This document shows, one piece after another, positions 1 to 64,000 of a DNA stretch of 64,000 nt. A model generated the notes under the pieces. It worked only from the letters and a program-made list of their open reading frames with translations. It ran no database searches and had not been told where the DNA came from. Position 1 is the stretch's first letter; each line of letters opens with the position of its first letter. The position numbers and the translations under genes are program-made. Source of the DNA: Caballeronia turbans (lineage in GTDB: Bacteria; Pseudomonadota; Gammaproteobacteria; Burkholderiales; Burkholderiaceae); contig FCOD02000005.1 in NCBI GenBank assembly GCA_001544655.2, positions 1 through 64,000 on the forward strand. Reading direction: 5' to 3'.

Positions 1-79
1 AATCGATGACGGCTTCGTGCTGACTTGCCAATGTCATCCGGTGAGCGAGCGGGTGGTCGTGAGTTTCGACGAGCGCTGA
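1..79 (+). CDS. paaE: Phenylacetyl-CoA epoxidase reductase subunit PaaE, C-terminal end (5' partial)
   Basis: The reading frame starting at base 2 runs IDDGFVLTCQCHPVSERVVV and on to SFDER before a TGA at 77-79. The pattern of a late Cys after 'GFVLTC' and a closing 'V..FDER' is that of the plant-type 2Fe-2S ferredoxin domain that ends PaaE. PaaE passes electrons from NADPH to the PaaA di-iron epoxidase. Only 25 codons are visible, so the call rests on this tail plus position: the next three genes are phenylacetate-pathway genes in the same direction. The start lies outside the window. Confidence 0.75.
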   Translation, partial: IDDGFVLTCQCHPVSERVVVSFDER

Positions 80-230
80 ACGTCGTTCTTGCTGCAGCGA
101 AAGACGCGCATCGCAACGATGCGTGTGAAGCCGAAGATTTCCAATCAATCAATTCAAGCGCGAAGTCGTTAGCAATGCAACCATTGCACGGCTTCGTTGT
201 GATCGATCATCCTCCACATCGAGACTTGTC

Positions 231-1433
231 ATGACTGAAGCCTTCATCTGCGATGCTATTCGTACGCCCATCGGCCGCTATGGTGGTGTTTTCAAGGACG
301 TCCGCGCCGACGACCTCGGCGCCGTGCCCATCACCGCGCTCATGAAGCGCAATGCATCGGTGGACTGGACGCAGGTTGACGATGTGATCTACGGCTGCGC
401 GAACCAGGCAGGCGAGGACAACCGCAACGTCGCGCGCATGTCGGGCCTGCTGGCGGGCTTGCCCATCGACGTACCCGGCTCGACAATCAACCGCTTGTGC
501 GGTTCGGGCATGGATGCGGTCGGCAGCGCGGCGCGCGCCATTAAGGCGGGCGATGGCTCGCTCTATCTCGCGGGCGGCGTCGAGAGCATGACGCGTGCGC
601 CTTTCGTGATGGGCAAGGCGTCGAGCGCGTTCTCGCGGTCGGCCGACATCTTCGATACCACCATAGGCTGGCGTTTCATCAATCGCGCAATGCGCGAGCG
701 CTATGGCGTCGATTCGATGCCCGAGACCGCGGAAAACGTCGCCGTCGATTTCGGCATCACGCGCGATGCGCAGGACCGCTTCGCACTGCGCAGCCAGCAA
801 CGCGCCGCGCGCGCACAGGCCGATGGCACGCTCGCGCAGGAGATCGTTGCAGTGAACGTGCCGCAAAAGAAGGGCGAAACGATCGCGATCGATCGCGACG
901 AGCATCCGCGCGAAACCACGCTCGAAACGCTCGCCAAACTGAAGGGCGTCGTGCGCCCTGACGGCAGCGTGACGGCGGGCAATGCATCGGGCGTAAATGA
1001 TGGTGCGTGTGCGCTCATCATTGCGAACGAGGAGGCGGCCCGGCGCCACGGACTTACGCCGCGCGCACGCATCATCGGCATGGCGACGGCGGGCGTCGAG
1101 CCACGCATCATGGGCATCGGTCCCGCGCCCGCGACGAAGAAGCTCCTCGCGCGCACAGGGCTCGCGCTGGAACAGTTCGACGTCATCGAACTCAATGAAG
1201 CCTTCGCATCGCAAGGCATCGCGGTGCTGCGTCAACTGCGTCTCGCCGAAGACGATCCACGCGTGAATCCGAACGGCGGCGCCATTGCGCTCGGCCATCC
1301 GCTCGGTGCATCCGGCGCGCGTCTCGTCACGACCGCGCTGTACGAGCTGGAACGCCGCAACGGCCGCTATGCGCTGTGCACGATGTGCATCGGCGTGGGC
1401 CAGGGCATCGCCATCGCGATCGAGCGCGTCTGA
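231..1433 (+). CDS. paaJ: 3-oxoadipyl-CoA / 3-oxo-5,6-dehydrosuberyl-CoA thiolase
   Basis: This is a 400-residue thiolase, the usual length for the PaaJ/PcaF group. It has the acylating cysteine at residue 90 (NRLCGSGMDAV), the GHPLGASGAR motif with the base histidine near residue 355, and the C-terminal CIGVGQG motif with the second catalytic cysteine. The family cleaves 3-oxoadipyl-CoA to succinyl-CoA and acetyl-CoA, the last step of the phenylacetate and beta-ketoadipate routes. It lies about 150 bp after the paaE tail and 12 bp before paaH, so it belongs to the paa operon. PcaF (protocatechuate branch) is nearly indistinguishable by sequence; context favours PaaJ. Confidence 0.9.
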   Translation: MTEAFICDAIRTPIGRYGGVFKDVRADDLGAVPITALMKRNASVDWTQVDDVIYGCANQAGEDNRNVARMSGLLAGLPIDVPGSTINRLCGSGMDAVGSAARAIKAGDGSLYLAGGVESMTRAPFVMGKASSAFSRSADIFDTTIGWRFINRAMRERYGVDSMPETAENVAVDFGITRDAQDRFALRSQQRAARAQADGTLAQEIVAVNVPQKKGETIAIDRDEHPRETTLETLAKLKGVVRPDGSVTAGNASGVNDGACALIIANEEAARRHGLTPRARIIGMATAGVEPRIMGIGPAPATKKLLARTGLALEQFDVIELNEAFASQGIAVLRQLRLAEDDPRVNPNGGAIALGHPLGASGARLVTTALYELERRNGRYALCTMCIGVGQGIAIAIERV

Positions 1434-1445
1434 GGGCTGCGAAAC

Positions 1446-2960
1446 ATGACACAGGCCATTCAGTCATCGGCGGTCGTCGGCGTGATCGGCGCGGGGGCGA
1501 TGGGCGCGGGCATCGCACAAGTCGCGGCACTCGCGGGACACACCGTGCTGCTTTACGATCTCGACGGGAAAGCGCTCGACAAGGCGCGCTCGAGCATCGC
1601 GGCCAACGTGCAGCGCCTGATCGACAAGAAGAGGCTCGATCAGGCCACGGGACACAAGGCCATCGACCGCGCGCATAGCGTGACGAACCTCGCGGACATG
1701 CGCACGGCATCGCTCGTGATCGAAGCCGTCGCCGAGAGGCTCGATGTCAAGCGTGCATTGTTCAGCGAACTCGAAAGCATCGTCACGCCCGAGTGCATAC
1801 TCGCGACCAACACGTCGTCGATTTCGATCACGGCGATCGCTGCGCCCCTGAAGCATCCGTCGCGTGTGGTCGGCATGCACTTCTTCAACCCCGCGCCGCT
1901 GATGGCGCTCGTCGAAGTCGTGCGTGGACTCGCAACATCGCATGACGTTGCGCAAACGGTCTACGCGACGTCGGCCGCATGGGGCAAGAGGCCGGTTCAT
2001 GCAAGGTCGACGCCGGGTTTCATCGTCAATCGCGTGGCGCGGCCCTTCTATGCCGAAGCTCTGCGCGTGCTCAACGAGCAGGGCGCGGACGCAGCTTCCA
2101 TCGATGCCGTCATGCGCGATTCGGGCGGCTTCAGAATGGGCCCGTTCGAACTGATGGACCTGATCGGTCACGATGTGAACTTCGCCGTGACGCTATCGGT
2201 GTTCAACGCGTACTTCAACGATCCGCGCTTCACGCCTTCGCTGATTCAGCAGGAACTGGTGAATGCGGGCTTTCTGGGTCGAAAGACGGAACGCGGCTTC
2301 TATGACTATGGCGCCAACGCCGCGAAGCCTGCTGCGCGCATCGAGACGCATACGCGCACGCCTTCGAAGATCGTGCCCGGTGAAAGCGCCCCGTTGTATG
2401 AGCGACTGCAAGCGCGCCTCGCCGAAGCGAGCGCGAGCCGTAACGATATGCCCGGCCTCGTCGCGCAAATCGACGATGCTTATCTCTTTCTGACCGATGG
2501 ACGCACCGCCACCGAACGCGCGCACGCGCTCGGCATCGACAACATCGTGCTGATCGATCTCGCGCTCGATTATGCGACCGCGCAAAGCGTCGCGATCACG
2601 CGAGCGCGTCAATGCGCCGACGATGCCTACGCTGCCGCAGCCGGCGCACTGACGAAGGCTGGCTATGCCGTGGTGCCATTGAAAGATATCGCCGGCATGG
2701 CCGTGATGCGCACCGTTGCGATGCTCGTCAACGAAGCGGCGGAGGCGGTGAATCAGGGCGTCTGCACGAGCGCGGATCTCGATCTCGCGATGGAGAAGGG
2801 CGTGAACTATCCGCTCGGGCCGCTTGCGTGGGGCGAGCGCATCGGCATCGCGCGCATTCACGATGTGTTGCTCCATCTCACGGCGCATTACGGCGAAGAC
2901 CGCTATCGCGCATCGCCACTCATCGCTGGCTTGCGCTATTCAGACCAACGCTTCCACTAA
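1446..2960 (+). CDS. paaH: 3-hydroxyadipyl-CoA dehydrogenase PaaH
   Basis: The 504-residue protein opens with the NAD-binding Rossmann fingerprint GVIGAGAMGAGIAQ (residues 12-25). It has the HFFNPAPLMALVEVV segment typical of 3-hydroxyacyl-CoA dehydrogenases, and two C-terminal 3HCDH domains, as expected for the roughly 500-residue PaaH type. It oxidises 3-hydroxyadipyl-CoA to 3-oxoadipyl-CoA, the substrate of the preceding thiolase. A GAGGG element about 9 bases before the ATG fits as ribosome binding site. A generic 3-hydroxybutyryl-CoA dehydrogenase is possible, but length and neighbours argue for PaaH. Confidence 0.9.
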   Translation: MTQAIQSSAVVGVIGAGAMGAGIAQVAALAGHTVLLYDLDGKALDKARSSIAANVQRLIDKKRLDQATGHKAIDRAHSVTNLADMRTASLVIEAVAERLDVKRALFSELESIVTPECILATNTSSISITAIAAPLKHPSRVVGMHFFNPAPLMALVEVVRGLATSHDVAQTVYATSAAWGKRPVHARSTPGFIVNRVARPFYAEALRVLNEQGADAASIDAVMRDSGGFRMGPFELMDLIGHDVNFAVTLSVFNAYFNDPRFTPSLIQQELVNAGFLGRKTERGFYDYGANAAKPAARIETHTRTPSKIVPGESAPLYERLQARLAEASASRNDMPGLVAQIDDAYLFLTDGRTATERAHALGIDNIVLIDLALDYATAQSVAITRARQCADDAYAAAAGALTKAGYAVVPLKDIAGMAVMRTVAMLVNEAAEAVNQGVCTSADLDLAMEKGVNYPLGPLAWGERIGIARIHDVLLHLTAHYGEDRYRASPLIAGLRYSDQRFH

Positions 2961-3008
2961 AGCGAATTCGCGTCATTCACTCATCGATCATTCATGCAGG
3001 AGACAACC

Positions 3009-4334
3009 ATGGTCCAAACCATTGCACAGCAGAGCGAACTGGAACCGATCGAACGCGCGAGCCGTGACGAGCTTCAGGCGCTGCAACTCGAACGCCTGAA
3101 GTGGACGTTGCGACACGCCTATGAGAACGTGCCGCACTATCGTCGCGCATTCGACGCGGCAGGTGTGCATCCCGACGACTTGCGCGAGCTGTCCGATCTC
3201 GCACGGTTTCCGACCACGACGAAAACCGATTTACGTGACAACTATCCCTTCGGACTCTTTGCGGTGCCGCGGGATCAGGTCGTGCGTGTGCATGCATCGA
3301 GCGGCACGACAGGCAAGCCGACCGTGGTCGGCTACACGGCGAAGGATATCGACACATGGGCGAACGTCACCGCGCGTTCGATTCGCGCCGCGGGCGGGCG
3401 CAAGGGCGATACGCTGCATAACGCCTTCGGTTATGGCCTTTTCACAGGCGGCCTCGGGATTCACTACGGCGCGGAACGTCTGGGCTGCATGGTCGTGCCG
3501 ATGTCGGGCGGCCAGACCGAGAAGCAGGTGCAACTGATCCGCGACTTCGAGCCGAAAATCATACTCGTCACGCCTTCGTACATGTTGAATCTGCTCGACG
3601 AGATGGCGCGACAGGGCATGGACCCGGCCAACACGTCGCTCAAGATCGGCATCTTCGGGGCGGAGCCGTGGAGCCAGGGCTTACGCAGCGAGATCGAAAC
3701 GCGCGCGGGCATTCAGGCGCTCGATATCTACGGGCTTTCGGAAATCATGGGTCCGGGCGTCGCATGCGAATGCATCGAAACGAAGGACGGCCCGACCATC
3801 TGGGAAGATCATTTCTATCCCGAGATCATCGATCCGGTGACGGGAGAGGTGCTTCCCGAAGGCGCCACGGGCGAGCTCGTTTTCACGTCGCTCACGAAGG
3901 AAGCGATGCCGATGATCCGCTACCGCACGCGCGATCTCACGTCTTTGCTGCCGCCGAGCGCGCGTTCGATGCGCCGCCTCGCGAAGATCACGGGCCGCTC
4001 GGACGACATGCTCATCATTCGCGGCGTGAATGTGTTCCCGAGCCAGATTGAAGAATTGGTTCTCGCGATTCCGCGTTTGAGCGGTCAGTATCAATTGTGC
4101 GTATCGCGCGAGGGCCACATGGATTCGCTGTCGGTTTCGGTCGAAGCGCGCGCCGAAGTCTGCGCGACGTTGAACGAGAGCGAACGTGCCGGTCTGTCGC
4201 GCGAGTTGCAAAGCCGCGTGAAGACGATGGTCGGCGTATCGACGCAAGTGCGCGTGCTCGATTCCGGCGCACTGCCGACGACTGCAACGGGCAAGGCGAA
4301 ACGCGTGCTCGATCTACGTTCCGCAACCGTCTGA
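3009..4334 (+). CDS. paaK: Phenylacetate-CoA ligase PaaK
   Basis: This adenylate-forming enzyme activates phenylacetate to phenylacetyl-CoA, the entry step of the pathway. The P-loop SSGTTGKPTVVGYT lies near residues 97-110, followed by GIFGAEPW and GLSEIMGPG, all typical of PaaK. The in-frame ATG at 2994 overlaps the ribosome binding site (AGGAG at 2998-3002), so the ATG at 3009 (MVQTIAQQ) is the more likely start, giving 441 residues. It is the last gene of the visible paa run; a GC-rich hairpin follows. Confidence 0.93.
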   Translation: MVQTIAQQSELEPIERASRDELQALQLERLKWTLRHAYENVPHYRRAFDAAGVHPDDLRELSDLARFPTTTKTDLRDNYPFGLFAVPRDQVVRVHASSGTTGKPTVVGYTAKDIDTWANVTARSIRAAGGRKGDTLHNAFGYGLFTGGLGIHYGAERLGCMVVPMSGGQTEKQVQLIRDFEPKIILVTPSYMLNLLDEMARQGMDPANTSLKIGIFGAEPWSQGLRSEIETRAGIQALDIYGLSEIMGPGVACECIETKDGPTIWEDHFYPEIIDPVTGEVLPEGATGELVFTSLTKEAMPMIRYRTRDLTSLLPPSARSMRRLAKITGRSDDMLIIRGVNVFPSQIEELVLAIPRLSGQYQLCVSREGHMDSLSVSVEARAEVCATLNESERAGLSRELQSRVKTMVGVSTQVRVLDSGALPTTATGKAKRVLDLRSATV

Positions 4335-4348
4335 ACCCTGTTTATTCA

Positions 4349-4371
4349 GCGCCTCGCGTTCCGCGAGGCGC
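4349..4371 (+). terminator. Possible hairpin terminator after paaK
   Basis: GCGCCTCGC (4349-4357) and GCGAGGCGC (4363-4371) form a perfect 9-bp stem with a 5-base loop, 15 bases after the paaK stop codon. The following bases (cattcgattccc) are not a strong T-run, so this may be a weak or Rho-assisted terminator. The remaining 200 bp before the efflux operon show no gene. Confidence 0.45.
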
Positions 4372-4576
4372 CATTCGATTCCCACCAATTGGAAGCACTT
4401 GTTCCATTTCCGGTGCGGCTCCGCATTCTTCTGCAGAAATCTTTCCGCATAAACCCTCGCAACCGTTTGCGCGAATTGTTTTGTAAGCTTCTGTTGTGTC
4501 ATCGTAGCGGGTGCATTCGCGCAGTCGTCGAACAGTATTCGAATAACGAACACCAAACGGGGCAGGCAGAATTTAG

Positions 4577-7500
4577 ATGTGGATCGTCAGACTCGCGCTC
4601 AAGCGCCCGTACACGTTCATCGTCCTGTCGCTGCTCTTGCTGATCATCGGTCCGCTCGTCATCCTGCGCACACCGACCGATATCTTCCCCAACATCGATA
4701 TTCCGGTAGTCAGCGTCATCTGGTCGTACACGGGCCTGCCGCCCGATCAGATGGAGCGCCGCATCACGCTGAATTACGAACGCGGCTTGTCGGTGGCGGT
4801 CAACGACATCGAGCACATCGAGTCGGAATCGCTGCCGGGCATCGCGGTCATTCGCATCTACTTTCAGCCGAACGCGAATGTCGATGAAGCGATCGCGGAA
4901 ATCACCGCGCTTTCGCAGACGCAATTGCGCTCGCTGCCGCCCGGCATCACGCCGCCCAACATCTTGCGCTTCAATGCATCGACGGTGCCGATTCTGCGGC
5001 TCGCGTTGTCCTCGGCTGAACTCACCGAGCAGCAGCTCTACGACTTCGGCAACAGCTTCCTGAAGACGCAACTCGCGACCGTGCAGGGCGCGTCGGTGCC
5101 GCTGCCTTATGGCGGCAAGCAGCGGCAGATCATGGTCGATATCGACTCGCGCAAGCTGCAGGCGAAGAACCTCGCGCCCACCGATGTCGTCAATGCGATC
5201 AGCGCGCAAAACCTCATTCTTCCCACGGGCACGACGAAGATCGGTTCGACGGAGTACTCGGTCGGCCTGAACGCGAGCCCGGGCTCGATAGAAGGGCTCA
5301 ACGACATCCCGATCCGCACGGGTCCGGGCGGCACGATCTATATCAAGGACGTCGCCCATGTGCGCGACGGTTTTCAGCCGCAGACCAATATCGTGCGCGT
5401 GAACGGCACGCGCGCGTCCTTACTCACGATCAACAAGAGCGGCAATGCATCGACGCTCGATATCGTCGCGCGCGTGAAGAACCTGTTGCCGACCTTGCGC
5501 GGCATGGTGCCCGACTCGCTCAAGATCGAGCCGGTCGCGGATCAATCGCTCTTCGTGCGCGCATCGGTGTCGGGCGTGTTGCGCGAAGCGGTGATCGCGG
5601 CTGGCCTGACCGCGCTGATGGTCCTGCTCTTCCTGGGAAGCTGGCGCGCGACGCTCATCATCGCGATCTCCATACCGCTCTCGATGCTGACGTCCATCGT
5701 CGCGCTTTCCGCGATCGGGCAGACCATCAACATCATGACGCTGGGCGGCCTCGCGCTGGCGGTCGGCATTCTCGTCGACGATGCGACAGTTGCAATCGAA
5801 AATATCAGCCAGAACCTGGAGCAGGGCAAGGAACTGGAGCAGGCGATCCTCGACGGCGCTCAACAGATCGCAGTGCCGACGCTCGTATCCACGCTCTCGA
5901 TCTGCATCGTGTTCATTCCGATGTTCCTGCTGACCGGCGTCGCGCATTACCTCTTCGTGCCGATGGCCGAGGCCGTCGTGTTCGCGATGCTCGCGTCGTA
6001 CTTCTTCTCGCGCACGCTCGTTCCGACGCTCGCGAAATACCTGTTGCGTCATCACGAGCACATGGGCGGCGATGTCGAGTCGATGAAGGGATCGCGCAAT
6101 CCGTTCGTGCGCATCCATCTCGCGTTCGAGCGTCACTTCGAATCCGTGCGCAATCGATATCGACGTTTTCTCGAAGCGCGGCTTTTGCATCCGGGACGCT
6201 TTGCATCGCTGTTCCTGCTGTGCTGCCTGCTTTCGCTCGGGCTTGCACCGTTCCTCGGACGCGACTTCTTTCCGTCGATCGATTCAGGCGTGATTGCGCT
6301 GCATTTGCGCGCGAAGACCGGCACGCGCATCGAGGAAACGGCGGCACTCACCGACCGCGTCGATGCGCGCATCAGGCAACTCATTCCACGCGGCGAGATT
6401 CGCTCGATCATCGACAACATGGGCTTGCCGGTGTCGGGCATCAATCTCTCGTACAGCAACACGGGTACGGTCAGTTCCGCCGATGCCGACGTGCTCATCA
6501 GCCTGAACGAAGATCACGCGCCGACCGAAGGCTATATCCATGAGTTGCGCAAGCGCCTGCCGCAGGAGTTTCCCGGCGTGACGTTCTCGTTTCTGCCCGC
6601 GGATATCGTGAGTCAGATTCTCAACTTCGGCGTGCCCGCGCCGATCGACATCGCCATTACCGGACGCGATGCGCAGGCCAATCGCGCACTCGCGAACCGC
6701 TTGCTGGAAAAGATCCGCCGCGTGCCGGGGCTCGTCGATGCGCGCATCCAGCAGCCGTCCGATCTGCCATCGATCAATGTCGAAGTGGATCGCACCAAAG
6801 CGCTGCAAGCGGGTTTCACGCAGCGCGACGTCGCGAACAACCTGCTCATCACGCTCTCCGGCAGCCAGCAGACGACGCCCACGTTCTGGCTCAATCCGGT
6901 GAACGGCGTGAGCTACAACGTCATCACGACGGCGCCGCAATACGACATGAACTCGCTGCAATCGGTGGCCAACATTCCGGTCACGTCCGCGAGCGGCAAG
7001 ACCAATATTCTCGGCGCGCTCGCAACGCTATCGCGCGGCGCGCGCGATGCGGTCGTGTATCACTACAACGCGCAGACCACCATCAATCTCTATGCGACGA
7101 CCGAGCGGCGCGATCTCGGCGCGGTATCCGACGACGTGCAACGCATCATCGACGAAGCGCGCGGCGAGTTGCCCAAAGGCTCGTCGATCGACATGCGCGG
7201 CCAGGTCGAGACGATGAACGGATCGTTCTCCGGGCTCGCGTTCGGCCTCATTCTCGCGGTCGTGCTCGTGTATCTCTTGATCGTCGTGAACTTCCAGTCG
7301 TGGCTCGATCCGTTCATCATCATCACCGCATTGCCGGGCGCGCTCGCGGGCATCGTGTGGATGCTGTTCCTCACGCATACGACGCTGTCGATTCCCGCGT
7401 TGACGGGCGCGATCATGTGTATCGGCATCGCGACGGCGAACAGCATTCTCGTGGTGAGCTTCGCGCGCGCGGCGCTCGCCGAGCACGGCGATGCGGTGCG

Positions 7501-7765
7501 CTGCGCGCTCGAAGCAGGCTACTCGCGCTTCAGGCCGGTGCTGATGACGGCACTCGCAATGATGATCGGCATGGTGCCGATGGCGATCGGTCTCGGCGAA
7601 GGCGGCGAGCAGAATGCGCCGCTCGGGCGCGCGGTGATCGGCGGGCTGATGGTCGGCACGGTCGCGACATTGTTCTTCGTGCCGGTCGTGTTCTCGATGA
7701 TCTACCGGCGCATGGAAGCACGCGGCAAGGGACCAGGCGCCACGGCCAGAGAAGCGGCGCAATAA
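4577..7765 (+). CDS. RND efflux pump, inner-membrane permease (AcrB/HAE1 family)
   Basis: The 1062-residue length is standard for hydrophobe/amphiphile efflux pumps. Twelve membrane segments are expected: one at the N-terminus (residues 10-30), then two blocks around 335-490 and 870-1040. The proton-relay pair DD is present in LAVGILVDDATVAIENI (about residue 400). The pump exchanges protons for substrate across the inner membrane. It is the first gene of a pump-adaptor-channel operon; most such operons place the adaptor first. Substrate cannot be told from sequence. No TetR or two-component regulator is adjacent. Confidence 0.93.
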   Translation: MWIVRLALKRPYTFIVLSLLLLIIGPLVILRTPTDIFPNIDIPVVSVIWSYTGLPPDQMERRITLNYERGLSVAVNDIEHIESESLPGIAVIRIYFQPNANVDEAIAEITALSQTQLRSLPPGITPPNILRFNASTVPILRLALSSAELTEQQLYDFGNSFLKTQLATVQGASVPLPYGGKQRQIMVDIDSRKLQAKNLAPTDVVNAISAQNLILPTGTTKIGSTEYSVGLNASPGSIEGLNDIPIRTGPGGTIYIKDVAHVRDGFQPQTNIVRVNGTRASLLTINKSGNASTLDIVARVKNLLPTLRGMVPDSLKIEPVADQSLFVRASVSGVLREAVIAAGLTALMVLLFLGSWRATLIIAISIPLSMLTSIVALSAIGQTINIMTLGGLALAVGILVDDATVAIENISQNLEQGKELEQAILDGAQQIAVPTLVSTLSICIVFIPMFLLTGVAHYLFVPMAEAVVFAMLASYFFSRTLVPTLAKYLLRHHEHMGGDVESMKGSRNPFVRIHLAFERHFESVRNRYRRFLEARLLHPGRFASLFLLCCLLSLGLAPFLGRDFFPSIDSGVIALHLRAKTGTRIEETAALTDRVDARIRQLIPRGEIRSIIDNMGLPVSGINLSYSNTGTVSSADADVLISLNEDHAPTEGYIHELRKRLPQEFPGVTFSFLPADIVSQILNFGVPAPIDIAITGRDAQANRALANRLLEKIRRVPGLVDARIQQPSDLPSINVEVDRTKALQAGFTQRDVANNLLITLSGSQQTTPTFWLNPVNGVSYNVITTAPQYDMNSLQSVANIPVTSASGKTNILGALATLSRGARDAVVYHYNAQTTINLYATTERRDLGAVSDDVQRIIDEARGELPKGSSIDMRGQVETMNGSFSGLAFGLILAVVLVYLLIVVNFQSWLDPFIIITALPGALAGIVWMLFLTHTTLSIPALTGAIMCIGIATANSILVVSFARAALAEHGDAVRCALEAGYSRFRPVLMTALAMMIGMVPMAIGLGEGGEQNAPLGRAVIGGLMVGTVATLFFVPVVFSMIYRRMEARGKGPGATAREAAQ

Positions 7766-7792
7766 AACAATCGATCAGTGGGTGGAGCAAGA

Positions 7793-8989
7793 ATGGAAGA
7801 GCAGGGGTCGCAACGATCGGGCATCACGCGGCGAGGGCGTTTATGGCTCGTGATCGCGCTCGTGGTGGTCGTCGGGCTCGTCGCGCAAGGCATACTCTCG
7901 CGGCGCGCGGCGCATGCGGAACTCGAGCGCGATGCGAACGAGCATGGCGTGCAGACGGTGGAAGTCATCAAGCCGACGCGCATGAAGGCGTCGCAGGATC
8001 TCGTGTTGGCCGGCGATATCCGCGCGTTCTCCGATGCGCCGATCTTCGCGCGCACGAATGGTTATCTGAAGCGCTGGACCGTCGATATCGGCACGAAGGT
8101 GAAGAAGGGGCAGTTGCTCGCGGAGATCGATGCGCCCGAGATCAACGATCAGCTTCGCCAGGCCCGCGCCGATGCGCAAACGGCGCGCGCGAACTATCTG
8201 CTTGCAAAGACGACCGCGCAACGCTGGGCGGAGATGCTGAAGAACAATTCGGTGTCGCGTCAGGAAACCGATGAAAAGAACGGCGACATGCTCGCGAAGG
8301 AAGCCGCGCTGAATGCGGCGCAGGCGAACGTGTCGCGGCTCGAACAGCTCGTGTCGTTCCAAAAGATCTATGCGCCGTTCGATGGCGTCGTCACGGCGCG
8401 CAATACGGATGTCGGGCAGTTGATCGATGCGGGCAGCGGCAGTGCGGGCCGCGAGCTCTTTCACATTCAGGATGCGTCGACGTTGCGCGTGTTCGTCGAT
8501 GTGCCGCAGGCGTATGCGCGCATGATTTCGGTCGGTTTGCCCGCGGAGTTGCTGCTCAACGAGGAGCGCAACCGCAAGTTCGACGGCGTCACGGTGCGCA
8601 CGGCGGGCGCGGTCGATCCCGTCGCGCGCACGATGCGTGTCGAAGTCGATGTAAAGAATCCGACGGGCGACTTGCTCGCAGGTGCATATGCGCAGGTGCG
8701 CTTTCGTCTGACGAGCGCGAATCCTTCCTTCACGCTGCCGGGCAATGCGCTGCTGTTTCGTCCCGATGGCGTGCATGCCGCGAGCGTCGATGCGAACAAT
8801 CGCGTGAAGCTCCTGCCTATCATGCTCGGCACGGACTACGGCACGCGCGTGTCCATCGTTTCCGGGTTGAATGGCGACGAGCGTGTGATCGTGAATCCGC
8901 CCGATTCGATCATCGACGGCGCGGCGGTGCGTATCGGACGCGAGGGCGCGCGCGGCGGGGCGGCGAAGCAGGAAGGAAACGAATCGTGA
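7793..8989 (+). CDS. RND efflux periplasmic adaptor (membrane fusion protein)
   Basis: The 398-residue protein has an N-terminal membrane anchor (LWLVIALVVVVGLVAQGIL) without a lipobox. A lipoyl-like half follows (GDIRAFSDAPIFARTNGYLKRW), then a coiled-coil hairpin (about residues 110-190) and a beta-barrel region, the normal HlyD/AcrA order. It bridges the pump and the outer-membrane channel. I chose ATG 7793 because GGAG at 7783-7786 sits 6 bases upstream; an in-frame GTG at 7778 lacks a site. Its stop overlaps the next start (TGATG), suggesting translational coupling. Confidence 0.92.
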   Translation: MEEQGSQRSGITRRGRLWLVIALVVVVGLVAQGILSRRAAHAELERDANEHGVQTVEVIKPTRMKASQDLVLAGDIRAFSDAPIFARTNGYLKRWTVDIGTKVKKGQLLAEIDAPEINDQLRQARADAQTARANYLLAKTTAQRWAEMLKNNSVSRQETDEKNGDMLAKEAALNAAQANVSRLEQLVSFQKIYAPFDGVVTARNTDVGQLIDAGSGSAGRELFHIQDASTLRVFVDVPQAYARMISVGLPAELLLNEERNRKFDGVTVRTAGAVDPVARTMRVEVDVKNPTGDLLAGAYAQVRFRLTSANPSFTLPGNALLFRPDGVHAASVDANNRVKLLPIMLGTDYGTRVSIVSGLNGDERVIVNPPDSIIDGAAVRIGREGARGGAAKQEGNES

Positions 8990-10500
8990 TGATGCGCGCA
9001 TCGGTCCGAATCGTTGCAGGGCTAACTATCGCCGCATCGGCGGGCTGTGCGGTCGGCCCGGATTACGTTCGGCCCGACGTGCCGGTGCCCGCGGCCTATA
9101 AATCGCAGACGCCGTCCGATGTGCCGCCTGCTGCGTCCGCCGCGGCATCGCAAGACTGGAAGCCCGCGCATCCCGCCGATGCGAAGCCGCGCGCGCCCTG
9201 GTGGGAGGCGTATGGCGACCCGCAACTGAACGCGCTCGAAGAACGCGTCGCGACTGCGAACCAGACCGTTGCCGCTGCCGCTGCGCGTTATCGCGGGGCG
9301 CGTGCCGCGGCCGCGCAGGCGCGTTCGGCTTACTTCCCGACGATCACCGCGAATGCTGCATTCAATCAGTCGCGCGTGTCGTCGAACGTGCTGTACAAAT
9401 CGAGCGCGGGCATCACCGTGCCCGACTATCTGGTCGATGCGCAAATCTCCTGGGAGCCGGATCTGTGGGGGCGCATCTCGCGTGCCGTCGAGGGGGGGCG
9501 CGCGGTAGCGCAGGCGAGCGCGGCCGACCTGCAAAGCGCGATTCTGTCGATGCAGGCCGAACTCGCGACCAACTACTTCGATCTGCGCGGCACCGTTGAG
9601 GAAGAGCGGCTGCTGGACGCCACGCTGCAAGCCTATGAGAAAGCGCTCGCACTCACGCGCGATCGCTTCGCGGGCGGCGTCGCGGCGGAATCGGACGTGG
9701 CCCAGGCGGAAGAGCAGTTGCGCGCGACGCAGGCGCAACGGATCGATCTCGAGACCACGCGCACGAGCCTCGTCAACGCGATCGCGATCCTTGTCGGCGA
9801 AAATCCGTCGAATTTCGCGCTCGATGTCGCGCCGCTCAACGAAGCGCATTCGCCGCATCCGTCCGCGGCGCTCGCCGTGTTGCCGCTCAGCGTGCCGTCC
9901 GCGCTGCTCGAGCGGCGTCCGGACATCGCAGCGGCGGAACGGCGCGTCGCCGAGGCGAATGCGCGCGTCGGCGTGGCGACGGCCGCGTTCTTCCCGAACC
10001 TGCTGCTCGCCGCGACGGGCGGTCTCGAAGCGACGCGTTTTACGTCGTGGCTCGAAGCGCCGAGCCGCTTCTGGTCGCTCGGGCCGCAACTCGCGTTCAC
10101 GGTGCTCGATTTCGGCGGACGCGCGGCGGCTCAAGATGCGGCGCGCGCCGCCTACGACGAGAACGTCGCGGATTATCGCCAGACGGTGCTGACCGCGTTC
10201 GGACAAGTGGAAGACAACCTGAACGCGCTGGAAGTGCTGCGCCGCGAAAGCGAAGCGCAGCGCGATGCCGTCGATGCCGCCCAGCGCGCGCTCGGCAAGG
10301 TGAGCAACCGCTACGAGAACGGCGCGATCACGTATCTGAGCGTCGTGGTGACGCAGGCCATCGTGCTGTCGGATCAGCGCACGGCGGTGCGCATCGAACG
10401 GCGGCGCATGGCGGCGAGCGTTGCGCTCGTGAAGGCGCTGGGCGGTGGATGGACCACGGTCGAACTGCCTGGCGCCGAAGCAGTGTCGCAGCGGGATTGA
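8989..10500 (+). CDS. Outer-membrane efflux lipoprotein (NodT/OprM family)
   Basis: The protein of about 503 residues starts with a lipoprotein signal ending in ASAGC, followed by AVGPDYVRP, the usual N-terminus of NodT-type channels. Two repeated OEP domains follow, with long helices rich in Ala, Arg and Glu. It forms the trimeric outer-membrane duct of the tripartite pump encoded just upstream. ATGs at 8989 and 8992 both fit, as does a GTG at 8986; all overlap the adaptor stop codon. Confidence 0.92.
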   Translation: MMRASVRIVAGLTIAASAGCAVGPDYVRPDVPVPAAYKSQTPSDVPPAASAAASQDWKPAHPADAKPRAPWWEAYGDPQLNALEERVATANQTVAAAAARYRGARAAAAQARSAYFPTITANAAFNQSRVSSNVLYKSSAGITVPDYLVDAQISWEPDLWGRISRAVEGGRAVAQASAADLQSAILSMQAELATNYFDLRGTVEEERLLDATLQAYEKALALTRDRFAGGVAAESDVAQAEEQLRATQAQRIDLETTRTSLVNAIAILVGENPSNFALDVAPLNEAHSPHPSAALAVLPLSVPSALLERRPDIAAAERRVAEANARVGVATAAFFPNLLLAATGGLEATRFTSWLEAPSRFWSLGPQLAFTVLDFGGRAAAQDAARAAYDENVADYRQTVLTAFGQVEDNLNALEVLRRESEAQRDAVDAAQRALGKVSNRYENGAITYLSVVVTQAIVLSDQRTAVRIERRRMAASVALVKALGGGWTTVELPGAEAVSQRD

Positions 10501-10512
10501 ATTCCGCACGAT

Positions 10513-10551
10513 GCATGCAAAATGCCACCGTGCATCACGCATGCAAAGTGC
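10513..10551. repeat. Two 13-base near-identical direct repeats
   Basis: GCATGCAAAATGC (10513-10525) and GCATGCAAAGTGC (10539-10551) are repeated 26 bases apart and differ at one base. A T6 run follows directly. They lie between the convergent channel gene and the membrane-protein gene. The second copy can fold into a short CGCA/TGCG stem before the T-run, so a weak terminator role is possible. Confidence 0.4.
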
Positions 10552-10597
10552 GTTTTTTCCGGCGCGCCGGGAGACACGCCGGGAACGCGCATCGAGG

Positions 10598-11221
10598 CTA
10601 GACGAGCAGAAACACGCCGCATGCGATCAGCGCCGCGCTCCAGAGCCAATCGACGTTGATCCAGCCGCTGCGCAGAAAGCCTAGGCCGCCGCGTTCCTGA
10701 AGGGACATCGCGAACATGGAGATCGCGGCGATCACGGCGAGCATCGCAGCGGTGTGGACGGCGAGCGCCAGCGCGGTGGCTTCGAACGCGGTGTTCGCAA
10801 GCTGGCCGGTGCATAGCGGCAACAGCGCCGGCACGAGCATCAGCCCCGCGCCGTGCGCGCTCGACATCACGAAGGACCACAGCGCGAGGCCCGCCAGCCC
10901 GGTGCGCATGCCGACGGTCGGCCGTCCGCGGTGCCCGCGCCACGCACTCCACACGCCCCAGCCGATCAGAAGCGCCCCGGATGCGCGCGCGAGCACGTCA
11001 TGGCCGATCACCATGCCGAGCGTGAGCGCGCCCGCGAGCACGAGCGCGACCGATGCCGCGTGACCCAGCGCGATCGGCACGAGCGATACCAGTGCGACAC
11101 GGCGGCTCTGCGCATACAGGCCGAGCGCGACCGCGAAGAGCCATCCCATCGCCGGATTGAGGCCGTGAAACGCGCCGAGGCCCGCGGCTGTCAAGAGGAG
11201 CGCGGGCGACGCGGCGTCCAT
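10598..11221 (-). CDS. Hypothetical multi-pass membrane protein, SBP56 partner
   Basis: The 207-residue protein begins MDAASPALLLTAAGLGAFHG at the ATG whose first base is 11221, 20 bp after the SBP56 stop codon, on the same strand. I see about six hydrophobic segments. Membrane-embedded histidines recur in FHGLNPAMGW, LGHAASV, SSAHGAGLML and AVHTAAML, a pattern that recalls metal or small-anion permeases but is not diagnostic. The in-frame open sequence further upstream is an antisense-free shadow of the SBP56 gene. Tight spacing suggests one operon with the methanethiol oxidase. Function is unknown. Confidence 0.7.
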   Translation of the reverse strand: MDAASPALLLTAAGLGAFHGLNPAMGWLFAVALGLYAQSRRVALVSLVPIALGHAASVALVLAGALTLGMVIGHDVLARASGALLIGWGVWSAWRGHRGRPTVGMRTGLAGLALWSFVMSSAHGAGLMLVPALLPLCTGQLANTAFEATALALAVHTAAMLAVIAAISMFAMSLQERGGLGFLRSGWINVDWLWSAALIACGVFLLV

Positions 11222-11241
11222 GCGAAGCGGCTCGCGGCGTC

Positions 11242-12636
11242 TCAGGGATAGCAGTACGAATCCGACGAACAATCGCCGCCCTGCAGCCGGATCTGATGCG
11301 GCCGATGCCCCTTTGGCCAGTCGATGAAGAACTTGTCGTCGACGGCGAGGCCGCCGTTCGGATCGGCGTCGAGCTTCACCATCCAGCCGTCTATGCCTTC
11401 TGGATAAAACTGCGCATCCACCGCGCCGTAGAGCGAGTTGGTGAAGTAGACGCGGCGGCCGTCGCGGCTCACCTCGACCATCTGCGGTCCGCCGTTCAAC
11501 GCGCCATTCGCGGCGCCCGGATGCGTCGCGCGCGCGACCACGCCGCCGATGCGCACCTTGCCCGTCAGCTTCGGCGCGAACGGATCGGAGACGTCGTATT
11601 GCAGCATGTCGCCCGTGCCCCAGCAGGACACGTAGAGAAAGCGATCGTCCATGGACAGATCGATGTCCGAGACGAGCGGCGGGACCGCGCCGAAGCCTTT
11701 GAGGAGCGGCGGCAGCGCATCGGCATCGGCGGGCTCGGCGGGAATGTCGATGATCTTCTTCACCGCCCATTTGTCGCCGTCGCGATACCACGTCCAGATC
11801 GACGACGACAGATCCTTCAGGCTGATCACGCAATTGACGAAGCCGTATGGCTTGGTCGGATCGTGCGCGGGGCGCAGTTCGAACACGAGCTGATACTCGT
11901 CGCCGAAGTCGATTTCCTGAATGTGCCTGCGCTTCGTGAAGTCCCAGAAATGCAGCTTGCGGCCGTACTTCGCGCCGAGCAGCAAGTCCGGCACGAGGCC
12001 GTTCTCGAAGGTATCGGGCGTGCCCCATTCGCTCGTGACCATCGTGTCGTAGCCGAGATGCCACCATCCGTCATACGCGAGCTGCTGCGGGCCGCGATCG
12101 ACTTCCCAGCGGCCGAGCGGATCGAAGCTCTGCTGATCGAGCATCAGCACGCCGCCAGGCGCCTTGCCTTCGGCGTTGCCGAGCGCGGTGATATAGATCC
12201 CGCCCGGCCCGCAGTGCACCGTGTGCGGACGCGTATAGCCGGTTTTTTCCGCGAGCTCCGCGGGCTCGATCGTTTTGACGATGACGGGCTTCTTCGGATC
12301 GGGCTTCGTGTCGAGGATATGAATGCGCGACGACCGCAGCCCCGGCACGACGAGATAGCGCCGCTCCATGTGCGGATGCGGCGCGTTCGGGCACAGGCAT
12401 GACGAGCAGGCGTTCCAGCCGAAGTGATGCAGCTCGTCGCCGGTATCGGGCATCGAGATTTCGCCGACGATTTTCGTGTAGTCCGGCGAATCCGGATCGA
12501 CATCGACGACGGCGATCCTGTCGGGCGTCTGGCGTTCAGGATCGAACGTCGCGACGTAGGCCAGCGTTTCACGCGGCGCTTTCGCCGCGAGCCGCGGGGA
12601 AGGGTAGAAGCTCGGATCCGGTTTCCATGTCGCCAT
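11242..12636 (-). CDS. Selenium-binding protein 56 family / methanethiol oxidase
   Basis: The 464-residue protein matches SBP56 in length and motifs. It has FGWNACSSCLCPNAPHPH near residues 72-89 (the Cys-rich segment of the family), SRDGRRVYFTNSLYGAVD, and the near-terminal MVKLDADPNGG. SBP56 homologues in bacteria are copper-dependent methanethiol oxidases (MtoX), giving formaldehyde, sulfide and hydrogen peroxide. No signal peptide is seen at MATWKPDPSF, whereas MtoX enzymes are often periplasmic, so this may be a cytosolic SBP56 paralogue. GGGAG lies 8 bases before the ATG. Confidence 0.87.
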   Translation of the reverse strand: MATWKPDPSFYPSPRLAAKAPRETLAYVATFDPERQTPDRIAVVDVDPDSPDYTKIVGEISMPDTGDELHHFGWNACSSCLCPNAPHPHMERRYLVVPGLRSSRIHILDTKPDPKKPVIVKTIEPAELAEKTGYTRPHTVHCGPGGIYITALGNAEGKAPGGVLMLDQQSFDPLGRWEVDRGPQQLAYDGWWHLGYDTMVTSEWGTPDTFENGLVPDLLLGAKYGRKLHFWDFTKRRHIQEIDFGDEYQLVFELRPAHDPTKPYGFVNCVISLKDLSSSIWTWYRDGDKWAVKKIIDIPAEPADADALPPLLKGFGAVPPLVSDIDLSMDDRFLYVSCWGTGDMLQYDVSDPFAPKLTGKVRIGGVVARATHPGAANGALNGGPQMVEVSRDGRRVYFTNSLYGAVDAQFYPEGIDGWMVKLDADPNGGLAVDDKFFIDWPKGHRPHQIRLQGGDCSSDSYCYP

Positions 12637-12827
12637 GCTGCGTCTCCCAGTTGTGTCGTCGTCGATTCGCTTGCAAAAGCACTATAGGACACGCGGACGC
12701 GACACGCTTGCGATGCCCTCGCGGCGCAACGATGCTTTTGTGCTTAGCTTTCGCATGACGCATGAATCGGCGGCGGAAACAAGGCCTAGAATACAGGCAT
12801 CGCCCCTGGACCAAAAAGGAGGTAGCG

Positions 12828-12983
12828 ATGGCCGAGCCGATGATCAGCCTGATGGCGGGAGTCATTCTGGTGCTATGCGTCGCGGTGGTTCTCGTGATGC
12901 ATCACCGGCACCCGCATATCCATACCCCCAAAGCGCGCTGGCTGGATTCCCATCCGCCGCGTGACTGGCGGCACAGGCATTGA
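12828..12983 (+). CDS. Small His-rich membrane peptide (51 residues)
   Basis: AAGGAGG at 12816-12822 precedes the ATG at 12828 by 5 bases, an almost ideal ribosome binding site that sets the start (MAEPMISLMAGVILVLCVAV). A single membrane helix covers residues 6-25. The cytoplasmic or periplasmic tail begins HHRHPHIH and ends RDWRHRH, with 9 histidines in about 26 residues. A strong terminator follows 33 bp downstream. It is divergent from the SBP56 gene. Metal binding is a guess from composition only. Confidence 0.72.
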   Translation: MAEPMISLMAGVILVLCVAVVLVMHHRHPHIHTPKARWLDSHPPRDWRHRH

Positions 12984-13015
12984 ACGTGCAGCAGGACGTG
13001 AATTAAACGGATAGG

Positions 13016-13043
13016 GCGCCGGCATCGACCGGCGCTTTTTTTT
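13016..13043 (+). terminator. Rho-independent terminator
   Basis: GCGCCGG (13016-13022), loop CATCGA, CCGGCGC (13029-13035), then eight Ts (13036-13043). It closes the short gene that ends at 12983 and separates it from the convergent gene at 13064. Confidence 0.87.
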
Positions 13044-13063
13044 CGCACGGCGCGCGAAGCGCG

Positions 13064-13384
13064 TCAGCGTCTTGGCCCTTTCATCGCCTCGGCTTCCATC
13101 GCGGCGTGCCATTCCTCGCTATTCTCGATCGGGTCCATGCCTTCGTCGATGAACGCGGACGCGCGTTCCGCCACCGAGCGCGTTTCGTCGTCGGTGTCGT
13201 CCTCGGTGACACTGTCCTCGTCGGCGGGCGGCTCCAGCATGTCCTGCAACATCGCCTCCAGTTCGGGCGTATCCCACGGTTCGCCGCGCTGCTTTTTCCT
13301 TTTGATGTAGTGCCGTACTTCGGCATCCTGCTCGGATGTCAGCGGAAGCCCGCGGAAGGTGCGGTTGGCGTCGAAGTCACTCAT
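13064..13384 (-). CDS. Conserved-looking small acidic protein, function unknown
   Basis: A 106-residue protein starting MSDFDANRTFRGLPLTSEQD. GAGAGGAA lies 5 bases before its ATG (13384), which argues against the longer in-frame extension upstream. The sequence has an Arg/Lys-rich stretch (HYIKRKKQRGEPWDTPELEA) and then a highly acidic one (PADEDSVTEDDTDDE). No membrane segment or signal is seen. I do not recognise a family. It could be a small DNA- or protein-binding accessory factor. Confidence 0.65.
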   Translation of the reverse strand: MSDFDANRTFRGLPLTSEQDAEVRHYIKRKKQRGEPWDTPELEAMLQDMLEPPADEDSVTEDDTDDETRSVAERASAFIDEGMDPIENSEEWHAAMEAEAMKGPRR

Positions 13385-13473
13385 GTTCGTTCCTCTCGCG
13401 CAAAACCTGTGATGCGTCGGCAAGCGCCTCAAGTGTAACGCCGTTCGTCTGCGCATAAAAACGCGCGATTCAG

Positions 13474-13944
13474 TCAGCCGAGCGGCGGCAGGCGTCGTTC
13501 GATCGGCGTCGCTTTCACGATGGCCGTGCTCGTCGCGGCGCGCTCGGTCACTCGGGAAAGAATGTCGTCGAGATGCTCGATCGAGCGCAGAAAGAGGCGG
13601 CATACGAAGCAGTCGTCGCCCGTCACCTTGTCGCATTCGACGAACTCGGGAATGCGCCGGATCGCGTCCTCGACGAGATGCAACTGCCCGGGCAACGGCT
13701 GCACGCGCACGATCGCCTGCAGCGTGTAGCCGAGCGCGCGCGGATCGATATCGACGGTGAAGCCGCGAATCACGCCCTGCGTTTCGAGCCGGCGCATGCG
13801 CTCGGCAGTGCTCGGCGCCGAGAGGCCGACGCGTTTCGCAAGTTCGCTCACCGCGATGCGCCCGTCGCTCGCGAGCACGTTGATGAGTTCGCGATCGATG
13901 GCGTCGATGCCCACGTGGGGCGCGCTGCTGAGGTTCTTTCCCAT
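13474..13944 (-). CDS. Lrp/AsnC-family transcriptional regulator
   Basis: A 156-residue protein beginning MGKNLSSAPHVGIDAIDREL. It has the N-terminal winged helix-turn-helix (IAVSELAKRVGLSAPSTAER, about residues 30-49) and the C-terminal RAM domain (GYTLQAIVRVQPLPGQ, VTGDDCFVCRLF). Such proteins sense an amino acid and control transport or metabolism genes. It is divergent from the DMT transporter gene at 14057, and a dyad symmetry at 13979-13994 lies between them. The usual family length is 150-165, which supports this start over the longer in-frame one. Confidence 0.9.
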   Translation of the reverse strand: MGKNLSSAPHVGIDAIDRELINVLASDGRIAVSELAKRVGLSAPSTAERMRRLETQGVIRGFTVDIDPRALGYTLQAIVRVQPLPGQLHLVEDAIRRIPEFVECDKVTGDDCFVCRLFLRSIEHLDDILSRVTERAATSTAIVKATPIERRLPPLG

Positions 13945-13978
13945 GATGGCCTTGGATTCGAAGGTCGAAAGATGCACT

Positions 13979-13994
13979 TGCCTAATTCTAGGCA
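13979..13994. promoter_or_regulatory. Candidate Lrp-type operator (inverted repeat)
   Basis: TGCCTA-ATTC-TAGGCA is a perfect 6-bp dyad with a 4-base AT-rich centre. It lies 35 bp upstream of the Lrp-family start and 62 bp upstream of the divergent transporter start. This is the expected position for an operator shared by both genes. It is an inference; no binding data. Confidence 0.5.
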
Positions 13995-14056
13995 TGGTTT
14001 CAGCGCGAGCGCCCGGATAGACTTGAACCCATCGAAAATTGCATGGCGGGCACGAG

Positions 14057-14995
14057 ATGAACACGGAAAGAATCAATGCGCGTTTTGCGGGCGCATCGAA
14101 CGCGAATGAACTGCGTCGCGGCGCGATCGAGATGTCGCTCGCAATGTTGATGTCGGGCACGATCGGCTGGCTCGTCGTGTCGTCGGGGCAGACGCTGTGG
14201 AACGTCGTGTTCTTTCGCTGCGTGTTCGGCGCGGCGACGCTCGTCGCCGTGTGCGCGGCGTTCGGCTTTCTGAAGAAGCGCTATTTCTCGTGGCGCATGA
14301 TGGGGCTCGTCGCGCTCGGCAGCGTGGCGATCGTCGGCAACTGGCTGCTGCTGTTCGCCGCGTATTCGCGCGCGTCGATCTCGATGGCGACGACCGTCTA
14401 CAACACGCAGCCATTCATGCTTGTGGCGCTCGGCGTGGTCGTGCTGCGCGAGCGCGTGTCGGCGTCGACGATCGCGTGGCTCGGTGTCGCGTTCATCGGC
14501 CTTGTGATGGTGGTGCGCGTCGAGCCCGCCGTGCTGGCGATGCCGGGGCAATATTTCGAAGGCATCGCGTATGCGCTCGGCGCGGCGTTCCTGTACGCGA
14601 TATCGTCGATCGTCACGAAGCGCCTGAAGGGCACGCCGCCGCATCTGATTGCGATGCTGCACGTGCTGTTCGGCATCGTCATGCTCGCGCCGTTCGCACG
14701 TTTCGACCAGACGCCCGCGTCGATTACCGGCTGGTCCGATCTCGTCATGCTCGGCATCGTCAACACGGGACTCATGTACGTGCTGCTCTACGGCGCCATC
14801 CAGAAGCTGCCGACGGCGATGACGGGCGCGCTGTCGTTCATCTATCCGGTCGTGGCGATCGTCGTCGACTGGCTCGCGTTCGGGCAAAGGCTCGCGTGGC
14901 TGCAAGTGGCCGGGGCGGTGCTCATTCTGCTCGCGGCGGCGGGCGTGAATCTGCAGTGGCGGATCGTGCCGCAAAAACGGCGCGCGAACGATTGA
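14057..14995 (+). CDS. DMT-superfamily transporter (EamA domains)
   Basis: A 312-residue membrane protein with ten predicted helices in two EamA repeats; examples are [19 protein letters not shown] and [20 protein letters not shown]. The start is taken as ATG 14057 ([10 protein letters not shown]); a TTG at 14039 is in frame but unneeded. EamA proteins export amino acids or metabolites. Its divergent Lrp-family neighbour suggests amino-acid-responsive control, a common arrangement for exporters. Substrate unknown. Confidence 0.88.
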
Positions 14996-15048
14996 CGCGC
15001 ACTCGTATAGAATGGCGCCCCTTTCCGACTACATCGAAATCCCGCGCC

Positions 15049-15960
15049 ATGTGGTTCAAGAACCTCCAGCTTCACCGTCTCCCCGCACACTGGTCCGTCA
15101 CGCCGCAACACATGCAGCAATGGCTCGCGCCGCTCGCGTTCAACGCGGCGTCGAGCATCGAGAACGAGCGGCGCGGCTGGGTCTCGCCGCGCGGCGACGA
15201 TGAACTCGTCTACACGGCGAATCGTCAGACGCTCATCGTCTATCGCGCGGAGAAGAAGCTCCTGCCCGCATCGGTCGTCACGCAGTTCGTCAAGGAACGC
15301 GCGGCCGAAATCGAAGAGCAGCAGGGCTTCAAACCCGGCAGAAAGCAGTTGCGCGAACTGAAAGAGCAGGTCACCGACGAACTCCTGCCGCGCGCGTTCA
15401 GCATTCGCCGAGATACGCGCGTATGGATCGACCCGGTGAACGGCTGGCTTGCGATCGATTCGTCGTCGGCGACGGTGTGCGACGACATCATCGGCTTGCT
15501 CGTGAAGTCCGTCACCGATCTGCCGCTCGCCAGCGTGCGCACCGCGCGCTCCCCCGTTTCCGCGATGACCGACTGGCTGCTGTCGGGCGACGGTCCCGCG
15601 GGCTTCACGCTCGATCGCGACACCGAACTGCGCTCGACGGGCGAAGGCAACGCGACGGTCCGCTATGTCGGCCACGCGCTCGAAACCGAAGACATGCGCC
15701 GGCATATCGAAGCGGGCAAGCAATGCATGCGTCTCGCGATGACGTGGGATGACCGCGTTTCCTTCGTGCTGACGCCATCGCTCACGTTGAAGCGCGTGAG
15801 CGCGCTCGACGTCATCAAGGAAGCCGCCGATCCCACCGCCGCGAACGACGACGAGCGCTTCGAATCCGACTTCATCCTGATGACGGGCGAACTCGCGCGC
15901 ATGTTGTCGGCGCTGACCGAAGCACTGGGCGGCGAAGAGGATCTGCGCGCCGCCGCGTAG
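15049..15960 (+). CDS. rdgC: Recombination-associated protein RdgC
   Basis: A protein of 303 residues, the same length as Escherichia coli RdgC. It begins [12 protein letters not shown] and contains the conserved [27 protein letters not shown] and [14 protein letters not shown] blocks. RdgC forms a toroidal dimer on DNA and restrains RecA. It stands alone, 53 bp after the transporter gene and convergent with the diguanylate cyclase. The longer open frame reaching back over the transporter gene is a frame coincidence. Confidence 0.95.
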
Positions 15961-15973
15961 GGAAACAGGCGAA

Positions 15974-17119
15974 TCAGGCGGACGGCGACGGCGAGAACGC
16001 GTAGCCGTTCTTGCCATTGCGCTTCACGGTGTACATCGTGTCGTCGGCGGCGGCGACGAGCCGCCAGTAATCGTTGACGCGATCCGGGAAGCTCGCGATG
16101 CCGATGCTCGCGCGCACGAGCGACAGGCCCATCTGCGCATCGGTTTCGCCGACGCACGCGATGATTCTTTGCGCGATCACGGCCAGTTCACCATCGCTCG
16201 AAAACTCGCTCACGAGCAGCGCGAATTCGTCGCCGCCGATGCGCGCGACGAGATCGCCGCCGCGCACCGCATGGCGGAAACGGCGTGACACCGCGATCAG
16301 AAATTCATCGCCGATGCGGTGGCCATGCGTATCGTTGACGCGCTTGAAGCCATCGAGATCGATGTACAGCACCGCGATGCGCGTCGAGCCGCGCGCGCCG
16401 CTCGCGAGCGCGTTGGCCGCTTCCTCCAGCGCCGCGAAGAGCTTGCGGCGGTTGGGCAGGCCGGTCATCGGATCGTGCAGCGACGCCTGCTCGAACTCGT
16501 TGGAAATGCCGAGGAGTTGCCGGTTGCGTTTTGCATACATGCCGAGCGCGGTGATGAGCACGCCGAAGACGATCGCCGAGAGCGCGATCAACGTATGCGA
16601 CACGCTCAGAATGCGTTCGCGCACGTCCGCGCTCGCGCGATCGCGAGCGGTGCGCCACCAGGCATAGGTGGAATCGAGCGCGGAACTCGCCTCGCCGAGC
16701 GCGGTGGCGGGCGAGAGGACGGCGGAGGGCAGGGACGGCGCCGACATGGGGCTTGCCGCCACCAGCGCGTGCAGCGCCGCGAGCCGTGCCGCCAGTTCGA
16801 TGCGCGACTCGCGATAAGCCGCCTGACGCTGGGTGTCGCCGGCTGGGGCGTTCTGCAGCGACAGCGCGGCCGCGCGGGCGGTATCGGCGCGCTCGACCGC
16901 TTCGAGCACGAGCCCGACATACTCCTGTTGCAGTTGCGCGGAAAAGATCGCGCGGATCTGCATCGCGAGGAACAGCAGGCCGATCAGCAGGCACAGCAAT
17001 GCGGCGCCCGCGAGCGGCGCGGGGCCGGGCATGCGCATGCGTTCGAGCGCGCGCCGCACGCGGCCCGCCAGCGTGTCCTCAGGGGCGTGAATACTCCTCT
17101 CGCTGACGGTTCGGGACAT
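15974..17119 (-). CDS. Diguanylate cyclase (membrane-anchored GGDEF protein)
   Basis: A 381-residue protein with two membrane helices (about 38-56 and 170-192). They flank a roughly 110-residue, Ala-rich periplasmic helical region, and a cytoplasmic GGDEF domain follows. The active-site GGDEF is intact at 295-299. RGGD at 286-289 is exactly five residues upstream, matching the inhibitory I-site (RxxD). It should make cyclic di-GMP with product feedback. The gene overlaps the 3' end of the preceding gene by 41 bp, so the two are probably co-transcribed; a later start such as MRMPGPAPLA cannot be excluded. Confidence 0.9.
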   Translation of the reverse strand: MSRTVSERSIHAPEDTLAGRVRRALERMRMPGPAPLAGAALLCLLIGLLFLAMQIRAIFSAQLQQEYVGLVLEAVERADTARAAALSLQNAPAGDTQRQAAYRESRIELAARLAALHALVAASPMSAPSLPSAVLSPATALGEASSALDSTYAWWRTARDRASADVRERILSVSHTLIALSAIVFGVLITALGMYAKRNRQLLGISNEFEQASLHDPMTGLPNRRKLFAALEEAANALASGARGSTRIAVLYIDLDGFKRVNDTHGHRIGDEFLIAVSRRFRHAVRGGDLVARIGGDEFALLVSEFSSDGELAVIAQRIIACVGETDAQMGLSLVRASIGIASFPDRVNDYWRLVAAADDTMYTVKRNGKNGYAFSPSPSA

Positions 17120-17858
17120 TGTGTCGATAGCTCACTCGGTTAAAAAACGCGCCCACGCGGGCGAAGAGACCGCCCTCGGGCTTCGCGTGCGCCTGGCGCT
17201 TGCGCGCCTGCGCGTAGGAGTCGTTGCCGGCGCGATTCGCGGCGGCGGCCCGCGCCGTCGCCGATGGCGCGCCGCGGCGTTGCACGGCGGCGCCCTGGAC
17301 GGGCGCGGCGGTCGATCCGTCGGCCTGCGACGGTCGTGTCGAGGACTGCGCGTAGGCCGTCGTCGCGAGGGTCGTGTCGGAGCCGTCCGTGCCGGTGTCG
17401 GCGACGGTGGGTTCGTCGGCGGCGTCGGCGACCGGCGCATTGTCGGCAAGCGATGCGGTGTCGATGGGCGCGGGTCCATCGTTCGACGCATAGCGGACCG
17501 CGTTGCCGGGAGCCCCGGCCAGGGGCGTTTCCACGGCCCCCGCCGACTGCGTTTGCGCGGCGATGGCGGGCTGGTCGATGCCGAGCGTGCGGCGCGCGCT
17601 CGCCATCGCTTCGGCGTACACCCGCTGATCGTGGTTGAACCACATGCCGTACGCCACGGTGCCGAGCACGCCGATGCCGAGCGCGGTCGCCGATGCCATC
17701 CACAGCGCGAGTCGCCCGAAACGCAATGGCATGCGCATGGGGCCGGGTTCGTCGTCGTAATCGATTGCAGTCTCGGGCGAATTGGTGACAGTGGGATCAT
17801 TCGCGGGACTTGCGTGCTCCGCGATGCTCTCCTCGGGTAGCTTTGCGTGCTGAGGCAT
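17079..17858 (-). CDS. Hypothetical single-pass membrane protein
   Basis: Start taken at ATG 17858 (MPQHAKLPEE) with GGAG 9 bases upstream, giving 259 residues. A short acidic cytoplasmic part is followed by one helix (LALWMASATALGIGVLGTVA, about 53-72). A long low-complexity Ala/Thr/Ser/Asp tail and a basic C-terminus (ARKRQAHAKPEG) complete it. No enzyme motif is seen. Its 3' end overlaps the diguanylate cyclase gene by 41 bp, so it may be an envelope partner of that enzyme; this is inferred only from overlap. Confidence 0.6.
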   Translation of the reverse strand: MPQHAKLPEESIAEHASPANDPTVTNSPETAIDYDDEPGPMRMPLRFGRLALWMASATALGIGVLGTVAYGMWFNHDQRVYAEAMASARRTLGIDQPAIAAQTQSAGAVETPLAGAPGNAVRYASNDGPAPIDTASLADNAPVADAADEPTVADTGTDGSDTTLATTAYAQSSTRPSQADGSTAAPVQGAAVQRRGAPSATARAAAANRAGNDSYAQARKRQAHAKPEGGLFARVGAFFNRVSYRHNVPNRQREEYSRP

Positions 17859-18349
17859 GACAGCGCTCTCCAGAACGTATTCGTCAGACAGCGGACCAGC
17901 GCGGACGCACGGCGCGCGCTCGCCCATATTCGCCCCGCGCGTCCCATCATCTGAACAATGAATGCGATGTGCCTGCGCGGAACGTCACAGCCGGATGCCG
18001 GTTCAGCCTGCACTGCCGGGCCATTTTTTGCCAAACAATGTAACTCGCGCCACATACCGCGACAATCCGGGGCGGCGATGAGGCGCGTGAACGAAGATGC
18101 GGATGATCGCGCGCAACACCCGGCGAAAAGGGCGCGAGCAGGGTCGGACGGACCGGTGCGCCGTGATTTCACCGCATCGCGCGAGACGATGGCGAAGCAG
18201 GTTCGGCCACTCTGCAGCATTCTTCATTCCAGCCCCGATTTGATGAGCGGCGCATACATCATTCTTCAGAGGAAGTTCCCGCACGTATGTGAGGTGGCGC
18301 ACATACGCGCGTGGCGGGACTTTCGGTGTGGAGTGCGCGCCACATGCCC
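17859..18349. other. Intergenic stretch without a supported gene
   Basis: About 490 bp upstream of the two-gene cyclase unit. Open frames here lack ribosome binding sites and have unusual composition (many Cys, Arg, His), so I leave them out. The notable element is an 8-bp inverted repeat at 18284-18307. Confidence 0.5.
18284..18307. repeat. Perfect 8-bp inverted repeat
   Basis: CGTATGTG (18284-18291), an 8-base spacer AGGTGGCG, then CACATACG (18300-18307). It lies 43 bp beyond the stop codon of the DMT gene at 18350 and has no T-run on either strand. A regulator operator is as likely as an RNA hairpin. Confidence 0.5.
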
Positions 18350-19249
18350 TCATCGGCGTTTGGACGATACGACGAGCGCGATGCCGCCGAGTATCGCGAC
18401 CGCGCTCGCGGCGAGGCGCGCGGTCAGCGGTTCGCCGAGCAACAGCACGCCGCCCGCCGCCGCGATTACGGGCACGCTCAGTTGCACCGTGGCGGCCGTC
18501 GCAGGCTTCAAGCCTTTCAACGCCGCGTACCAGATGACATAGCCGAGTGCCGAGGTCAGCGCACCTGATGCGACGGCGTAGGCGAAGCCCGCAACATCGA
18601 AGCGCGCATGCGCGAACGCGAGCGCGAGGGCCGACACGGTGAGGGCGAACGGCAGCGCGCGCAGGAAATTGCCCGCCGTCTCGGCGACGGGGTCGGACCG
18701 GCCGCGTCCGCGCAGCGAGTAGACGCCCCAGCCGATGCCCGCGGCGATCATCAGCGCCGACGACAGCGGATCCGGCGCGGCGAGTCCCGGCAGCACAAGC
18801 CACACGAGGCCGGCGAGCGCGAGCAGCAGGCCGAGCCACTGCGTCGCGGCGAGACGCTCGCCGATCGCGATCCCGTAGCCGATCATCGTCGCCTGCACGG
18901 CGCCGAAGAGCAGCAGCGCGCCCGCGCCCGCCGCGAGCCGCACGTAGGCGTAGGAGAACGGTGCAGCATAGACGATGAGCGCGAGCGCCGACGTCCAGTT
19001 GCCGGCGCGTCGCGCATCGTCGCGAACATGGCCGCCGCGCACGAGCAGCATCATCCACAGCACGAGCGCCGCCGACGCGATGCGCACGAGCGTGAAGCTC
19101 GCAGCGTCGATTTGCGTGCCCTTGAGCGCGAGACGGCACAAGAGCGAGTTGCCGGCGAAGGCGAGCATCGCGATGACGGTGAGCACGGCCACGCGCGCGC
19201 CATGCGGCGAGGACGCGGCTGAGGCGGCCGTAGACGTGAGCTTGGACAT
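18350..19249 (-). CDS. DMT-superfamily transporter (EamA domains)
   Basis: A 299-residue protein starting MSKLTSTAASAASSPHGARV, with ten predicted helices; examples are VLTVIAMLAFAGNSLLCRLA and GFAYAVASGALTSALGYVIW. It ends in a short basic tail (SSKRR). The AFAGNSLLCRLALKGT segment is typical of EamA N-terminal repeats. It stands alone on the minus strand. A longer in-frame N-terminus exists but lacks membrane or signal features. No adjacent regulator; substrate unknown. Confidence 0.87.
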   Translation of the reverse strand: MSKLTSTAASAASSPHGARVAVLTVIAMLAFAGNSLLCRLALKGTQIDAASFTLVRIASAALVLWMMLLVRGGHVRDDARRAGNWTSALALIVYAAPFSYAYVRLAAGAGALLLFGAVQATMIGYGIAIGERLAATQWLGLLLALAGLVWLVLPGLAAPDPLSSALMIAAGIGWGVYSLRGRGRSDPVAETAGNFLRALPFALTVSALALAFAHARFDVAGFAYAVASGALTSALGYVIWYAALKGLKPATAATVQLSVPVIAAAGGVLLLGEPLTARLAASAVAILGGIALVVSSKRR

Positions 19250-19316
19250 CGGAAGTGTGCCGGACGGTGCCGCATCACTGTAGCGCGGGCGCGCCGTGAA
19301 GGCATGCTGCAGTGCT

Positions 19317-20228
19317 TCAGCCGGTGGTGAAAGGCTGCGGCGGCGCATTGCCTTCGATGCCGAAGCGCTCGAATTCGGAAATCACCTGCGCGCCGAAGAG
19401 CAGCAGGGTGGCGAGCGCTTCGAGGCTGAACAGCACGACGATCGACGTCGTGAGCGAGCCGTACACGACGCTCACTTGCGAGAGCGTCGCGAAGTACCAC
19501 ACGAGCACGTGGCGCGTGATTTCCCAGAGCACGGCCGCCGTCACGCTGCCGAGCAGCGCGAGCCGCAGCGACGGCCTTCCGACCGGCATCACGAGATAGA
19601 TCGACGTGAGCACGAAAATCTCACCGGCGACGCCGAGCAGATAGAGCAACACCCGCGACACGCCTTTGAGCGACACCTCGACGCCGAGCAGATCGACGCT
19701 ATTGCTGCCCATCGCCTGCAAGCCGTTCGAGACGAGCGTGACGATCAGCATGCCGACGCCGAGAAACAGGATGTAGCAGTACGGCAGGAGCGCCGAGAGC
19801 AGAAAATGCCGCCGCCGGATCGCGACGCGATGCACGAAGATCACGGACATCGCGTTCTCCAGCACCGTGAAAGCGAGCGAGCTGAAGAAAATCATCGTGA
19901 CGAGCAGAAGCCAGCCGAGCACCGCGCGATGGGCGAGAAAGTTGGCGAGCTCACGTACCACTGCGCGCGCCTGGCCGGGCACGAGCCATTCGAGCAGATG
20001 CGCGAGTGTGTCGAGCAATTGCTGCTGTCCGATGAATTTCGACAGCACGATCACGATCAGGATCAGCAGCGGAACGATGGACAGAAGCGCGTAGTACGCG
20101 ACCGCGCCCGCGAGCAGCATGCCCTGATTGGCGCGAAAAGCCCGCAGCGTGCGCATCGCGAAGGCGAAAGGATGACGTGCGACGCTTTTCACCTGCGGGC
20201 CCAGCACGGGGCCCAGAATCTTCGACAT
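19317..20228 (-). CDS. YihY/virulence factor BrkB family membrane protein
   Basis: A 303-residue protein beginning MSKILGPVLGPQVKSVARHP. GGAGG lies 4 bases upstream of the ATG at 20228, which rules out the Arg-rich in-frame extension. It contains the family's AYYALLSIVPLLILIVIV early helix, GVLLYLLGVAGEIFVLTSIY and a late DVV-type helix (YGSLTTSIVVLFSLEALATL). Six helices are predicted. The family is membrane-bound with no settled function. A small gene lies upstream on the same strand. Confidence 0.88.
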   Translation of the reverse strand: MSKILGPVLGPQVKSVARHPFAFAMRTLRAFRANQGMLLAGAVAYYALLSIVPLLILIVIVLSKFIGQQQLLDTLAHLLEWLVPGQARAVVRELANFLAHRAVLGWLLLVTMIFFSSLAFTVLENAMSVIFVHRVAIRRRHFLLSALLPYCYILFLGVGMLIVTLVSNGLQAMGSNSVDLLGVEVSLKGVSRVLLYLLGVAGEIFVLTSIYLVMPVGRPSLRLALLGSVTAAVLWEITRHVLVWYFATLSQVSVVYGSLTTSIVVLFSLEALATLLLFGAQVISEFERFGIEGNAPPQPFTTG

Positions 20229-20310
20229 GGAACCTCCGCGGCGCGATGCTGCCCATCTTGTCCGGACGAGCAAGTATCGCTCCCGTTTGCGCTCGCGCGT
20301 ACGGAAGATG

Positions 20311-20511
20311 TCAGCCCGGGCGACGCGCCTCGCTGCGTGCGGCCGCCTGCTGCGCGGCTTCTTCGAACGCAAGATCGAGCAGGGTGTCGACTTCCCCCGC
20401 GGGGAGCTCGGTGGCGTCGACGTTGCGCAGTCGGCAGAAAAGCGCGAGCGCCTCGGCTGCGGCGGCGAAAGCGTCGTTCATGTCGCGGGAATTAAGGCGT
20501 CGTTTTCTCAT
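20311..20511 (-). CDS. Small hypothetical protein (66 residues)
   Basis: MRKRRLNSRDMNDAFAAAAE begins a 66-residue, mostly helical and acidic protein ending AARSEARRPG. It sits 82 bp upstream of the YihY gene on the same strand. No clear ribosome binding site precedes either the first ATG or the internal MNDAF start. Composition and third-base GC bias look coding, but I recognise no family. Confidence 0.45.
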   Translation of the reverse strand: MRKRRLNSRDMNDAFAAAAEALALFCRLRNVDATELPAGEVDTLLDLAFEEAAQQAAARSEARRPG

Positions 20512-20645
20512 GGTTCACATAACGGCAGCCGCACGGCCGGACTTTAATATGCCGCGACGCAGCGCACTGCCGCATGCACCTTCATCTTTTGGATGGATTA
20601 ATCTAGGTACATAACACGCGCCCGTCGAAGGCACAGGAGGACATC

Positions 20646-22121
20646 ATGGCCGCATCCCACGCAACCTCCGCCGCCGACGCGCTCGGCGCCGACGCCGAAA
20701 TCGTCAACGCCGACGAACGCCTCTACAACCACGATCTCGCGCCCGTACCGCGCGCGAAGCGAACCTGGACCGGCTACAGCATCTTCGCGATGTGGATGTC
20801 CGACGTGCACAGCGTCGGCGGTTATACCTTCGCCGCGAGCCTCTTTCTGCTCGGCATCTCCGGCTGGCAGGTGCTGCTCGCGCTCACCATCGGCATTCTC
20901 ATCGTGTATGTGCTGATGAACTGGGTGGGCAAGCCAAGCCTCAGGCACGGCATTCCGTTTCCCGTGATGGCGCGCGTCTCGATGGGCGTGATGGGCGCCA
21001 ATCTCGCCGCGCTGATCCGCGGCGTGGTCGGCATCGTGTGGTACGGGGTGCAGACGTATTTCGCGTCGAAGGCGGTCGCGACGCTGCTGCTTCTGTTCGT
21101 GCCGTCGGTCGCGGCGTGGCGCGATACGAGCTTTCTGCGCCTCGACATGCTCGGCTGGGTGAGCTTTCTTTTCATGTGGCTGCTGCAGCTCGTCATCTTT
21201 CAGCGCGGCATGGAGATCATCCGCAAGTTCATCGATTTCTGCGGGCCGGCGGTGTATGTCGTGATGTTCGTGCTGATGGGCTGGATCCTGTACCGCGCGG
21301 GTCTCGGCAGCCTCAATCTCACGCTTTCGGGCAAGGTGCTGTCCGGCGACGAGCAACTGCACGCGATGGTCAACGCGACCCTGCTCGTCGTGAGCTACTT
21401 CGCCGCGTTGCTGCTGAACTTCGGCGACTTCTCGCGCTTTGCGAAGAGCGAGCGGCAGATGAAGATCGGCAATTTTCTCGGCTTGCCGTTCAATTTCGTT
21501 GCGTTTGCAATCATCACGGTGATCGTCACGGCGGGCAGCGAAAAGGTGTTCGGCACGATGATCATGGACCCGGTCGAGATCGTCTCGCGCATCGAGAACA
21601 AGGTGTGGGTCGCGATCGGCAGCATCACGTTCATCATCGCGACGATGGGCATCAATATCGTCGCTAACTTCGTCTCGCCCGCCTATGACATCGCCAATCT
21701 GTTCCCGAAGCATGTGGACTTCAAGAAGGGCGGCCTGATCGCGTCGATACTCGCGGTGATCGTGTGCCCGTGGATCTTCGTCGACAGCCCGAAGGCGATC
21801 ACGATCTTCGTGTCCGTGTTCGGCGCCGTGCTCGCGCCGATGTACGGCGTGATGATGGCCGACTACTATCTCGTGAAGCGCCAGCAGGTCAAGACCGCCG
21901 ATCTCTACACGATGCAGCCCGGCGGACGCTTCTACTACGATGGCGGCTGGAACAAGGTCGGGCTCGCGGCGCTCCTCTTGTCGGGCGCGATCTCGGTCGG
22001 TTGGGAGCTGTCGACCCAAATGCTAAAGCTCCTGCCGCCGAACAATCTCGGCTGGCTGATCGGCGCGGCCGCGGGCGCGCTGCTCTACGTCGTGCTGATG
22101 CGCATGGCGAATCGACAATAG
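20646..22121 (+). CDS. NCS1-family nucleobase/allantoin/hydantoin:cation symporter
   Basis: A 491-residue, twelve-helix permease. AGGAGG lies 5 bases before the ATG. The N-terminal NADERLYNHDLAPVPRAKRT followed by MWMSDVHSVGGYTFAASLFL and the PVMARVSMGVMGANLAALIR block are diagnostic for NCS1. The family imports purines, pyrimidines, allantoin, hydantoins or thiamine precursors with protons or sodium. No catabolic gene lies next to it to fix the substrate. It ends 7 bp from the convergent lipoprotein gene. Confidence 0.92.
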   Translation: MAASHATSAADALGADAEIVNADERLYNHDLAPVPRAKRTWTGYSIFAMWMSDVHSVGGYTFAASLFLLGISGWQVLLALTIGILIVYVLMNWVGKPSLRHGIPFPVMARVSMGVMGANLAALIRGVVGIVWYGVQTYFASKAVATLLLLFVPSVAAWRDTSFLRLDMLGWVSFLFMWLLQLVIFQRGMEIIRKFIDFCGPAVYVVMFVLMGWILYRAGLGSLNLTLSGKVLSGDEQLHAMVNATLLVVSYFAALLLNFGDFSRFAKSERQMKIGNFLGLPFNFVAFAIITVIVTAGSEKVFGTMIMDPVEIVSRIENKVWVAIGSITFIIATMGINIVANFVSPAYDIANLFPKHVDFKKGGLIASILAVIVCPWIFVDSPKAITIFVSVFGAVLAPMYGVMMADYYLVKRQQVKTADLYTMQPGGRFYYDGGWNKVGLAALLLSGAISVGWELSTQMLKLLPPNNLGWLIGAAAGALLYVVLMRMANRQ

Positions 22122-22128
22122 AACGACT

Positions 22129-22452
22129 TCATTTGATCCACTTGCGCACGTCCTGCTCCCATTCGGGCTGGCCGCAGTTCGGCGGATTCTCCGGGCCGAG
22201 CACGGTGATGTAGCCCTTGTCCTTCATGCACGCCTCGTAGGCGCGCACCTGCACGCAGCGGCCTGCGCCGGCTTTCTTCGCGGCGGCCTTGCACGCGGAC
22301 ATCGAATTGTCCATGCCGCTGAAATCGGCATCGGCGTTGGCATCGTTCCATGAGGGCGGGTTCGCGCTCGCCGAGAACTCGACGGGCGTGCTGCACGCGG
22401 CGAGCGCCAGTGCGGCAGCGGGAAGAAAACACGAGCGGAAAAGTCCATTCAT
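22129..22452 (-). CDS. Small outer-membrane-type lipoprotein, function unknown
   Basis: A 107-residue protein beginning MNGLFRSCFLPAAALALAAC; the lipobox LAAC puts the lipidated Cys at residue 20. AAGGAG lies 9 bases upstream. The mature part has four further cysteines (SACKA, GRCVQ, EACMK, PNCGQ), suggesting two disulfides in the periplasm. It is monocistronic and convergent with the NCS1 permease. No family is recognised. Confidence 0.75.
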   Translation of the reverse strand: MNGLFRSCFLPAAALALAACSTPVEFSASANPPSWNDANADADFSGMDNSMSACKAAAKKAGAGRCVQVRAYEACMKDKGYITVLGPENPPNCGQPEWEQDVRKWIK

Positions 22453-22653
22453 CTGCTTGAACTCCTTTTTCTTAAGCTCTTGTTGAAGGCCCACGATCCG
22501 CCGCCTATTATTTCCCGCTGTCGTGACGCGCGTCGCGTTTTTTATTCCGCCCGGAGCCTTCGATGGAACCCATGCCGCTCGCTCGCGTCGCTTGCGCGGC
22601 ATATCGATGCATTCGTATCGAAGTGATTCGCCGCGCGCAAACGGCCTCGTTGC

Positions 22654-23097
22654 TTATGGATGCGCGTGCAGCCAGTGCCACGCGAGCGGGCCGCAGATCA
22701 CGCCCCAGGTCATCGCGGCGATCAGGAGCGCGATCGTGACGGCGGCGCTGCCGCAATCCTTCGCCCGTCCGGAGAGTTCGTGACGTTCGAGCGAGATGCG
22801 ATCGATCGCCGCTTCGATACTCGAGTTGAGCAGTTCGACAAGTAACACGAGCAGCACCGATCCTGCGAGCAGCACACGTTCCGCGGCGCTCACGTCGACG
22901 AGCGCGGCGATCGGCAGCAGCACGATCGCGAGGCACACTTCCTGGCGAAACGCGCTTTCCTCACGCCACGTGGCGGCCATGCCCGCCCATGAATGACGCA
23001 GCGCGAAGAGGGCGCGCAAGGGGCCGCGCCGCTTGACGTGCGCACCTTGCGTGGACGTCGATGAAGAACGTGAAGTGGAATCAGTCGGCCGGTTCAT
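22654..23097 (-). CDS. dgkA: Diacylglycerol kinase (DgkA)
   Basis: A 147-residue integral membrane kinase with the DgkA signature VELLNSSIEAAIDRISLERH followed by RAKDCGSAAV. It has a matching amphipathic N-terminus (HSWAGMAATWREESAFRQEV) and three helices. It phosphorylates diacylglycerol to phosphatidate, recycling lipid released during envelope glycan synthesis. The first 25 residues are Ser/Thr-rich, longer than the 120-residue enterobacterial form, so a later start is possible. Confidence 0.92.
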   Translation of the reverse strand: MNRPTDSTSRSSSTSTQGAHVKRRGPLRALFALRHSWAGMAATWREESAFRQEVCLAIVLLPIAALVDVSAAERVLLAGSVLLVLLVELLNSSIEAAIDRISLERHELSGRAKDCGSAAVTIALLIAAMTWGVICGPLAWHWLHAHP

Positions 23098-23283
23098 GAC
23101 GGGAATGTTATCGCGTTGGCCGGAGTGTATCGCACGTGCCGATACGAAAACGTTTGCCGATCCGAAGCGCACGTAGCGGCGATGAATGGGCTTGTCAGGG
23201 GATTCGCCGGACCTTCATACTGTCGCGCAATCGCGAGGCGAAAGCACTCACGCCGATAACTAAAAGAGAGCCGGGGAATCATC

Positions 23284-23553
23284 ATGAAGTCACGCTTCAC
23301 CGCTGTTCATCGACGTCCTGTCGAGCTTGCCGATCCGCATCTCGCGCATCTGTACATGGAGTGCGTCGATGCGCAAGCGCGCCTCTCCGGTGCGAGCAAG
23401 CTCGCGGCGGCAGCCGTGTTCGAGGCGCGCGAAAAGTCGCTCGATGTCTTGTGGTCACGTCTCGATGCGCTCGACCCGAGGCTATGCCGCGAACTGAAGC
23501 ACGCGGTGCAGGACTGGCACGACATCGCCGTGAAGCTGCGCGGCGGCGAATGA
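23284..23553 (+). CDS. Small hypothetical protein (89 residues)
   Basis: MKSRFTAVHRRPVELADPHL starts an 89-residue soluble helical protein (ECVDAQARLSGASKLAAAAV; LKHAVQDWHDIAVKLRGGE). The reading frame shows typical coding bias for this genome. Only a weak purine-rich stretch (AGAGAG, some 20 bases away) precedes the ATG. It sits between dgkA (divergent) and the TehA-type gene (same strand, 129 bp on). No family is recognised. Confidence 0.6.
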   Translation: MKSRFTAVHRRPVELADPHLAHLYMECVDAQARLSGASKLAAAAVFEAREKSLDVLWSRLDALDPRLCRELKHAVQDWHDIAVKLRGGE

Positions 23554-23682
23554 TTTGAGACGCGCGAGCAGCGCAACGAGACGCTGCGACATTCGCGCGA
23601 AAGGCCGCCGCCCTTAACCTTTCTCCAACGACACGACGCGCGCGCTCCTTCGCTTTCGTCGGAAAATTTACGGAGAAGGGCA

Positions 23683-24732
23683 ATGGACAGCAACAATGGT
23701 ACGAACAATCATGCACCGATGCCGGTCGCGTTCTTCGGCATCGCCGTCGGTTCGCTCGCGCTCGCGGGCGCATGGCGCGCGGCCGCCCGCGTATGGACGA
23801 TTCCCGAGGCGGTGCCCGCGCTGCTGACGGCGAGTGCGCTCGTCGTCTGGCTCGCGTATCTCGTCGCCTACGGGCGCAAGTGGCTCGTGCAACGCGACGC
23901 GGCCGTCGCCGAGATGCGTCATCCGGTGCAGTCTTCGTTCGCGGCCCTCGTGCCGGTATCGACGATGCTCGCCGCGCAAGCCGTGCAGGCGTATTCGCGC
24001 GATTTCGCCATCGCGCTCTTCGTGATTGGCGCGGTGAGCTCGCTTGCGCTCGGCGCGTATCTGCAAGGACGGTTCTGGCAAGGCGGCCGCAAGCCCGAGC
24101 CGATCACGCCCGCGATCTATCTGCCGACCGTCGCGCCGAGCTTCGTCGCGGGAACGGCAGCGGCCGGTCTCGGCTTCACGCAACTCGGCATGTTGTTCTT
24201 CGGCGCGGGTGTGTTCTCGTGGCTCGCGATCGAATCCATCGTGCTGCATCGCGCCGCCGTGCATGAGCCACTGCCCGAAGCGCTGCGCCCGAGCCTCGGC
24301 ATTCAGCTTGCGCCGCCGGTCGTCGGAGGCGTGTCGTATCTCGCGATGACGCATGGCGTACCGGATATGTTCGCCTACATGCTGCTCGGCTACGGTCTTT
24401 ATCAGGCGCTGATGCTGACGCGTCTCGTCCCGTGGATTCGTCAAACCGCGTTCACGCCTTCGTACTGGGCCTTCAGCTTCGGCGCGGCGGCATTGCCGAC
24501 GATGGCGATCCGGATGCTCGAACGCGGCGCGACGGGGCCGATGGTGTGGATCGCGCCGGCGGCGTTCGTCGTGGCGAACGTCGTGATCGGTCTCATGATC
24601 GCGGGGACGCTGCGGGCGATTGCACGAGGCACCCTGTTGCCGGTCTCAACGCCTGCTGCGCCCGCGAATGTGACACCGCTCAAGGACAACGTGCGCTCCA
24701 TCGAAAGCCGTGCCGTAGCAGGCTCAGGTTGA
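23683..24732 (+). CDS. TehA/SLAC1-family (TDT) membrane channel or exporter
   Basis: A 349-residue protein with ten predicted helices. It opens MPVAFFGIAVGSLALAGAWR, which matches the first helix of TehA/SLAC1 proteins. It continues with RHPVQSSFAALVPVSTMLAA, also typical. Homologues conduct anions or mediate tellurite or dicarboxylate export. A GGAGAAGGG site precedes the ATG. No tehB methyltransferase is adjacent, so tellurite resistance should not be assumed. Confidence 0.85.
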   Translation: MDSNNGTNNHAPMPVAFFGIAVGSLALAGAWRAAARVWTIPEAVPALLTASALVVWLAYLVAYGRKWLVQRDAAVAEMRHPVQSSFAALVPVSTMLAAQAVQAYSRDFAIALFVIGAVSSLALGAYLQGRFWQGGRKPEPITPAIYLPTVAPSFVAGTAAAGLGFTQLGMLFFGAGVFSWLAIESIVLHRAAVHEPLPEALRPSLGIQLAPPVVGGVSYLAMTHGVPDMFAYMLLGYGLYQALMLTRLVPWIRQTAFTPSYWAFSFGAAALPTMAIRMLERGATGPMVWIAPAAFVVANVVIGLMIAGTLRAIARGTLLPVSTPAAPANVTPLKDNVRSIESRAVAGSG

Positions 24733-24774
24733 GCGCTGATGCAATCGATTAGCGATGCAACTATCGGCGGGACG

Positions 24775-25560
24775 TTACAAGATCAACACCTCGCCAGAGC
24801 GCAACGCACGTAGCGACACTCCCGGCAACGCGGCGCGCAGTTCATCGAGAATCTGCGCGCCGTGCGGCGGTTTCAGATGCGAAATCAGCAATTCGGCCTT
24901 CATCTCGACGCCGCGCACATCATCCGCGATGAGACTCGGGCAATAGTGATGCGCCGCATGCGCCAGCTTGATCTGCGCATCAGGAAACGCGGTCTCGACG
25001 ATCACATGGCGTAATCCGGGCAACGCCGAAATCGCCGCCCAGAACGCGGGATTGGTCGTCGTATCGCCGCTGAAGGCGAGACACGCTGTCTCACTCGATA
25101 CCGCGAAGCCCATCGACGGCACCGTATGTCGCGCAGGCAATGCCGCCACGGTGCGCTCATTCAACGTAATGCGCTCGCCGACCTCCAGTGCTTTGAACCG
25201 CACGCCCGGCGCCTGCGGCGAAGGAATGCGCGTGAAGTCCGGCCAGATCAGGTTGTTGAAGATATGCGCCTGCAGGATGTCGAGCGTCGCGCGGCTCGCG
25301 TGGACGATCAGTGGCGCGTCGCGGGCATCGCCCACGGCATCGATCATGAGCGGCAGATACGCGATGTGATCCAGATGCGAATGCGTGAGAAACACATGAT
25401 CGACGCGCGCGAGCTCATCGTCGGTCAGAACGGCGACGCCTGTGCCGGCGTCGATCATGATGTCGTGATCGACGAGCAGCGCGGTCGTGCCGCCGGCGTC
25501 GTTCGCCGCGACCGGGCCGCTGCTGATCGCGCCGCTACAGCCGAGTACCCGAACCTTCAT
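24775..25560 (-). CDS. Class II 3',5'-cyclic-nucleotide phosphodiesterase (metallo-beta-lactamase fold)
   Basis: A 261-residue protein whose metal-binding motif is HSHLDHI, His60, His62, Asp64 and His65. This matches the H-x-H-L-D-H core of class II cyclic-nucleotide phosphodiesterases. Further ligands are the His of PARHT and the Asp of FSGDTTTN. The gene follows the CHASE2 cyclase stop by 20 bp on the same strand, so it is probably the off-switch for the nucleotide made there. Another MBL hydrolase activity is possible, but the motif and the cyclase neighbour agree. Confidence 0.85.
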   Translation of the reverse strand: MKVRVLGCSGAISSGPVAANDAGGTTALLVDHDIMIDAGTGVAVLTDDELARVDHVFLTHSHLDHIAYLPLMIDAVGDARDAPLIVHASRATLDILQAHIFNNLIWPDFTRIPSPQAPGVRFKALEVGERITLNERTVAALPARHTVPSMGFAVSSETACLAFSGDTTTNPAFWAAISALPGLRHVIVETAFPDAQIKLAHAAHHYCPSLIADDVRGVEMKAELLISHLKPPHGAQILDELRAALPGVSLRALRSGEVLIL

Positions 25561-25580
25561 GATGCGCCCCGCCTGATGGT

Positions 25581-27809
25581 CTATTTCGTATCGAATGCGC
25601 TTACGCAGTCCCAGTCCTCGGGCAACGCGACGCCTCGCAGCGCATCGATACGCTTGCGATAGATCGCATACACCTGTCGCTCAGGATACTGCGCCGCGAG
25701 CGTCGCGAGTAGCGTTTGCGCTTCGTCCCACTCGCGCGCGCGATAGTGCGCGAGCGCCGCGTGCCAGCGCGCGAGCGCATCGGCATGTTCGTGCGGCGGC
25801 TGCGGCTCGAACACCGCGATCGGTGCGACGCGTCCCTTCACGCGCACGCGATCGATCTCGCGGAATACGACATCCGGCACCCGCTCGCGCGTCGCCTCGC
25901 CGACGATGATGTCGATATCGAAGCGTCGCGTCAGTCCTTCGAGCCGCGCCGCGACGTTCACCGCATCGCCCATCACGGTGTACGCCTTGCGCACGGACGA
26001 GCCCATGTCGCCGACCGTCATCGGTCCCGTATTGATGCCGATGCCGATCCACAAGGTCGGCCAGCCGCGCGCCGTGAGCGTGCGGTTCAGTTCGACGAGC
26101 GCGGCGCGCATGCCGAGCGCCGCGGCGAGCGCATGGCGCGCATGATCCGGATCGTCGACGGGCGCGCCCCAGAAGCCCATGATCGCATCGCCGATGTACT
26201 TGTCGAGCGTGCCGCGATGCGCGCGGATCACCTCGGTCATCGTGCCGAGATACTCGTTCATCAGCCGCGCGAGCGCTTCCGGCTCCAGTGTCTCGGCGAT
26301 CGCGGTGAAGCCGAGCACGTCGCAGAAGAGCACGGTGAGTTCCGCGCGACGGCCCGCCATGCTGTAGTCCTCGGGATGCCGGCTCATCTCCTCGACCAGT
26401 TCCGGCGGCACGTATTGCCCGAAAAGCGCGGCGAAATAGCGTTTCGCGCGGGCCTCCACGAAATAGCCGTAGGACATGTTGAGCACATGGAGCGCGAGCA
26501 CGGCAAGCAGCAGGGACGCCACGGGAATCGACCAGCCGAGCCGCGCGAACGCGAAGAGATCCGCCGCGACGATCGCAGCGAACAGCATCGCGCTGGAAAG
26601 CGTCGCGCGGGCGGGGCTGCGCCACGGCCACAGGAAGATCATCGCGAGGCCGGCGAGCACGAGCATCGACGCCTGCAACGCCGCCGCGAAAGGCGGCTCG
26701 AAGCGGATCGTGCCGTCGAGCATGCCGGCGATGAGGTTCGCGTTCACCTCGACACCCGGATACACCTCGCCGACGGGCGTCGTGCGCTGATCCATCAGCC
26801 CCGGCGCCGTCGTGCCGACGAGCGCGATCTTGCCCGCGAGCGCGCCCGCCGGAATGCGCTGCCCGAGCACATCGGCGATGGAGTAGTAAGGGAAGCTGCC
26901 CGTCGTGCCGCGATAAGGCACGAGTGCCGCGCCGTTCTCATCGACGGGAATGACGCGCGTGCCGCGCGGCGTCGTGAGCGCGAGTCCGGCGAGCGGTGAC
27001 GTTGGATCGGACGGATCGTCGAAAACGGGTGTGACCGAGGCATCGCCTAAAAGGGCGCGGAACACTTCGAGCGAGAGCGCGCCGTACACGCCGTCGCGAA
27101 ATGCGCTGATGAGCGGCACCCGGCGCACGGAGCCATCGAAGTCGATCACCGGATTGAAATAACCCGCGCGCCGCGCCGCGCTTTGCAGCGCGCTCAGGTT
27201 GCCGCCATAGCCCGTCCAGTCGAAGAGCGTGAACGGATGCGTGCCGAACGCGCGCTCGTTCATCAGCGGCGACGGAATCGCGCCGCTCGATGCGTCCCGA
27301 TTCGAGAAGTAATAGCCGAGCACGACGGGACGACCCGCGAGGGCATCGGCGAAGCGCTGATCGTAATCCAGACGCGGCGCGAGCCGCTCGAGCGCCTGCC
27401 GGTAAGCGGCGTTGTCCGCGAGCGGGCCGCGCGCGAGCTCGTCGAGCACGGCGAGGCCCGAGCTCGCGTCGGCTTCCGCGAACACCATGTCGAAGCCGAG
27501 CACCGCGACATGCTCGCGCGAAAACAGCGTATCGGCGAGCGTCGCCATGCGCGCGCGATTCCACGGCCAGCGGCCGAGTTCCGCGAGACTTTTTTCGTCG
27601 ATGTCGAGGATCGCGATGCGCGCATCGGTCGTGCGCGGCATGAAGAGGCGCACTTTCGCGTCGTAGAGCATCGCGGCCAGCGAATCGATGAAGCGGATGT
27701 CGTAGCGCGCGAGCGCGTGCCCCGCGAGCGCGACGACGATCGCGAGGCCCAGAACCCAACGCACGCCCGAGCGTTTGAGCACGGACGCAAAGAGTTCGCG
27801 CGCACTCAT
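25581..27809 (-). CDS. CHASE2-domain adenylate/guanylate cyclase
   Basis: A 742-residue membrane cyclase. The first helix is VRWVLGLAIVVALAGHALAR (about 17-36). A periplasmic CHASE2 domain follows (RIAILDIDEKSLAELGRWPW to GKIALVGTTAPGLMDQRTTP). Three clustered helices come next (about 355-430), then a class III cyclase domain. Metal aspartates are present in LFCDVLGFT (about 497) and GDAIMGFWG (about 541), and the transition-state Asn/Arg in GDAVNVAARLE. The Lys before IGDAI and Asp in VMGDAVN favour ATP over GTP. Its ATG overlaps the transporter stop (ATGA), so translation is coupled. Confidence 0.93.
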   Translation of the reverse strand: MSARELFASVLKRSGVRWVLGLAIVVALAGHALARYDIRFIDSLAAMLYDAKVRLFMPRTTDARIAILDIDEKSLAELGRWPWNRARMATLADTLFSREHVAVLGFDMVFAEADASSGLAVLDELARGPLADNAAYRQALERLAPRLDYDQRFADALAGRPVVLGYYFSNRDASSGAIPSPLMNERAFGTHPFTLFDWTGYGGNLSALQSAARRAGYFNPVIDFDGSVRRVPLISAFRDGVYGALSLEVFRALLGDASVTPVFDDPSDPTSPLAGLALTTPRGTRVIPVDENGAALVPYRGTTGSFPYYSIADVLGQRIPAGALAGKIALVGTTAPGLMDQRTTPVGEVYPGVEVNANLIAGMLDGTIRFEPPFAAALQASMLVLAGLAMIFLWPWRSPARATLSSAMLFAAIVAADLFAFARLGWSIPVASLLLAVLALHVLNMSYGYFVEARAKRYFAALFGQYVPPELVEEMSRHPEDYSMAGRRAELTVLFCDVLGFTAIAETLEPEALARLMNEYLGTMTEVIRAHRGTLDKYIGDAIMGFWGAPVDDPDHARHALAAALGMRAALVELNRTLTARGWPTLWIGIGINTGPMTVGDMGSSVRKAYTVMGDAVNVAARLEGLTRRFDIDIIVGEATRERVPDVVFREIDRVRVKGRVAPIAVFEPQPPHEHADALARWHAALAHYRAREWDEAQTLLATLAAQYPERQVYAIYRKRIDALRGVALPEDWDCVSAFDTK

Positions 27810-30064
27810 TGCGCGGCCCGGATCTGCTCGTTCGCGGCGACGAGCCGCGCCGCGAGCACCCGCGCGACGAACTTGTGCATGCGCGCGGCGAGCGCGGGAT
27901 CGTCGCTTTCCAGTCGCTTCAGGGTCGCGAGCGCGAGGCGCAGCACGACGGTCGGCTCGTCGGCGACGACGTCCGCGCTGCGCCGCGCGCCGGTGTACAC
28001 GGCCATTTCGCCGACGATCGTGCCCGCGCCGAAGCTGCGCAGCCGCAACGTGCGCCCCTCGCCGACGCTGAGCGCCACCGTCACGCGTCCCGTTTCGACG
28101 AAATAGATCGAATCGCCCGGATCGGCCTGCCGGAACACGTACTCGCCGGGCGCGAGCGCGAGCGTGTCGAGATGCGGGCGCAGCGCGTCGAGCGTGTCGG
28201 GCAAGGTCGATGCGAACCCGCCCGCGCGCGTCTCACGCGACGGATCCAGCGCGCGCAGCATCTGCGTTTCGATCCATTCGAGGCCGCTGTCCAGATCGGC
28301 GAATTCATGCGGGCCGCTCGCGCCTTTCGTATCGGTGATGCCTTTGGCGAACCACGCCTTCAGCCCCGGCGAAAGGCCGGTCAAAACGAGCTGCGCGTTC
28401 GCGCGCGCGCAGGCCTCGCGCAGCCTCACGAAGCTCGCGGTGCTCGACGCATCGACGCCATGCACGCGCGCGAAATCGACGAGCACGAAGCGCACGCCCG
28501 GGCGTGCATCGGGGGCATCGGCGCTCGCTTCGAGGCGTGCGAGGATATGCGTGAGGATCGAATACGCGGTGCCGAAGAACAGAAACCCCTGCAACGCGAC
28601 GCCGTAGAGCGCGCGCGCCTCGCCATCGAGCGCGCGGCTTTCGTCGACGGTGCGCTCGACGTTCGAGCGCCGGCCACGCCCGTCGAATTCGAGGCGAAAG
28701 CAGCTCACGCGGCCATAGCGCACGACGAACAGCATGCACGCGGCGACCACGCCGAGGAGCACGCCCGCGACGATCCCATACACGGCGATGATCGCCATGA
28801 TCGCGGGAATCAGCAGATAGTCGTGCCACGGCAGGCGCCGCAACGAGTTGATGAGCCATTCGTTCAACATGGCCGCGCCGATGAAGATCTGCAGCCCCAC
28901 GAGCACGGGCTTCGGCAACAGCGCCATCAGGCTCGGAAAGCGCGCGACCACGATGAGGCAGAAGAGCGCCGCCAGCACGCCCGCGCGCCGCTCCCGTACG
29001 CCGAGACGCCAGTTGGTGATCGTGCGCGTCATCGACTGCGCGCCGACGAGTCCGCCCGCGAGCCCGGTCAGCACGTTCGCGATGCCGGCCGCGCGCATCT
29101 CGCGATTGAAGTCGACATCGCGCGAGGTCGTCACGCCGATGCTCGTCGCGTTGAGCAGCACGGTCATCGACGAGACAGCGGCGACGGCGAGAATCTCGGG
29201 CGTGCGCGAGACGAGCGTCGGCAGCCAGGCGTCGTGCAGCAGCGAGAACGGCAGGCGCATGCCGGTGATCGACTCGTAGTGAAACAGCAGCCCCATGCGG
29301 CGCGCGTCTTCCAGACTCTTGCCCGCTCCGTGCAGCCCGCCGTAGAAGATCACGATGCCGAGCGCGATCATCGACGGCAACACGATCACGTAGCGCGACA
29401 GCGGCGTGATGCGCGTGAGCACGAAGAGGCCGACCCCCACGACGAGCGCGGGCACGCTCGCGAGCCACGGCAGCGTCATGAAAAGACGCGGCGTCGCGGC
29501 GCCGACGGGCGCATCGGTGAGCACGCGCAGCGCGCCTTCGAGCAAGAGCAGGCCGGTGCCCGCGAGAAAGCCGCCGATCACCGGAAACGGGATGTACTGG
29601 ATCAGGTTGCCGCGTTTCCAGTGCGCGAGCGCGAAGAGCAGCGCGCCCGTCGTCAGCGACGACACCGCAATCAGCATCAGCACGGTGGCGAGCACGGCGC
29701 CGTCGTCGCCGCCCGCGGCATGCACCGACAGCGCGACGGACGAGGCCAGTCCCGCGAGCAGCGCCGTCGCGTTCGAATCCGGCCCCGCGATCATGAAGGG
29801 CACCGAACTCGTCAGCGCGACCACGAACGCGACGATCACGCAGCTCAGAAGCGCAGTCGGCATGCCGGCGGAGATCCACGGCGTGAGCCCGGCCGAGAAG
29901 ATCGTCGCGCCATAGCCGGCGGCGTAGGCGAGCGCGAGCAGCGCGGTGAGCACGCCCGCGAGGGCATCGACGCCGAACGCCGCGATGGCCGAGCGACCGT
30001 TCGATGCGCTCGCATCGGTCCTCGCGCGCATGAGTTTCGTGTCGCGGCTCGCGTTCTCGCTCAT
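27806..30064 (-). CDS. SulP anion transporter with STAS and cyclic-nucleotide-binding domains
   Basis: A 752-residue protein starting MSENASRDTK; GGGAG is 5 bases upstream. Its order is a SulP membrane part (about residues 25-440, with PFMIAGPDSNATALLAGLAS typical of the family), a STAS domain (about 495-600, VRFVLVDFARVHGVDASSTA), then a cyclic-nucleotide-binding domain (about 625-735). The phosphate-binding cassette is intact in VGEMAVYTGARRSADV, with the Glu and Arg that hold the cyclic phosphate. It likely imports sulfate, bicarbonate or a dicarboxylate under cyclic-nucleotide control. The cyclase gene overlaps its stop codon. Confidence 0.92.
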   Translation of the reverse strand: MSENASRDTKLMRARTDASASNGRSAIAAFGVDALAGVLTALLALAYAAGYGATIFSAGLTPWISAGMPTALLSCVIVAFVVALTSSVPFMIAGPDSNATALLAGLASSVALSVHAAGGDDGAVLATVLMLIAVSSLTTGALLFALAHWKRGNLIQYIPFPVIGGFLAGTGLLLLEGALRVLTDAPVGAATPRLFMTLPWLASVPALVVGVGLFVLTRITPLSRYVIVLPSMIALGIVIFYGGLHGAGKSLEDARRMGLLFHYESITGMRLPFSLLHDAWLPTLVSRTPEILAVAAVSSMTVLLNATSIGVTTSRDVDFNREMRAAGIANVLTGLAGGLVGAQSMTRTITNWRLGVRERRAGVLAALFCLIVVARFPSLMALLPKPVLVGLQIFIGAAMLNEWLINSLRRLPWHDYLLIPAIMAIIAVYGIVAGVLLGVVAACMLFVVRYGRVSCFRLEFDGRGRRSNVERTVDESRALDGEARALYGVALQGFLFFGTAYSILTHILARLEASADAPDARPGVRFVLVDFARVHGVDASSTASFVRLREACARANAQLVLTGLSPGLKAWFAKGITDTKGASGPHEFADLDSGLEWIETQMLRALDPSRETRAGGFASTLPDTLDALRPHLDTLALAPGEYVFRQADPGDSIYFVETGRVTVALSVGEGRTLRLRSFGAGTIVGEMAVYTGARRSADVVADEPTVVLRLALATLKRLESDDPALAARMHKFVARVLAARLVAANEQIRAAQ

Positions 30065-30075
30065 CGCGGCTCCCG

Positions 30076-30729
30076 CTAGCGGCACGCCGCCGAGGGCACC
30101 ACCGGCGTGACGCGCGACGCCGGGAGCACCCCGAACGGCGAGCGCGCGCTGATGACGATCGTGCCTTCTCCCGCGCGCACGATCTGCCGGTCCACCTGAT
30201 TGATCACGACGATCTGCCCGTCATAGACGACGATCTGATCGCCCTTGCAATCCGCATTGCCGCCGGGTTCGAGGTTCGCGCAGTCCGTCACGGAATATTC
30301 GGTGCCGCGTATGCCGATGGTCGAAGTCGGCGTCTTCACGCGATAGTTCTCCGGCTTGCCTTCCTTCGCGACGAGCCCGTCCACGGCGCGCAATCCGCCT
30401 TTCACGAGCGAGAGAAAGCTGCGGTCTTCCTGCGGCGCGTTCGCCGCGTAGCGGAAATCGTCGACGCGAAAGACCGAGCCGGGCTTCAGATACACGCGTT
30501 GCTTGTCGGTGAAGATCATCACGATCTCGGACGCGACGCCCGTCTGCACGGTGTCGCCGTTTTCGATGTTGCCGCCGACCGCCGCCACGCGCTGCGCGCC
30601 GTTCGCGCCTTGAATGGCGACATTGCCGACGAGCGCCGTGATGGTGGCGACCGGCTCGGCCGCCGCCACGCACACCGATATCGCCAGAAGGAGAAGCAGA
30701 AGCGGGAGGAATCGTCGGGCGCGCGTCAT
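30076..30729 (-). CDS. Periplasmic FecR-domain protein
   Basis: A 217-residue protein with a signal peptide (LPLLLLLLAISVCVAAAEP). A FecR domain follows (ITALVGNVAIQGANGAQRVA; RVYLKPGSVFRVDDF), then PTSTIGIRGTEYSV, the sequence common to FecR proteins encoded beside CHASE2 cyclases. Two cysteines (DCANLE, DCKGDQ) may pair. It is not next to an ECF sigma gene, so it is unlikely to be an iron anti-sigma. It sits between the TpsB and SulP genes with gaps of 8 and 11 bp. A role as periplasmic partner of CHASE2 is an inference. Confidence 0.87.
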   Translation of the reverse strand: MTRARRFLPLLLLLLAISVCVAAAEPVATITALVGNVAIQGANGAQRVAAVGGNIENGDTVQTGVASEIVMIFTDKQRVYLKPGSVFRVDDFRYAANAPQEDRSFLSLVKGGLRAVDGLVAKEGKPENYRVKTPTSTIGIRGTEYSVTDCANLEPGGNADCKGDQIVVYDGQIVVINQVDRQIVRAGEGTIVISARSPFGVLPASRVTPVVPSAACR

Positions 30730-30737
30730 GATCGGTT

Positions 30738-32504
30738 TCAGAAGGACTTCGTGAGCGCGACCCAGAAGCGGTTCGCGTGGCCCGTGCCGAGGGTCGGCGG
30801 GACGTAGCCGAGGGTGTGCGCATACGACATCGACAGCAGGAACGCATGCGGCGCGGTGAAGGTGGCGCCGACGCCCAGTCCCGACAGCCTCACGTGATCG
30901 CTGCCGGGCACGACCGGATGCGCGACGATCCTGCCATCGGCGGTATCGATGAAACCGGCCAGCGTGACGAGCACCGGCACGAGCGATTGCCTGAGCGTCT
31001 GACGCACTTCGAAGGTCGCGATATACGCTTCGTCGACGGGCGCGTCGCCGGTCGCATAGGCGCGCACCGCGTAGGGGCCGCCGAGCGAGATCTGTTCGGA
31101 CGAGTCGAGATTGCGCGAGGTCGCCTGGCCGCTGAGCGAGAAGTAGAGTTGCGTGCCGTTGGCCTGATCGCCGATCACCTGCGTATGCGTGACGGCGAAG
31201 ACGAACTTCGTGAACGAGCCGGCGATCTGCGAGGCGACTTGCTCCGGCTGCGGCGACTTGAAGCGCAGGTTGCCTTGCTGGATGCCCGTGTCGAAGGTCG
31301 TGATGCTTTTTTCGAGCGTCAGATTGCCCGACAGCCCGAGGCGCGCGACATCGCTCGTTTTGTCGCTCACGGAATCGAACGCGCCCAGATGATCCGACAG
31401 CAGCTTGTGGTCGTAGCCGAGCGTCGTGTACACGTTTGCCGCGGGCGCGCGCAGCAGCGGATAGCTGACGAACGTCGAGAAGACGTTCGCGCTGCCGTAG
31501 GCGTCGAGTTCGTCGAACTGGCCGCCGACCGAATAAGTCGAGCGGGTATAGCCGATGCCCCACGCGAGGCCGCTGCCGCCGAGCGGCACCGTATAGCCGA
31601 TGTTGCCGTAGAACTGCCCGGTGATCGAGCCGAGCAGCCGCGCACCCAGCTGATCGCCGATGCCAAGCGGATTGTTCCATTGCAGCGCGCCGATGAGACG
31701 CGCGGTGCCGGTCGTCGTCTGGCCGTAGTTGTCGGCCTGCATGCTGCCCGACAGGGGCCGCGCCTTCGGCACCTGCAGCGTCATGTCGGACGTGCCGGGA
31801 AGCAGTCCGGGCGAGATCGTCGCGTTCGCGCCCGTCGTGCCGGCCGCGTCCTGCGCGAGCAGCGTGGCGCGGGTCAGCGCGTGCTCGTCGATCACGTCGC
31901 CCGGTTCGAGCCCGCCGAAAAAGCGCGCGATGACCGTATCGCGCGTGCGTGACCGATTGTCGATGCCGATGCGCCCATAGCGCCCCTCGCTGAGCGCGAT
32001 GCGCACGATGCCGTTGTCGATCTGTTGCGGCGGCACGTAGGCCCGCGCGACCAGATAGCCATGCCGGCGATAAAACGCGCTGACGCGATCGGCCGCGCTT
32101 TCTAGGTCGTCCAGCGAACGGTCCGCGCCGATGAGCGGGCGCACGACGTCGAGCAGCGTCGCGGCCGGAAAAAGCGTGTTCCCGGTGAACTCGAAGCCTT
32201 TCACCTCGAAGCGGATGCCGCCGGGCGCGCTCGACGCGGGCGGCGGCCCGGGCGCGGGCGTCACGTTCAGGCGAAGGTCGGAGGGCGGCACGGGCGCGGG
32301 CGATTGCTGCTGCTGTTCGCGCAGGATGCTGCCCGCGTTCGGCAGTGCCTGCGCGTGCGCCTCGCGCATGTCGCGCGCCGTCGCCGCGACGAGCGTCGCG
32401 AAAAGCACGGCGAGCCGGCGGGCTGCGCCGCTGCGGCGTCGTTCGCGGGGCCCGAAGCGTCGCACGCGCCTTGGCTTCACATGCGGCATACGTGACCGGG
32501 CCAT
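30738..32504 (-). CDS. Two-partner secretion outer-membrane transporter (TpsB; ShlB/FhaC family)
   Basis: A 588-residue protein. Its Arg-rich N-terminus leads into a signal segment (LAVLFATLVAATARDMREAH), a Pro-rich linker, POTRA domains (GGIRFEVKGFEFTGNTLFPA; IVRIALSEGRYGRIGIDN) and a 16-strand barrel. The family hallmark of strand/L6 loop is VRAY in GGPYAVRAYATGD, and the chain ends in Phe. It threads its TpsA partner, encoded upstream, across the outer membrane. The first ATG lies 28 bp inside the tpsA 3' end; MPHVKPRR at 32489 is an alternative start. Confidence 0.92.
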   Translation of the reverse strand: MARSRMPHVKPRRVRRFGPRERRRSGAARRLAVLFATLVAATARDMREAHAQALPNAGSILREQQQQSPAPVPPSDLRLNVTPAPGPPPASSAPGGIRFEVKGFEFTGNTLFPAATLLDVVRPLIGADRSLDDLESAADRVSAFYRRHGYLVARAYVPPQQIDNGIVRIALSEGRYGRIGIDNRSRTRDTVIARFFGGLEPGDVIDEHALTRATLLAQDAAGTTGANATISPGLLPGTSDMTLQVPKARPLSGSMQADNYGQTTTGTARLIGALQWNNPLGIGDQLGARLLGSITGQFYGNIGYTVPLGGSGLAWGIGYTRSTYSVGGQFDELDAYGSANVFSTFVSYPLLRAPAANVYTTLGYDHKLLSDHLGAFDSVSDKTSDVARLGLSGNLTLEKSITTFDTGIQQGNLRFKSPQPEQVASQIAGSFTKFVFAVTHTQVIGDQANGTQLYFSLSGQATSRNLDSSEQISLGGPYAVRAYATGDAPVDEAYIATFEVRQTLRQSLVPVLVTLAGFIDTADGRIVAHPVVPGSDHVRLSGLGVGATFTAPHAFLLSMSYAHTLGYVPPTLGTGHANRFWVALTKSF

Positions 32505-34774
32505 GCGTCGTCAGGCAGGCGGCTGCCGTCGCTCGACGAATCGGTGCGCTGCTGCACGAGCGGCGCCGACTCGGGCTGAAGCCCGGGCGTCGCATTGGAC
32601 AAAGGCGCGGGATTGGCGGCGTCGGTGCGTACGGAATCGAGAATGCCGGGCAGCGCCGCGGCGGTTGTGACGGCGGTTCCCGGCGTTTGCGGCACTTGCG
32701 GCGCCACCGGCTGCACGGGCGGCGTCACGGGTTGCACGGGCGCGCCGGCGATGCGCAGCGTGCCGCCTTGCGTCGTGATCTTGTAGCCCGTGGGGCCGCC
32801 CGTCGCGGTGATCGTGATCGCGTAGGTGCCGACCGCGGCGCCCGGCACCGCGCCCGTGCTCGTCACCGTGAAGACGAAAGGTTCGTGCTTCGTCGGACTG
32901 TCGGCGAATGCGCCGCCATAGTTCGCGCCGTTGTAGCGCAGCGCGAGCGTGACGTCGTTCGGTCCGAGCGTGCGGGGCATGTCGAACGGCACGTCGATGT
33001 TGATCGCCGTCAATGTGACTTGCTGGAGCGCATTGAACGCGAAACGGTTGCCCGGGGACGTTGCGGCGCGCGCATCGGCGCCGCCCGTGTACGCGTCGCC
33101 CCAGAGCGCGAGATTGCCGCTTTGCAGACCGCCGAATGCGTCCGCATCGGGCGCGTCGGAGTAGACGAGCCAGCGTCCGTTCGGCGAGGAAAGGGCACGC
33201 GCGCCCGCGCGGTTGACGAAGGTCGCGGCCGCGAGCGTGATGGCCGTGCCGCTCGCGCGGCTCGCGATCGGCGCGGCGAGCGTGAGCAACGGCGCCGTGA
33301 GCGTCACCGCGCCGCTCGCCGAGACGCCCGTCAAACCCGCGACGCCGCCGATGGTGAGCGGCGCGTTATCGTCGAGGGCGATCGAACCGGCGTCGGCGGC
33401 GAGCGTGCCGATGCGATTGCCCGCGTTCGTCAGTCGATAGGCGCCGGTGCCGCCTCGCAGCGCGACATTGGCTACTTCGATGGGCGCGCGCTGCGTGGCC
33501 GTGCCGCCCGTCGTCATCGAGAGCGTGCCGCGCGGCGCGCTGATGGGCGCGTGGAGCCGGATGCCGCTTTGCGCCGCGAGCGAAAGCGTATTCGCGCCGC
33601 GCCACGCGACCGGGCCATCGATCAGGACGAAGCCGAACGGCTCGAAGCCCGAAGGCGATGCGGCGCTGATCGACACATTGGTCGATTCGAGCACGCGCGA
33701 GAGCGTCGCGCTCTGAATCGTGCCGAAACGCCGTCCGATGGGATCGTCCGCGCCGACGAGCGCCGCGAAGTCGCTCGCGATGCGCCACGTGCCGGTCTGT
33801 CCCGAGGCCGCCGCCGTCGTGACCTGCGCATCGGGCGCGACGCGCACCTGCGTACCCGCCGTCTCGATGACGCCGCCCTTGCCGCCATTGGGCGCGGATG
33901 CGTCGAGCGTGCCGCCGACCTGCACGACGCCCGTGTCCGCGACGAGCCGGATCACGCCGTTCTGGTGCACGGCGCTGCGCGCGCGGATGATGCCTGTGTT
34001 GTTCACGACGTTGGCGAACAGCGCATCCTCGGCGCTCGCGGCGAGCCACGCCTGGCCGCCGTCGGCCTGAATCAGCCCGTGGTTGGCGGCGAGCGCATTC
34101 AGCGCGCCACGCTCCACCGACAGGCCGATCATGCTGTGGTCGCCGAGCGTGACGGCAATGCGTTCGCCCGCCGCGAGCGCGGCGAAACCGCCGGGCGCGT
34201 CGATCGTGCCGGCGTTGATCGCGCGCGTGCCGATCAACGCGACATAGCCGCCGGGCGCGCTCTCGATCGTCCCGAGATTGACGACCGCGCCACCGCCGCG
34301 ATGATGATGGTGACGCTCGCCGCCCGCGAACGTGTAATGGCCGCTCATGAAGTCGTTCGCCGACAGATCGAGCGTCGACGCGAGCAATCCGCCGACGTTG
34401 ACCTGCGCGCCGGGCCCGAAAATCACGCCGTTCGGATTGACGATGAAAACCTGTCCATTCGCGTCGAGCTTGCCGAAGAGCGCCGAAGGGTGCGGCCCGA
34501 CGACGCGGTTGAGCGCGATCGCGTTCGCGCCCGGCTGATTGAACGTGACCGATTCGCCGGGACGCGTGCTGAATGAATGCCAGTCGATCGCCAGCCGGCC
34601 GCTATTCTGCTGAATGGACGTATTCGCGCCCGCGCTCGTAACAGAGCCGGAGCCCGCGACGATGCGCGCGCCGGTCGGCTCCGCGTGCGCATACGTGGAG
34701 AACACGCTCAGGAGCGTGATGGAGCACAGCCGCAGCGCGGAGGAGGCGGGGCTTGCGCGCAGAGCCTTGATCAT
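32477..34774 (-). CDS. Two-partner secretion exoprotein (TpsA, filamentous-haemagglutinin type)
   Basis: A 765-residue protein from ATG 34774 (MIKALRASPA); AGGAG is 9 bases upstream. A signal peptide ends at TYAHA-EPTG. The TPS secretion domain follows, with the conserved FNQPGANAIALNRV and NPNGVIFGPGAQVNVGGLLA motifs. A beta-helical body comes next, then an MBG-like domain (ALRYNGANYGGAF) and a Pro-rich linker (PVQPVTPPVQPVAPQVPQTP). A HHHH run stands out near residue 155. It is small for an FHA adhesin, so a compact surface or released protein is expected. The tpsB gene overlaps its end. Confidence 0.9.
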   Translation of the reverse strand: MIKALRASPASSALRLCSITLLSVFSTYAHAEPTGARIVAGSGSVTSAGANTSIQQNSGRLAIDWHSFSTRPGESVTFNQPGANAIALNRVVGPHPSALFGKLDANGQVFIVNPNGVIFGPGAQVNVGGLLASTLDLSANDFMSGHYTFAGGERHHHHRGGGAVVNLGTIESAPGGYVALIGTRAINAGTIDAPGGFAALAAGERIAVTLGDHSMIGLSVERGALNALAANHGLIQADGGQAWLAASAEDALFANVVNNTGIIRARSAVHQNGVIRLVADTGVVQVGGTLDASAPNGGKGGVIETAGTQVRVAPDAQVTTAAASGQTGTWRIASDFAALVGADDPIGRRFGTIQSATLSRVLESTNVSISAASPSGFEPFGFVLIDGPVAWRGANTLSLAAQSGIRLHAPISAPRGTLSMTTGGTATQRAPIEVANVALRGGTGAYRLTNAGNRIGTLAADAGSIALDDNAPLTIGGVAGLTGVSASGAVTLTAPLLTLAAPIASRASGTAITLAAATFVNRAGARALSSPNGRWLVYSDAPDADAFGGLQSGNLALWGDAYTGGADARAATSPGNRFAFNALQQVTLTAINIDVPFDMPRTLGPNDVTLALRYNGANYGGAFADSPTKHEPFVFTVTSTGAVPGAAVGTYAITITATGGPTGYKITTQGGTLRIAGAPVQPVTPPVQPVAPQVPQTPGTAVTTAAALPGILDSVRTDAANPAPLSNATPGLQPESAPLVQQRTDSSSDGSRLPDDAWPGHVCRM

Positions 34775-34836
34775 GTCGGCAGACTCCTTTCTGTTGCGCT
34801 GCATCGTCGTCACGAAATGCAGGCGCACCATCAAGC

Positions 34837-34864
34837 AGTTTAGTGTTCCGAACCATGCTTGCAA
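34837..34864 (-). promoter_or_regulatory. Possible promoter of the tpsA operon
   Basis: On the minus strand, TTGCAA (34864-34859) and TAAACT (34842-34837) are separated by 16 bases. Each matches 4 of 6 consensus positions. The site lies in the 90-bp gap between the LysR stop and the tpsA start, so the operon may have its own promoter rather than depend on lysR read-through. Confidence 0.3.
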
Positions 34865-35854
34865 CTACGCGTTTAGAGAATGTTTGAGCGCATCCCGCGC
34901 GTTATTTGTCTTAGGGATGCGATGTTTATATGACGTTCGCGCCGGCTCGCGCGCGAGCGTGCCTTCGACGAACTCGCGCAGGAACGCAACCCACGTGCGG
35001 ATCTTCGCATCGAGATACTGGCGGGACGCATACATCGCGTAGATCGTCATGGTCTGCAGTTCCCATTCGGGCAACACGCGCACGAGCGCGCCGCTTTGCA
35101 GCCACGGGAGCGCGGCGAGCATCGGCAACGGGGCGATACCCAGGCCGTTCGACAAGGCGACGGCGAGCGCGTCGGCGGAATTGACGCGCAGCCGGCCGGG
35201 CTCGAGTTCCACTTCCACCTGTCCGCGCGGGCCTTCGAAGACCCATCGGTCGACCGGGAAGAAGGTCGTCACGAGTTGCAGGCACGTGTGATCGGTCAGA
35301 TCCTCGATGCGCTGCGGCGCGCCCGCGCGCTTCAGATAGCCGGGCGACGCGCAGAGCACGCTCGGCATCGAGCAGATTTTCGTGGAAACGAGCGCCGAGT
35401 CGGGCAGGGTGGACGTGGTGACTTGCAGGAAGACGTCGAAGCCTTCGTCGAGCATGTCGGGCACGTGCTGCGAGAGCGTCAGCTCGACGCGCACCTGCGG
35501 ATGCTCCTCCAGATAGCGCGTGAGCGCCGGCACGACGTAATGCTGGCCGAAGGTGATCGGCGCATGCATACGCAGCACGCCGCTCGGCGAAACCTGCGCG
35601 TCGCCCGCTTCGGCCTCGGAGAGATCGACGAGCTCGAGCACCTCCTTGCAGCGGGTCAGATAACGGTTGCCGGCGTCGGTGAGCGCGACGCGCCGCGTCG
35701 TGCGATTGAGAAGACGCGTGCGCAGATGCGTCTCGAGTTCGGTGACGGCGCGCGATGCCTGCGCCGTCGTAATGTCCATTTGCTGCGCCGCGATCGTGAA
35801 GCTCGCTGCTTCCGCCACGCGCGCAAAGATCCTCATGCTGCGCAGTAAGTCCAT
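34865..35854 (-). CDS. LysR-family transcriptional regulator
   Basis: A 329-residue LysR protein (MDLLRSMRIFARVAEAASFT). It has an N-terminal helix-turn-helix (about residues 18-60, ending RLLNRTTRRVALTDAGNRYL) and a C-terminal effector-binding domain. The group resembles the DsdC/CrgA-like regulators that act on neighbouring or divergent genes. It lies 90 bp upstream of tpsA in the same direction. A 17-bp dyad about 100 bp upstream of its own start could be its operator. The C-terminal tail (TSYKHRIPKTNNARDALKHS) is longer than usual. Confidence 0.9.
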   Translation of the reverse strand: MDLLRSMRIFARVAEAASFTIAAQQMDITTAQASRAVTELETHLRTRLLNRTTRRVALTDAGNRYLTRCKEVLELVDLSEAEAGDAQVSPSGVLRMHAPITFGQHYVVPALTRYLEEHPQVRVELTLSQHVPDMLDEGFDVFLQVTTSTLPDSALVSTKICSMPSVLCASPGYLKRAGAPQRIEDLTDHTCLQLVTTFFPVDRWVFEGPRGQVEVELEPGRLRVNSADALAVALSNGLGIAPLPMLAALPWLQSGALVRVLPEWELQTMTIYAMYASRQYLDAKIRTWVAFLREFVEGTLAREPARTSYKHRIPKTNNARDALKHSLNA

Positions 35855-35954
35855 TGGCCCGCCATCCGTTTGACGAAGCCGGAACTATCCCACGGCGGCA
35901 GAAGGGTGTGCAACCGGCGGCGTTTTCCGCACATTCGTTTCAGTGTTCACATCT

Positions 35955-35971
35955 GTTACAGGGCTTGTAAC
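35955..35971. promoter_or_regulatory. Candidate LysR-type operator
   Basis: GTTACA-GGGCT-TGTAAC is a perfect 6-bp dyad with a 5-base centre. Its size and symmetry suit LysR-family sites (T-N11-A type). It lies 101 bp from the lysR start and 99 bp from the divergent secreted-protein start. Confidence 0.45.
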
Positions 35972-36069
35972 TCAGCGGGCAAGAGGCGCGGCTACTATCG
36001 ATTCATGGCTGCATGCGAATTCAGGATCGCATCGCGGTCTGCTTGATCGACTTCTCGGAAGAGGACGAA

Positions 36070-36396
36070 ATGAATATCAGGAGCTTGGTCGGGATCGGAG
36101 TCGCGTTGTCGGCGGGCCTCGTTTGCGAAGCCGCGTCGGCGGGCGTGAATGTCGGTGTAAATCTCGGGGTGCCGGTCGCGCCGGTCTATGCGGCGCCGGT
36201 GTATGCCGCGCCTGCGCCCGTTTATCAGGCGCCGCCGCCTCCGCCAGTCGTGTATCAGCCGGCGCCGGTCGTCGTCACGCCTGCGCCCGCGGTTGTCGTC
36301 GGCTGGCATGGCGACCGGTACTGGGATGGTTATCGCTACTGGGGACGCCGCGACTGGTATGCGCATCACGGCGGCTATGGCTATCGCCACTGGTAA
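36070..36396 (+). CDS. Secreted Pro/Val- and Tyr/Trp-rich small protein
   Basis: From ATG 36070 (MNIRSLVGIGVALSAGLVCE; GAAGAGG upstream) the protein has 108 residues. A signal peptide ends near AASA-GV. A Pro/Val/Ala repeat region follows (APVYAAPVYAAPAPVYQAPP), then an aromatic tail with RYWDGYRYWGRRDWY and HHGGYGYRHW. This pattern is common in small envelope proteins of Burkholderiaceae, without known function. A similar short lipoprotein gene follows 30 bp later. Confidence 0.72.
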   Translation: MNIRSLVGIGVALSAGLVCEAASAGVNVGVNLGVPVAPVYAAPVYAAPAPVYQAPPPPPVVYQPAPVVVTPAPAVVVGWHGDRYWDGYRYWGRRDWYAHHGGYGYRHW

Positions 36397-36426
36397 GCCG
36401 AAGACAACCGGAAGCAGGGCATCATC

Positions 36427-36660
36427 ATGAAAAATTCAATTCGAACTCGAACCAGGGCGCTGATCGCGCCTGTCGCATTGGTGCTGGCCGCGGGGCTCGG
36501 CGGTTGCGTCTATGCGCCGCCTTATGGCTATGCGCCCGCGCCGGCGTATGGCTACGCGCCCGCTTATGGCTACGGATATGGGCCCGGGTATTACACGGCG
36601 CCGTCGGTGTCGCTCGGCATCGGCTTTTCTAACGGCGGCGGACACTGGCACGGGCGTTGA
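36427..36660 (+). CDS. Small Tyr/Gly/Pro-rich lipoprotein
   Basis: A 77-residue protein with a lipoprotein signal ending LGGC (Cys27). A tail built from GYAPAPAYGYAPAYGYGYGP follows, ending GGGHWHGR. The Ala-Pro-Tyr-Gly repetition parallels the preceding gene, so the two may have arisen together or share a surface. No strong ribosome binding site is seen. Function unknown. Confidence 0.68.
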   Translation: MKNSIRTRTRALIAPVALVLAAGLGGCVYAPPYGYAPAPAYGYAPAYGYGYGPGYYTAPSVSLGIGFSNGGGHWHGR

Positions 36661-36717
36661 AGCGGCTCGAGACGAAGTGGAACGCCCGTTGCTGCGTTTT
36701 CCCAGACTCTTGGGAGA

Positions 36718-37257
36718 ATGCGCGAGATGGCTGAACAAACCGCAAACCTGCTCGCGCAAGGCGCGCGCTGCGAACACTTCATGCTGCCGCCCAACGGCTG
36801 GGTGCCGAACAATTCACGTCTGCCGGTACTCGTATGGCGCGGCGCGGTCGATCCGAAAGGCGATTGCGCCGCGCGTTTCGAAGCCTTGTTCGCGCAGAAC
36901 GGCTGGCCGCCGCAATGGCGCGACAGCGTTTTCGACTATCACCATTTTCATTCGACGGCGCATGAGGCGCTCGGCATTGCTTCCGGCGACGCTGAGCTTA
37001 TTCTCGGCGGTCCGCACGGCCGCGTGATCGCAGTCAGCGCCGGCGATGCGCTCGTTCTCCCCGCCGGCACCGGCCATTGTCTGCTGACGGCAGGCCGCCG
37101 ATTTCAGGTGGTCGGCGCGTATCCGCCCGGCCAGCAGTGGGATATTCGGCGCGATGCGATCAGCGAGGCCGAGCGCATCGCGATGGAAGCGTTGCCTTTC
37201 CCGAGCAGCGATCCGGTTGCCGGAGAAGACGGGCCGCTCGCACGTCACTGGCACTGA
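36718..37257 (+). CDS. Cupin-domain protein
   Basis: A 179-residue protein whose central segment is a small cupin. Motif 1 is HFHSTAHEALGIASGDAEL and motif 2 is SAGDALVLPAGTGHCLLTAG, with the usual His/Glu/His metal ligands. The N-terminal LPPNGWVPNNSRLPVLVWRG is conserved in the uncharacterised sugar-like cupins (YjlB type). GGGAG overlaps the first ATG closely, so MAEQTANL at 36727 may be the true start. It is convergent with the DMT gene, 5 bp apart. Confidence 0.8.
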   Translation: MREMAEQTANLLAQGARCEHFMLPPNGWVPNNSRLPVLVWRGAVDPKGDCAARFEALFAQNGWPPQWRDSVFDYHHFHSTAHEALGIASGDAELILGGPHGRVIAVSAGDALVLPAGTGHCLLTAGRRFQVVGAYPPGQQWDIRRDAISEAERIAMEALPFPSSDPVAGEDGPLARHWH

Positions 37258-37262
37258 CCGCC

Positions 37263-38213
37263 TCAGGCCTTACTTTCCTTCGCGCACGACGTCCGGCGCG
37301 CGCCGAGCAACGGCACGCGCTTGACGACGCCCGTTGCGAGCGCGGTGCCGATCAGCACGATCGAACACGCCACCGCCATCCCCACTGACACACGCTCGGC
37401 GAGAAACAGCGCGCCCCACAGGATCCCGAAGATCGGAATCAGAAAGGTCACCGTGATCGCGCGCGCAGGCCCAGCCACCGCGATGAGATGGAAGAACATC
37501 ATGTAGGCGACACCGGTGCACGCGACGCCCAGTCCGAGCACCGCGCCCCACGCGTGCAGCGATACCGTCCCCGCGGGCCAGAAGAAGAGCGCGAACGGCA
37601 GGAGCACGAGCGTGGCCGCGCTCATCGTGCCGGCGGCGACCGTCAGCGAATCGACGCCCATCAGATGCTTTTTCGTATAGCTCGCGGCCACGCCGTAACT
37701 CGCGGACGCCGCGAGCGCGGCCAGCGCGGCGAGCGCGGTGGTCATCGGCGAAACGGGCGCGGCGCTCGCGTCGTGCGCGAACATCTGGTTCCAGACGAGC
37801 GCGAGCACGCCGGCGAAACCGATCGCGAGGCCGGCCACGCGCATGCCCGTGAGCCGGTCGTTGAGCCATAGGTACGCGACGAGCGCGCCCCAGAGCGGCG
37901 TCGTCGCGTTGATGACGGACGTGACGCCCGCCGATAACGTCAGCTCCGCATACGCGAACAGACAGAACGGCGCGGCAGAGTTGAGCACGCCCACGACGAT
38001 AAGCGGCCAAGCGCGCTCGCGCATCGTCGAGAAAGCCTGTCGCGCCGTGCCGCGCAAGGCGAGCATCAGAAGCAGAAATAACGCGCCGATGCCGACGCGC
38101 AATGCCATCAGCGGCGCGACGCCGAGATCGGTCACGCCGACGCGGATGAACAGGAACGAGCCGCCCCACAGCGCGGCGAGGATGAACAGTTGAGCGAGAT
38201 TGACGGGCTTCAT
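37263..38213 (-). CDS. DMT-superfamily transporter (EamA domains)
   Basis: A 316-residue protein with ten predicted helices. MKPVNLAQLFILAALWGGSF is the classic first EamA helix, and VTFLIPIFGILWGALFLAER the ninth. It ends in a short basic tail. It is the third DMT transporter in the window. Its start faces a 356-bp intergenic region containing an inverted repeat. Substrate unknown. Confidence 0.88.
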   Translation of the reverse strand: MKPVNLAQLFILAALWGGSFLFIRVGVTDLGVAPLMALRVGIGALFLLLMLALRGTARQAFSTMRERAWPLIVVGVLNSAAPFCLFAYAELTLSAGVTSVINATTPLWGALVAYLWLNDRLTGMRVAGLAIGFAGVLALVWNQMFAHDASAAPVSPMTTALAALAALAASASYGVAASYTKKHLMGVDSLTVAAGTMSAATLVLLPFALFFWPAGTVSLHAWGAVLGLGVACTGVAYMMFFHLIAVAGPARAITVTFLIPIFGILWGALFLAERVSVGMAVACSIVLIGTALATGVVKRVPLLGARRTSCAKESKA

Positions 38214-38569
38214 GGCGGGCTTCGCAAAAGGAGTCGGGAGGCGAAGCCATCGTATCGGCGTGTGGCGGCCCGACGTTTCGGCCCGGCGTGAAACGAAAGA
38301 TGCAGCGCTGCCGGCGTGGTTTCGGCTTCGCCGCTTCTTTCGGGACGCTCGCCCGGCTTCGCTCTACGCCGGCATCGTAGGCGCGTGCGCTTACGCCGAC
38401 AAACGAGCAATTCTCACCGTTATGTGAGAAAAATTGCCATGCGCGGCACGGGGTGCGTGGCGGCTTGCACGCGGGTTGCCGGCATGTGGATTCGGTGCGA
38501 CTCTTGCTGTATTGAAAGTTGGATAGCGGATGTTGCAATGCGACGGACGCAGTCAACCGGAGAAAAGCC
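38214..38569. other. Intergenic region with a hairpin-like inverted repeat
   Basis: This 356-bp divergent gap contains TTCTCAC-CGTTAT-GTGAGAA at 38411-38430, flanked by GCAA and TTGC. The arms nearly extend (3-base slip). It could be an operator for either divergent gene. I see no gene here: the in-frame extension of the next gene (MDSGCC) has no ribosome binding site. Confidence 0.5.
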
Positions 38570-39034
38570 ATGGACAATGCAAACGGCAGCGCATCCCCGA
38601 TTCATTCGATGCAGGCGGGCGATCCGCCGCTCACCCGCAAGTCGGTCGAAAGCGCGATGGAAGCGGCGCTCGCGCCCGGCATGGCGCACGGACAGGGCGC
38701 GAGCGTGACGCCGCTTACGCCGGCCACGGCGCACGAGCCGGCGGCGTACGCGCCGTATCACGTGCACGGCAGCGTGCTCGAAGGCGGCGACAGCCCGACC
38801 GTGCTCGCGCAGCCCGCCGCCACGACGTCCGCGGGGCTGGGCAGTCAGTATCATCCGTCCCGGCCTATGCCGCGCCGCGCGCGCGCCGTGCTGGCGGGCG
38901 CTCAGGATGTCGTCGCGACACGTTATCGGCAGGCAAGGGAAGGCACCGATGACTACGTCCACGAAAATCCCTGGAAGTCGATCGCGCTGGCGGCGGTCGG
39001 CGGCTTGATCGTCGGTCTGCTGGCCGCGCGTTGA
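38570..39034 (+). CDS. DUF883/ElaB/YqjD-family inner-membrane protein
   Basis: From ATG 38570 (MDNANGSASPIHSMQAGDPP; CGGAG upstream) the protein has 154 residues. The C-terminal third has the DUF883 pattern: ATRYRQAREGTDDYVHENPW, then KSIALAAVGGLIVGLLAAR as a terminal helix. E. coli ElaB/YqjD bind ribosomes at the membrane in stationary phase. The N-terminal 90 residues are low-complexity and unlike the enterobacterial proteins. Confidence 0.82.
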   Translation: MDNANGSASPIHSMQAGDPPLTRKSVESAMEAALAPGMAHGQGASVTPLTPATAHEPAAYAPYHVHGSVLEGGDSPTVLAQPAATTSAGLGSQYHPSRPMPRRARAVLAGAQDVVATRYRQAREGTDDYVHENPWKSIALAAVGGLIVGLLAAR

Positions 39035-39139
39035 ACGAGCCGCCGACCGGGTTCTCGCGGCTCCTCGCGGATGACAGCGGGCCTCATCCTTGCTGAACTA
39101 GAGGTATCGGCATGTGCTTTTTCGCGGTGCCGGGCCGAC

Positions 39140-39595
39140 ATGGAAGAACGTTCGTACGACATCCGCACCGAGAAGTGCGAAATATTCAACCCGGTCACCA
39201 CCGCGCTCGCCGGTCCGCGAAGGGTGTTGTTCGTACATTCGGAAACGAACGTCGGCGATTCGTTCGCGCTGCTGCTCGCGATGCGCGGGTTCGAGGCTTT
39301 GCAGATCGGCAATGCGCCCGGCGTCCTTCAGTTTCTCTGCAACTGGCGGCCCCAAGTGCTGTTCGTCGATACGCTCATCGGTGACGCGCACGATCACGCG
39401 TTGGCGCGCGCGCTGCGCGTCGCATTGACGGCGGATCGGATGGAAGGCGAAGTCGAGTTGCTGATCGCGCTGGCCGCCGATGCCCAACGCGACCCGCGCG
39501 ATGCGCTCTGTGCCGCCGGCTACGACGGCTTTTGCAGAACGCCCTGTCCGGTATGGTGGATGATCGACGTACTGAAGTGCTTCTATGCCGATTGA
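39140..39595 (+). CDS. Degenerate response-regulator receiver-like protein
   Basis: From ATG 39140 (MEERSYDIRTEKCEIF) the protein has 151 residues. It follows the receiver fold: RRVLFVHSETNVGDSFALLL resembles the beta1-alpha1 part, and PQVLFVDTLIGD places an Asp where the phosphorylated Asp would be. The acidic pair after beta1 is replaced by His/Ser, and no clear Lys is seen near the end (GYDGFCRTPCP). It may therefore be a non-phosphorylated receiver. No output domain is attached. No kinase lies nearby. Confidence 0.55.
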   Translation: MEERSYDIRTEKCEIFNPVTTALAGPRRVLFVHSETNVGDSFALLLAMRGFEALQIGNAPGVLQFLCNWRPQVLFVDTLIGDAHDHALARALRVALTADRMEGEVELLIALAADAQRDPRDALCAAGYDGFCRTPCPVWWMIDVLKCFYAD

Positions 39596-39636
39596 CGCAG
39601 GCGGCCGGCCGACGAGCCGCCGCCCGACCCTATGCT

Positions 39637-39912
39637 TCAGACCGCCCGGGATGCCTTGAAATCGCTGGTTTCCAGTTCGACTGACTGGCCGTGGTTGCGC
39701 TCGAGCGCTCGCCGGGCCGCGTCTTCTATTTGCACGCGTCCTCCTTCGAACGCGGAGAGGAGGTCGTGCGACGACGTCCCGCTGTTGCCGAAGTGATCGT
39801 TGAGCGCATCGAGGGAGACGCTGCACCATACCTCGCGGCCGTCCACGCTGGCCTCGAAAGCGACACGCGCTGCCGCCACGACATGACGCCGCCCGCTGAA
39901 CTCTATCGTCAT
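39637..39912 (-). CDS. DUF1488-family small protein
   Basis: A 91-residue protein from ATG 39912 (MTIEFSGRRHVVAAARVAFE). AGGAGG lies 9 bases upstream; an in-frame GTG falls inside that site and is unlikely. The pattern FEASVDGREVWCSVSLDAL followed by HFG fits DUF1488, a family of about 85-95 residues without known function. It is convergent with the receiver-like gene. Confidence 0.75.
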   Translation of the reverse strand: MTIEFSGRRHVVAAARVAFEASVDGREVWCSVSLDALNDHFGNSGTSSHDLLSAFEGGRVQIEDAARRALERNHGQSVELETSDFKASRAV

Positions 39913-40121
39913 CCTTATCACCTCCTGTTATCCGATCGGAACACGTTAAGCGCAATCACCGCGAAAACCGCAACTGTCAGCGGCCCGCGATGGCGATGCC
40001 CTCGACTGCGCGCGGCCTTGCACACCGCGCATCGTCGTTTTGCATGATACGCCCGCCATGCGCGGGACGTTCGGCACGGTGGCTTTGCAATGGCCGTGCC
40101 CGCGGTGGCGGCGTAGCGGGG

Positions 40122-40346
40122 CTAGCGGCAGCAGAAGCAGCCGCCTCGATGCGACATGCCGTAGCTGCCGGCACCCTCCGCGACGTCGCCGGATGAACTC
40201 GCGCCGCCCACGCTCGGTGCGCCGATGGTCACGCGTGCCGCCGTCGCGCCGCAGTGCGGACAGGCCGCGGGATCGTCGCGCTCGGCGATGCGGCGGACGG
40301 CTTCGAATGCGCCGCAATCCGCGCACTCGTAATCGTAGACAGGCAT
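40122..40346 (-). CDS. FmdB-type zinc-ribbon protein
   Basis: From ATG 40346 (MPVYDYECADCGAFEAVRRI) the protein has 74 residues. Cysteines at 8, 11, 29 and 32 form the FmdB/Zn-ribbon knuckle (CADC...CPHC). A Gly/Ser-rich linker and a C-terminal SHRGGCFCCR with three more cysteines follow. Members are often named putative regulators of formamidase or acetamidase, but none of those enzymes is near. An in-frame ATG 12 bases upstream is less likely. Confidence 0.8.
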   Translation of the reverse strand: MPVYDYECADCGAFEAVRRIAERDDPAACPHCGATAARVTIGAPSVGGASSSGDVAEGAGSYGMSHRGGCFCCR

Positions 40347-40507
40347 GACGTTTTCCATTCGAAGAAGATCGCTGATCCAGTCAGTCTAGCAATCGAGACG
40401 CCAGCGCTTTTGTTCCGGCTGTGAAAAGGCCGTGGCACCTTCATTGCTCGAATGAAACGGATCAATCGGGAATCAATCGGGAATCAACTGCTCAGGAGGC
40501 CATTCTC

Positions 40508-41053
40508 ATGAATCGCAATGCAAAACTGCGCACGACACTCGCTGCGGCGCTCATCGCGACGCTGCCGCTCGGCGCGCTCGCACAAACAGAGGCGGCAAGC
40601 ACGACCATGGCGAACGACCTGGCGCCCGTGGACAAGGCGTTCGTGCAGGCGGCGTCGGCGGCGGGATCGACCGAGATCGACGCCGCCAAGCTCGCCACGA
40701 AGCAATCGCAGGACAAGGACGTAAAAAGCTTCGCCCATCACATGATGGCCGATCACACCAAGCTCGCGATGCAGTTGAAGATGGCCGCGCCGCACGGCGT
40801 CACGGTGCCGAGGAACAACTCCGATACGTCGGTGCTCGACTCGCTGAAGCCGTTGCACGGCAAGGAATTCGATACCGCGTACATCCAGAAGGTGGGCGTG
40901 CAGGGGCATGAGGAGGCGGTGCAGGTCTTCCAGAAGGAGGCGAACGAAGGCCAGAACGCGAAGCTCAAGCAGGCCGCGCAAAAAGCGCTGCCGACGATTC
41001 AGCAGCACCTGAAAATGGCGCAGGATTTAGCCGCGAAGAAGGGCGCGCAGTAA
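40508..41053 (+). CDS. DUF4142-domain secreted protein
   Basis: From ATG 40508 (MNRNAKLRTTLAAALIATLP), AGGAGG is 9 bases upstream, and the protein has 181 residues. A signal peptide ends at LAQTEA. The DUF4142 four-helix ferritin-like fold follows, with KAFVQAASAAGSTEIDAAKL and KSFAHHMMADHTKLAMQLK. The His/Asp cluster HHMMADH is conserved in the family. Such proteins sit in the periplasm and appear under stress; their metal content is unknown. Convergent with the carbonic-anhydrase gene. Confidence 0.87.
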   Translation: MNRNAKLRTTLAAALIATLPLGALAQTEAASTTMANDLAPVDKAFVQAASAAGSTEIDAAKLATKQSQDKDVKSFAHHMMADHTKLAMQLKMAAPHGVTVPRNNSDTSVLDSLKPLHGKEFDTAYIQKVGVQGHEEAVQVFQKEANEGQNAKLKQAAQKALPTIQQHLKMAQDLAAKKGAQ

Positions 41054-41064
41054 AGCGACGACGT

Positions 41065-41087
41065 GCCGCGCGTGGAGCACGCGCGGC
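41065..41087. terminator. GC-rich hairpin between convergent genes
   Basis: GCCGCGCGT (41065-41073), loop GGAGC, ACGCGCGGC (41079-41087), a perfect 9-bp stem. No T-run follows on either strand, so intrinsic termination is uncertain, though the position between two convergent stop codons fits. Confidence 0.4.
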
Positions 41088-41099
41088 GTCGCGCGAGCA

Positions 41100-41798
41100 T
41101 CAGCGCGCGTCCTTGCGCAGCATGCGCAGGCGCGCTTCTTCCAGCGATTCGAACTTGCTGTCGGCTTCGTCGAAGACCGACACCTTGCCGCGTCCGATGT
41201 CGTAGACCCAGCCCTGCACCTGGAGCTTGCCGAGCGCGAGCCTGCCGGCGACCGCCGGATGCGTGCGCACGTGAGTGAGTTGGAGGCGGATGTTCTCCTC
41301 GACCATCGCCTGGACGATGCGCTCTTCTTCCAGCTTTCTCGCCATCACGACGCTGCGTGCGGCTTCGGCATTGCGCAGCCACGCATGGACGGTAGGCATT
41401 TCATCGGCGATTGTTGCACCGGACGCGAGGCCTTTCATCGCGCCGCAGTCCGAATGCCCGCAAATCACGATTTGCCGCACGTTGAGCGCGAGCACCGCAT
41501 ATTCCACGACCGCCGATACGCCGCCGAGCATTTCGCCATAGGCCGGCACAATATTTCCGATGTTGCGGCATACGAAGAGTTCGCCGGGGCGCGTCTGCGT
41601 GATCATTTCCGGCGAGACGCGGGAATCCGCGCAGGTGATGAAGAGTGTGTGCGGTGCCTGCCGCCGCGCTAGGCTCTTGAAAAGGGCTTCGCTGTCGGGG
41701 AAAACGAGGCGGCTGAATTCATCGGCGCCTTGCAGCAGATACAGGAGATCGGGCGCTTCGGCGCCGCCGCGTTCTTCGCTCATCGATTTGTCGGGCAT
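41100..41798 (-). CDS. Beta-class carbonic anhydrase
   Basis: A 232-residue protein from ATG 41798 (MPDKSMSEERGG); a longer in-frame N-terminus (MKRRASRAPQ) has no site upstream, and MSEERGG at 41783 is also possible. Zinc ligands and the active-site dyad are clear: Cys56 and Asp58 in ITCADSRVSPE, His115 and Cys118 in ICGHSDCGAMKG. It interconverts carbon dioxide and bicarbonate. It is monocistronic and 260 bp from the next gene on the other strand. Confidence 0.94.
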   Translation of the reverse strand: MPDKSMSEERGGAEAPDLLYLLQGADEFSRLVFPDSEALFKSLARRQAPHTLFITCADSRVSPEMITQTRPGELFVCRNIGNIVPAYGEMLGGVSAVVEYAVLALNVRQIVICGHSDCGAMKGLASGATIADEMPTVHAWLRNAEAARSVVMARKLEEERIVQAMVEENIRLQLTHVRTHPAVAGRLALGKLQVQGWVYDIGRGKVSVFDEADSKFESLEEARLRMLRKDAR

Positions 41799-42059
41799 CG
41801 TGGGGCCTTTGGTGTGCGGTTGCGGCGCGCGCGACGCGCGCCGTTTCAAACCGAGAGCTTGCGGGGTTTTGAGATGGATCGCAAGTGTGTACCGCTCCGA
41901 GCACGCGTGAGCAGTCTATGCGCGCCCGCGCTGCCAATCCTCCGATGTGTGCCGCTTACTTCGGGTTTTCCGAACTGAAGCGCTCAAAATCTCCCATTTT
42001 TCGATCTCGATTCTTCCGTTAGATTGACTTTCATTGAAAGCAATCAGAAAGGAATCGAC

Positions 42060-42371
42060 ATGAAATGCCCCGTGTGCCCCGATACCGAACTGCTCATGAC
42101 CGTGCGCGAGGGCATCGAGATCGACTATTGCCCGCAATGCCGCGGCGTATGGCTCGACCGTGGAGAACTCGATCAGATCATCCGGCGCGCGGCGCAGGCG
42201 TCGGCGGCCGAAGCGCAGGCGGGCGGACGCGAGGAGTGGCACGAGCGCGGCCACGAGCGCGAGCACCGCACCCATCGCCACGACGACTATCAATACGGCG
42301 ATCAGCGCGGCAAGCGTGAACACGCGCGTCGCAAGAAATCGTTTCTCGGTGACCTTTTCGATTTCGATTGA
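42060..42371 (+). CDS. TFIIB-type zinc-ribbon protein
   Basis: A 103-residue protein from ATG 42060 (AAAGGA upstream). Cys3, Cys6, Cys24 and Cys27 form a zinc ribbon (MKCPVCPDTE...DYCPQCRGVWLDRGELDQII), the core of the zf-TFIIB family. A long His/Arg/Glu-rich stretch (HERGHEREHRTHRHDD) and a short KKSFLGDLFDFD tail follow. The tail pattern (SFL..LFDFD) is usual for this group. Function unknown; it precedes a CBS gene by 67 bp. Confidence 0.88.
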   Translation: MKCPVCPDTELLMTVREGIEIDYCPQCRGVWLDRGELDQIIRRAAQASAAEAQAGGREEWHERGHEREHRTHRHDDYQYGDQRGKREHARRKKSFLGDLFDFD

Positions 42372-42438
42372 ACGCGAAAACATGAGGCTCATGGGCAGGC
42401 TTTGAAACGCTACGGAAAACAGCAACGGAGAACGGCAA

Positions 42439-42945
42439 ATGTCAACGGTGAAGCAAGTCCTGAAGGCGAAAAGCGACATGACGGTACACACCATCGACGC
42501 GGAGGCGAGCGTGTACGAAGCAGTGGCGCAGATGTCGCGGGCGGAAGTGGGCGCGCTCGTCGTCATGGTGGGCGACGCGGTGTGCGGCATCGTCACCGAG
42601 CGCGACTATGCGCGCAAGGTGATCCTGCAGGACAAGGCCTCACGCACGACCACGGTGTGCGAAATCATGACCGCGCCCGTGATGGCCGTGAGACTCGGAA
42701 CGAACACCGACGAATGCATGGCGCTGATGACGCGGCACCGCATTCGTCATCTGCCGGTGATCGAGGGCGGAGGGCTCGTCGGCATGATTTCGATCGGCGA
42801 CATGGTGCGGCATCTGATCGAGGAACAGCAGTTCGCCATCGACCAGCTGGAAAGTTACGTGCGCGGCCCGCGCCACGACATGCCGACGTGCGCGCTCACG
42901 CGGCGCAGCCCGATTCCGCAGACGCTCGCGGCGCGCTTCGCGTAG
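42439..42945 (+). CDS. Tandem CBS-domain protein
   Basis: The 168-residue protein has two CBS repeats (about residues 1-62 and 73-135). GALVVMVGDAVCGIVTERDY and IRHLPVIEGGGLVGMISIGD contain the beta-strand/loop that binds the adenosyl ligand. Stand-alone CBS pairs of this size sense AMP, ATP or NAD(H), or bind RNA, and often accompany stress genes. The tail (RGPRHDMPTCALTRRSPIPQ) is basic and probably disordered. Confidence 0.9.
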   Translation: MSTVKQVLKAKSDMTVHTIDAEASVYEAVAQMSRAEVGALVVMVGDAVCGIVTERDYARKVILQDKASRTTTVCEIMTAPVMAVRLGTNTDECMALMTRHRIRHLPVIEGGGLVGMISIGDMVRHLIEEQQFAIDQLESYVRGPRHDMPTCALTRRSPIPQTLAARFA

Positions 42946-43113
42946 TGGATCGGGTTTGATCGGCTGTCCGCGGTTGGGCGAGTATGAAGCCGGCCGCGGA
43001 TAGTTGGTCAGGAACGCTGACGTTTTCGAGCGCGGCAATCGTCGAGGTCGTGCTTTGCAGCGGCGCAGGGCGGGGCCAGCCGGCAACGCATCGCTAACCC
43101 GTTTGCACGACCG

Positions 43114-44499
43114 TCAGCGCATGTCAGAGACGAGATGCTGTTGAAGCTTGCGCACGACATCGTCCCAATCGCCGAGGCGACGGGCGCGCACCAGTTGCAT
43201 CGTCGGATACCACGGCGTGCGATGCGGATCGCTTTCGTAGCGCCAATCCGCTACCTGATTGAGGAACAGATAGCAGCGCTTGCCGAGCGCGCCCGCGATA
43301 TGGGACAGTCCGCCGTCGTTGCCGACGAACGCATCGAGTCTGTCGATGATGCTCACACTCTGCGCGAGCGTCATGTCCGGAGGCAGCGTCGTGAAGCGCT
43401 CGAAATCGTGCGCGCGTGGGTCGTTCAGCCAGCGCTTGCGTTCGAAACCGCGCTGCATGATGACCCAGTGAATATTGTTCGTACTGTCCAAAAGCGGCGC
43501 GAGATCGGGCAGGCTGAGACTGCGATTGGCGAAATTGTTCGCCGATTCACACGAGGACCAGAAGATGCCGACGCAGCGTCGTCCAGCCGCGCGCTGTCGC
43601 ATTTCATCGACGACGGCATCGGTGGCGCTGGCATCGACTGGCTCGATGTAGCGCGTCGTGGACGCATAGCCGAGCACCGGGAAGAGTGCGGTGAAGAGGG
43701 CGAAAGGCTCCGTCCACTGGGAGCCATCGGGCGCCACGACGAAACCTGCTGCGCGCATGGCTTCGGCGTCTCGTTGCCGTTCGGCCTCGGGCATCACGAA
43801 ACGATACGTGTGATCGGAGCCGTCGGCGTACGTGATCTGCACGCCCAGTGCCTGAAGCGCTCCGGCGTAGCGCGCCCAGTTGACGTGATCGCCGTGGCCC
43901 GACGCGATCGACACGAACGTCATGTGCGCCGGCAACGCGCGCGATCCGCACCAATAATGTTCGACGTCGACGTGCGGGAACAGCACGCGCCGCGCCTCGT
44001 GCGACGACCAGTGGCGATGCATCAGCTCGACGCCGCTCGCGATGCCGTTCAGGCGCATCGCGCTGCGCCCCTGGTGATGGCCGAGCACGCACGCCGAATG
44101 TTCGTCGATGCCTTCCGCGCTCAACTGGAGGACGCGCCCGTCCTCGCCAAGGTAGTGCCAGCCGTAGACGCGCCACAAGAAGGCGCCGATGGGCACGGTG
44201 GAAGGTTTGCGCGCGAAGTATTCGATCAGGGTGAGCGCGACTTCATTCAGGCCGAGGTGCGCGCATACATCGCTCATGCAATGAATCTGGTAACCGAACT
44301 CCGATTCACGCGTAAGCCGGCAGCAAATCTCGAGCGCCTCCTTGAAATCTCCGCCTCGCAGATGCGTGACCGCGCGCCAATGCCAGTAGTCCGAGAGGTG
44401 GCTGTCCTCCGCGGCGCGCTCGTCGAGAAAGCGGAAACATTCGTCGATCTCGCCTGCGAATAGTTTGGCGGAAAGCTGCGCGTCGTATTGTTCGATCAT
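43114..44499 (-). CDS. TPR-glycosyltransferase (GT9/GT41-like C-terminal domain)
   Basis: From ATG 44499 (MIEQYDAQLSAKLFAGEIDE) the protein has 461 residues; MRAIIRHQG at 44541 is an upstream alternative. The N-terminal 120 residues look like TPR or SEL-type helices (HWRAVTHLRGGDFKEALEIC). The C-terminal part has the heptosyltransferase-like nucleotide-sugar pattern SIIDRLDAFVGNDGGLSHIA, then GALGKRCYLFLNQVADWRYE. In the family a Thr/Asp usually stands where NDGG is here. It may modify proteins or surface glycans. The insertion-sequence remnant lies right upstream, so its promoter may be disturbed. Confidence 0.7.
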   Translation of the reverse strand: MIEQYDAQLSAKLFAGEIDECFRFLDERAAEDSHLSDYWHWRAVTHLRGGDFKEALEICCRLTRESEFGYQIHCMSDVCAHLGLNEVALTLIEYFARKPSTVPIGAFLWRVYGWHYLGEDGRVLQLSAEGIDEHSACVLGHHQGRSAMRLNGIASGVELMHRHWSSHEARRVLFPHVDVEHYWCGSRALPAHMTFVSIASGHGDHVNWARYAGALQALGVQITYADGSDHTYRFVMPEAERQRDAEAMRAAGFVVAPDGSQWTEPFALFTALFPVLGYASTTRYIEPVDASATDAVVDEMRQRAAGRRCVGIFWSSCESANNFANRSLSLPDLAPLLDSTNNIHWVIMQRGFERKRWLNDPRAHDFERFTTLPPDMTLAQSVSIIDRLDAFVGNDGGLSHIAGALGKRCYLFLNQVADWRYESDPHRTPWYPTMQLVRARRLGDWDDVVRKLQQHLVSDMR

Positions 44500-44562
44500 G
44501 AGAGAGGCGTCAATTCCTTGATGCCGGATTATTGCGCGCACGCGCGCGCGGGCACGTTAAGA

Positions 44563-44979
44563 CTACGTTATTGGCACAAAAATTTCAAAACGTTGATTAA
44601 TGTTTAAGAAGGTCAACGATTTTCGAAATATCGAGCAACGTCTGATTCGTTTGAGTAGTTCAATGCCGTGGCATTCCCGTAATTTCTCGCACGCCAGCGT
44701 CGGACCAAAATCGGCATAGCGCTCACGGATCAGCGCGAGCGCACGCTGCGCCACGCCGTCCGGCGACCGGTGATTACTCGTGCGTGCGCGCTTGCCGGAC
44801 ACCAGACCGCGTGCACCGTCCGCACGATAACGCATGACAAGCCGTTCGATCTGCCGCACGCTCCCGTGTAGCCGCTCGGCGGCACGGCCAGGCTTGAGTT
44901 GGCGTTCGGCGACGGCCTGAATCACTCTGAGTCGGTCCAGTTCGTGCATCGACAGGGTGGTGGTCCCGGTCGTGTTCAT
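44563..44979 (-). pseudogene. Truncated ISNCY-type transposase (N-terminal part)
   Basis: The frame starts MNTTGTTTLSMHELDRLRVI and follows the complete transposase at 45133-46632 for about 108 residues. Shared stretches include LKPGRAAERL, VRQIERLV and IRERYADFGPTLA. Homology then stops at HGIEL (about base 44656) and the frame runs on into unrelated AT-rich DNA to a stop at 44563. The DDE catalytic core is absent, so it cannot transpose. Residue differences show this is a related element, not a copy of the intact one. Confidence 0.82.
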
Positions 44980-45076
44980 CGCCAGCGCTCCTGAAACGCT
45001 TGTCTGGCAACGAACCTACGTCAAAATGCGACATTTCTACTTGGCAGAAACGCGACATTTGAACTTGCGACCTACA
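44656..45076 (-). mobile_element. Insertion-sequence remnant, one terminus preserved
   Basis: The element ends at 45076 with a 24-base terminus (45053-45076, CGACATTTGAACTTGCGACC then TACA). This has the same layout as the ends of the intact neighbour: an outer CGACAT and a second CGACATTTCTA 24 bases inside, starting at 45029. The other end is lost beyond about 44656. The orientation matches the intact element. Confidence 0.72.
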
Positions 45077-45080
45077 ACCA
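45076..45080. repeat. Target-site duplication AACCA, left copy
   Basis: AACCA directly before the IS left end; the matching copy is at 46731-46735. The first A is also the last base of the older remnant, so the intact element inserted exactly at that remnant's edge. Confidence 0.75.
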
Positions 45081-46730
45081 TGTCATGGCCAGATACAAAT
45101 GTCGGGGTGCGGGCTAAATACAGATGTCGTATCTATCCAAGGATTTTGCGCTCACACGGTGTTGAAGAAAGCGGGTTGCACGGGCAGGGCGCGGATGCGT
45201 CGACTTCCCCGTTTGCTGAGCGCCGAGCTGTTTTTACTGACGCGGCACCGCGTTCGTGTTCATGCAGCGCGATCATCGTTGCCTCCAAGTCCTGTTGCGT
45301 GAGCTCGCGCTGTTTCTTGGTGCCGGATGCGCGGCGTGGCGTGCGTACCTGCGCGCCGCGATGCGTGCGCGAGGGCGCCGTGCCAATGCTGCGGTTGTCG
45401 CGCTGAGCCTGCACCGCCTGCGCCAACTCAAGCACGTGCGCGAGACGCTTGCACTCGACGATCGCCCCCTGATCGACCTCGGTGAGACGGTCGTACTGCC
45501 GGCATACCAGCGCCCGCTCGCCGGCCCGCAACTGCGTGCGTCCGTCCGGATATTCCCACACCTCGATGTCACGGTGGATCAGCGCGCGGTTCGCGTCGGT
45601 ATCTTCCAGCAGATACAACACGCGGTCGTATTGCACGGTGAGCGTCTTGGTGACCCGTCGCGCTTCGCGCCACGTCAGCGCCCGCTCCAGACTCTCGTCG
45701 GCGCGCAGTGAACGATGCGCGTCATGGTCGCTTCTCGGTGGCTTGGCAAAGCGCGCGTTGTAGTCGGCCATGAAGCAGGGCGCATAGGCGTTGGCTTGCG
45801 CCACCGTGCTGATGCCGCGCAGGCGTAATTCCTTGACCAGCCGGTCCTGCAAGGTCAGATGCGCGCGTTCCACGCGACCCTTGGCCGGGCTCGAATTGGC
45901 GCAGAAGGTGTCGATGTTGAGCTCGTACATGGCCCGGCCAAATTGCGTCATGGGGTTGCCGGTCTTGCCCGCGCGCGCATTGCGAAACACCGTGAACTTG
46001 TCGCTATAGAACGCGCCTGGCTTGCCATGGCGCTCGATGTACGCGCGCGTGGCCTCGAAGTAGCTGAAAGTCGACTCGCTGCGCGTGAAATGCAGCAACA
46101 TCAGCCGGCTGGTGGCGTCGTCGACGTACACCAGCAGCGTGCATTGTGGCGCGCGCGCCTCGAACCAGCGATGCTCGCAGCCGTCGATCTGAATCAGTTC
46201 ACCCAGACACGAACGGCGCGCGCGCGGCTGATAGACCTTGGGCGGGCGCTGCCGGCGCGGCACCCATAGGCCCGCTTCGGTCATCAGATGCCGCACCGTT
46301 TCCTTGGCCAGCCGGATGCCGTGGCATTGCTCGAGCTTCTCGCGCGCCAAAGTCGGGCCGAAGTCGGCGTAGCGCTCTCGGATAATGCTCACGGCGCGCT
46401 GCGCCAAGGCATCGTCGAGCTTGCGATTGCCCGGTCGGCCACGCTTGCCCGAAGCCACGCCTTGCAGTCCGTGCTCACGATAGCGCGTCACCAGCCGCTC
46501 GATCTGGCGTACCGTCAGGCCCAAACGCTCTGCCGCGCGTCCGGGCTTCAAACCCGACTCGACTACCGCCTCGATAACCTTCAGTCTGTCCCATTCGCGC
46601 ATGGTCAAGCTCACAGGTGGGTTCGGTGACATGGCGGACTCCCGCTGACGAACAGTCGCCAGCTTGCCACCGGTAAAAAACCCGACATCTGTAAATAGCC
46701 AGAACACGACATTAGGATAAAGCCGCAACA
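45081..46730 (-). mobile_element. Complete 1650-bp insertion sequence (ISNCY-type)
   Basis: The left end (TGTCATGGCCAGATACAAAT plus GTCG, 45081-45104) and the inverted right end (46707-46730) agree at 16 of 24 bases, including TGT, GGC and ATGTCG. An inner pair, TACAGATGTCG at 45119-45129 and CGACATCTGTA at 46683-46693, repeats the motif. AACCA flanks both sides (45076-45080 and 46731-46735) as a 5-bp target duplication. One transposase gene fills the middle. Family name is provisional. Confidence 0.87.
45133..46632 (-). CDS. ISNCY-type transposase (HTH plus DDE integrase core)
   Basis: From ATG 46632 (MSPNPPVSLTMREWDRLK) the protein has 499 residues. An N-terminal helix-turn-helix (PGRAAERLGLTVRQIERLVT) precedes an rve-type catalytic core. 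Its acidic residues appear as Asp in LIQIDGCEHRWFE, Asp in FYSDKFTVF and Glu in AKGRVERAHLT. A basic C-terminus follows. The frame is intact and lies wholly within the 45081-46730 inverted repeats, so the element may still be active. Confidence 0.9.
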   Translation of the reverse strand: MSPNPPVSLTMREWDRLKVIEAVVESGLKPGRAAERLGLTVRQIERLVTRYREHGLQGVASGKRGRPGNRKLDDALAQRAVSIIRERYADFGPTLAREKLEQCHGIRLAKETVRHLMTEAGLWVPRRQRPPKVYQPRARRSCLGELIQIDGCEHRWFEARAPQCTLLVYVDDATSRLMLLHFTRSESTFSYFEATRAYIERHGKPGAFYSDKFTVFRNARAGKTGNPMTQFGRAMYELNIDTFCANSSPAKGRVERAHLTLQDRLVKELRLRGISTVAQANAYAPCFMADYNARFAKPPRSDHDAHRSLRADESLERALTWREARRVTKTLTVQYDRVLYLLEDTDANRALIHRDIEVWEYPDGRTQLRAGERALVCRQYDRLTEVDQGAIVECKRLAHVLELAQAVQAQRDNRSIGTAPSRTHRGAQVRTPRRASGTKKQRELTQQDLEATMIALHEHERGAASVKTARRSANGEVDASAPCPCNPLSSTPCERKILG

Positions 46731-46735
46731 AACCA
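46731..46735. repeat. Target-site duplication AACCA, right copy
   Basis: AACCA directly after the IS right end, pairing with 45076-45080. Confidence 0.75.
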
Positions 46736-46794
46736 AAAGTACGCTAATTTGTCTTATGTTAAATCACAAATGCGACTAGCTGAAGTCGAACCCA

Positions 46795-48099
46795 TCACCC
46801 CATCTCCCCAGCCCGTCCCAACAAGAACTCCCGCTCCCGCACATTCTTCGTGAGCGCCGCAGCACGCTCGAATTCCGCGCGAGCCTCGTCCTTGCGCCCG
46901 AGCCTCGCCAGCAAATCGGCGCGCACGCTCGGCAGCCAGTGATAGCTTCGGAGCGCGGCCGTCCCGGAAAGCGCATCGACGATCGGAAGTGCCGCGTCCG
47001 GCCCATACGCCATGCTCACCGCGACCGCGCGATTCAGTTCCACCACCGGCGTCGGCGCGGTCTGCATAAGCGCGTCGTAGAGCGCGACGATCATCGGCCA
47101 GTCGGTGTCGGCGGCGGTCGGCGCGCGCGCATGGCACGCCGCGAGCGCCGCCTGCAGCGCGTACACGCCGAGCGCACCGCCGAGCGCTTCGGAGCGTTCC
47201 AGCGCCGCGAGCCCGCGCCGGATCAAAAGCGGATCCCAGCGGCTGCGGTCCTGATCCGGCAGGAGCACCGGCCGGCCTTCACGGTCGACGCGCGCCTTCG
47301 TTCTCGACGCCTGAATCTCCATCAGCGCGACGAGCCCGTGGACCTCGCTCTCGTCGGGCGCCAATTCGGCCAGGATGCGTCCGAGCCTGAGCGCGTCTTC
47401 ACACAGGCCCGGACGCATCCAGTCGTCGCCGGCGGTCGCCGAATAGCCTTCGTTGAAAATCAGATAGATGACTTCGAGCACCGAGCCGAGCCGCGCGCCG
47501 CGCGCGTCGGCCTTCGGCACCTCGAACGGCACGCGTGCCGCCGATAGCGTGCGCTTTGCCCGCACGATGCGCTGCGCGATCGTCGGCTCCGGCACGAGAA
47601 ACGCGCGCGCGATCTCATCGGTCGTGAGTCCGCCGATCAGGCGCAGCGTCAGCGCGGCGCGCGCATCGACGGATAACACCGGATGGCATGCCGTGAAAAT
47701 GAGTCGCAGCAGATCGTCGCCGATATCGTTCTCGCGCGCGGCGTCGAGCGAATCGACGAAATCCGGCGTGATGTGCGCTTCCTGCGCGTCGAGATCGCGC
47801 CCGTATTCCTCGTGCTTGCGCGCGTGCAGCGCGTGCTGTCGCAGACGGTCGAGCGCCTTGTTCTTCGCTGTCGTCATGAGCCACGCTCCCGGCTTTTCGG
47901 GCACGCCCACGCCCGGTTGGCTCCAGTGCTCCAGCGCGGCGACGAACGCGTCCTGCGCCAGTTCCTCGGCGAGCGCGACATCGCGCACGACGCGCGCCAC
48001 GCTCGCAATCACCTTCGCGGACTCGATGCGCCACACCGCGTCGATGGCGCGACGGGCCGCATCGTCCGCGGCGCCCCGCTCCTTCGCGCGCCCGCTCAC
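46795..48099 (-). CDS. RNA polymerase sigma factor, SigJ/ECF type with C-terminal DUF6596-like domain
   Basis: From GTG 48099, overlapping the VOC stop codon, the protein has 434 residues. Region 2 (LAEELAQDAFVAALEHWSQP; PGAWLMTTAKNKALDRLRQH) and region 4 (LTLRLIGGLTTDEIARAFLV; PTIAQRIVRAKRTL) are clear. The remaining 240 residues hold helical repeats (EVIYLIFNEGYSA; VELNRAVAVSMAYGP). This long ECF class is regularly encoded with YCII and VOC proteins, as here. No anti-sigma gene is adjacent. The target promoters are unknown. Confidence 0.9.
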   Translation of the reverse strand: MSGRAKERGAADDAARRAIDAVWRIESAKVIASVARVVRDVALAEELAQDAFVAALEHWSQPGVGVPEKPGAWLMTTAKNKALDRLRQHALHARKHEEYGRDLDAQEAHITPDFVDSLDAARENDIGDDLLRLIFTACHPVLSVDARAALTLRLIGGLTTDEIARAFLVPEPTIAQRIVRAKRTLSAARVPFEVPKADARGARLGSVLEVIYLIFNEGYSATAGDDWMRPGLCEDALRLGRILAELAPDESEVHGLVALMEIQASRTKARVDREGRPVLLPDQDRSRWDPLLIRRGLAALERSEALGGALGVYALQAALAACHARAPTAADTDWPMIVALYDALMQTAPTPVVELNRAVAVSMAYGPDAALPIVDALSGTAALRSYHWLPSVRADLLARLGRKDEARAEFERAAALTKNVREREFLLGRAGEMG

Positions 48100-48494
48100 G
48101 CCGCTTCCGGATTCATGTGAACGAGTTCCCAGATATGACCGTCCGGATCTTCGAAGCCGTGGCCGTACATGAAGCCGTGATCCTGCGGCTCGCGCGGCGC
48201 GCGTCCGCCCGCGGCGACGGCCTTCGCGACCAGTTCGTCGACTTGCGCCCTGCTCTCGCACGACAGGCACACGAGCGTCTCGGTGCTCGCGTGGGCGTCG
48301 GCGATCGGTTTTTCCGTGAACGTCTGGAAGAAGCGTTCCACGAGCAGCATCGCGAAGATGTTTTCGCCGATGACGAGGCACGCGGCGTCATCGTTCGTAA
48401 ATGCCGGGTCGAAACTCAGGCCCAGTGCCTTGAAGAAGGTCATCGAGCGCTTGAGGTCGCGGACCGGCAGGTTCACGAAGATTTGTTTGTGCAT
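48096..48494 (-). CDS. VOC/glyoxalase-family protein
   Basis: A 132-residue protein from ATG 48494 with GGAG upstream. Two beta-alpha-beta-beta-beta units: FVNLPVRDLKRSMTFFKALG and DHGFMYGHGFEDPDGHIWEL. The late PDGHIWEL motif contains the Glu that binds metal in many members. It may bind or detoxify a small hydrophobic molecule. Its stop codon overlaps the sigma factor GTG (GTGA). Confidence 0.9.
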   Translation of the reverse strand: MHKQIFVNLPVRDLKRSMTFFKALGLSFDPAFTNDDAACLVIGENIFAMLLVERFFQTFTEKPIADAHASTETLVCLSCESRAQVDELVAKAVAAGGRAPREPQDHGFMYGHGFEDPDGHIWELVHMNPEAA

Positions 48495-48581
48495 GATGTG
48501 CGGTCTCCGGATTGGATCGTTACGCGGCATCGCAGCCGTTATATGCACGACGATCCGCGCGCGCCAAAATCGACACGAACG

Positions 48582-48935
48582 TCACAAATAGCAAGGCCCG
48601 ACCTTGCGGACTTCGATGGTGCACCACGTCGCCGCCGGACATTCGGCTGCAATCGCCACGGCCTGCGCATGCGTTTCGCAATCGATCAGAAAAAAGCCGC
48701 CGATCATTTCCTTGGCTTCGGCGAACGGTCCATCGATGATGCGGGCATCGCCATTGGCGTTCGTGACGCGCGCCGCATCCTTCAGCGACGTCAGTGATTC
48801 CACCGCGCGCAGCACGCCGCGCGCCTTCAGCGCATCGGCGAATTCCGCCATCTGGCGATACGCCTCGCGCCCCTCTTCCTGCGTGCGACGGCCGCGCTGT
48901 GCGACCGGTTCCACCACGAGTAACAGATAAGCCAC
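48582..48935 (-). CDS. YCII-related (DGPF) protein
   Basis: A 117-residue protein starting at a GTG (MAYLLLVVEP) with GGAG 6 bases upstream. The DGPFAEAKE motif (residues 68-76) and GGFFLIDCETHAQAVAIAAE are the YCII/DGPF signature. This group is encoded beside SigJ-type sigma factors and is thought to act with them. It is first in the three-gene minus-strand operon. The Asp and His characteristic of YciI-like enzymes are not all obvious. Confidence 0.9.
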   Translation of the reverse strand: MAYLLLVVEPVAQRGRRTQEEGREAYRQMAEFADALKARGVLRAVESLTSLKDAARVTNANGDARIIDGPFAEAKEMIGGFFLIDCETHAQAVAIAAECPAATWCTIEVRKVGPCYL

Positions 48936-49038
48936 GACGAACTCCGAAAGGTTTGGATGGCGTCCAAGTTAAACCGTCGCGCGCGCGCCGGCAAGGTGTT
49001 GCCGGGCCGCGCATGTGCATCGCGCGTCTATCTCGATA

Positions 49039-49068
49039 TTGACAAGCGTCATCGCGCCACACGATACT
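49039..49068 (+). promoter_or_regulatory. Candidate sigma-70 promoter
   Basis: TTGACA (perfect -35, 49039-49044), 18-base spacer, GATACT (-10, 49063-49068; 4 of 6). The predicted start falls near 49075, right at an ATG (49076). Transcription would run into the terminator at 49191-49226. Confidence 0.55.
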
Positions 49069-49075
49069 GCGACAC

Positions 49076-49165
49076 ATGCACGCAATCCTCACTCTCTCCA
49101 TCGCCGCGATTAAAAACCGTATGAACGCCATCCGTGGCGGGTCATCGGGACAGCGTGTGCGCTAG
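49076..49165 (+). CDS. Possible leaderless 29-residue leader peptide
   Basis: ATG 49076 opens MHAILTLSIAAIKNRMNAIR followed by GGSSGQRVR and TAG at 49163-49165. It would be translated without a ribosome binding site if transcription starts at the predicted position. No homologue is known to me. It could be the peptide of an attenuator or simply part of a small RNA. Confidence 0.35.
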   Translation: MHAILTLSIAAIKNRMNAIRGGSSGQRVR

Positions 49166-49190
49166 CGAGACAGGCAAGCAAACGAATTCC

Positions 49191-49226
49191 GAAGGCCCCG
49201 CCGCAAGACGGGGCCTTCTTGTTTTT
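49191..49226 (+). terminator. Strong Rho-independent terminator
   Basis: GAAGGCCCCG (49191-49200), loop CCGCAAGA, CGGGGCCTTC (49209-49218), then TTGTTTTT (49219-49226). A 10-bp perfect stem with a T-rich tail. It ends 43 bases before the DUF2917 start codon. Confidence 0.87.
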
Positions 49227-49269
49227 GCGTGCAAGGTTCCGTCTTCGGCTCACATCATGGAGAGCAGAG

Positions 49270-49668
49270 ATGGAAGAGGTATCGCAGGTTTTCGCGCGTC
49301 ATGGCGTCGGTCACGGCGTGGCGTCGGGCCGCCTGAGCGCATCGGGCGCGCGCGTCGTGGTCTATGTCGACGTGCATCCGCATCAGATGGTGTCGTGGCG
49401 GCTTACGCGCGATGCCGAATTGCGCATCGGCGGCGCGTCGGCGTGTTCGCTCTGGCTCACGCGTCATCGCGATCCGTACGACTACTGGATGAAGCCCGGC
49501 GATGTCGTGCGCCTGTCGCAAGGCGAGCGCGTATGGCTCACATCGGAGAGCGATCAGGCGATCGAGGTGTCGCTCACGTCGTATCGAGTCGCTACGCGCG
49601 GGTTCGTGTCGCGCTGGCTTGCCAAGTTCTGGCCACGCATCGCGGACCATCCTGCGAAGGCGCGCTGA
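49270..49668 (+). CDS. DUF2917-family protein
   Basis: From ATG 49270 (MEEVSQVFARHGVGHGVASG; GGAG 7 bases upstream) the protein has 132 residues. The centre TRHRDPYDYWMKPGDVVRLS followed by QGERVWLTSE matches the DUF2917 pattern, a small beta-rich domain of unknown function. No signal or membrane segment. The terminator just upstream suggests conditional expression or a separate weak promoter. Confidence 0.78.
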   Translation: MEEVSQVFARHGVGHGVASGRLSASGARVVVYVDVHPHQMVSWRLTRDAELRIGGASACSLWLTRHRDPYDYWMKPGDVVRLSQGERVWLTSESDQAIEVSLTSYRVATRGFVSRWLAKFWPRIADHPAKAR

Positions 49669-49680
49669 CGATGCAGTTGC

Positions 49681-51336
49681 TCAGGGCTCCATGCAGCGAA
49701 AGTTCGCCGCGAGGTTGATACTGCCCTTGCCGAGATAACGCGGATAGCCCGGATAACGGCAGATCGGTCGCGTGCGTCCGTTGGTGGCGGGCGCGATATC
49801 GCTGCCGAGGAGCGTTTCCGGCGCGACGCCGTTGCTCACCCATTCGTCGAGCGCGCCGAGTTCGTCCCACGCGGGAATGAACACGCCGTTGCCGTGCTGA
49901 AATCCCGGCACCATGTAGAGCCGCATGAACGAATCGACAGTGTCCTTCCCGTAGCGATCGATGAGCCCGCGATAGAACGCGATCGTCTGATTCGGGCTGA
50001 TGACTTCGTCGGCGAGGCCGTGCATCGCGATGAGCTTGCCGCCGTGCGCAATGAACGCGGAGAAATCCGGGTTCATTGCGCCGACGGTGTACGCGAGCGT
50101 CACGAGGCGCTGCCTGAAGCGGCCGGGATTGTCGAGGTCGAATGTGAGGGCGCCGAAGTCGAGATCGCGCGTGACGAAGTGGCGGATATAAGCGTCGCCC
50201 TGCGCGAAGAGATAGCCGTTCGCGGCGAAAGTCGGCGGAGTCAGAAGCGTCGGCGAGTCGCCGAGTCCGAGCGTCCCGGAGAAGTCGACGCCCTGAAACA
50301 CGTTGTAGCCCGGATAGGTATCGACGCCGTACGCGAGCGGATACGGCAGCGTGACGCCGTCGCGCAGCGTATCGAGCGTGTCGATCTGCGCGTCGGACAG
50401 GCAACTGTCGCGCAAGGAAGGACGCTGCCCGTTCGCGCAACGCAGCGATGCGATGATCTGCGGTTCCAGCTTCCTGCACGCCTCCACGTTGCCGACGATG
50501 CCGTCCGCCGCGCCGTCGAGCCGGTCGCACTCGTGCACGACGGTCTCGAACACGCGCCGCTGCTGCGCGACGCCGACGAAGCCTCCCGGCTTCGCATACG
50601 ACGCCTGGCCCACTTTCACGCCCATGAGCCGCACGCCGGAGAAGTTGATCGCGGGCGCGTTGGCGATCACGCCGTCGTAGTCATTCGGAAAGCGCTCGAT
50701 CACGGTGAACCCTTCGCGCCCGCCCGTCGAGCCGCCCGCGAAGTAGGTCTTGTCGGGCGTGCGCCCGTAGCCCATCTGGATCAGCGCGAGCGCGACGTCG
50801 CGCGTTTTCTTGAGATGACCGAAGCCGAAATTGACGATGGCTTCGTCGTTGCCCGCGAAGTCGGCGCGCCCCGCGTTGCCGACGTGGCCCGAATCCGAAC
50901 CGAAGGTCGCATAGCCGCGCGCGAGCGGCGTCGAGTCGGGCGCGAAAGGCATCGGTTCGGTGCCGGAGACGATCGTGCCGTTGTACCCGCCGCCGCCCAT
51001 CTGCAGCGCGCGGCCGTTCCAGCGGCTCGGCAGATTGACTTCGAAGCGGATATCGGGCGTCGAGTCCTGCAGCGCCTTGATGAAGCCGGTGATGCGGCAG
51101 TATTCGCCGTTGCGGTTGCCGGGCGCGGCCGCCTTGACGACCCACGCGGAAACGATCGTCGCGCCGCGCGTCGGCAGTCCGATGATCGACGCGGGCACGT
51201 TCTTGCCTTCGAGGTCGTCGCAATGCTTCGTCACGTACGAGGCCGCGTGGGCGTTCAAACACGCGGCGAGCGCGATTACCGCGAAGAGCGCACGGATGCT
51301 TACGTCGGACGAAAATAGGCGGAAGGAGCGAAACAC
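49681..51336 (-). CDS. Tannase/feruloyl-esterase-family hydrolase, secreted
   Basis: A 551-residue protein with a signal peptide (RALFAVIALAACLNAHAAS). The nucleophile elbow is FAGGSTGGREGF (Ser203), the acid Asp lies in MHGLADEVISP, and His is in VPGFQHGNGVF. In typical tannases a Cys precedes the Ser and another follows the His, making a disulfide (CS-D-HC). Both are Gly here. It should hydrolyse phenolic esters in the periplasm or outside the cell. It is convergent with the DUF2917 gene. Confidence 0.88.
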   Translation of the reverse strand: MFRSFRLFSSDVSIRALFAVIALAACLNAHAASYVTKHCDDLEGKNVPASIIGLPTRGATIVSAWVVKAAAPGNRNGEYCRITGFIKALQDSTPDIRFEVNLPSRWNGRALQMGGGGYNGTIVSGTEPMPFAPDSTPLARGYATFGSDSGHVGNAGRADFAGNDEAIVNFGFGHLKKTRDVALALIQMGYGRTPDKTYFAGGSTGGREGFTVIERFPNDYDGVIANAPAINFSGVRLMGVKVGQASYAKPGGFVGVAQQRRVFETVVHECDRLDGAADGIVGNVEACRKLEPQIIASLRCANGQRPSLRDSCLSDAQIDTLDTLRDGVTLPYPLAYGVDTYPGYNVFQGVDFSGTLGLGDSPTLLTPPTFAANGYLFAQGDAYIRHFVTRDLDFGALTFDLDNPGRFRQRLVTLAYTVGAMNPDFSAFIAHGGKLIAMHGLADEVISPNQTIAFYRGLIDRYGKDTVDSFMRLYMVPGFQHGNGVFIPAWDELGALDEWVSNGVAPETLLGSDIAPATNGRTRPICRYPGYPRYLGKGSINLAANFRCMEP

Positions 51337-51461
51337 GTCTTGGAAGTGGCTACTTCAAACGCCGCACAATATATAAGAACGAATTGGCGATAGCCATTCG
51401 GGTCTGCCGGTCGTTGCAGCGGCACAACCGGCCTCCCTGCCCTCGCGGGCTCCTTTCGATT

Positions 51462-52322
51462 TCATTCGCCGTCCCACTCGCCGCGAAGGTCGCTGTTTTC
51501 GAGAAGCTGCAGCAACGTTTCGGCCGGACGGCTCAGATGTTTCGCGCCGAACGCGATGAACTCCACTTCGGGCAATTCGGGCAGATCCGCGCGATTGACG
51601 GGCGCGGCCAATCCCCGGGCCGCGAGAAAATGCGAGCGCACGGTCAAGCCGAGGCCGCCGCGCGCCGCGGCAATGCAGCCCGCGTGACTGCTGCTCGTGC
51701 AAACCATTTGCCAGCTCGCGCCGCTCATCGCGAGCGAATCGAGTACGACGCCCCGCGTGACACTCGGTTCCGAGACGAGGATGAGCGGCAGCGGACCACT
51801 CGTATCGACGATGGTGCCCGGCTTCGCGAGCCATTCGAGCCGTCCGGAGAAAAGCCGCATGCCGCGTGCATCGCCGATGCGCCGCTTGCCGACCGCGAGA
51901 TCGAGCTCGCCGGCGTCGACCATCTGATAGAGCCGCCCGGTCATGCCGATCGTGATTTCCAGCTCGACGTCCGGGTGCGTGTCGCGAAACGCCGCGAGCA
52001 CGCTCGGCAGCGGCCCGAGCGCGATATCGTCCGATGAGCCGAGCCGAACGCGTCCGCGCAGTCGCGGCGAACTGAATTGCGACTGCGCGTGCGCCATCGC
52101 TTCGAGAATCACGCGGGCATGGACGAGCATCGCTTCGCCGTCGGCGGTGAGTGCGAGCGAATGCGTGTCGCGCACGAACAGGCGTCGGCCGACGCTCTCC
52201 TCCAGGCGCCGGATATGCTCCGAGACGCTGGACTGTCGAAGGCCGAGTTGCCGCCCCGCATCGGTGAAACTGTGCGACGCGGCCACGGTCGCGAACGTGT
52301 TCAGCCAGAGTGGATTGAGCAT
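51462..52322 (-). CDS. LysR-family transcriptional regulator
   Basis: A 286-residue LysR protein. The helix-turn-helix lies at residues 18-60 (FTDAGRQLGLRQSSVSEHIR). The effector domain starts at LRGRVRLGSSDDIALGPLPS. The family binds a small inducer. It is divergent from the MFS exporter 151 bp away, with paired TGAC/GTCA dyads between them, suggesting it controls that gene. Confidence 0.9.
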   Translation of the reverse strand: MLNPLWLNTFATVAASHSFTDAGRQLGLRQSSVSEHIRRLEESVGRRLFVRDTHSLALTADGEAMLVHARVILEAMAHAQSQFSSPRLRGRVRLGSSDDIALGPLPSVLAAFRDTHPDVELEITIGMTGRLYQMVDAGELDLAVGKRRIGDARGMRLFSGRLEWLAKPGTIVDTSGPLPLILVSEPSVTRGVVLDSLAMSGASWQMVCTSSSHAGCIAAARGGLGLTVRSHFLAARGLAAPVNRADLPELPEVEFIAFGAKHLSRPAETLLQLLENSDLRGEWDGE

Positions 52323-52347
52323 GCGCCATTGTGATCGGCATTAACGA

Positions 52348-52394
52348 TGACAGTCAATGCGGTTAGCGGTCTTCCCGATGACTCGGTAAGTCAT
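52348..52394. promoter_or_regulatory. Candidate LysR operator pair
   Basis: TGAC-A-GTCA at 52348-52356 and ATGACT-CGGTA-AGTCAT at 52378-52394 share TGAC/GTCA half-sites. They lie between the divergent LysR (start 52322) and MFS (start 52473) genes. The centres are 34 bp apart, close to three helical turns. Confidence 0.5.
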
Positions 52395-52472
52395 TAACAT
52401 TTCACATATTGCGCGACGGGCTTGTTTCCAAGCGGTTTCTTCGTCGCGCGGCGACCACCACCCGCTTCCCAC

Positions 52473-53858
52473 ATGACCAAGAGTTCTTCGCACACGGCGC
52501 TCCTTTGGATCGTCGCCGTGGGCTTTTTCATGCAGGCGCTCGACACGACCATCGTGAACACGGCGCTGCCTTCCATCGCGCGCAGCCTCCATGCCGCGCC
52601 GCTCGCGATGCAGTCGATCGTCGTCGCCTACACGCTCACGATGGCGCTCTTCACGCCTGCTTCCGGCTGGCTCGCGGACCGCTTCGGCACGCGCCGGGTC
52701 TATCTCGTCTCGATCTCGCTCTTCGTGATCGGCTCGCTCGCCTGCGCAGGCGCGCATTCGTTGAACCAGCTCGTGCTTGCGCGCGTGCTGCAAGGCATCG
52801 GCGGCTCGATGCTGCTGCCGATCGGACGTCTCGCCGTGCTGCGCGCCGTCTCCGGCGAAGCCTACGTCTCCGCACTCGCGATGATCTCCGTCGCCGGCCA
52901 GGTCGGCCCGATTCTCGGCCCCACGCTCGGCGGCTGGTTCGTCGAGTCGTTTTCCTGGCACTGGATCTTCCTGATCAACGTGCCGATCGGCGCGGTCGGC
53001 CTCTACGCGGTGCAGCGCTTTCTGCCGAACGACACGCTGCACGATGCGCCGCCCTTTGACTTCATCGGCTGCGGCTTGCTGTCGATGTGCATGGTGTCGT
53101 TCTCACTCGCGCTCGACAGCCCCGTAGAGACGCATCGCGGCGCGGTGTCCGCGGCGCTCTTCGCGCTCGCGGCGGTGTCGGCGTTCGCGTATGTGCCCTA
53201 CGCGCGGCACAAGCGCAATCCGCTCTTTCATCTCGCGCTCTTTCAGGAGCCGAATTTCAGCGTCGGACTGATCGGCAATCTGCTGTGCCGCATCGGTTCG
53301 AGCGCGGTGCCTTTCCTGCTGCCGCTTCTCATGCAGCTCGAACTCGGCTACAGCCCGCTGCATTCGGGCCTGATGATGCTGCCGATCGCCATCGCCGGGA
53401 CGCTCAGCAAGCGCTGGATCGCGCAACTCGTGAAGCGCTACGGCTACGGCACGTTCCTGCTCGTGAACACGGCGCTCGTGGGCGCGTCGATCGTCGCGTT
53501 CGCGCTGTTCTCGCCGACCTTGCCGCTCGTCGTCGAGATCGCGATCCTCGTCGTGTTCGGCGCGTGCAACTCGATGCAGTTCGCGGCGATGAACAGCGTC
53601 ACGCTCAAAGGCCTCTCGATCAAGGATGCCGGCAGCGGCAACAGCCTCTTTTCGATGGTGCAGATGCTCGCGATCGGCCTGGGCGTTTCCATCGGCGGCT
53701 CGCTCGTGCAGGTGTTCCAGGGGCCGTTCTCGACCGCGGCCGGCTTCAGGCTGAGCTTCGTCTGCATGGGCGTGGTGACGCTGCTGTCGGGCCTCGTGTT
53801 CCGTTACCTCGATTCCGCGCCGCACAGCGCCGCGCCCGTGCGCGCCGGCACGTCCTGA
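52473..53858 (+). CDS. MFS multidrug exporter, DHA2 (MdtD-like) family
   Basis: From ATG 52473 (MTKSSSHTALLWIVAVGFFM) the protein has 461 residues with about 14 helices. The DHA2 marks are MQALDTTIVNTALPSIARSL near residue 19, GWLADRFGTRRVYL (motif A) and RVLQGIGGSMLLPIGRLAVL. E. coli MdtD exports iron-citrate and drugs. The divergent LysR gene is probably its regulator. A TTG upstream is in frame but not needed. Confidence 0.9.
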   Translation: MTKSSSHTALLWIVAVGFFMQALDTTIVNTALPSIARSLHAAPLAMQSIVVAYTLTMALFTPASGWLADRFGTRRVYLVSISLFVIGSLACAGAHSLNQLVLARVLQGIGGSMLLPIGRLAVLRAVSGEAYVSALAMISVAGQVGPILGPTLGGWFVESFSWHWIFLINVPIGAVGLYAVQRFLPNDTLHDAPPFDFIGCGLLSMCMVSFSLALDSPVETHRGAVSAALFALAAVSAFAYVPYARHKRNPLFHLALFQEPNFSVGLIGNLLCRIGSSAVPFLLPLLMQLELGYSPLHSGLMMLPIAIAGTLSKRWIAQLVKRYGYGTFLLVNTALVGASIVAFALFSPTLPLVVEIAILVVFGACNSMQFAAMNSVTLKGLSIKDAGSGNSLFSMVQMLAIGLGVSIGGSLVQVFQGPFSTAAGFRLSFVCMGVVTLLSGLVFRYLDSAPHSAAPVRAGTS

Positions 53859-53912
53859 CAGTTGCGGCTATTCTGACGGTCCCATCGAAATCGTTTCTTC
53901 TGGAGCGCAACC

Positions 53913-54908
53913 GTGCAATACCGCAAATTCGGCAATACCGGTCTCACCGTTTCGCGTCTCACGCTCGGCACGATGACGTTCGGCCTGCAGACCGAGGAAG
54001 ACGTGTCGCGCAGCATCATGGACCGCGCGGCGGACGCGGGCGTCAATTTCATCGATACGGCGAACGTCTATCCGCTCGGCAGCGGACACGATCTCGCGGG
54101 CCGCACCGAGGAGATCGTCGGCCGCTGGCTCAAGGGCCGCCGCGATAATTACATTCTCGCGACCAAGGCCGTGCATGAAATGGGGCCGCTCGCGTGGCAC
54201 AAGGGTGCATCGCGCAAGCATCTGCTCGATGCGATCGACGCGTCGCTCAAGCGGCTCGACACGGATTATGTCGACCTGTACCAGCTTCATAACGACGATC
54301 ACGACACGCCGCTCGACGAGATGCTCGAAGCGCTCGACACCATCGTGCGGCAAGGCAAGGCGCGGTATATCGGCGTGTCGAATTTTCTGGCGTACCGGCT
54401 CGCGCGTGCGCTCGGCCGCTCGGACGTATTGCGCGCCGCGCGCTTCGTTTCCGTGCAGCCGCGTTACAACCTGCTGTTCCGCCAGATCGAGCGCGAACTG
54501 CTGCCGCTCGCGACTGAGGAAGGTCTCGCCGTGATTCCGTACAACCCGCTCGCGGGCGGTTTGCTGACGGGCAAGCATAGCTTCGATGCCGGCCCGAGCG
54601 AAGGCCGCTTCACCGGCGCGGTCGGCAAGGCGGGCGCGATGTACACCCAGCGTTACTGGCACGAGCGCGAGTTTCATACGATCGAGCAGATCAACAAGAT
54701 CGTCGCGCCGACCGGGCGCTCGCTCGCGGGCACAGCGCTCGCGTGGGTCCTGGCCAATCCGGCGGTGAGTTCGGCGATCATCGGCGCGAGCCGGCCCGAA
54801 CAACTCGACGAGACGCTTGCGGCCGTCGATCAGCCGATCGATCCGGACATCAAGGCGAAGCTCGACGAGGCGACGGTCGAATATCGTTTCGGCGACGCAT
54901 TGCGCTGA
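53913..54908 (+). CDS. Aldo/keto reductase
   Basis: A 331-residue protein starting at GTG (MQYRKFGNTGLTVSRLTLGT); GGAG lies 8 bases upstream. The catalytic tetrad is present: Asp48, Tyr53, Lys85 and His126 (FIDTANVYPLG; LATKAVHEMG; DLYQLHNDDH). It is in the YdhF/potassium-channel beta-subunit-like group, which reduces aldehydes or ketones with NADPH. It follows the MFS gene by 54 bp. Confidence 0.92.
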   Translation: MQYRKFGNTGLTVSRLTLGTMTFGLQTEEDVSRSIMDRAADAGVNFIDTANVYPLGSGHDLAGRTEEIVGRWLKGRRDNYILATKAVHEMGPLAWHKGASRKHLLDAIDASLKRLDTDYVDLYQLHNDDHDTPLDEMLEALDTIVRQGKARYIGVSNFLAYRLARALGRSDVLRAARFVSVQPRYNLLFRQIERELLPLATEEGLAVIPYNPLAGGLLTGKHSFDAGPSEGRFTGAVGKAGAMYTQRYWHEREFHTIEQINKIVAPTGRSLAGTALAWVLANPAVSSAIIGASRPEQLDETLAAVDQPIDPDIKAKLDEATVEYRFGDALR

Positions 54909-54915
54909 TCTCGTT

Positions 54916-55791
54916 TCAGACGCGGGCCGCGCGTGCGCGATACACGCCTTCGAGCGAGTAAATCGCGAGCGCGGCCCAGATCGCGCCATAGCCGATCAAC
55001 TGATCGTGCCCGAAGAATTCCTGATAGATCACAACGCCGATCAGCAATTGCAGCGTTGGCGTGATGTACTGGATAAGCCCGAGCATCGATAGCGGAATGC
55101 GCCGCGCCCCCGCTGCAAAAAGCAGGAGCGGCACCGCGGTCACGGGCCCGGCCGCCGCGAGCAGCAGCTTCACACCGGGCGACGCGTGCGCGAAGCCGCT
55201 GCCGCCGTGCGAAGTCAGAAAGAAGAGATAAAGCAGCGCGACGGGACACAGCAGCATCGTTTCGAGCGTGAGACCTTCGAGCGCGCCGAGCGACGCGGTC
55301 TTGCGCAAAAGTCCGTAGCCGCCGAACGTCAGCGCAAGCGCAAGGCTGATCCACGGCGGTGCGCCGTTCACCCAGGTCAGCCACAGCACCCCGAGCGCGG
55401 CGATCGTCACCGCGATCCATTGCACCGGCCGCAGCCGCTCGTGCAGGAACGCCATCCCGAACACGACGTTGACGAGCGGATTGATGAAGTAGCCGAGGCT
55501 CGCCTCGACGATGCGCCCGTCGTTCACCGCCCAGATATAGATGCCCCAGTTCGCCGACAGCAGTACGGCGCTCGCGGCGAAGCGCGCAAGCAGGCGCCTG
55601 TCGCGCAGAACCGGGCCGAGCCACTTCCATTGACGGCGCACGGTCATGACGATCAGCAGGAAGACCATCGACCACGCCATGCGATGCGCGAGCATCTCGA
55701 CCGCGCCGATCGAATGCAGGGCCTTGAAGTAGATCGGGAAAAGGCCCCAGATGACGAAGGCCGAGAATGCGTAGATGACGCCTGGATTCAT
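54916..55791 (-). CDS. rarD: RarD-type DMT transporter
   Basis: A 291-residue protein. MNPGVIYAFSAFVIWGLFPI followed by YFKALHSIGAVEMLAHRMAW and ASAVLLSANWGIYIWAVNDG is the conserved RarD N-terminus. Ten helices are predicted. Homologues are called chloramphenicol-sensitive RarD proteins; the real substrate is unproven. It ends 7 bp from the convergent aldo/keto reductase gene. Confidence 0.92.
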   Translation of the reverse strand: MNPGVIYAFSAFVIWGLFPIYFKALHSIGAVEMLAHRMAWSMVFLLIVMTVRRQWKWLGPVLRDRRLLARFAASAVLLSANWGIYIWAVNDGRIVEASLGYFINPLVNVVFGMAFLHERLRPVQWIAVTIAALGVLWLTWVNGAPPWISLALALTFGGYGLLRKTASLGALEGLTLETMLLCPVALLYLFFLTSHGGSGFAHASPGVKLLLAAAGPVTAVPLLLFAAGARRIPLSMLGLIQYITPTLQLLIGVVIYQEFFGHDQLIGYGAIWAALAIYSLEGVYRARAARV

Positions 55792-56118
55792 TGTTCGATA
55801 CGTAGAGCGGAGTGGCCGCGCACGAACGATCGGCTCGTTCGTGCGCGCTTGCCTGGCCGTTTGGCAGGAAAGCGATCCGCAAGGATTGGAAGCCGGATTT
55901 TAGTCGACGCGCGGGGTAGCGCTCCAGCGGCAATCGAACGATGGCTGATTCATGGCGAACCCTTGGACGATTTCTTGCTCGAATCGAGAGCGCGAACTGA
56001 GCGCGAACCGAGCGCGAACTGAGCGCGAACCGAGCGCGAAAGCCATTCGGAAGGCTCGTGTTAGCATGCCGCCGCGCGCTTGCCGTTCGCCCTCCCCGCC
56101 TGCCCCTATGGTTCCCTG
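55792..56118. other. Divergent intergenic region with 11-bp tandem repeats
   Basis: The 327-bp gap separates divergent rarD and the AI-2E-type gene. It holds a short tandem array at 55988-56042 (see repeat entry). In-frame upstream codons of the AI-2E gene have no signal or helix and are not counted. I see no gene or RNA here. Confidence 0.5.
55988..56042. repeat. Tandem array of an 11-bp unit
   Basis: Four full copies of GAGCGCGAACY, with Y alternating T, C, T, C, and then GAGCGCGAAA. The period is about one DNA helical turn. It lies 77-131 bp upstream of the PerM-type start. Function unknown; phased binding sites or a slippage-prone array are possible. Confidence 0.85.
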
Positions 56119-57174
56119 ATGAATAACCGCACCGTCCAGCAGAACTTCTTTCACATCTTGTTGTGCGCCGTGACCCTCGCGCTCGCGTGGGTGTTGCTGC
56201 CGTTTTTCGGCGCAATCTTCTGGGGCGCGATTCTCGCGATCCTGTTCCAGCCGATGCAGCGCTATCTCGCCGCGCGCTTCGGCAAGCGCCGCAATCTCGC
56301 CGCACTGACGACGCTGTCCGCCGCGATCCTGATCGTTATCATTCCGCTTGCGGTTGTCGCGGTGACGCTCGTTCAGGAAGTCGCCCTCGTCTACGCGCGG
56401 ATCAAGAGCGGCGAGCTGAATTTCGGCCTGTATTTCCAGCACGTCCTGCACGCGCTGCCGGCATCGGCGCAGGCGCTCCTCGGGCGTTTCGGGCTCGACG
56501 ACATCCCCGGCGTGCAGCGCAAGCTGATCGAAGGCGCGTCGCAAATCAGCCAGTTCGCCGCGACGCAAGCGCTGTCGATCGGGCAGAACACGTTCCAGTT
56601 CGTCGTGAGCTTCGGCGTGATGCTGTACCTCGTGTTCTTTCTGCTGCGCGATGGCGGCGAGATCGCCCGACGCATCCGGCGCGCGATTCCGCTGGATCCG
56701 GAGCCCAAGCAGCATCTCATCGCGAAGTTCACGGCGGTGGTTCGCGCGACGGTGAAGGGCAATATCGCGGTCGCGGCTGTGCAGGGCCTGCTCGGCGGGC
56801 TGATTTTCTGGATACTCGGCATCAACGGCTCCCTGTTGTGGGGCGTGCTGATGGGGTTCCTTTCGCTGTTGCCCGCCGTCGGGGCGGCGATCGTCTGGGT
56901 GCCCGCCGCGCTCTATTTCTTCATGACGGGACAGATCATCAAGGGTCTGATTCTCGTCGTGTTCTGTGTCGTGGTGATCGGTCTCGTGGATAACGTGCTG
57001 CGGCCGATTCTCGTGGGCAAGGACACGAAGATGCCCGATTGGGTCGTGCTCATCTCGACCCTTGGCGGGATGGCGCTCTTCGGCATCAACGGATTCGTGA
57101 TCGGGCCGCTGGTGGCGGCGCTGTTCATGGCGAGCTGGGACCTGTTTTCGCAGGACGAGGCGGGCAATCAGTAG
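56119..57174 (+). CDS. AI-2E/PerM-family transporter
   Basis: From ATG 56119 (MNNRTVQQNFFHILLCAVTL) the protein has 351 residues and about eight helices. GAAIVWVPAALYFFMTGQII and LVDNVLRPILVGKDTKMPDW, with GINGFVIGPLVAALFMASWD, are conserved in the family, formerly UPF0118. Members include proposed AI-2 exporters and Na+(Li+)/H+ antiporters. The function of this one is unclear. Confidence 0.88.
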   Translation: MNNRTVQQNFFHILLCAVTLALAWVLLPFFGAIFWGAILAILFQPMQRYLAARFGKRRNLAALTTLSAAILIVIIPLAVVAVTLVQEVALVYARIKSGELNFGLYFQHVLHALPASAQALLGRFGLDDIPGVQRKLIEGASQISQFAATQALSIGQNTFQFVVSFGVMLYLVFFLLRDGGEIARRIRRAIPLDPEPKQHLIAKFTAVVRATVKGNIAVAAVQGLLGGLIFWILGINGSLLWGVLMGFLSLLPAVGAAIVWVPAALYFFMTGQIIKGLILVVFCVVVIGLVDNVLRPILVGKDTKMPDWVVLISTLGGMALFGINGFVIGPLVAALFMASWDLFSQDEAGNQ

Positions 57175-57183
57175 CCGCAACGA

Positions 57184-57212
57184 AAAACCGGCGCTGGATC
57201 AGCGCCGGTTTT
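57184..57212. terminator. Bidirectional intrinsic terminator
   Basis: AAAACCGGCGCT (57184-57195), loop GGATC, AGCGCCGGTTTT (57201-57212). The stem has A-rich and T-rich flanks on both sides and serves the convergent AI-2E-type and SpoVR genes. Confidence 0.85.
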
Positions 57213-57234
57213 CCGGGGTTGATGCTCGGGGAGT

Positions 57235-58758
57235 TCAGCGCGTATTCGGCGCCACATACCGGCACTCGAAGCGCTTTCTCACCGTGCCGTTCTCATCGAC
57301 GCTTTCGAGATAGACATCGAACTGCCACAAGCGCGCCATGTGCTTGAGGACTTCGTCGCTGTCGTTCGAGAGATGGCGGTTGTCGGTCATGAAGTGACGC
57401 AGCGTCAGACTGCGATCGCCACGCGTATTCACCGAATACACCTGGATGTTCGGCTCGCGATGATGAATATCGTATTGCCGCGACAGCGCCTGACGAACAT
57501 AGCGATAGCCGCTGTCGTCATGAATCGCCGACACTTCGAGTGCGTCGCGCATGTCGTCGTCGAGAATCGAGAACAGGCGCATCTCGCGAATCAGATGCGG
57601 CGACAGATATTGCGCGATGAAGCTTTCGTCCTTGAAGTTGCGCATCGCGTAGTGCAAGGACTCCAGCCAGTCGCTGCCCGCGAGGTCGGGGAACCACTCG
57701 CGATCTTCGTCCGTCGGGTTTTCGCAGATGCGGCGGATATCGCTCATCATCGAAAAGCCGAGCGCGTACGGATTGATGCCGCTGTAATACGGCTTTGTCA
57801 CCGGCGGTTGATACACGACGTTCGAATGCGAGTGCAGAAACTCCATCATGAAGCTGTCTTCGAGACGGCCTTCGTTGTAGAGCGTGTTGAGCAGCGTGTA
57901 GTGCCAGAACGTCGCCCAGCCTTCGTTCATCACCTGCGTCTGCCGCTGCGGATAAAAATACTGGCCGATCTTGCGCACGATGCGGATGACTTCGCGCTCC
58001 CACGGCTCGAGCAACGGCGCGTTTTTCTCCGCGAAGTACAACAAGTTCTCCTGCGGCTCCGGCGGATAGCGGCTTTCGATTTCCTCCGGCGATGGCTCCT
58101 TTCCCTTGGGCAGCGTGCGCCACAACTCGTTGACCTGCGATTGCAGATACGCTTCGCGTTCGCGCCGCATCGCCGCTTCCTTCGCAAGCGATAGCTTTTG
58201 CGGCCGCTTGTAGCGATCGACGCCATAGTTCATGAGCGCGTGGCACGAGTCGAGCAGTTCCTCGACGCGATCCAGTCCATATCGCTCCTCGCATTCCGCG
58301 ATGTAATTCTTCGCGTAGACGAGGTAGTCGATGATCGCGTGCGCGTCCGTCCAGAGCCGGAAGAGGTAGTTGCCCTTGAAGAACGAGTTGTGCCCGTACG
58401 CCGCGTGAGCGATCACGAGCGCCTGCATCGTCATGGTGTTCTCTTCCATGAGATACGCGATGCAGGGATTCGAATTGATGACGATTTCGTACGCGAGGCC
58501 CATTTGCCCGCGCCGATAGCCTTTCTCTGTCGCGAGAAAATGCTTGCCGAACGACCAGTGCCGGTAGTTCACCGGCATTCCGACGGACGCATACGCATCC
58601 ATCATCTGTTCGGAGCTGATGATTTCCAGCTGAATGGGGTAAGTGTCGAGACCGTAACCGTTCGCGACGCGCGAAATTTCAGCGTCGTACTCCTCGATCA
58701 GCTCGACGCTCCAGTCCGACGGGCACGGCAGCGGTCGCCGTTTCTCCGAAACATTCAT
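57235..58758 (-). CDS. SpoVR-family protein (YcgB-like)
   Basis: The 507 residues from ATG 58758 (MNVSEKRRPLPCPSDWSVEL) match the length of E. coli YcgB (510). Conserved blocks include EIISSEQMMDAYASVGMPVN, LMEENTMTMQALVIAHAAYG, HALMNYGVDRYKRPQKLSLA and FYPQRQTQVMNEGWATFWHY. The frame stays open to an ATG at 58899 that overlaps the YeaH stop codon (ATGA). This would add 47 acidic residues, so translational coupling is possible. Role unknown; encoded with PrkA and YeaH. Confidence 0.92.
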   Translation of the reverse strand: MNVSEKRRPLPCPSDWSVELIEEYDAEISRVANGYGLDTYPIQLEIISSEQMMDAYASVGMPVNYRHWSFGKHFLATEKGYRRGQMGLAYEIVINSNPCIAYLMEENTMTMQALVIAHAAYGHNSFFKGNYLFRLWTDAHAIIDYLVYAKNYIAECEERYGLDRVEELLDSCHALMNYGVDRYKRPQKLSLAKEAAMRREREAYLQSQVNELWRTLPKGKEPSPEEIESRYPPEPQENLLYFAEKNAPLLEPWEREVIRIVRKIGQYFYPQRQTQVMNEGWATFWHYTLLNTLYNEGRLEDSFMMEFLHSHSNVVYQPPVTKPYYSGINPYALGFSMMSDIRRICENPTDEDREWFPDLAGSDWLESLHYAMRNFKDESFIAQYLSPHLIREMRLFSILDDDMRDALEVSAIHDDSGYRYVRQALSRQYDIHHREPNIQVYSVNTRGDRSLTLRHFMTDNRHLSNDSDEVLKHMARLWQFDVYLESVDENGTVRKRFECRYVAPNTR

Positions 58759-58895
58759 TCTGCCTTCCTCGTGCGCCTCGTCTGCCTCTGCGGACGCCTT
58801 GCGTTGCTCTGCCTCAGGCCCCAGTCTGGAAGCCGCACGATCGTCCGTGCCTTCCAGTTGGTACCCACGCGTCTCGTTCTGCCAAGGCCGTGTCG

Positions 58896-60161
58896 TCATG
58901 CGGCCGCCTGCTGTTTTTCGAACAGCTCGCGGAACACCGGATAGATGTCCGCAGCCGAATCGACTTTCTTCATGGCCAGTTCGGGCGCGCCCATCGCAAG
59001 CTGAGCATACTCCAACCAGAGATTTTGCTCCTCCGGCGCAACTTGAATATAGGCAAAATACCGGACCTTCGGCAGGATGTCTTCCGACAGCAGCCTGCGG
59101 CACTTCGGGGAATCGTCCGTCCAGTTGTCGCCGTCCGATGCCTGCGCGCCGTAAATGTTCCATTCAGTCGGCGAATAGCGCTCGTCCATGATCTTCTTCA
59201 TGAGCTCGAGCGCGCTCGACACCACAGTGCCGCCGCTTTCGGTCGAATGGAAGAACGTGTCTTCGTCCACTTCCTCGGCGCGCGTATGGTGCCGGATGAA
59301 CACGACTTCGATCTTTTCGTAGTTCCGTTGCAGGAACAGATACAGGAGGATGAAGAAGCGCTTGGACAAGTCCTTGCGCTGCTCGTCCATCGAGCCGGAG
59401 ACGTCCATCAGGCAGAACATCACCGCCTTGCTCGATGGCGTCGGCTGCTTCACGCGGTTGATGTAGCGCAGATCGAACGGATCGATGAACGGAATGCGCG
59501 TGATCCGGCCCTGCATGACGACGATATCCGCTTCAAGACGCGCGATCTCCTCCGGATCGGCGTTCTCGTCTTTCAATTGCTCGAGCTGGCGCTCCATTTC
59601 GCGCAACTGCGACGCGAGCGGCCAGCCGAGCGCGATGCGCCGGCCGAGCGCGCTGCGCAGGGACCTGACCACGTCGATGTTGTTCGGCGTGCCTTCCGCC
59701 GCCCAGCCCGCGCGCACGTTCTTCCAGGTAGGCACCGCAAGCAGCTGGGTCTTGACGAGGCGCGGCAGTTCGAGGTCGTCGAAGAAGTACTGCATGAATT
59801 CCTCGCGAGACAGCTCGAAAACGAAATCATCCTGCCCTTCGCCTTCGTTGCTTGCGCTCTTGCCGCCGCCGCCCGCGCCGCCCGGCGGACGCGGAATCTT
59901 GTCGCCGCGAATGTAATCGGCGTTACCCGGATGGACATACTCGCGCTTGCCGCCCGGTCCGTGACGGAACGAGGGCTCGGAGATGTCCTTCTTGGGAATG
60001 GTGATGCTTTGGGTGCTTTGAATGTCTTTGATACTGCGATCGCGCACCGCGTCGGAAACCGCGCGGCGAATGTAACTCTTGACGCGTCGCAGGAAGCGTT
60101 CGCGGTTGGCAATGCTCTTGTTCTTGCCGGCTAACCTGCGGTCGATGATTTGGTGCAGCAC
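58896..60161 (-). CDS. yeaH: YeaH/YhbH-family protein (DUF444, VWA-like)
   Basis: A 421-residue protein starting at GTG 60161 with GGGAG upstream. It opens LHQIIDRRLAGKNKSIANRE, followed by REYVHPGNADYIRGDKIPRP. A VWA-like core contains the metal-ion site DVSGSMDEQRKDLSKRFFIL. YeaH is the regular partner of the PrkA kinase (YeaG) and is induced in stress and nitrogen starvation. Its gene lies 216 bp downstream of prkA; the SpoVR gene follows at once. Confidence 0.94.
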   Translation of the reverse strand: MLHQIIDRRLAGKNKSIANRERFLRRVKSYIRRAVSDAVRDRSIKDIQSTQSITIPKKDISEPSFRHGPGGKREYVHPGNADYIRGDKIPRPPGGAGGGGKSASNEGEGQDDFVFELSREEFMQYFFDDLELPRLVKTQLLAVPTWKNVRAGWAAEGTPNNIDVVRSLRSALGRRIALGWPLASQLREMERQLEQLKDENADPEEIARLEADIVVMQGRITRIPFIDPFDLRYINRVKQPTPSSKAVMFCLMDVSGSMDEQRKDLSKRFFILLYLFLQRNYEKIEVVFIRHHTRAEEVDEDTFFHSTESGGTVVSSALELMKKIMDERYSPTEWNIYGAQASDGDNWTDDSPKCRRLLSEDILPKVRYFAYIQVAPEEQNLWLEYAQLAMGAPELAMKKVDSAADIYPVFRELFEKQQAAA

Positions 60162-60377
60162 ATCCAGTCTCCCGCGTTATTGGCGAGCTTGGGAGGCGCT
60201 GCGCACAGCTTCGACTGATCGCAGCGTCTTTCGTCTCGCAATTCGTCCACTGTGCGGTCCGGACGCAATCCACGCACCCGGGCCGCAGGGGACATCCTGA
60301 CTATCGCTTGCGCGGGACCGGAGTATGGCGCGTCAACGCCCACTCCCGTCGATTCCCCTATTCCTGTCCACTCTACA

Positions 60378-62300
60378 TCATGACGACTTGCGCACGCGCA
60401 GATACCAGTCGCACAGGAGCCGGACCTGCTTCGGCGTGTAGCCCTTCGCGACCATGCGGTTGACGAAGTCTTCGTGCTTGCGTTGCTCTTCGGCCGAGCC
60501 TTTCGCATTGAACGAAATTACCGGCAGAAGTTCTTCGGTGTTGGAGAACATCTTCTTTTCGATCACCACGCGCAGCTTCTCGTAGCTGATCCACGCGGGA
60601 TTCTTGCCGCCGTTCGCCGCACGCGCACGCAACACGAAGTTCACGATCTCGTTGCGGAAATCCTTCGGGTTGCTGATGCCCGCGGGCTTTTCGATCTTCT
60701 CCAGCTCGGCATTCAGCGCCGCCCGGTCGAAGCTCTCGCCGGTGTCGTGATCGCGGAACTCCTGATCCTGAATCCAGAAGTCGGCGTACGTCACATAGCG
60801 GTCGAAGATGTTTTGTCCATACTCCGAATACGACTCCAGATACGCGGTCTGAATTTCCTTGCCGATGAACTCGGCATAGCGCGAAGCCAGCACGTCCTTG
60901 ATGAACGACAGATACTTCTGCTCCGTCTCCGGCGGGAACTGTTCGCGTTCGATCTGCTGTTCGAGCACGTACATCAGATGCACCGGGTTCGCAGCGACTT
61001 CGCTCGAATCGAAGTTGAAGACGCGCGACAGGATCTTGAACGCGAAACGCGTGGACACGCCCGTCATGCCTTCGTCGACACCCGCGTAATCGCGATACTC
61101 CTGATACGACTTCGCCTTCGGGTCGGTGTCCTTCAGGTTCTCGCCGTCATAGACCTGCATCTTCGAAAAGAGACTCGAATTTTCCGGTTCGTGCAGGCGC
61201 GTGAGCACGGCCATCTGCGCCATCATCTTGAGCGTGCCCGGTGCGCAAACCGCCTCGGCGAGGGACGAGTTGCGCAAAAGCTTCTCGTAGATCTTGATCT
61301 CTTCGCCGTAACGCAGGCAGTACGGCACCTTCACGACGAAGATACGATCGAGCAGTGCTTCATTGTTCTTGTTGTTGCGAAACGCCTTCCACTCCGACTC
61401 GTTCGAGTGCGCGAGGATGACGCCGTCGAACGGAATCGCGCCGAAGCCTTCCGTGCCCTTGAAGTTGCCTTCCTGGGTCGCGGTGAGCAGCGGGTGCAGC
61501 ACCTTGATCGGCGCCTTGAACATTTCGACGAATTCCAGCAAGCCCTGATTGGCGAGGCACAGGCCACCGGAATAGCTGTATGCGTCAGCGTCGTCCTGCG
61601 AATAGGTTTCGAGCTTGCGGATATCCACCTTGCCGACGAGCGACGAGATGTCCTGATTGTTTTCGTCACCGGGCTCGGTCTTCGCGATGCCGATCTGGCG
61701 AAGGATGGAAGGATAGCGGCGCACCACGCGGAACTTGCGGATGTCGCCGTTGTATTCGTGCAGGCGCTTCACTGCCCACGGCGAAAGGATGCTCTTCAGA
61801 TAGCGGCGCGGAATGCCGTACTGCTCTTCGAGGACGGGACCGTCTTCGTCGTAATCGAAGAGGCCGAGCGGCGACTCATTGACGGGCGAACCCTTCAGCG
61901 AATAGAACGGAACGCGCTCCATGAGCTGCTTCAGTCGTTCGGCGATCGACGACTTGCCGCCGCCCACCGGACCCAGCAGATACAGGATCTGCTTCTTCTC
62001 TTCGAGACCCTGTGCCGCGTGCCGGAAGTACGACACGACGTTCTCGATCACCTCCTCCATTCCGTAGAATTCACGGAACGCCGGATACACCTTGATGACC
62101 TTGTTCGCAAACACACGCGATAAACGCGGGTCGAGGCGAGTGTCGACCATCTCCGGTTCCCCGATGGCCGTCAACATGCGTTCGCCCGCTGTTGCATATG
62201 TGGCAGGATCTTCTTTGCAGAGCGCGAGATACTCTTCGAGCGAGAATTCCTCCTCGCGGGTTTTTTCGAAGCGGGTCGCGAAACTGCTGTAGATATCCAT
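60378..62300 (-). CDS. prkA: PrkA-family serine protein kinase (YeaG-like)
   Basis: A 640-residue protein with an N-terminal AAA-type domain. Walker A is GPVGGGKSS (residues 110-118). The conserved VPFYSLKGSPVNESPLGLFD follows, and the C-terminal kinase-like region ends LCDWYLRVRKSS. GAGGAGGTAGC precedes the ATG, a strong ribosome binding site. YeaG-type kinases act with YeaH in sustained nitrogen-starvation and stationary-phase responses. It is first in the operon prkA-yeaH-spoVR. Confidence 0.95.
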   Translation of the reverse strand: MDIYSSFATRFEKTREEEFSLEEYLALCKEDPATYATAGERMLTAIGEPEMVDTRLDPRLSRVFANKVIKVYPAFREFYGMEEVIENVVSYFRHAAQGLEEKKQILYLLGPVGGGKSSIAERLKQLMERVPFYSLKGSPVNESPLGLFDYDEDGPVLEEQYGIPRRYLKSILSPWAVKRLHEYNGDIRKFRVVRRYPSILRQIGIAKTEPGDENNQDISSLVGKVDIRKLETYSQDDADAYSYSGGLCLANQGLLEFVEMFKAPIKVLHPLLTATQEGNFKGTEGFGAIPFDGVILAHSNESEWKAFRNNKNNEALLDRIFVVKVPYCLRYGEEIKIYEKLLRNSSLAEAVCAPGTLKMMAQMAVLTRLHEPENSSLFSKMQVYDGENLKDTDPKAKSYQEYRDYAGVDEGMTGVSTRFAFKILSRVFNFDSSEVAANPVHLMYVLEQQIEREQFPPETEQKYLSFIKDVLASRYAEFIGKEIQTAYLESYSEYGQNIFDRYVTYADFWIQDQEFRDHDTGESFDRAALNAELEKIEKPAGISNPKDFRNEIVNFVLRARAANGGKNPAWISYEKLRVVIEKKMFSNTEELLPVISFNAKGSAEEQRKHEDFVNRMVAKGYTPKQVRLLCDWYLRVRKSS

Positions 62301-62709
62301 GCTACCTCCTCGCCGAAGTCAGAAAGCTATGTCGTGCGCAACGCGCGTAATCGAAACGACATCGCTTGAATTCATCCTAAACCCTTTCGAATTTTTTTTC
62401 ACGCACTTGCGTTGTTCATTTGCTTCGAAGAATTACTAGCTTGGTGAGTTATTTTCGTTCACCTACAATCCTCATCCCAATGTCTCTATCCTGTTGCTCC
62501 GCATCGTCCCTGCCTGTTCGCTTCCCCGCGCACTTCGCTACTTGAGCACAGCTTCTGTCCGCCAATGCGAGGCGCGCCTCACTCGCGCGCATGCCTATAT
62601 CGCTTCATGTCGAATACGTGCGCTCGCGCTCATTCGATGCGATACATGAATGACATCGACGCCCATGCGACAGCATCAAGAACCGTTCCCGATGCGGGAT
62701 ATCCCCGCG
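62301..62709. other. Leader/promoter region of the PrkA operon, no gene
   Basis: About 410 bp with lower GC than average and a T8 run near 62390-62397. It should contain the prkA promoter on the minus strand, but I cannot name a clear -35/-10 pair or a sigma-54 (-24/-12) site. Open frames are short and lack ribosome binding sites. Confidence 0.4.
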
Positions 62710-63471
62710 TCACGCGAGCACGAGTTCCAGTTCGCCGATGCGATCGATCGAGCCATGCAGCATCCCCGGTCCGTCAATGCGATACGCACCCGTATAAGAG
62801 CCCGTGGTGATGGTCCAGAACGGTTCGACGGTCAAACCCATGCGGCAACAATGGTTGACGAGCCAGGGCAGCAATTCGCGGGGATCGCCCGCCGGATTGC
62901 CGAGCGCTTCCGGCGCGATCGAAACGCCGTCCAGTGTGAATTCCAGGCGCGGCGTGAGGAAGTCGAAGCCCGGCGCGACGACGTCGTAGGGTTCCATGCC
63001 CGACACCACGAGCGCGCCATTGTTCTGTGAGTCGGCGAGCTGCGCGAGCGGGTCGAGATTGGGCCATTGCGCAAACCGGCTGTCGACCACTTCGAGCGCG
63101 ACCGCGATGCCGCCTATCGCATCGAATACTTCCTCGCGCGTGTAAGGGTCATGTCGCGCGGGCAGCGCATAGGCGAAGCGGAACGCGACTTCGAGTTCCA
63201 CCAGTACGCGAAAAAATGATTGAAAAGGCACGCGCGCGGGCGAGACGTGGACGAGCGCGGCGTCGATAGGCGCGCCCGTGGCGAGCGCATCGGGGGCGCG
63301 CGCGCCGATCTTCCATGCGCCGATGCGCGCATCCGACTCTCTCAGCATCTCATGCTGGATTGCGTAGGCGGTGGGCGCGTCGGCCGGGATGTCGGCGGGC
63401 TCCAGCGTTTCGATGAGCCGATGCCGGCGGCGGGCGTCCGCGAGCTTCGCGGCGAGTGTCGATCCGGTCAT
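62710..63471 (-). CDS. 2-keto-4-pentenoate hydratase / fumarylacetoacetate-hydrolase-family protein
   Basis: From ATG 63471 (MTGSTLAAKLADARRRHRLI; GAGGA 7 bases upstream) the protein has 253 residues. The Lys in GAWKIGA and Glu pair in LVELEVAFRFA correspond to the hydratase active site and metal ligands. The C-terminal TGSYTGAYRIDGPG is usual for the MhpD/DmpE-like group. Enzymes of this kind hydrate 2-hydroxypentadienoates in aromatic meta-cleavage. No other pathway gene is adjacent, so the substrate is open. Confidence 0.82.
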   Translation of the reverse strand: MTGSTLAAKLADARRRHRLIETLEPADIPADAPTAYAIQHEMLRESDARIGAWKIGARAPDALATGAPIDAALVHVSPARVPFQSFFRVLVELEVAFRFAYALPARHDPYTREEVFDAIGGIAVALEVVDSRFAQWPNLDPLAQLADSQNNGALVVSGMEPYDVVAPGFDFLTPRLEFTLDGVSIAPEALGNPAGDPRELLPWLVNHCCRMGLTVEPFWTITTGSYTGAYRIDGPGMLHGSIDRIGELELVLA

Positions 63472-63599
63472 GTCGATATCCTCGTGTGAGCGGTGACGCA
63501 CACCCCTCAGTGTACGGGTTACCGGATCGGCGTTGGTCGCGCGCGTGTGCATTCGCGCGCATTCATCTCCTGTTCGCGGCTACGCGCCCTATGCCGTGC

Positions 63600-64000
63600 T
63601 CAGAACGTCTCCCAGTCGCCGCCTGCGTCCGCGGTCGGCGACGCGCGCGTCACCGGCACGATTGCGGCGCGCTTCGCCTGCGCTGTCACGAGCGGCTTCG
63701 TCACGAGCGCACGCGTGTGCGCCGTCATCGTTGCACGCGATGCAACTTTCACCGCCGGCGTGGATGCGACCGCCGCCGTCGCGTGCGGCGCGCCGTCCGC
63801 CATCTGGAACACCGCCACCGCCTGCCGCAGGCGCGTGGCCTGATCCTCGAGGGACTGCGCGGCCGCCGCCGCTTCCTCGACGAGTGCCGCGTTCTGCTGC
63901 GTCACCTCGTCCATCTGCGTGACTGCGCGCGACACTTGCTCGATGCCGCTCGACTGCTCCTCGGACGCCGCCGCGATCTCGCCCATGATGTCGGTCACGC
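63600..64000 (-). CDS. Methyl-accepting chemotaxis protein, C-terminal part (5' partial)
   Basis: The visible 133 residues include the end of the MCP signalling domain: [20 protein letters not shown], then [20 protein letters not shown]. The methylation helix is typical. A 60-residue Ala/Thr/Val-rich linker leads to the terminal GGDWETF. DWETF resembles the NWETF-type pentapeptide that tethers the methyltransferase CheR. The sensing part lies beyond the window edge. Confidence 0.93.

Follow-up and report, generated by a model that had tools for sequence, protein, structure and literature searches.

The sensor domain CHASE2 is widespread among bacteria, and to our knowledge few of its signals have been identified. 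Two described systems resemble the locus studied here. In the Campylobacterota, genes for a CHASE2-adenylate cyclase, a phosphodiesterase, a FecR protein and a TPR protein are clustered and, in the portions of the source available to us, are proposed to form a single pathway (PMC9239204). Like our operon, this cluster brings together a CHASE2 cyclase, a cAMP phosphodiesterase and a FecR-domain envelope protein; unlike it, the cluster as described in those portions has a TPR gene and lacks both a two-partner secretion (TPS) pair and a SulP-cNMP gene, whereas the six genes of the operon include no TPR gene (PMC9239204). The proximity of CHASE2 cyclases and FecR proteins, cited as known in an earlier note on this DNA, is accordingly already in print (PMC9239204). 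In the Sinorhizobium meliloti CyaD1/CyaD2/CyaK-NsrA-Clr pathway, CHASE2 cyclases signal via an outer-membrane beta-barrel, and the cAMP regulator Clr has the FecR-domain protein SMc02177 among its targets (PMC13001267, PMC7529298, PMC5498481). CHASE2 cyclases, an outer-membrane beta-barrel and a FecR-domain protein are thus shared with our operon, but the output of the S. meliloti pathway is a CRP-type regulator, and the available portions of these papers describe neither a TPS pair nor a SulP-cNMP protein in it (PMC13001267, PMC7529298, PMC5498481). Clusters of CHASE2 cyclase, phosphodiesterase and FecR are therefore known; no paper linking such clusters to TPS or to SulP-cNMP was found in the open-access literature.

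The locus lies within the window, i.e., the whole 64,000-nucleotide stretch that was analyzed, and comprises:

32477..34774, minus strand: tpsA, TPS exoprotein of 765 aa (Pfam TPS, NCBIfam adhes_NPXG)
30738..32504, minus strand: tpsB, outer-membrane transporter of 588 aa (Pfam POTRA_2 and ShlB)
30076..30729, minus strand: fecR, small FecR-domain protein of 217 aa (Pfam FecR)
27806..30064, minus strand: sulP-STAS-cNMP, SulP/SLC26-family anion transporter of 752 aa with a C-terminal cNMP domain (Pfam)
27806..27809, minus strand: 4-nt ATGA overlap of the sulP stop and the cyclase ATG (computed junctions)
25581..27809, minus strand: CHASE2-adenylate cyclase of 742 aa (Pfam and catalytic residues)
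24775..25560, minus strand: metallo-beta-lactamase (MBL)-fold protein of 261 aa, probable class II cyclic-nucleotide phosphodiesterase (PDE) (Pfam PDEase_II)
34865..35854, minus strand: LysR-type regulator gene, 90 bp upstream of tpsA (Pfam)

The six genes from tpsA to the PDE gene are on a single strand, and the recomputed gaps (-28, 8, 11, -4 and 20) equal those of the earlier note, whose family names were each confirmed by Pfam with scores over the gathering cut-offs. Its proposal that they form one operon is likely to be right, given the conserved gene order and junctions and the frame-preserving sulP deletions described below. Promoter and terminator scans stayed at chance level (2 sites vs. 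1.3 expected and 8 vs. 5.9, respectively). Two neighboring genes are absent from that note. One is the LysR gene, located on the same strand with its 3' end 90 bp before tpsA; among 16 loci of the same genus, to which this count is confined, it precedes tpsA in 12, and of the remaining four one stops at a contig end. The LysR protein is a possible regulator of the operon and is placed outside its core. The other is a TehA/SLAC1 gene convergent on the 3' end of the operon.

The reading that we prefer, with a probability of roughly 0.55, is that of a conserved operon with a TPS/FecR/CHASE2-cyclase core and an optional, probably cAMP-gated anion transporter. In this core, TpsA would be exported by TpsB, and the FecR-domain protein together with the CHASE2 adenylate cyclase would serve as an envelope sensor; the class II-type PDE may act as a local sink for cAMP, and an optional local target may be the SulP-STAS-cNMP protein. 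FecR would relay the condition of the outer membrane, or of TpsA/TpsB export, to CHASE2, and the cytoplasmic domain of the cyclase would then make cAMP. The cAMP could bind SulP at its C-terminal cNMP domain and alter anion transport, and may also act on further cNMP proteins in the cell, while translation of the cyclase would be coupled to that of sulP via the ATGA overlap. By tying CHASE2 to a TpsB barrel, a FecR-domain protein and an exported TpsA, the conserved operon offers a concrete candidate for the CHASE2 signal.

The tpsA and tpsB genes are adjacent, overlap by 28 nt and encode the two parts of a TPS system. TpsA has an N-terminal TPS domain (~33905-34669; Pfam 130.6 bits, cut-off 33.5) and matches NCBIfam adhes_NPXG (90.1, cut-off 29.1), and its C-terminal region gives a sub-threshold MBG_2 match (22.1 bits, cut-off 25). 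TpsB consists of a POTRA domain (POTRA_2, 68.1 bits, ~31983-32210) and a ShlB barrel (86.0 bits, ~30945-31796; both Pfam). The FecR domain (~30286-30555; Pfam 38.2 bits, cut-off 24) follows a putative signal peptide that was judged by eye. A role of FecR as an anti-sigma factor was dropped because the FecR domain is the sole Pfam match in this 217-aa protein and because Pfam and NCBIfam scans of eight proteins of the locus revealed no sigma factor.

In the cyclase, a CHASE2 domain (26649-27713; 175.5 bits, Pfam cut-off 26.3) is combined with a class III catalytic domain (25827-26348; Guanylate_cyc 73.0 bits, Pfam cut-off 21.9). The catalytic residues D497, K537, D541, T611, N618 and R622 are intact, and the letters D-K-D-T-N-R are identical in 17 aligned operon cyclases (L220-L222 are outside the alignment). 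We take these sites to be the two metal Asp, the base-contacting Lys and Asp/Thr, and the transition-state Asn and Arg, and Lys/Thr at the base-contacting sites to be the adenylate pattern; on these residues we infer that the enzyme makes cAMP. Replacement of the adenine-binding Asp by Thr, here T611, is presumably linked to class IIIb, bicarbonate-responsive cyclases, and this Thr is present here. One could imagine a bacterial counterpart of the mammalian pairing of SLC26 with soluble cyclase, in which an adenylate cyclase of the bicarbonate type (Lys/Thr) would be co-translated with a cAMP-gated SLC26/SulP anion exchanger, the entry of anions or bicarbonate would regulate cAMP and be regulated by it, and the FecR/CHASE2 arm would report TpsA export; we regard this as a doubtful conjecture. 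The MBL-fold protein scored 50.7 bits with PDEase_II (cut-off 23.7) and slightly higher, 53.3, with Lactamase_B_2 (both Pfam), and fell below the cut-off of the NCBIfam equivalog NF041851 (32.3 vs. 400). Its profile had yeast PDE1 as the best PDB match (4ojv, E 1.3e-13), and it is a probable class II cyclic-nucleotide phosphodiesterase. The maker and the destroyer of the nucleotide that the earlier note had postulated are thus both predicted, from the intact D-K-D-T-N-R set and from the match to yeast PDE1.

The SulP protein belongs to the SulP/SLC26 family (Sulfate_transp 97.7 bits, cut-off 23.2; STAS 33.3, cut-off 22.6), with its membrane part at ~28856-29968 and an alternative GTG start at 30085. 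Its cNMP_binding domain (27911-28156; 72.1 bits, cut-off 27.5) has a complete-looking phosphate-binding cassette, GEMAVYTGARRSADV, when compared with the motif GE(L/M)A...R(S/T)A. A transporter able to bind the nucleotide, as had been proposed, is predicted from this cassette, and the ligand is probably cAMP. Specific assignments failed at the NCBIfam cut-offs for the generic sulfate permease TIGR00815 (115.1 vs. 380.45), the C4-dicarboxylate transporter DauA (70.5 vs. 614) and the bicarbonate transporter BicA (55.0 vs. 880), for which the TM8 acid is also replaced by Thr. Profile matches to 5iof (E 3.9e-22) and 6ki1 (E 5.6e-20) place the protein in the same transporter family as SLC26Dg, BicA and other solved SulP/SLC26 structures. 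The TM8 acid is Glu241 in SLC26Dg and, from the alignment, Asp in BicA, whereas Thr is found in 48 of the 50 rows of the SulP-cNMP clade; the TM10 site is Arg in all 50 rows, two of which are identical. In the available part of the source, V393 of SLC26A9 marks the TM10 site and not the TM8 acid. The AlphaFold model is poor in the membrane part (mean pLDDT 57.9, pTM 0.35), and our literature search found no functional study of any bacterial SulP-cNMP protein.

Among 299 genomes of the family that were searched for the cyclase of the operon, 24 possessed it, 20 of them with the operon neighborhood. These 20 cyclase-bearing loci, all outside genus g12, were used for the counts that follow. A genome search for conserved order of the six families, a check set beforehand, returned the full six-gene order in 11 of the 20 loci and in four genera. 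A strain-specific chance grouping is rejected because the order recurs in four genera, and the grouping exceeds chance because, in addition to this recurrence, the genome of the window has few matches to such families (one CHASE2, four class III cyclase, five ShlB, and six SulP, two of them with cNMP). Identities of the other three genera to the window were 55-57% for the cyclase, 46-48% for SulP, 50-56% for PDE, 38-48% for FecR and 32-45% for TpsB, and dN/dS between the window and up to six relatives ranged from 0.13 to 0.32 over the six genes. TpsB, FecR and the CHASE2 cyclase are kept in all 20 loci, and TpsA is present in 19, the contig of the 20th ending before it.

These data also bear on the possibility that two unrelated units, a pair for adhesin export and a cAMP module, share a message by accidental read-through. 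Four genomes of genus g12 carry the cyclase, and the stretches examined there gave no match to TPS, FecR or SulP. Among the best 80 loci of a capped contig scan for the same cyclase subfamily, in which a common betaproteobacterial neighborhood emerged, TPS is near only seven, the present operon included, and SulP is near one, which is the present operon (L052). The usual partners in these stretches are another CHASE2 gene (42 of the 80), a PDE and a different cNMP protein: as in the operon, the PDE is directly downstream in 54 of the 75 loci with enough sequence, but the cNMP protein, found after the PDE in 16, is a separate one, whose ORF in 15 of these spans roughly 350-430 aa. Neighbors were scanned in two loci of this kind, L053 and L062. 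The cNMP protein of L053, the only one scanned with Pfam, is a rhodanese fusion, and a CHASE2 kinase and an FHA gene are further neighbors in that locus; in L062 a PP2C gene was found. A GAF-T2SSE fusion as the usual cNMP partner was rejected, as the T2SSE and cNMP proteins of L062 are different ORFs. Such varied neighbors are consistent with accidental read-through. Against it, each of the 20 loci of the operon lineage has FecR after TpsB, and TPS, FecR and CHASE2-cyclase genes are regrouped in different orders on one strand in a Massilia MAG and in a Methylobacter MAG, the latter with TpsB as two ORFs. They also occur together on an Ensifer plasmid, where TpsB, TpsA, FecR, CHASE2-cyclase, SulP-cNMP and MBL-fold genes lie within ~24 kb and adjoin an NHLP export system; a plasmid search with the cyclase (E 1e-60) gave nine rhizobial and Paracoccus records (32.5-35.3%). 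We therefore consider accidental read-through unlikely.

Within the conserved operon, the junction of sulP with the cyclase gene is of particular interest. The 4-nt overlap is the same in nine of the 11 six-gene loci, whereas G155 has an overlap of 26 nt and G071/G091 have a gap of 15 nt. Six of the 20 loci have a deleted or gutted SulP. In five of these, a single open frame runs from the sulP ATG to a stop overlapping the cyclase start, with the same ATGA overlap; relative to L138, the net losses are 1560, 1884, 2172, 2112 and 1926 nt, all multiples of 3. Five in-frame losses would have a chance of 1/243 if the events were independent, which not all of them are, because a single loss that later eroded may account for several of the nested deletions. 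In the sixth, the cyclase gene begins at the start site of sulP, 11 nt past the fecR stop. In a TpsB+FecR+cyclase tree, the starred branches require a minimum of three changes in SulP presence, which we read as three losses, provided that SulP is not regained. The broken SulP-cNMP copies of L150 and L155, which have no overlapping downstream gene, are frameshifted instead. Because the sulP deletions keep the frame into the cyclase, we infer translational coupling of the two genes with a dispensable transporter. A Shine-Dalgarno comparison gave no evidence that the cyclase is without a site of its own, since an equally low score is reached by 9.6% of random sites; a site was seen for tpsA and none for tpsB or fecR. 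These natural deletions provide a comparison set of close strains with and without the transporter and with the same cyclase.

The deletions also bear on what the SulP protein is for. It might serve chiefly to buffer or sense cAMP and less to transport anions, its cNMP domain being what counts. L037 retains this domain in a 232-aa protein that has lost the membrane core, and L221 retains part of it. In contrast, most or all of the domain is also lost in L039, L040, L220 and L222, and intact SulP is under purifying selection (dN/dS of 0.20-0.29 against five relatives), which makes a buffer very improbable. The SulP allele of L033 is divergent and has its own start; its identity to the remaining operon copies of the genus is 77-80%, leaving aside L035, L036 and L151, which are more distant. 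It was scored as intact and left out of this dN/dS.

The earlier note had instead envisaged a self-contained loop, in which the operon exists for an envelope signal to gate SulP anion uptake via cAMP, and cyclase, PDE and transporter form one closed circuit. This claim fares less well than the others, for TpsB, FecR and cyclase persist in 20/20 loci while SulP is lost from six and PDE from four; at E 1e-15, no PDE match was found in G071, G091, G100 and G297, i.e., in four of the 10 genomes searched whole. The genome of the window also has 13 cNMP matches, 12 of them over the cut-off, so cAMP probably has other targets. A closed loop does gain from the association of SulP-cNMP genes with cyclases: 35 of 49 in the family have a class III cyclase no more than 3 kb away, 14 of them in the operon type and 21 divergent from another cyclase, which makes cAMP a testable ligand, and the four SulP genes without cNMP in the genome of the window are not near any cyclase match. 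The 49 are those examined of 50 SulP-cNMP places above 1000 bits in the 299 genomes (G112 was left out); outside the 50 are G074 (L148; 314 bits, full length, cyclase 116 nt away), the broken copies of G157 and G221, and a G100 remnant, and L146, with a degenerate-site cyclase 3.3 kb away, was scored as non-adjacent. In other SulP-cNMP lineages, by contrast, few rows have a cyclase at 3 kb or less (3 of 46: L135, L148 and L185). No cyclase was found in the stretches examined around 13 same-genus SulP-cNMP paralogs, including the second copy of the genome of the window, and among 40 regions from order and class searches (L178-L217) only L185 had one within 3 kb, that of L204 being ~4 kb away. 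The idea that SulP-cNMP is invariably beside a cyclase was thus discarded. In L185, SulP, PDE and CHASE2-cyclase genes adjoin, as a loop would have it. On balance, a closed loop seems rather unlikely, and we retain the core with an optional transporter.

The 21 divergent loci resemble the operon in that a related SulP-STAS-cNMP clade is found next to a class III cyclase whose adenine position is Thr. Unlike the operon, they have no TPS, FecR or PDE match in the stretches examined, except in G071/G091, where the operon type and the divergent type are side by side. The one divergent partner cyclase that was scanned, that of L145, has a SAM-AC-AAA-TPR architecture, and seven of the divergent-type partner cyclases have Arg at the Lys position.

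Re-reading the ORFs from the window placed all six genes on the minus strand where the earlier note had put them, with the same gaps between them (-28, 8, 11, -4 and 20), and its family names also held, each Pfam match exceeding its cut-off. The operon and other features of the window are as follows:

34774 to 24775, minus strand: tpsA and tpsB (two-partner secretion, TPS), fecR, sulP-STAS-cNMP, CHASE2-cyclase and phosphodiesterase (PDE) genes
23683-24732, plus strand: TehA/SLAC1-type anion channel gene, converging on the operon 3' end
45133-46731, minus strand: ISNCY-family transposase ORF, ~10 kb off the operon
57235-62300, minus strand: SpoVR and PrkA family genes, an ordinary pair

The PDE was assigned by its PDEase_II match (50.7 bits), the general Lactamase_B_2 profile scoring slightly higher. 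In a profile search its best solved match was yeast PDE1 (4ojv, E 1.3e-13), and the aligned proteins share an FN-x-LIWPD stretch. On the operon strand, 90 bp upstream of tpsA, there is also a LysR gene. The whole genome has 1 CHASE2, 4 class III cyclase, 6 SulP, 5 ShlB and 13 cNMP matches. The TehA/SLAC1-type gene is likewise present at loci L033, L034, L038, L039 and L040; its position next to an operon with an anion transporter could be coincidental or not.

When 299 family genomes were searched with the cyclase alignment (E 1e-120), the cyclase was found in 24. The fetched stretches of four of these, all of genus g12, contained no TPS, FecR or SulP match. Neighbourhoods were fetched for all other 20, the window counted as one. 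TpsB, FecR and cyclase were present in 20/20 loci and TpsA in 19, the contig of the remaining locus stopping short of the tpsA position. The window order, whose restriction to one strain the earlier note had named as telling against its reading, was present in 11 of these loci, from four genera (7 in the window genus, 2 in g13, 1 each in g25 and g11). PDE was the sole missing gene in three loci (G071, G091 and G297), intact SulP was absent with PDE kept in five (G139, G146, G215, G232 and G256), and both were gone in G100. When ten of the 20 genomes were searched whole for PDE, six had a match, and G071, G091, G100 and G297 had none. With L033 left out of the computation, sulP overlapped the cyclase gene by 4 nt in 9 of the 11 six-gene loci, including those of g13 and g25; the overlap in g11 was 26 nt, and a 15-nt gap separated the two genes in G071 and G091.

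The loci without intact SulP bear on this junction. In five of the six, a single frame stays open from the sulP ATG or close to it, 10-12 nt past the fecR stop, through to a stop that has a 4-nt overlap with the cyclase ATG. Remnant products are 232, 124, 28, 48 and 110 aa long, one of which (L037) retains the cNMP domain (66.9 bits). Relative to the reference allele L138, the net losses were 1560, 1884, 2172, 2112 and 1926 nt, each divisible by three, with the long matches staying in phase; we take the many additional short matches, some of them out of phase, to be chance. In the sixth locus (L222) sulP is wholly gone, and a GTG-started cyclase lies at the sulP start site, 11 nt past the fecR stop. 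On the TpsB+FecR+cyclase tree the SulP label requires 4 changes, 3 of them forced by starred branches, and these are separate losses if SulP was never regained. Assuming five independent events, all five would keep frame by chance with a probability of 1/243, the true figure being weaker because nested deletions may share history. In a comparison of limited size, two broken SulP-cNMP copies that lack an overlapping gene behind them (L150 and L155) are both frameshifted (five versus two, Fisher p 0.048). The Shine-Dalgarno comparison neither supports nor opposes coupling. We read the deletions as a sign of translational coupling, in which the cyclase would be needed and the transporter dispensable. 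The self-contained loop of the earlier note is not supported, as intact SulP and PDE are absent from 6 and 4 of the 20 loci, respectively. All six genomes that lost the operon SulP possess a paralog elsewhere, which may replace it. In L033, the cyclase and TpsB closely resemble those of the window, while the operon SulP (10155-12401) is a divergent allele that has a start of its own and is probably a replaced cassette.

A SulP-cNMP search of 299 family genomes, retaining places >1000 bits, gave 50 places. A class III cyclase lay <3 kb from 35 of the 49 genes examined, 14 of them in loci of the window operon type; the other 21 diverge from a different cyclase (SAM-AC-AAA-TPR in L145, the one scanned). 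The 49 also included 13 same-genus paralogs without a cyclase in the fetched stretches and L146, with a degenerate cyclase 3.3 kb away. The window's own genome has four SulP genes that lack cNMP, none of them close to a cyclase match. In wider searches (300 order and 369 class genomes, E 1e-60), SulP-cNMP occurred in 29 and 15 genomes, respectively, the own genome being in both counts. Outside the family clade the tree has 46 rows, plasmid matches among them, and a cyclase <3 kb away is rare there (L135, L148 and L185), so the link to a cyclase is largely lineage-bound with a few separate cases. The own genome's second SulP-STAS-cNMP gene (G000:C74:20327-22540, L144) has no cyclase match nearby; related genes at other loci are arranged divergently to a large class III cyclase. 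Both SulP-cNMP types are adjacent in G071 and G091. At L035 (5120-12700) and L036, in two genomes, both SulP-cNMP types and both cyclase types are neighbours, with PDE missing. The SulP-cNMP of L146 (9154-11296), from another genus, nests within the operon clade of the window genus, and its stretch has no TPS, FecR or CHASE2 match, which suggests that SulP was transferred alone.

In the window SulP clade, the TM8 acid of SLC26Dg and BicA is replaced by Thr in 48/50 rows, and the TM10 site, unlike theirs, is Arg in 50/50; the other large SulP-cNMP clade has Asp or Glu at the TM8 site in 28/29 rows. The TM10 site, aligned here through prestin, is presumably the helix 10 start of mammalian SLC26 proteins. 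The eLife SLC26A9 paper places a positive residue at the helix 10 start in all mammalian members other than SLC26A9. We infer that SulP-cNMP may perform cation-independent anion exchange.

The best-supported account of the operon is an export-linked envelope sensor, in which TpsB/TpsA and FecR would form the periplasmic side, the CHASE2 cyclase would convert the envelope signal, PDE would be the sink and SulP-cNMP an optional target. The Lys/Thr pair of the cyclase is presumably the bicarbonate-responsive pattern. According to published work, the nearest relatives of the soluble cyclase are cyanobacterial and myxobacterial enzymes that bicarbonate stimulates (PMC3918592), a cyanobacterial CyaC is stimulated by bicarbonate (PMC4284465), a CHASE2 cyclase of S. 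meliloti responds through an outer-membrane barrel (PMC13001267, PMC7529298), and Campylobacterota have clusters of CHASE2-cyclase, PDE and FecR (PMC9239204). The open-access literature, with subscription journals mostly outside its scope, yielded no description of the six-gene grouping and nothing joining two-partner secretion to CHASE2.

From a contig scan, the 80 top-scoring cyclase loci of a capped list were analysed; Caballeronia novacaledonica was the closest named relative among the matches listed (cyclase 93%). Of the 75 loci whose sequence extended far enough, 54 had PDE directly 3' of the cyclase, and in 16 a cNMP protein came next. The 80 loci contained a second CHASE2 gene in 42, FecR in 10, TpsB in 7 and SulP in 1. 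Other cyclase partners were a CHASE2 kinase, FHA and a cNMP-rhodanese protein (L053) and a PP2C gene (L062). The TpsB-bearing loci were L052, of the window operon type, L095, L117, L119, L122, L124 and L131; L117 and L119 have cyclase, TpsA, TpsB and FecR on one strand in orders unlike the window's. On an Ensifer plasmid, ~24 kb on both strands carries ShlB, a TPS/MBG protein, NHLP export genes, FecR, CHASE2-cyclase, an MBL-fold protein (with no PDEase_II match) and SulP-cNMP. Plasmids of Ensifer and Shinella (L135, L218, L136 and L219) have NHLP bacteriocin export genes and Nif11-like precursors next to FecR, adenylate cyclase, cNMP proteins and SulP-cNMP.
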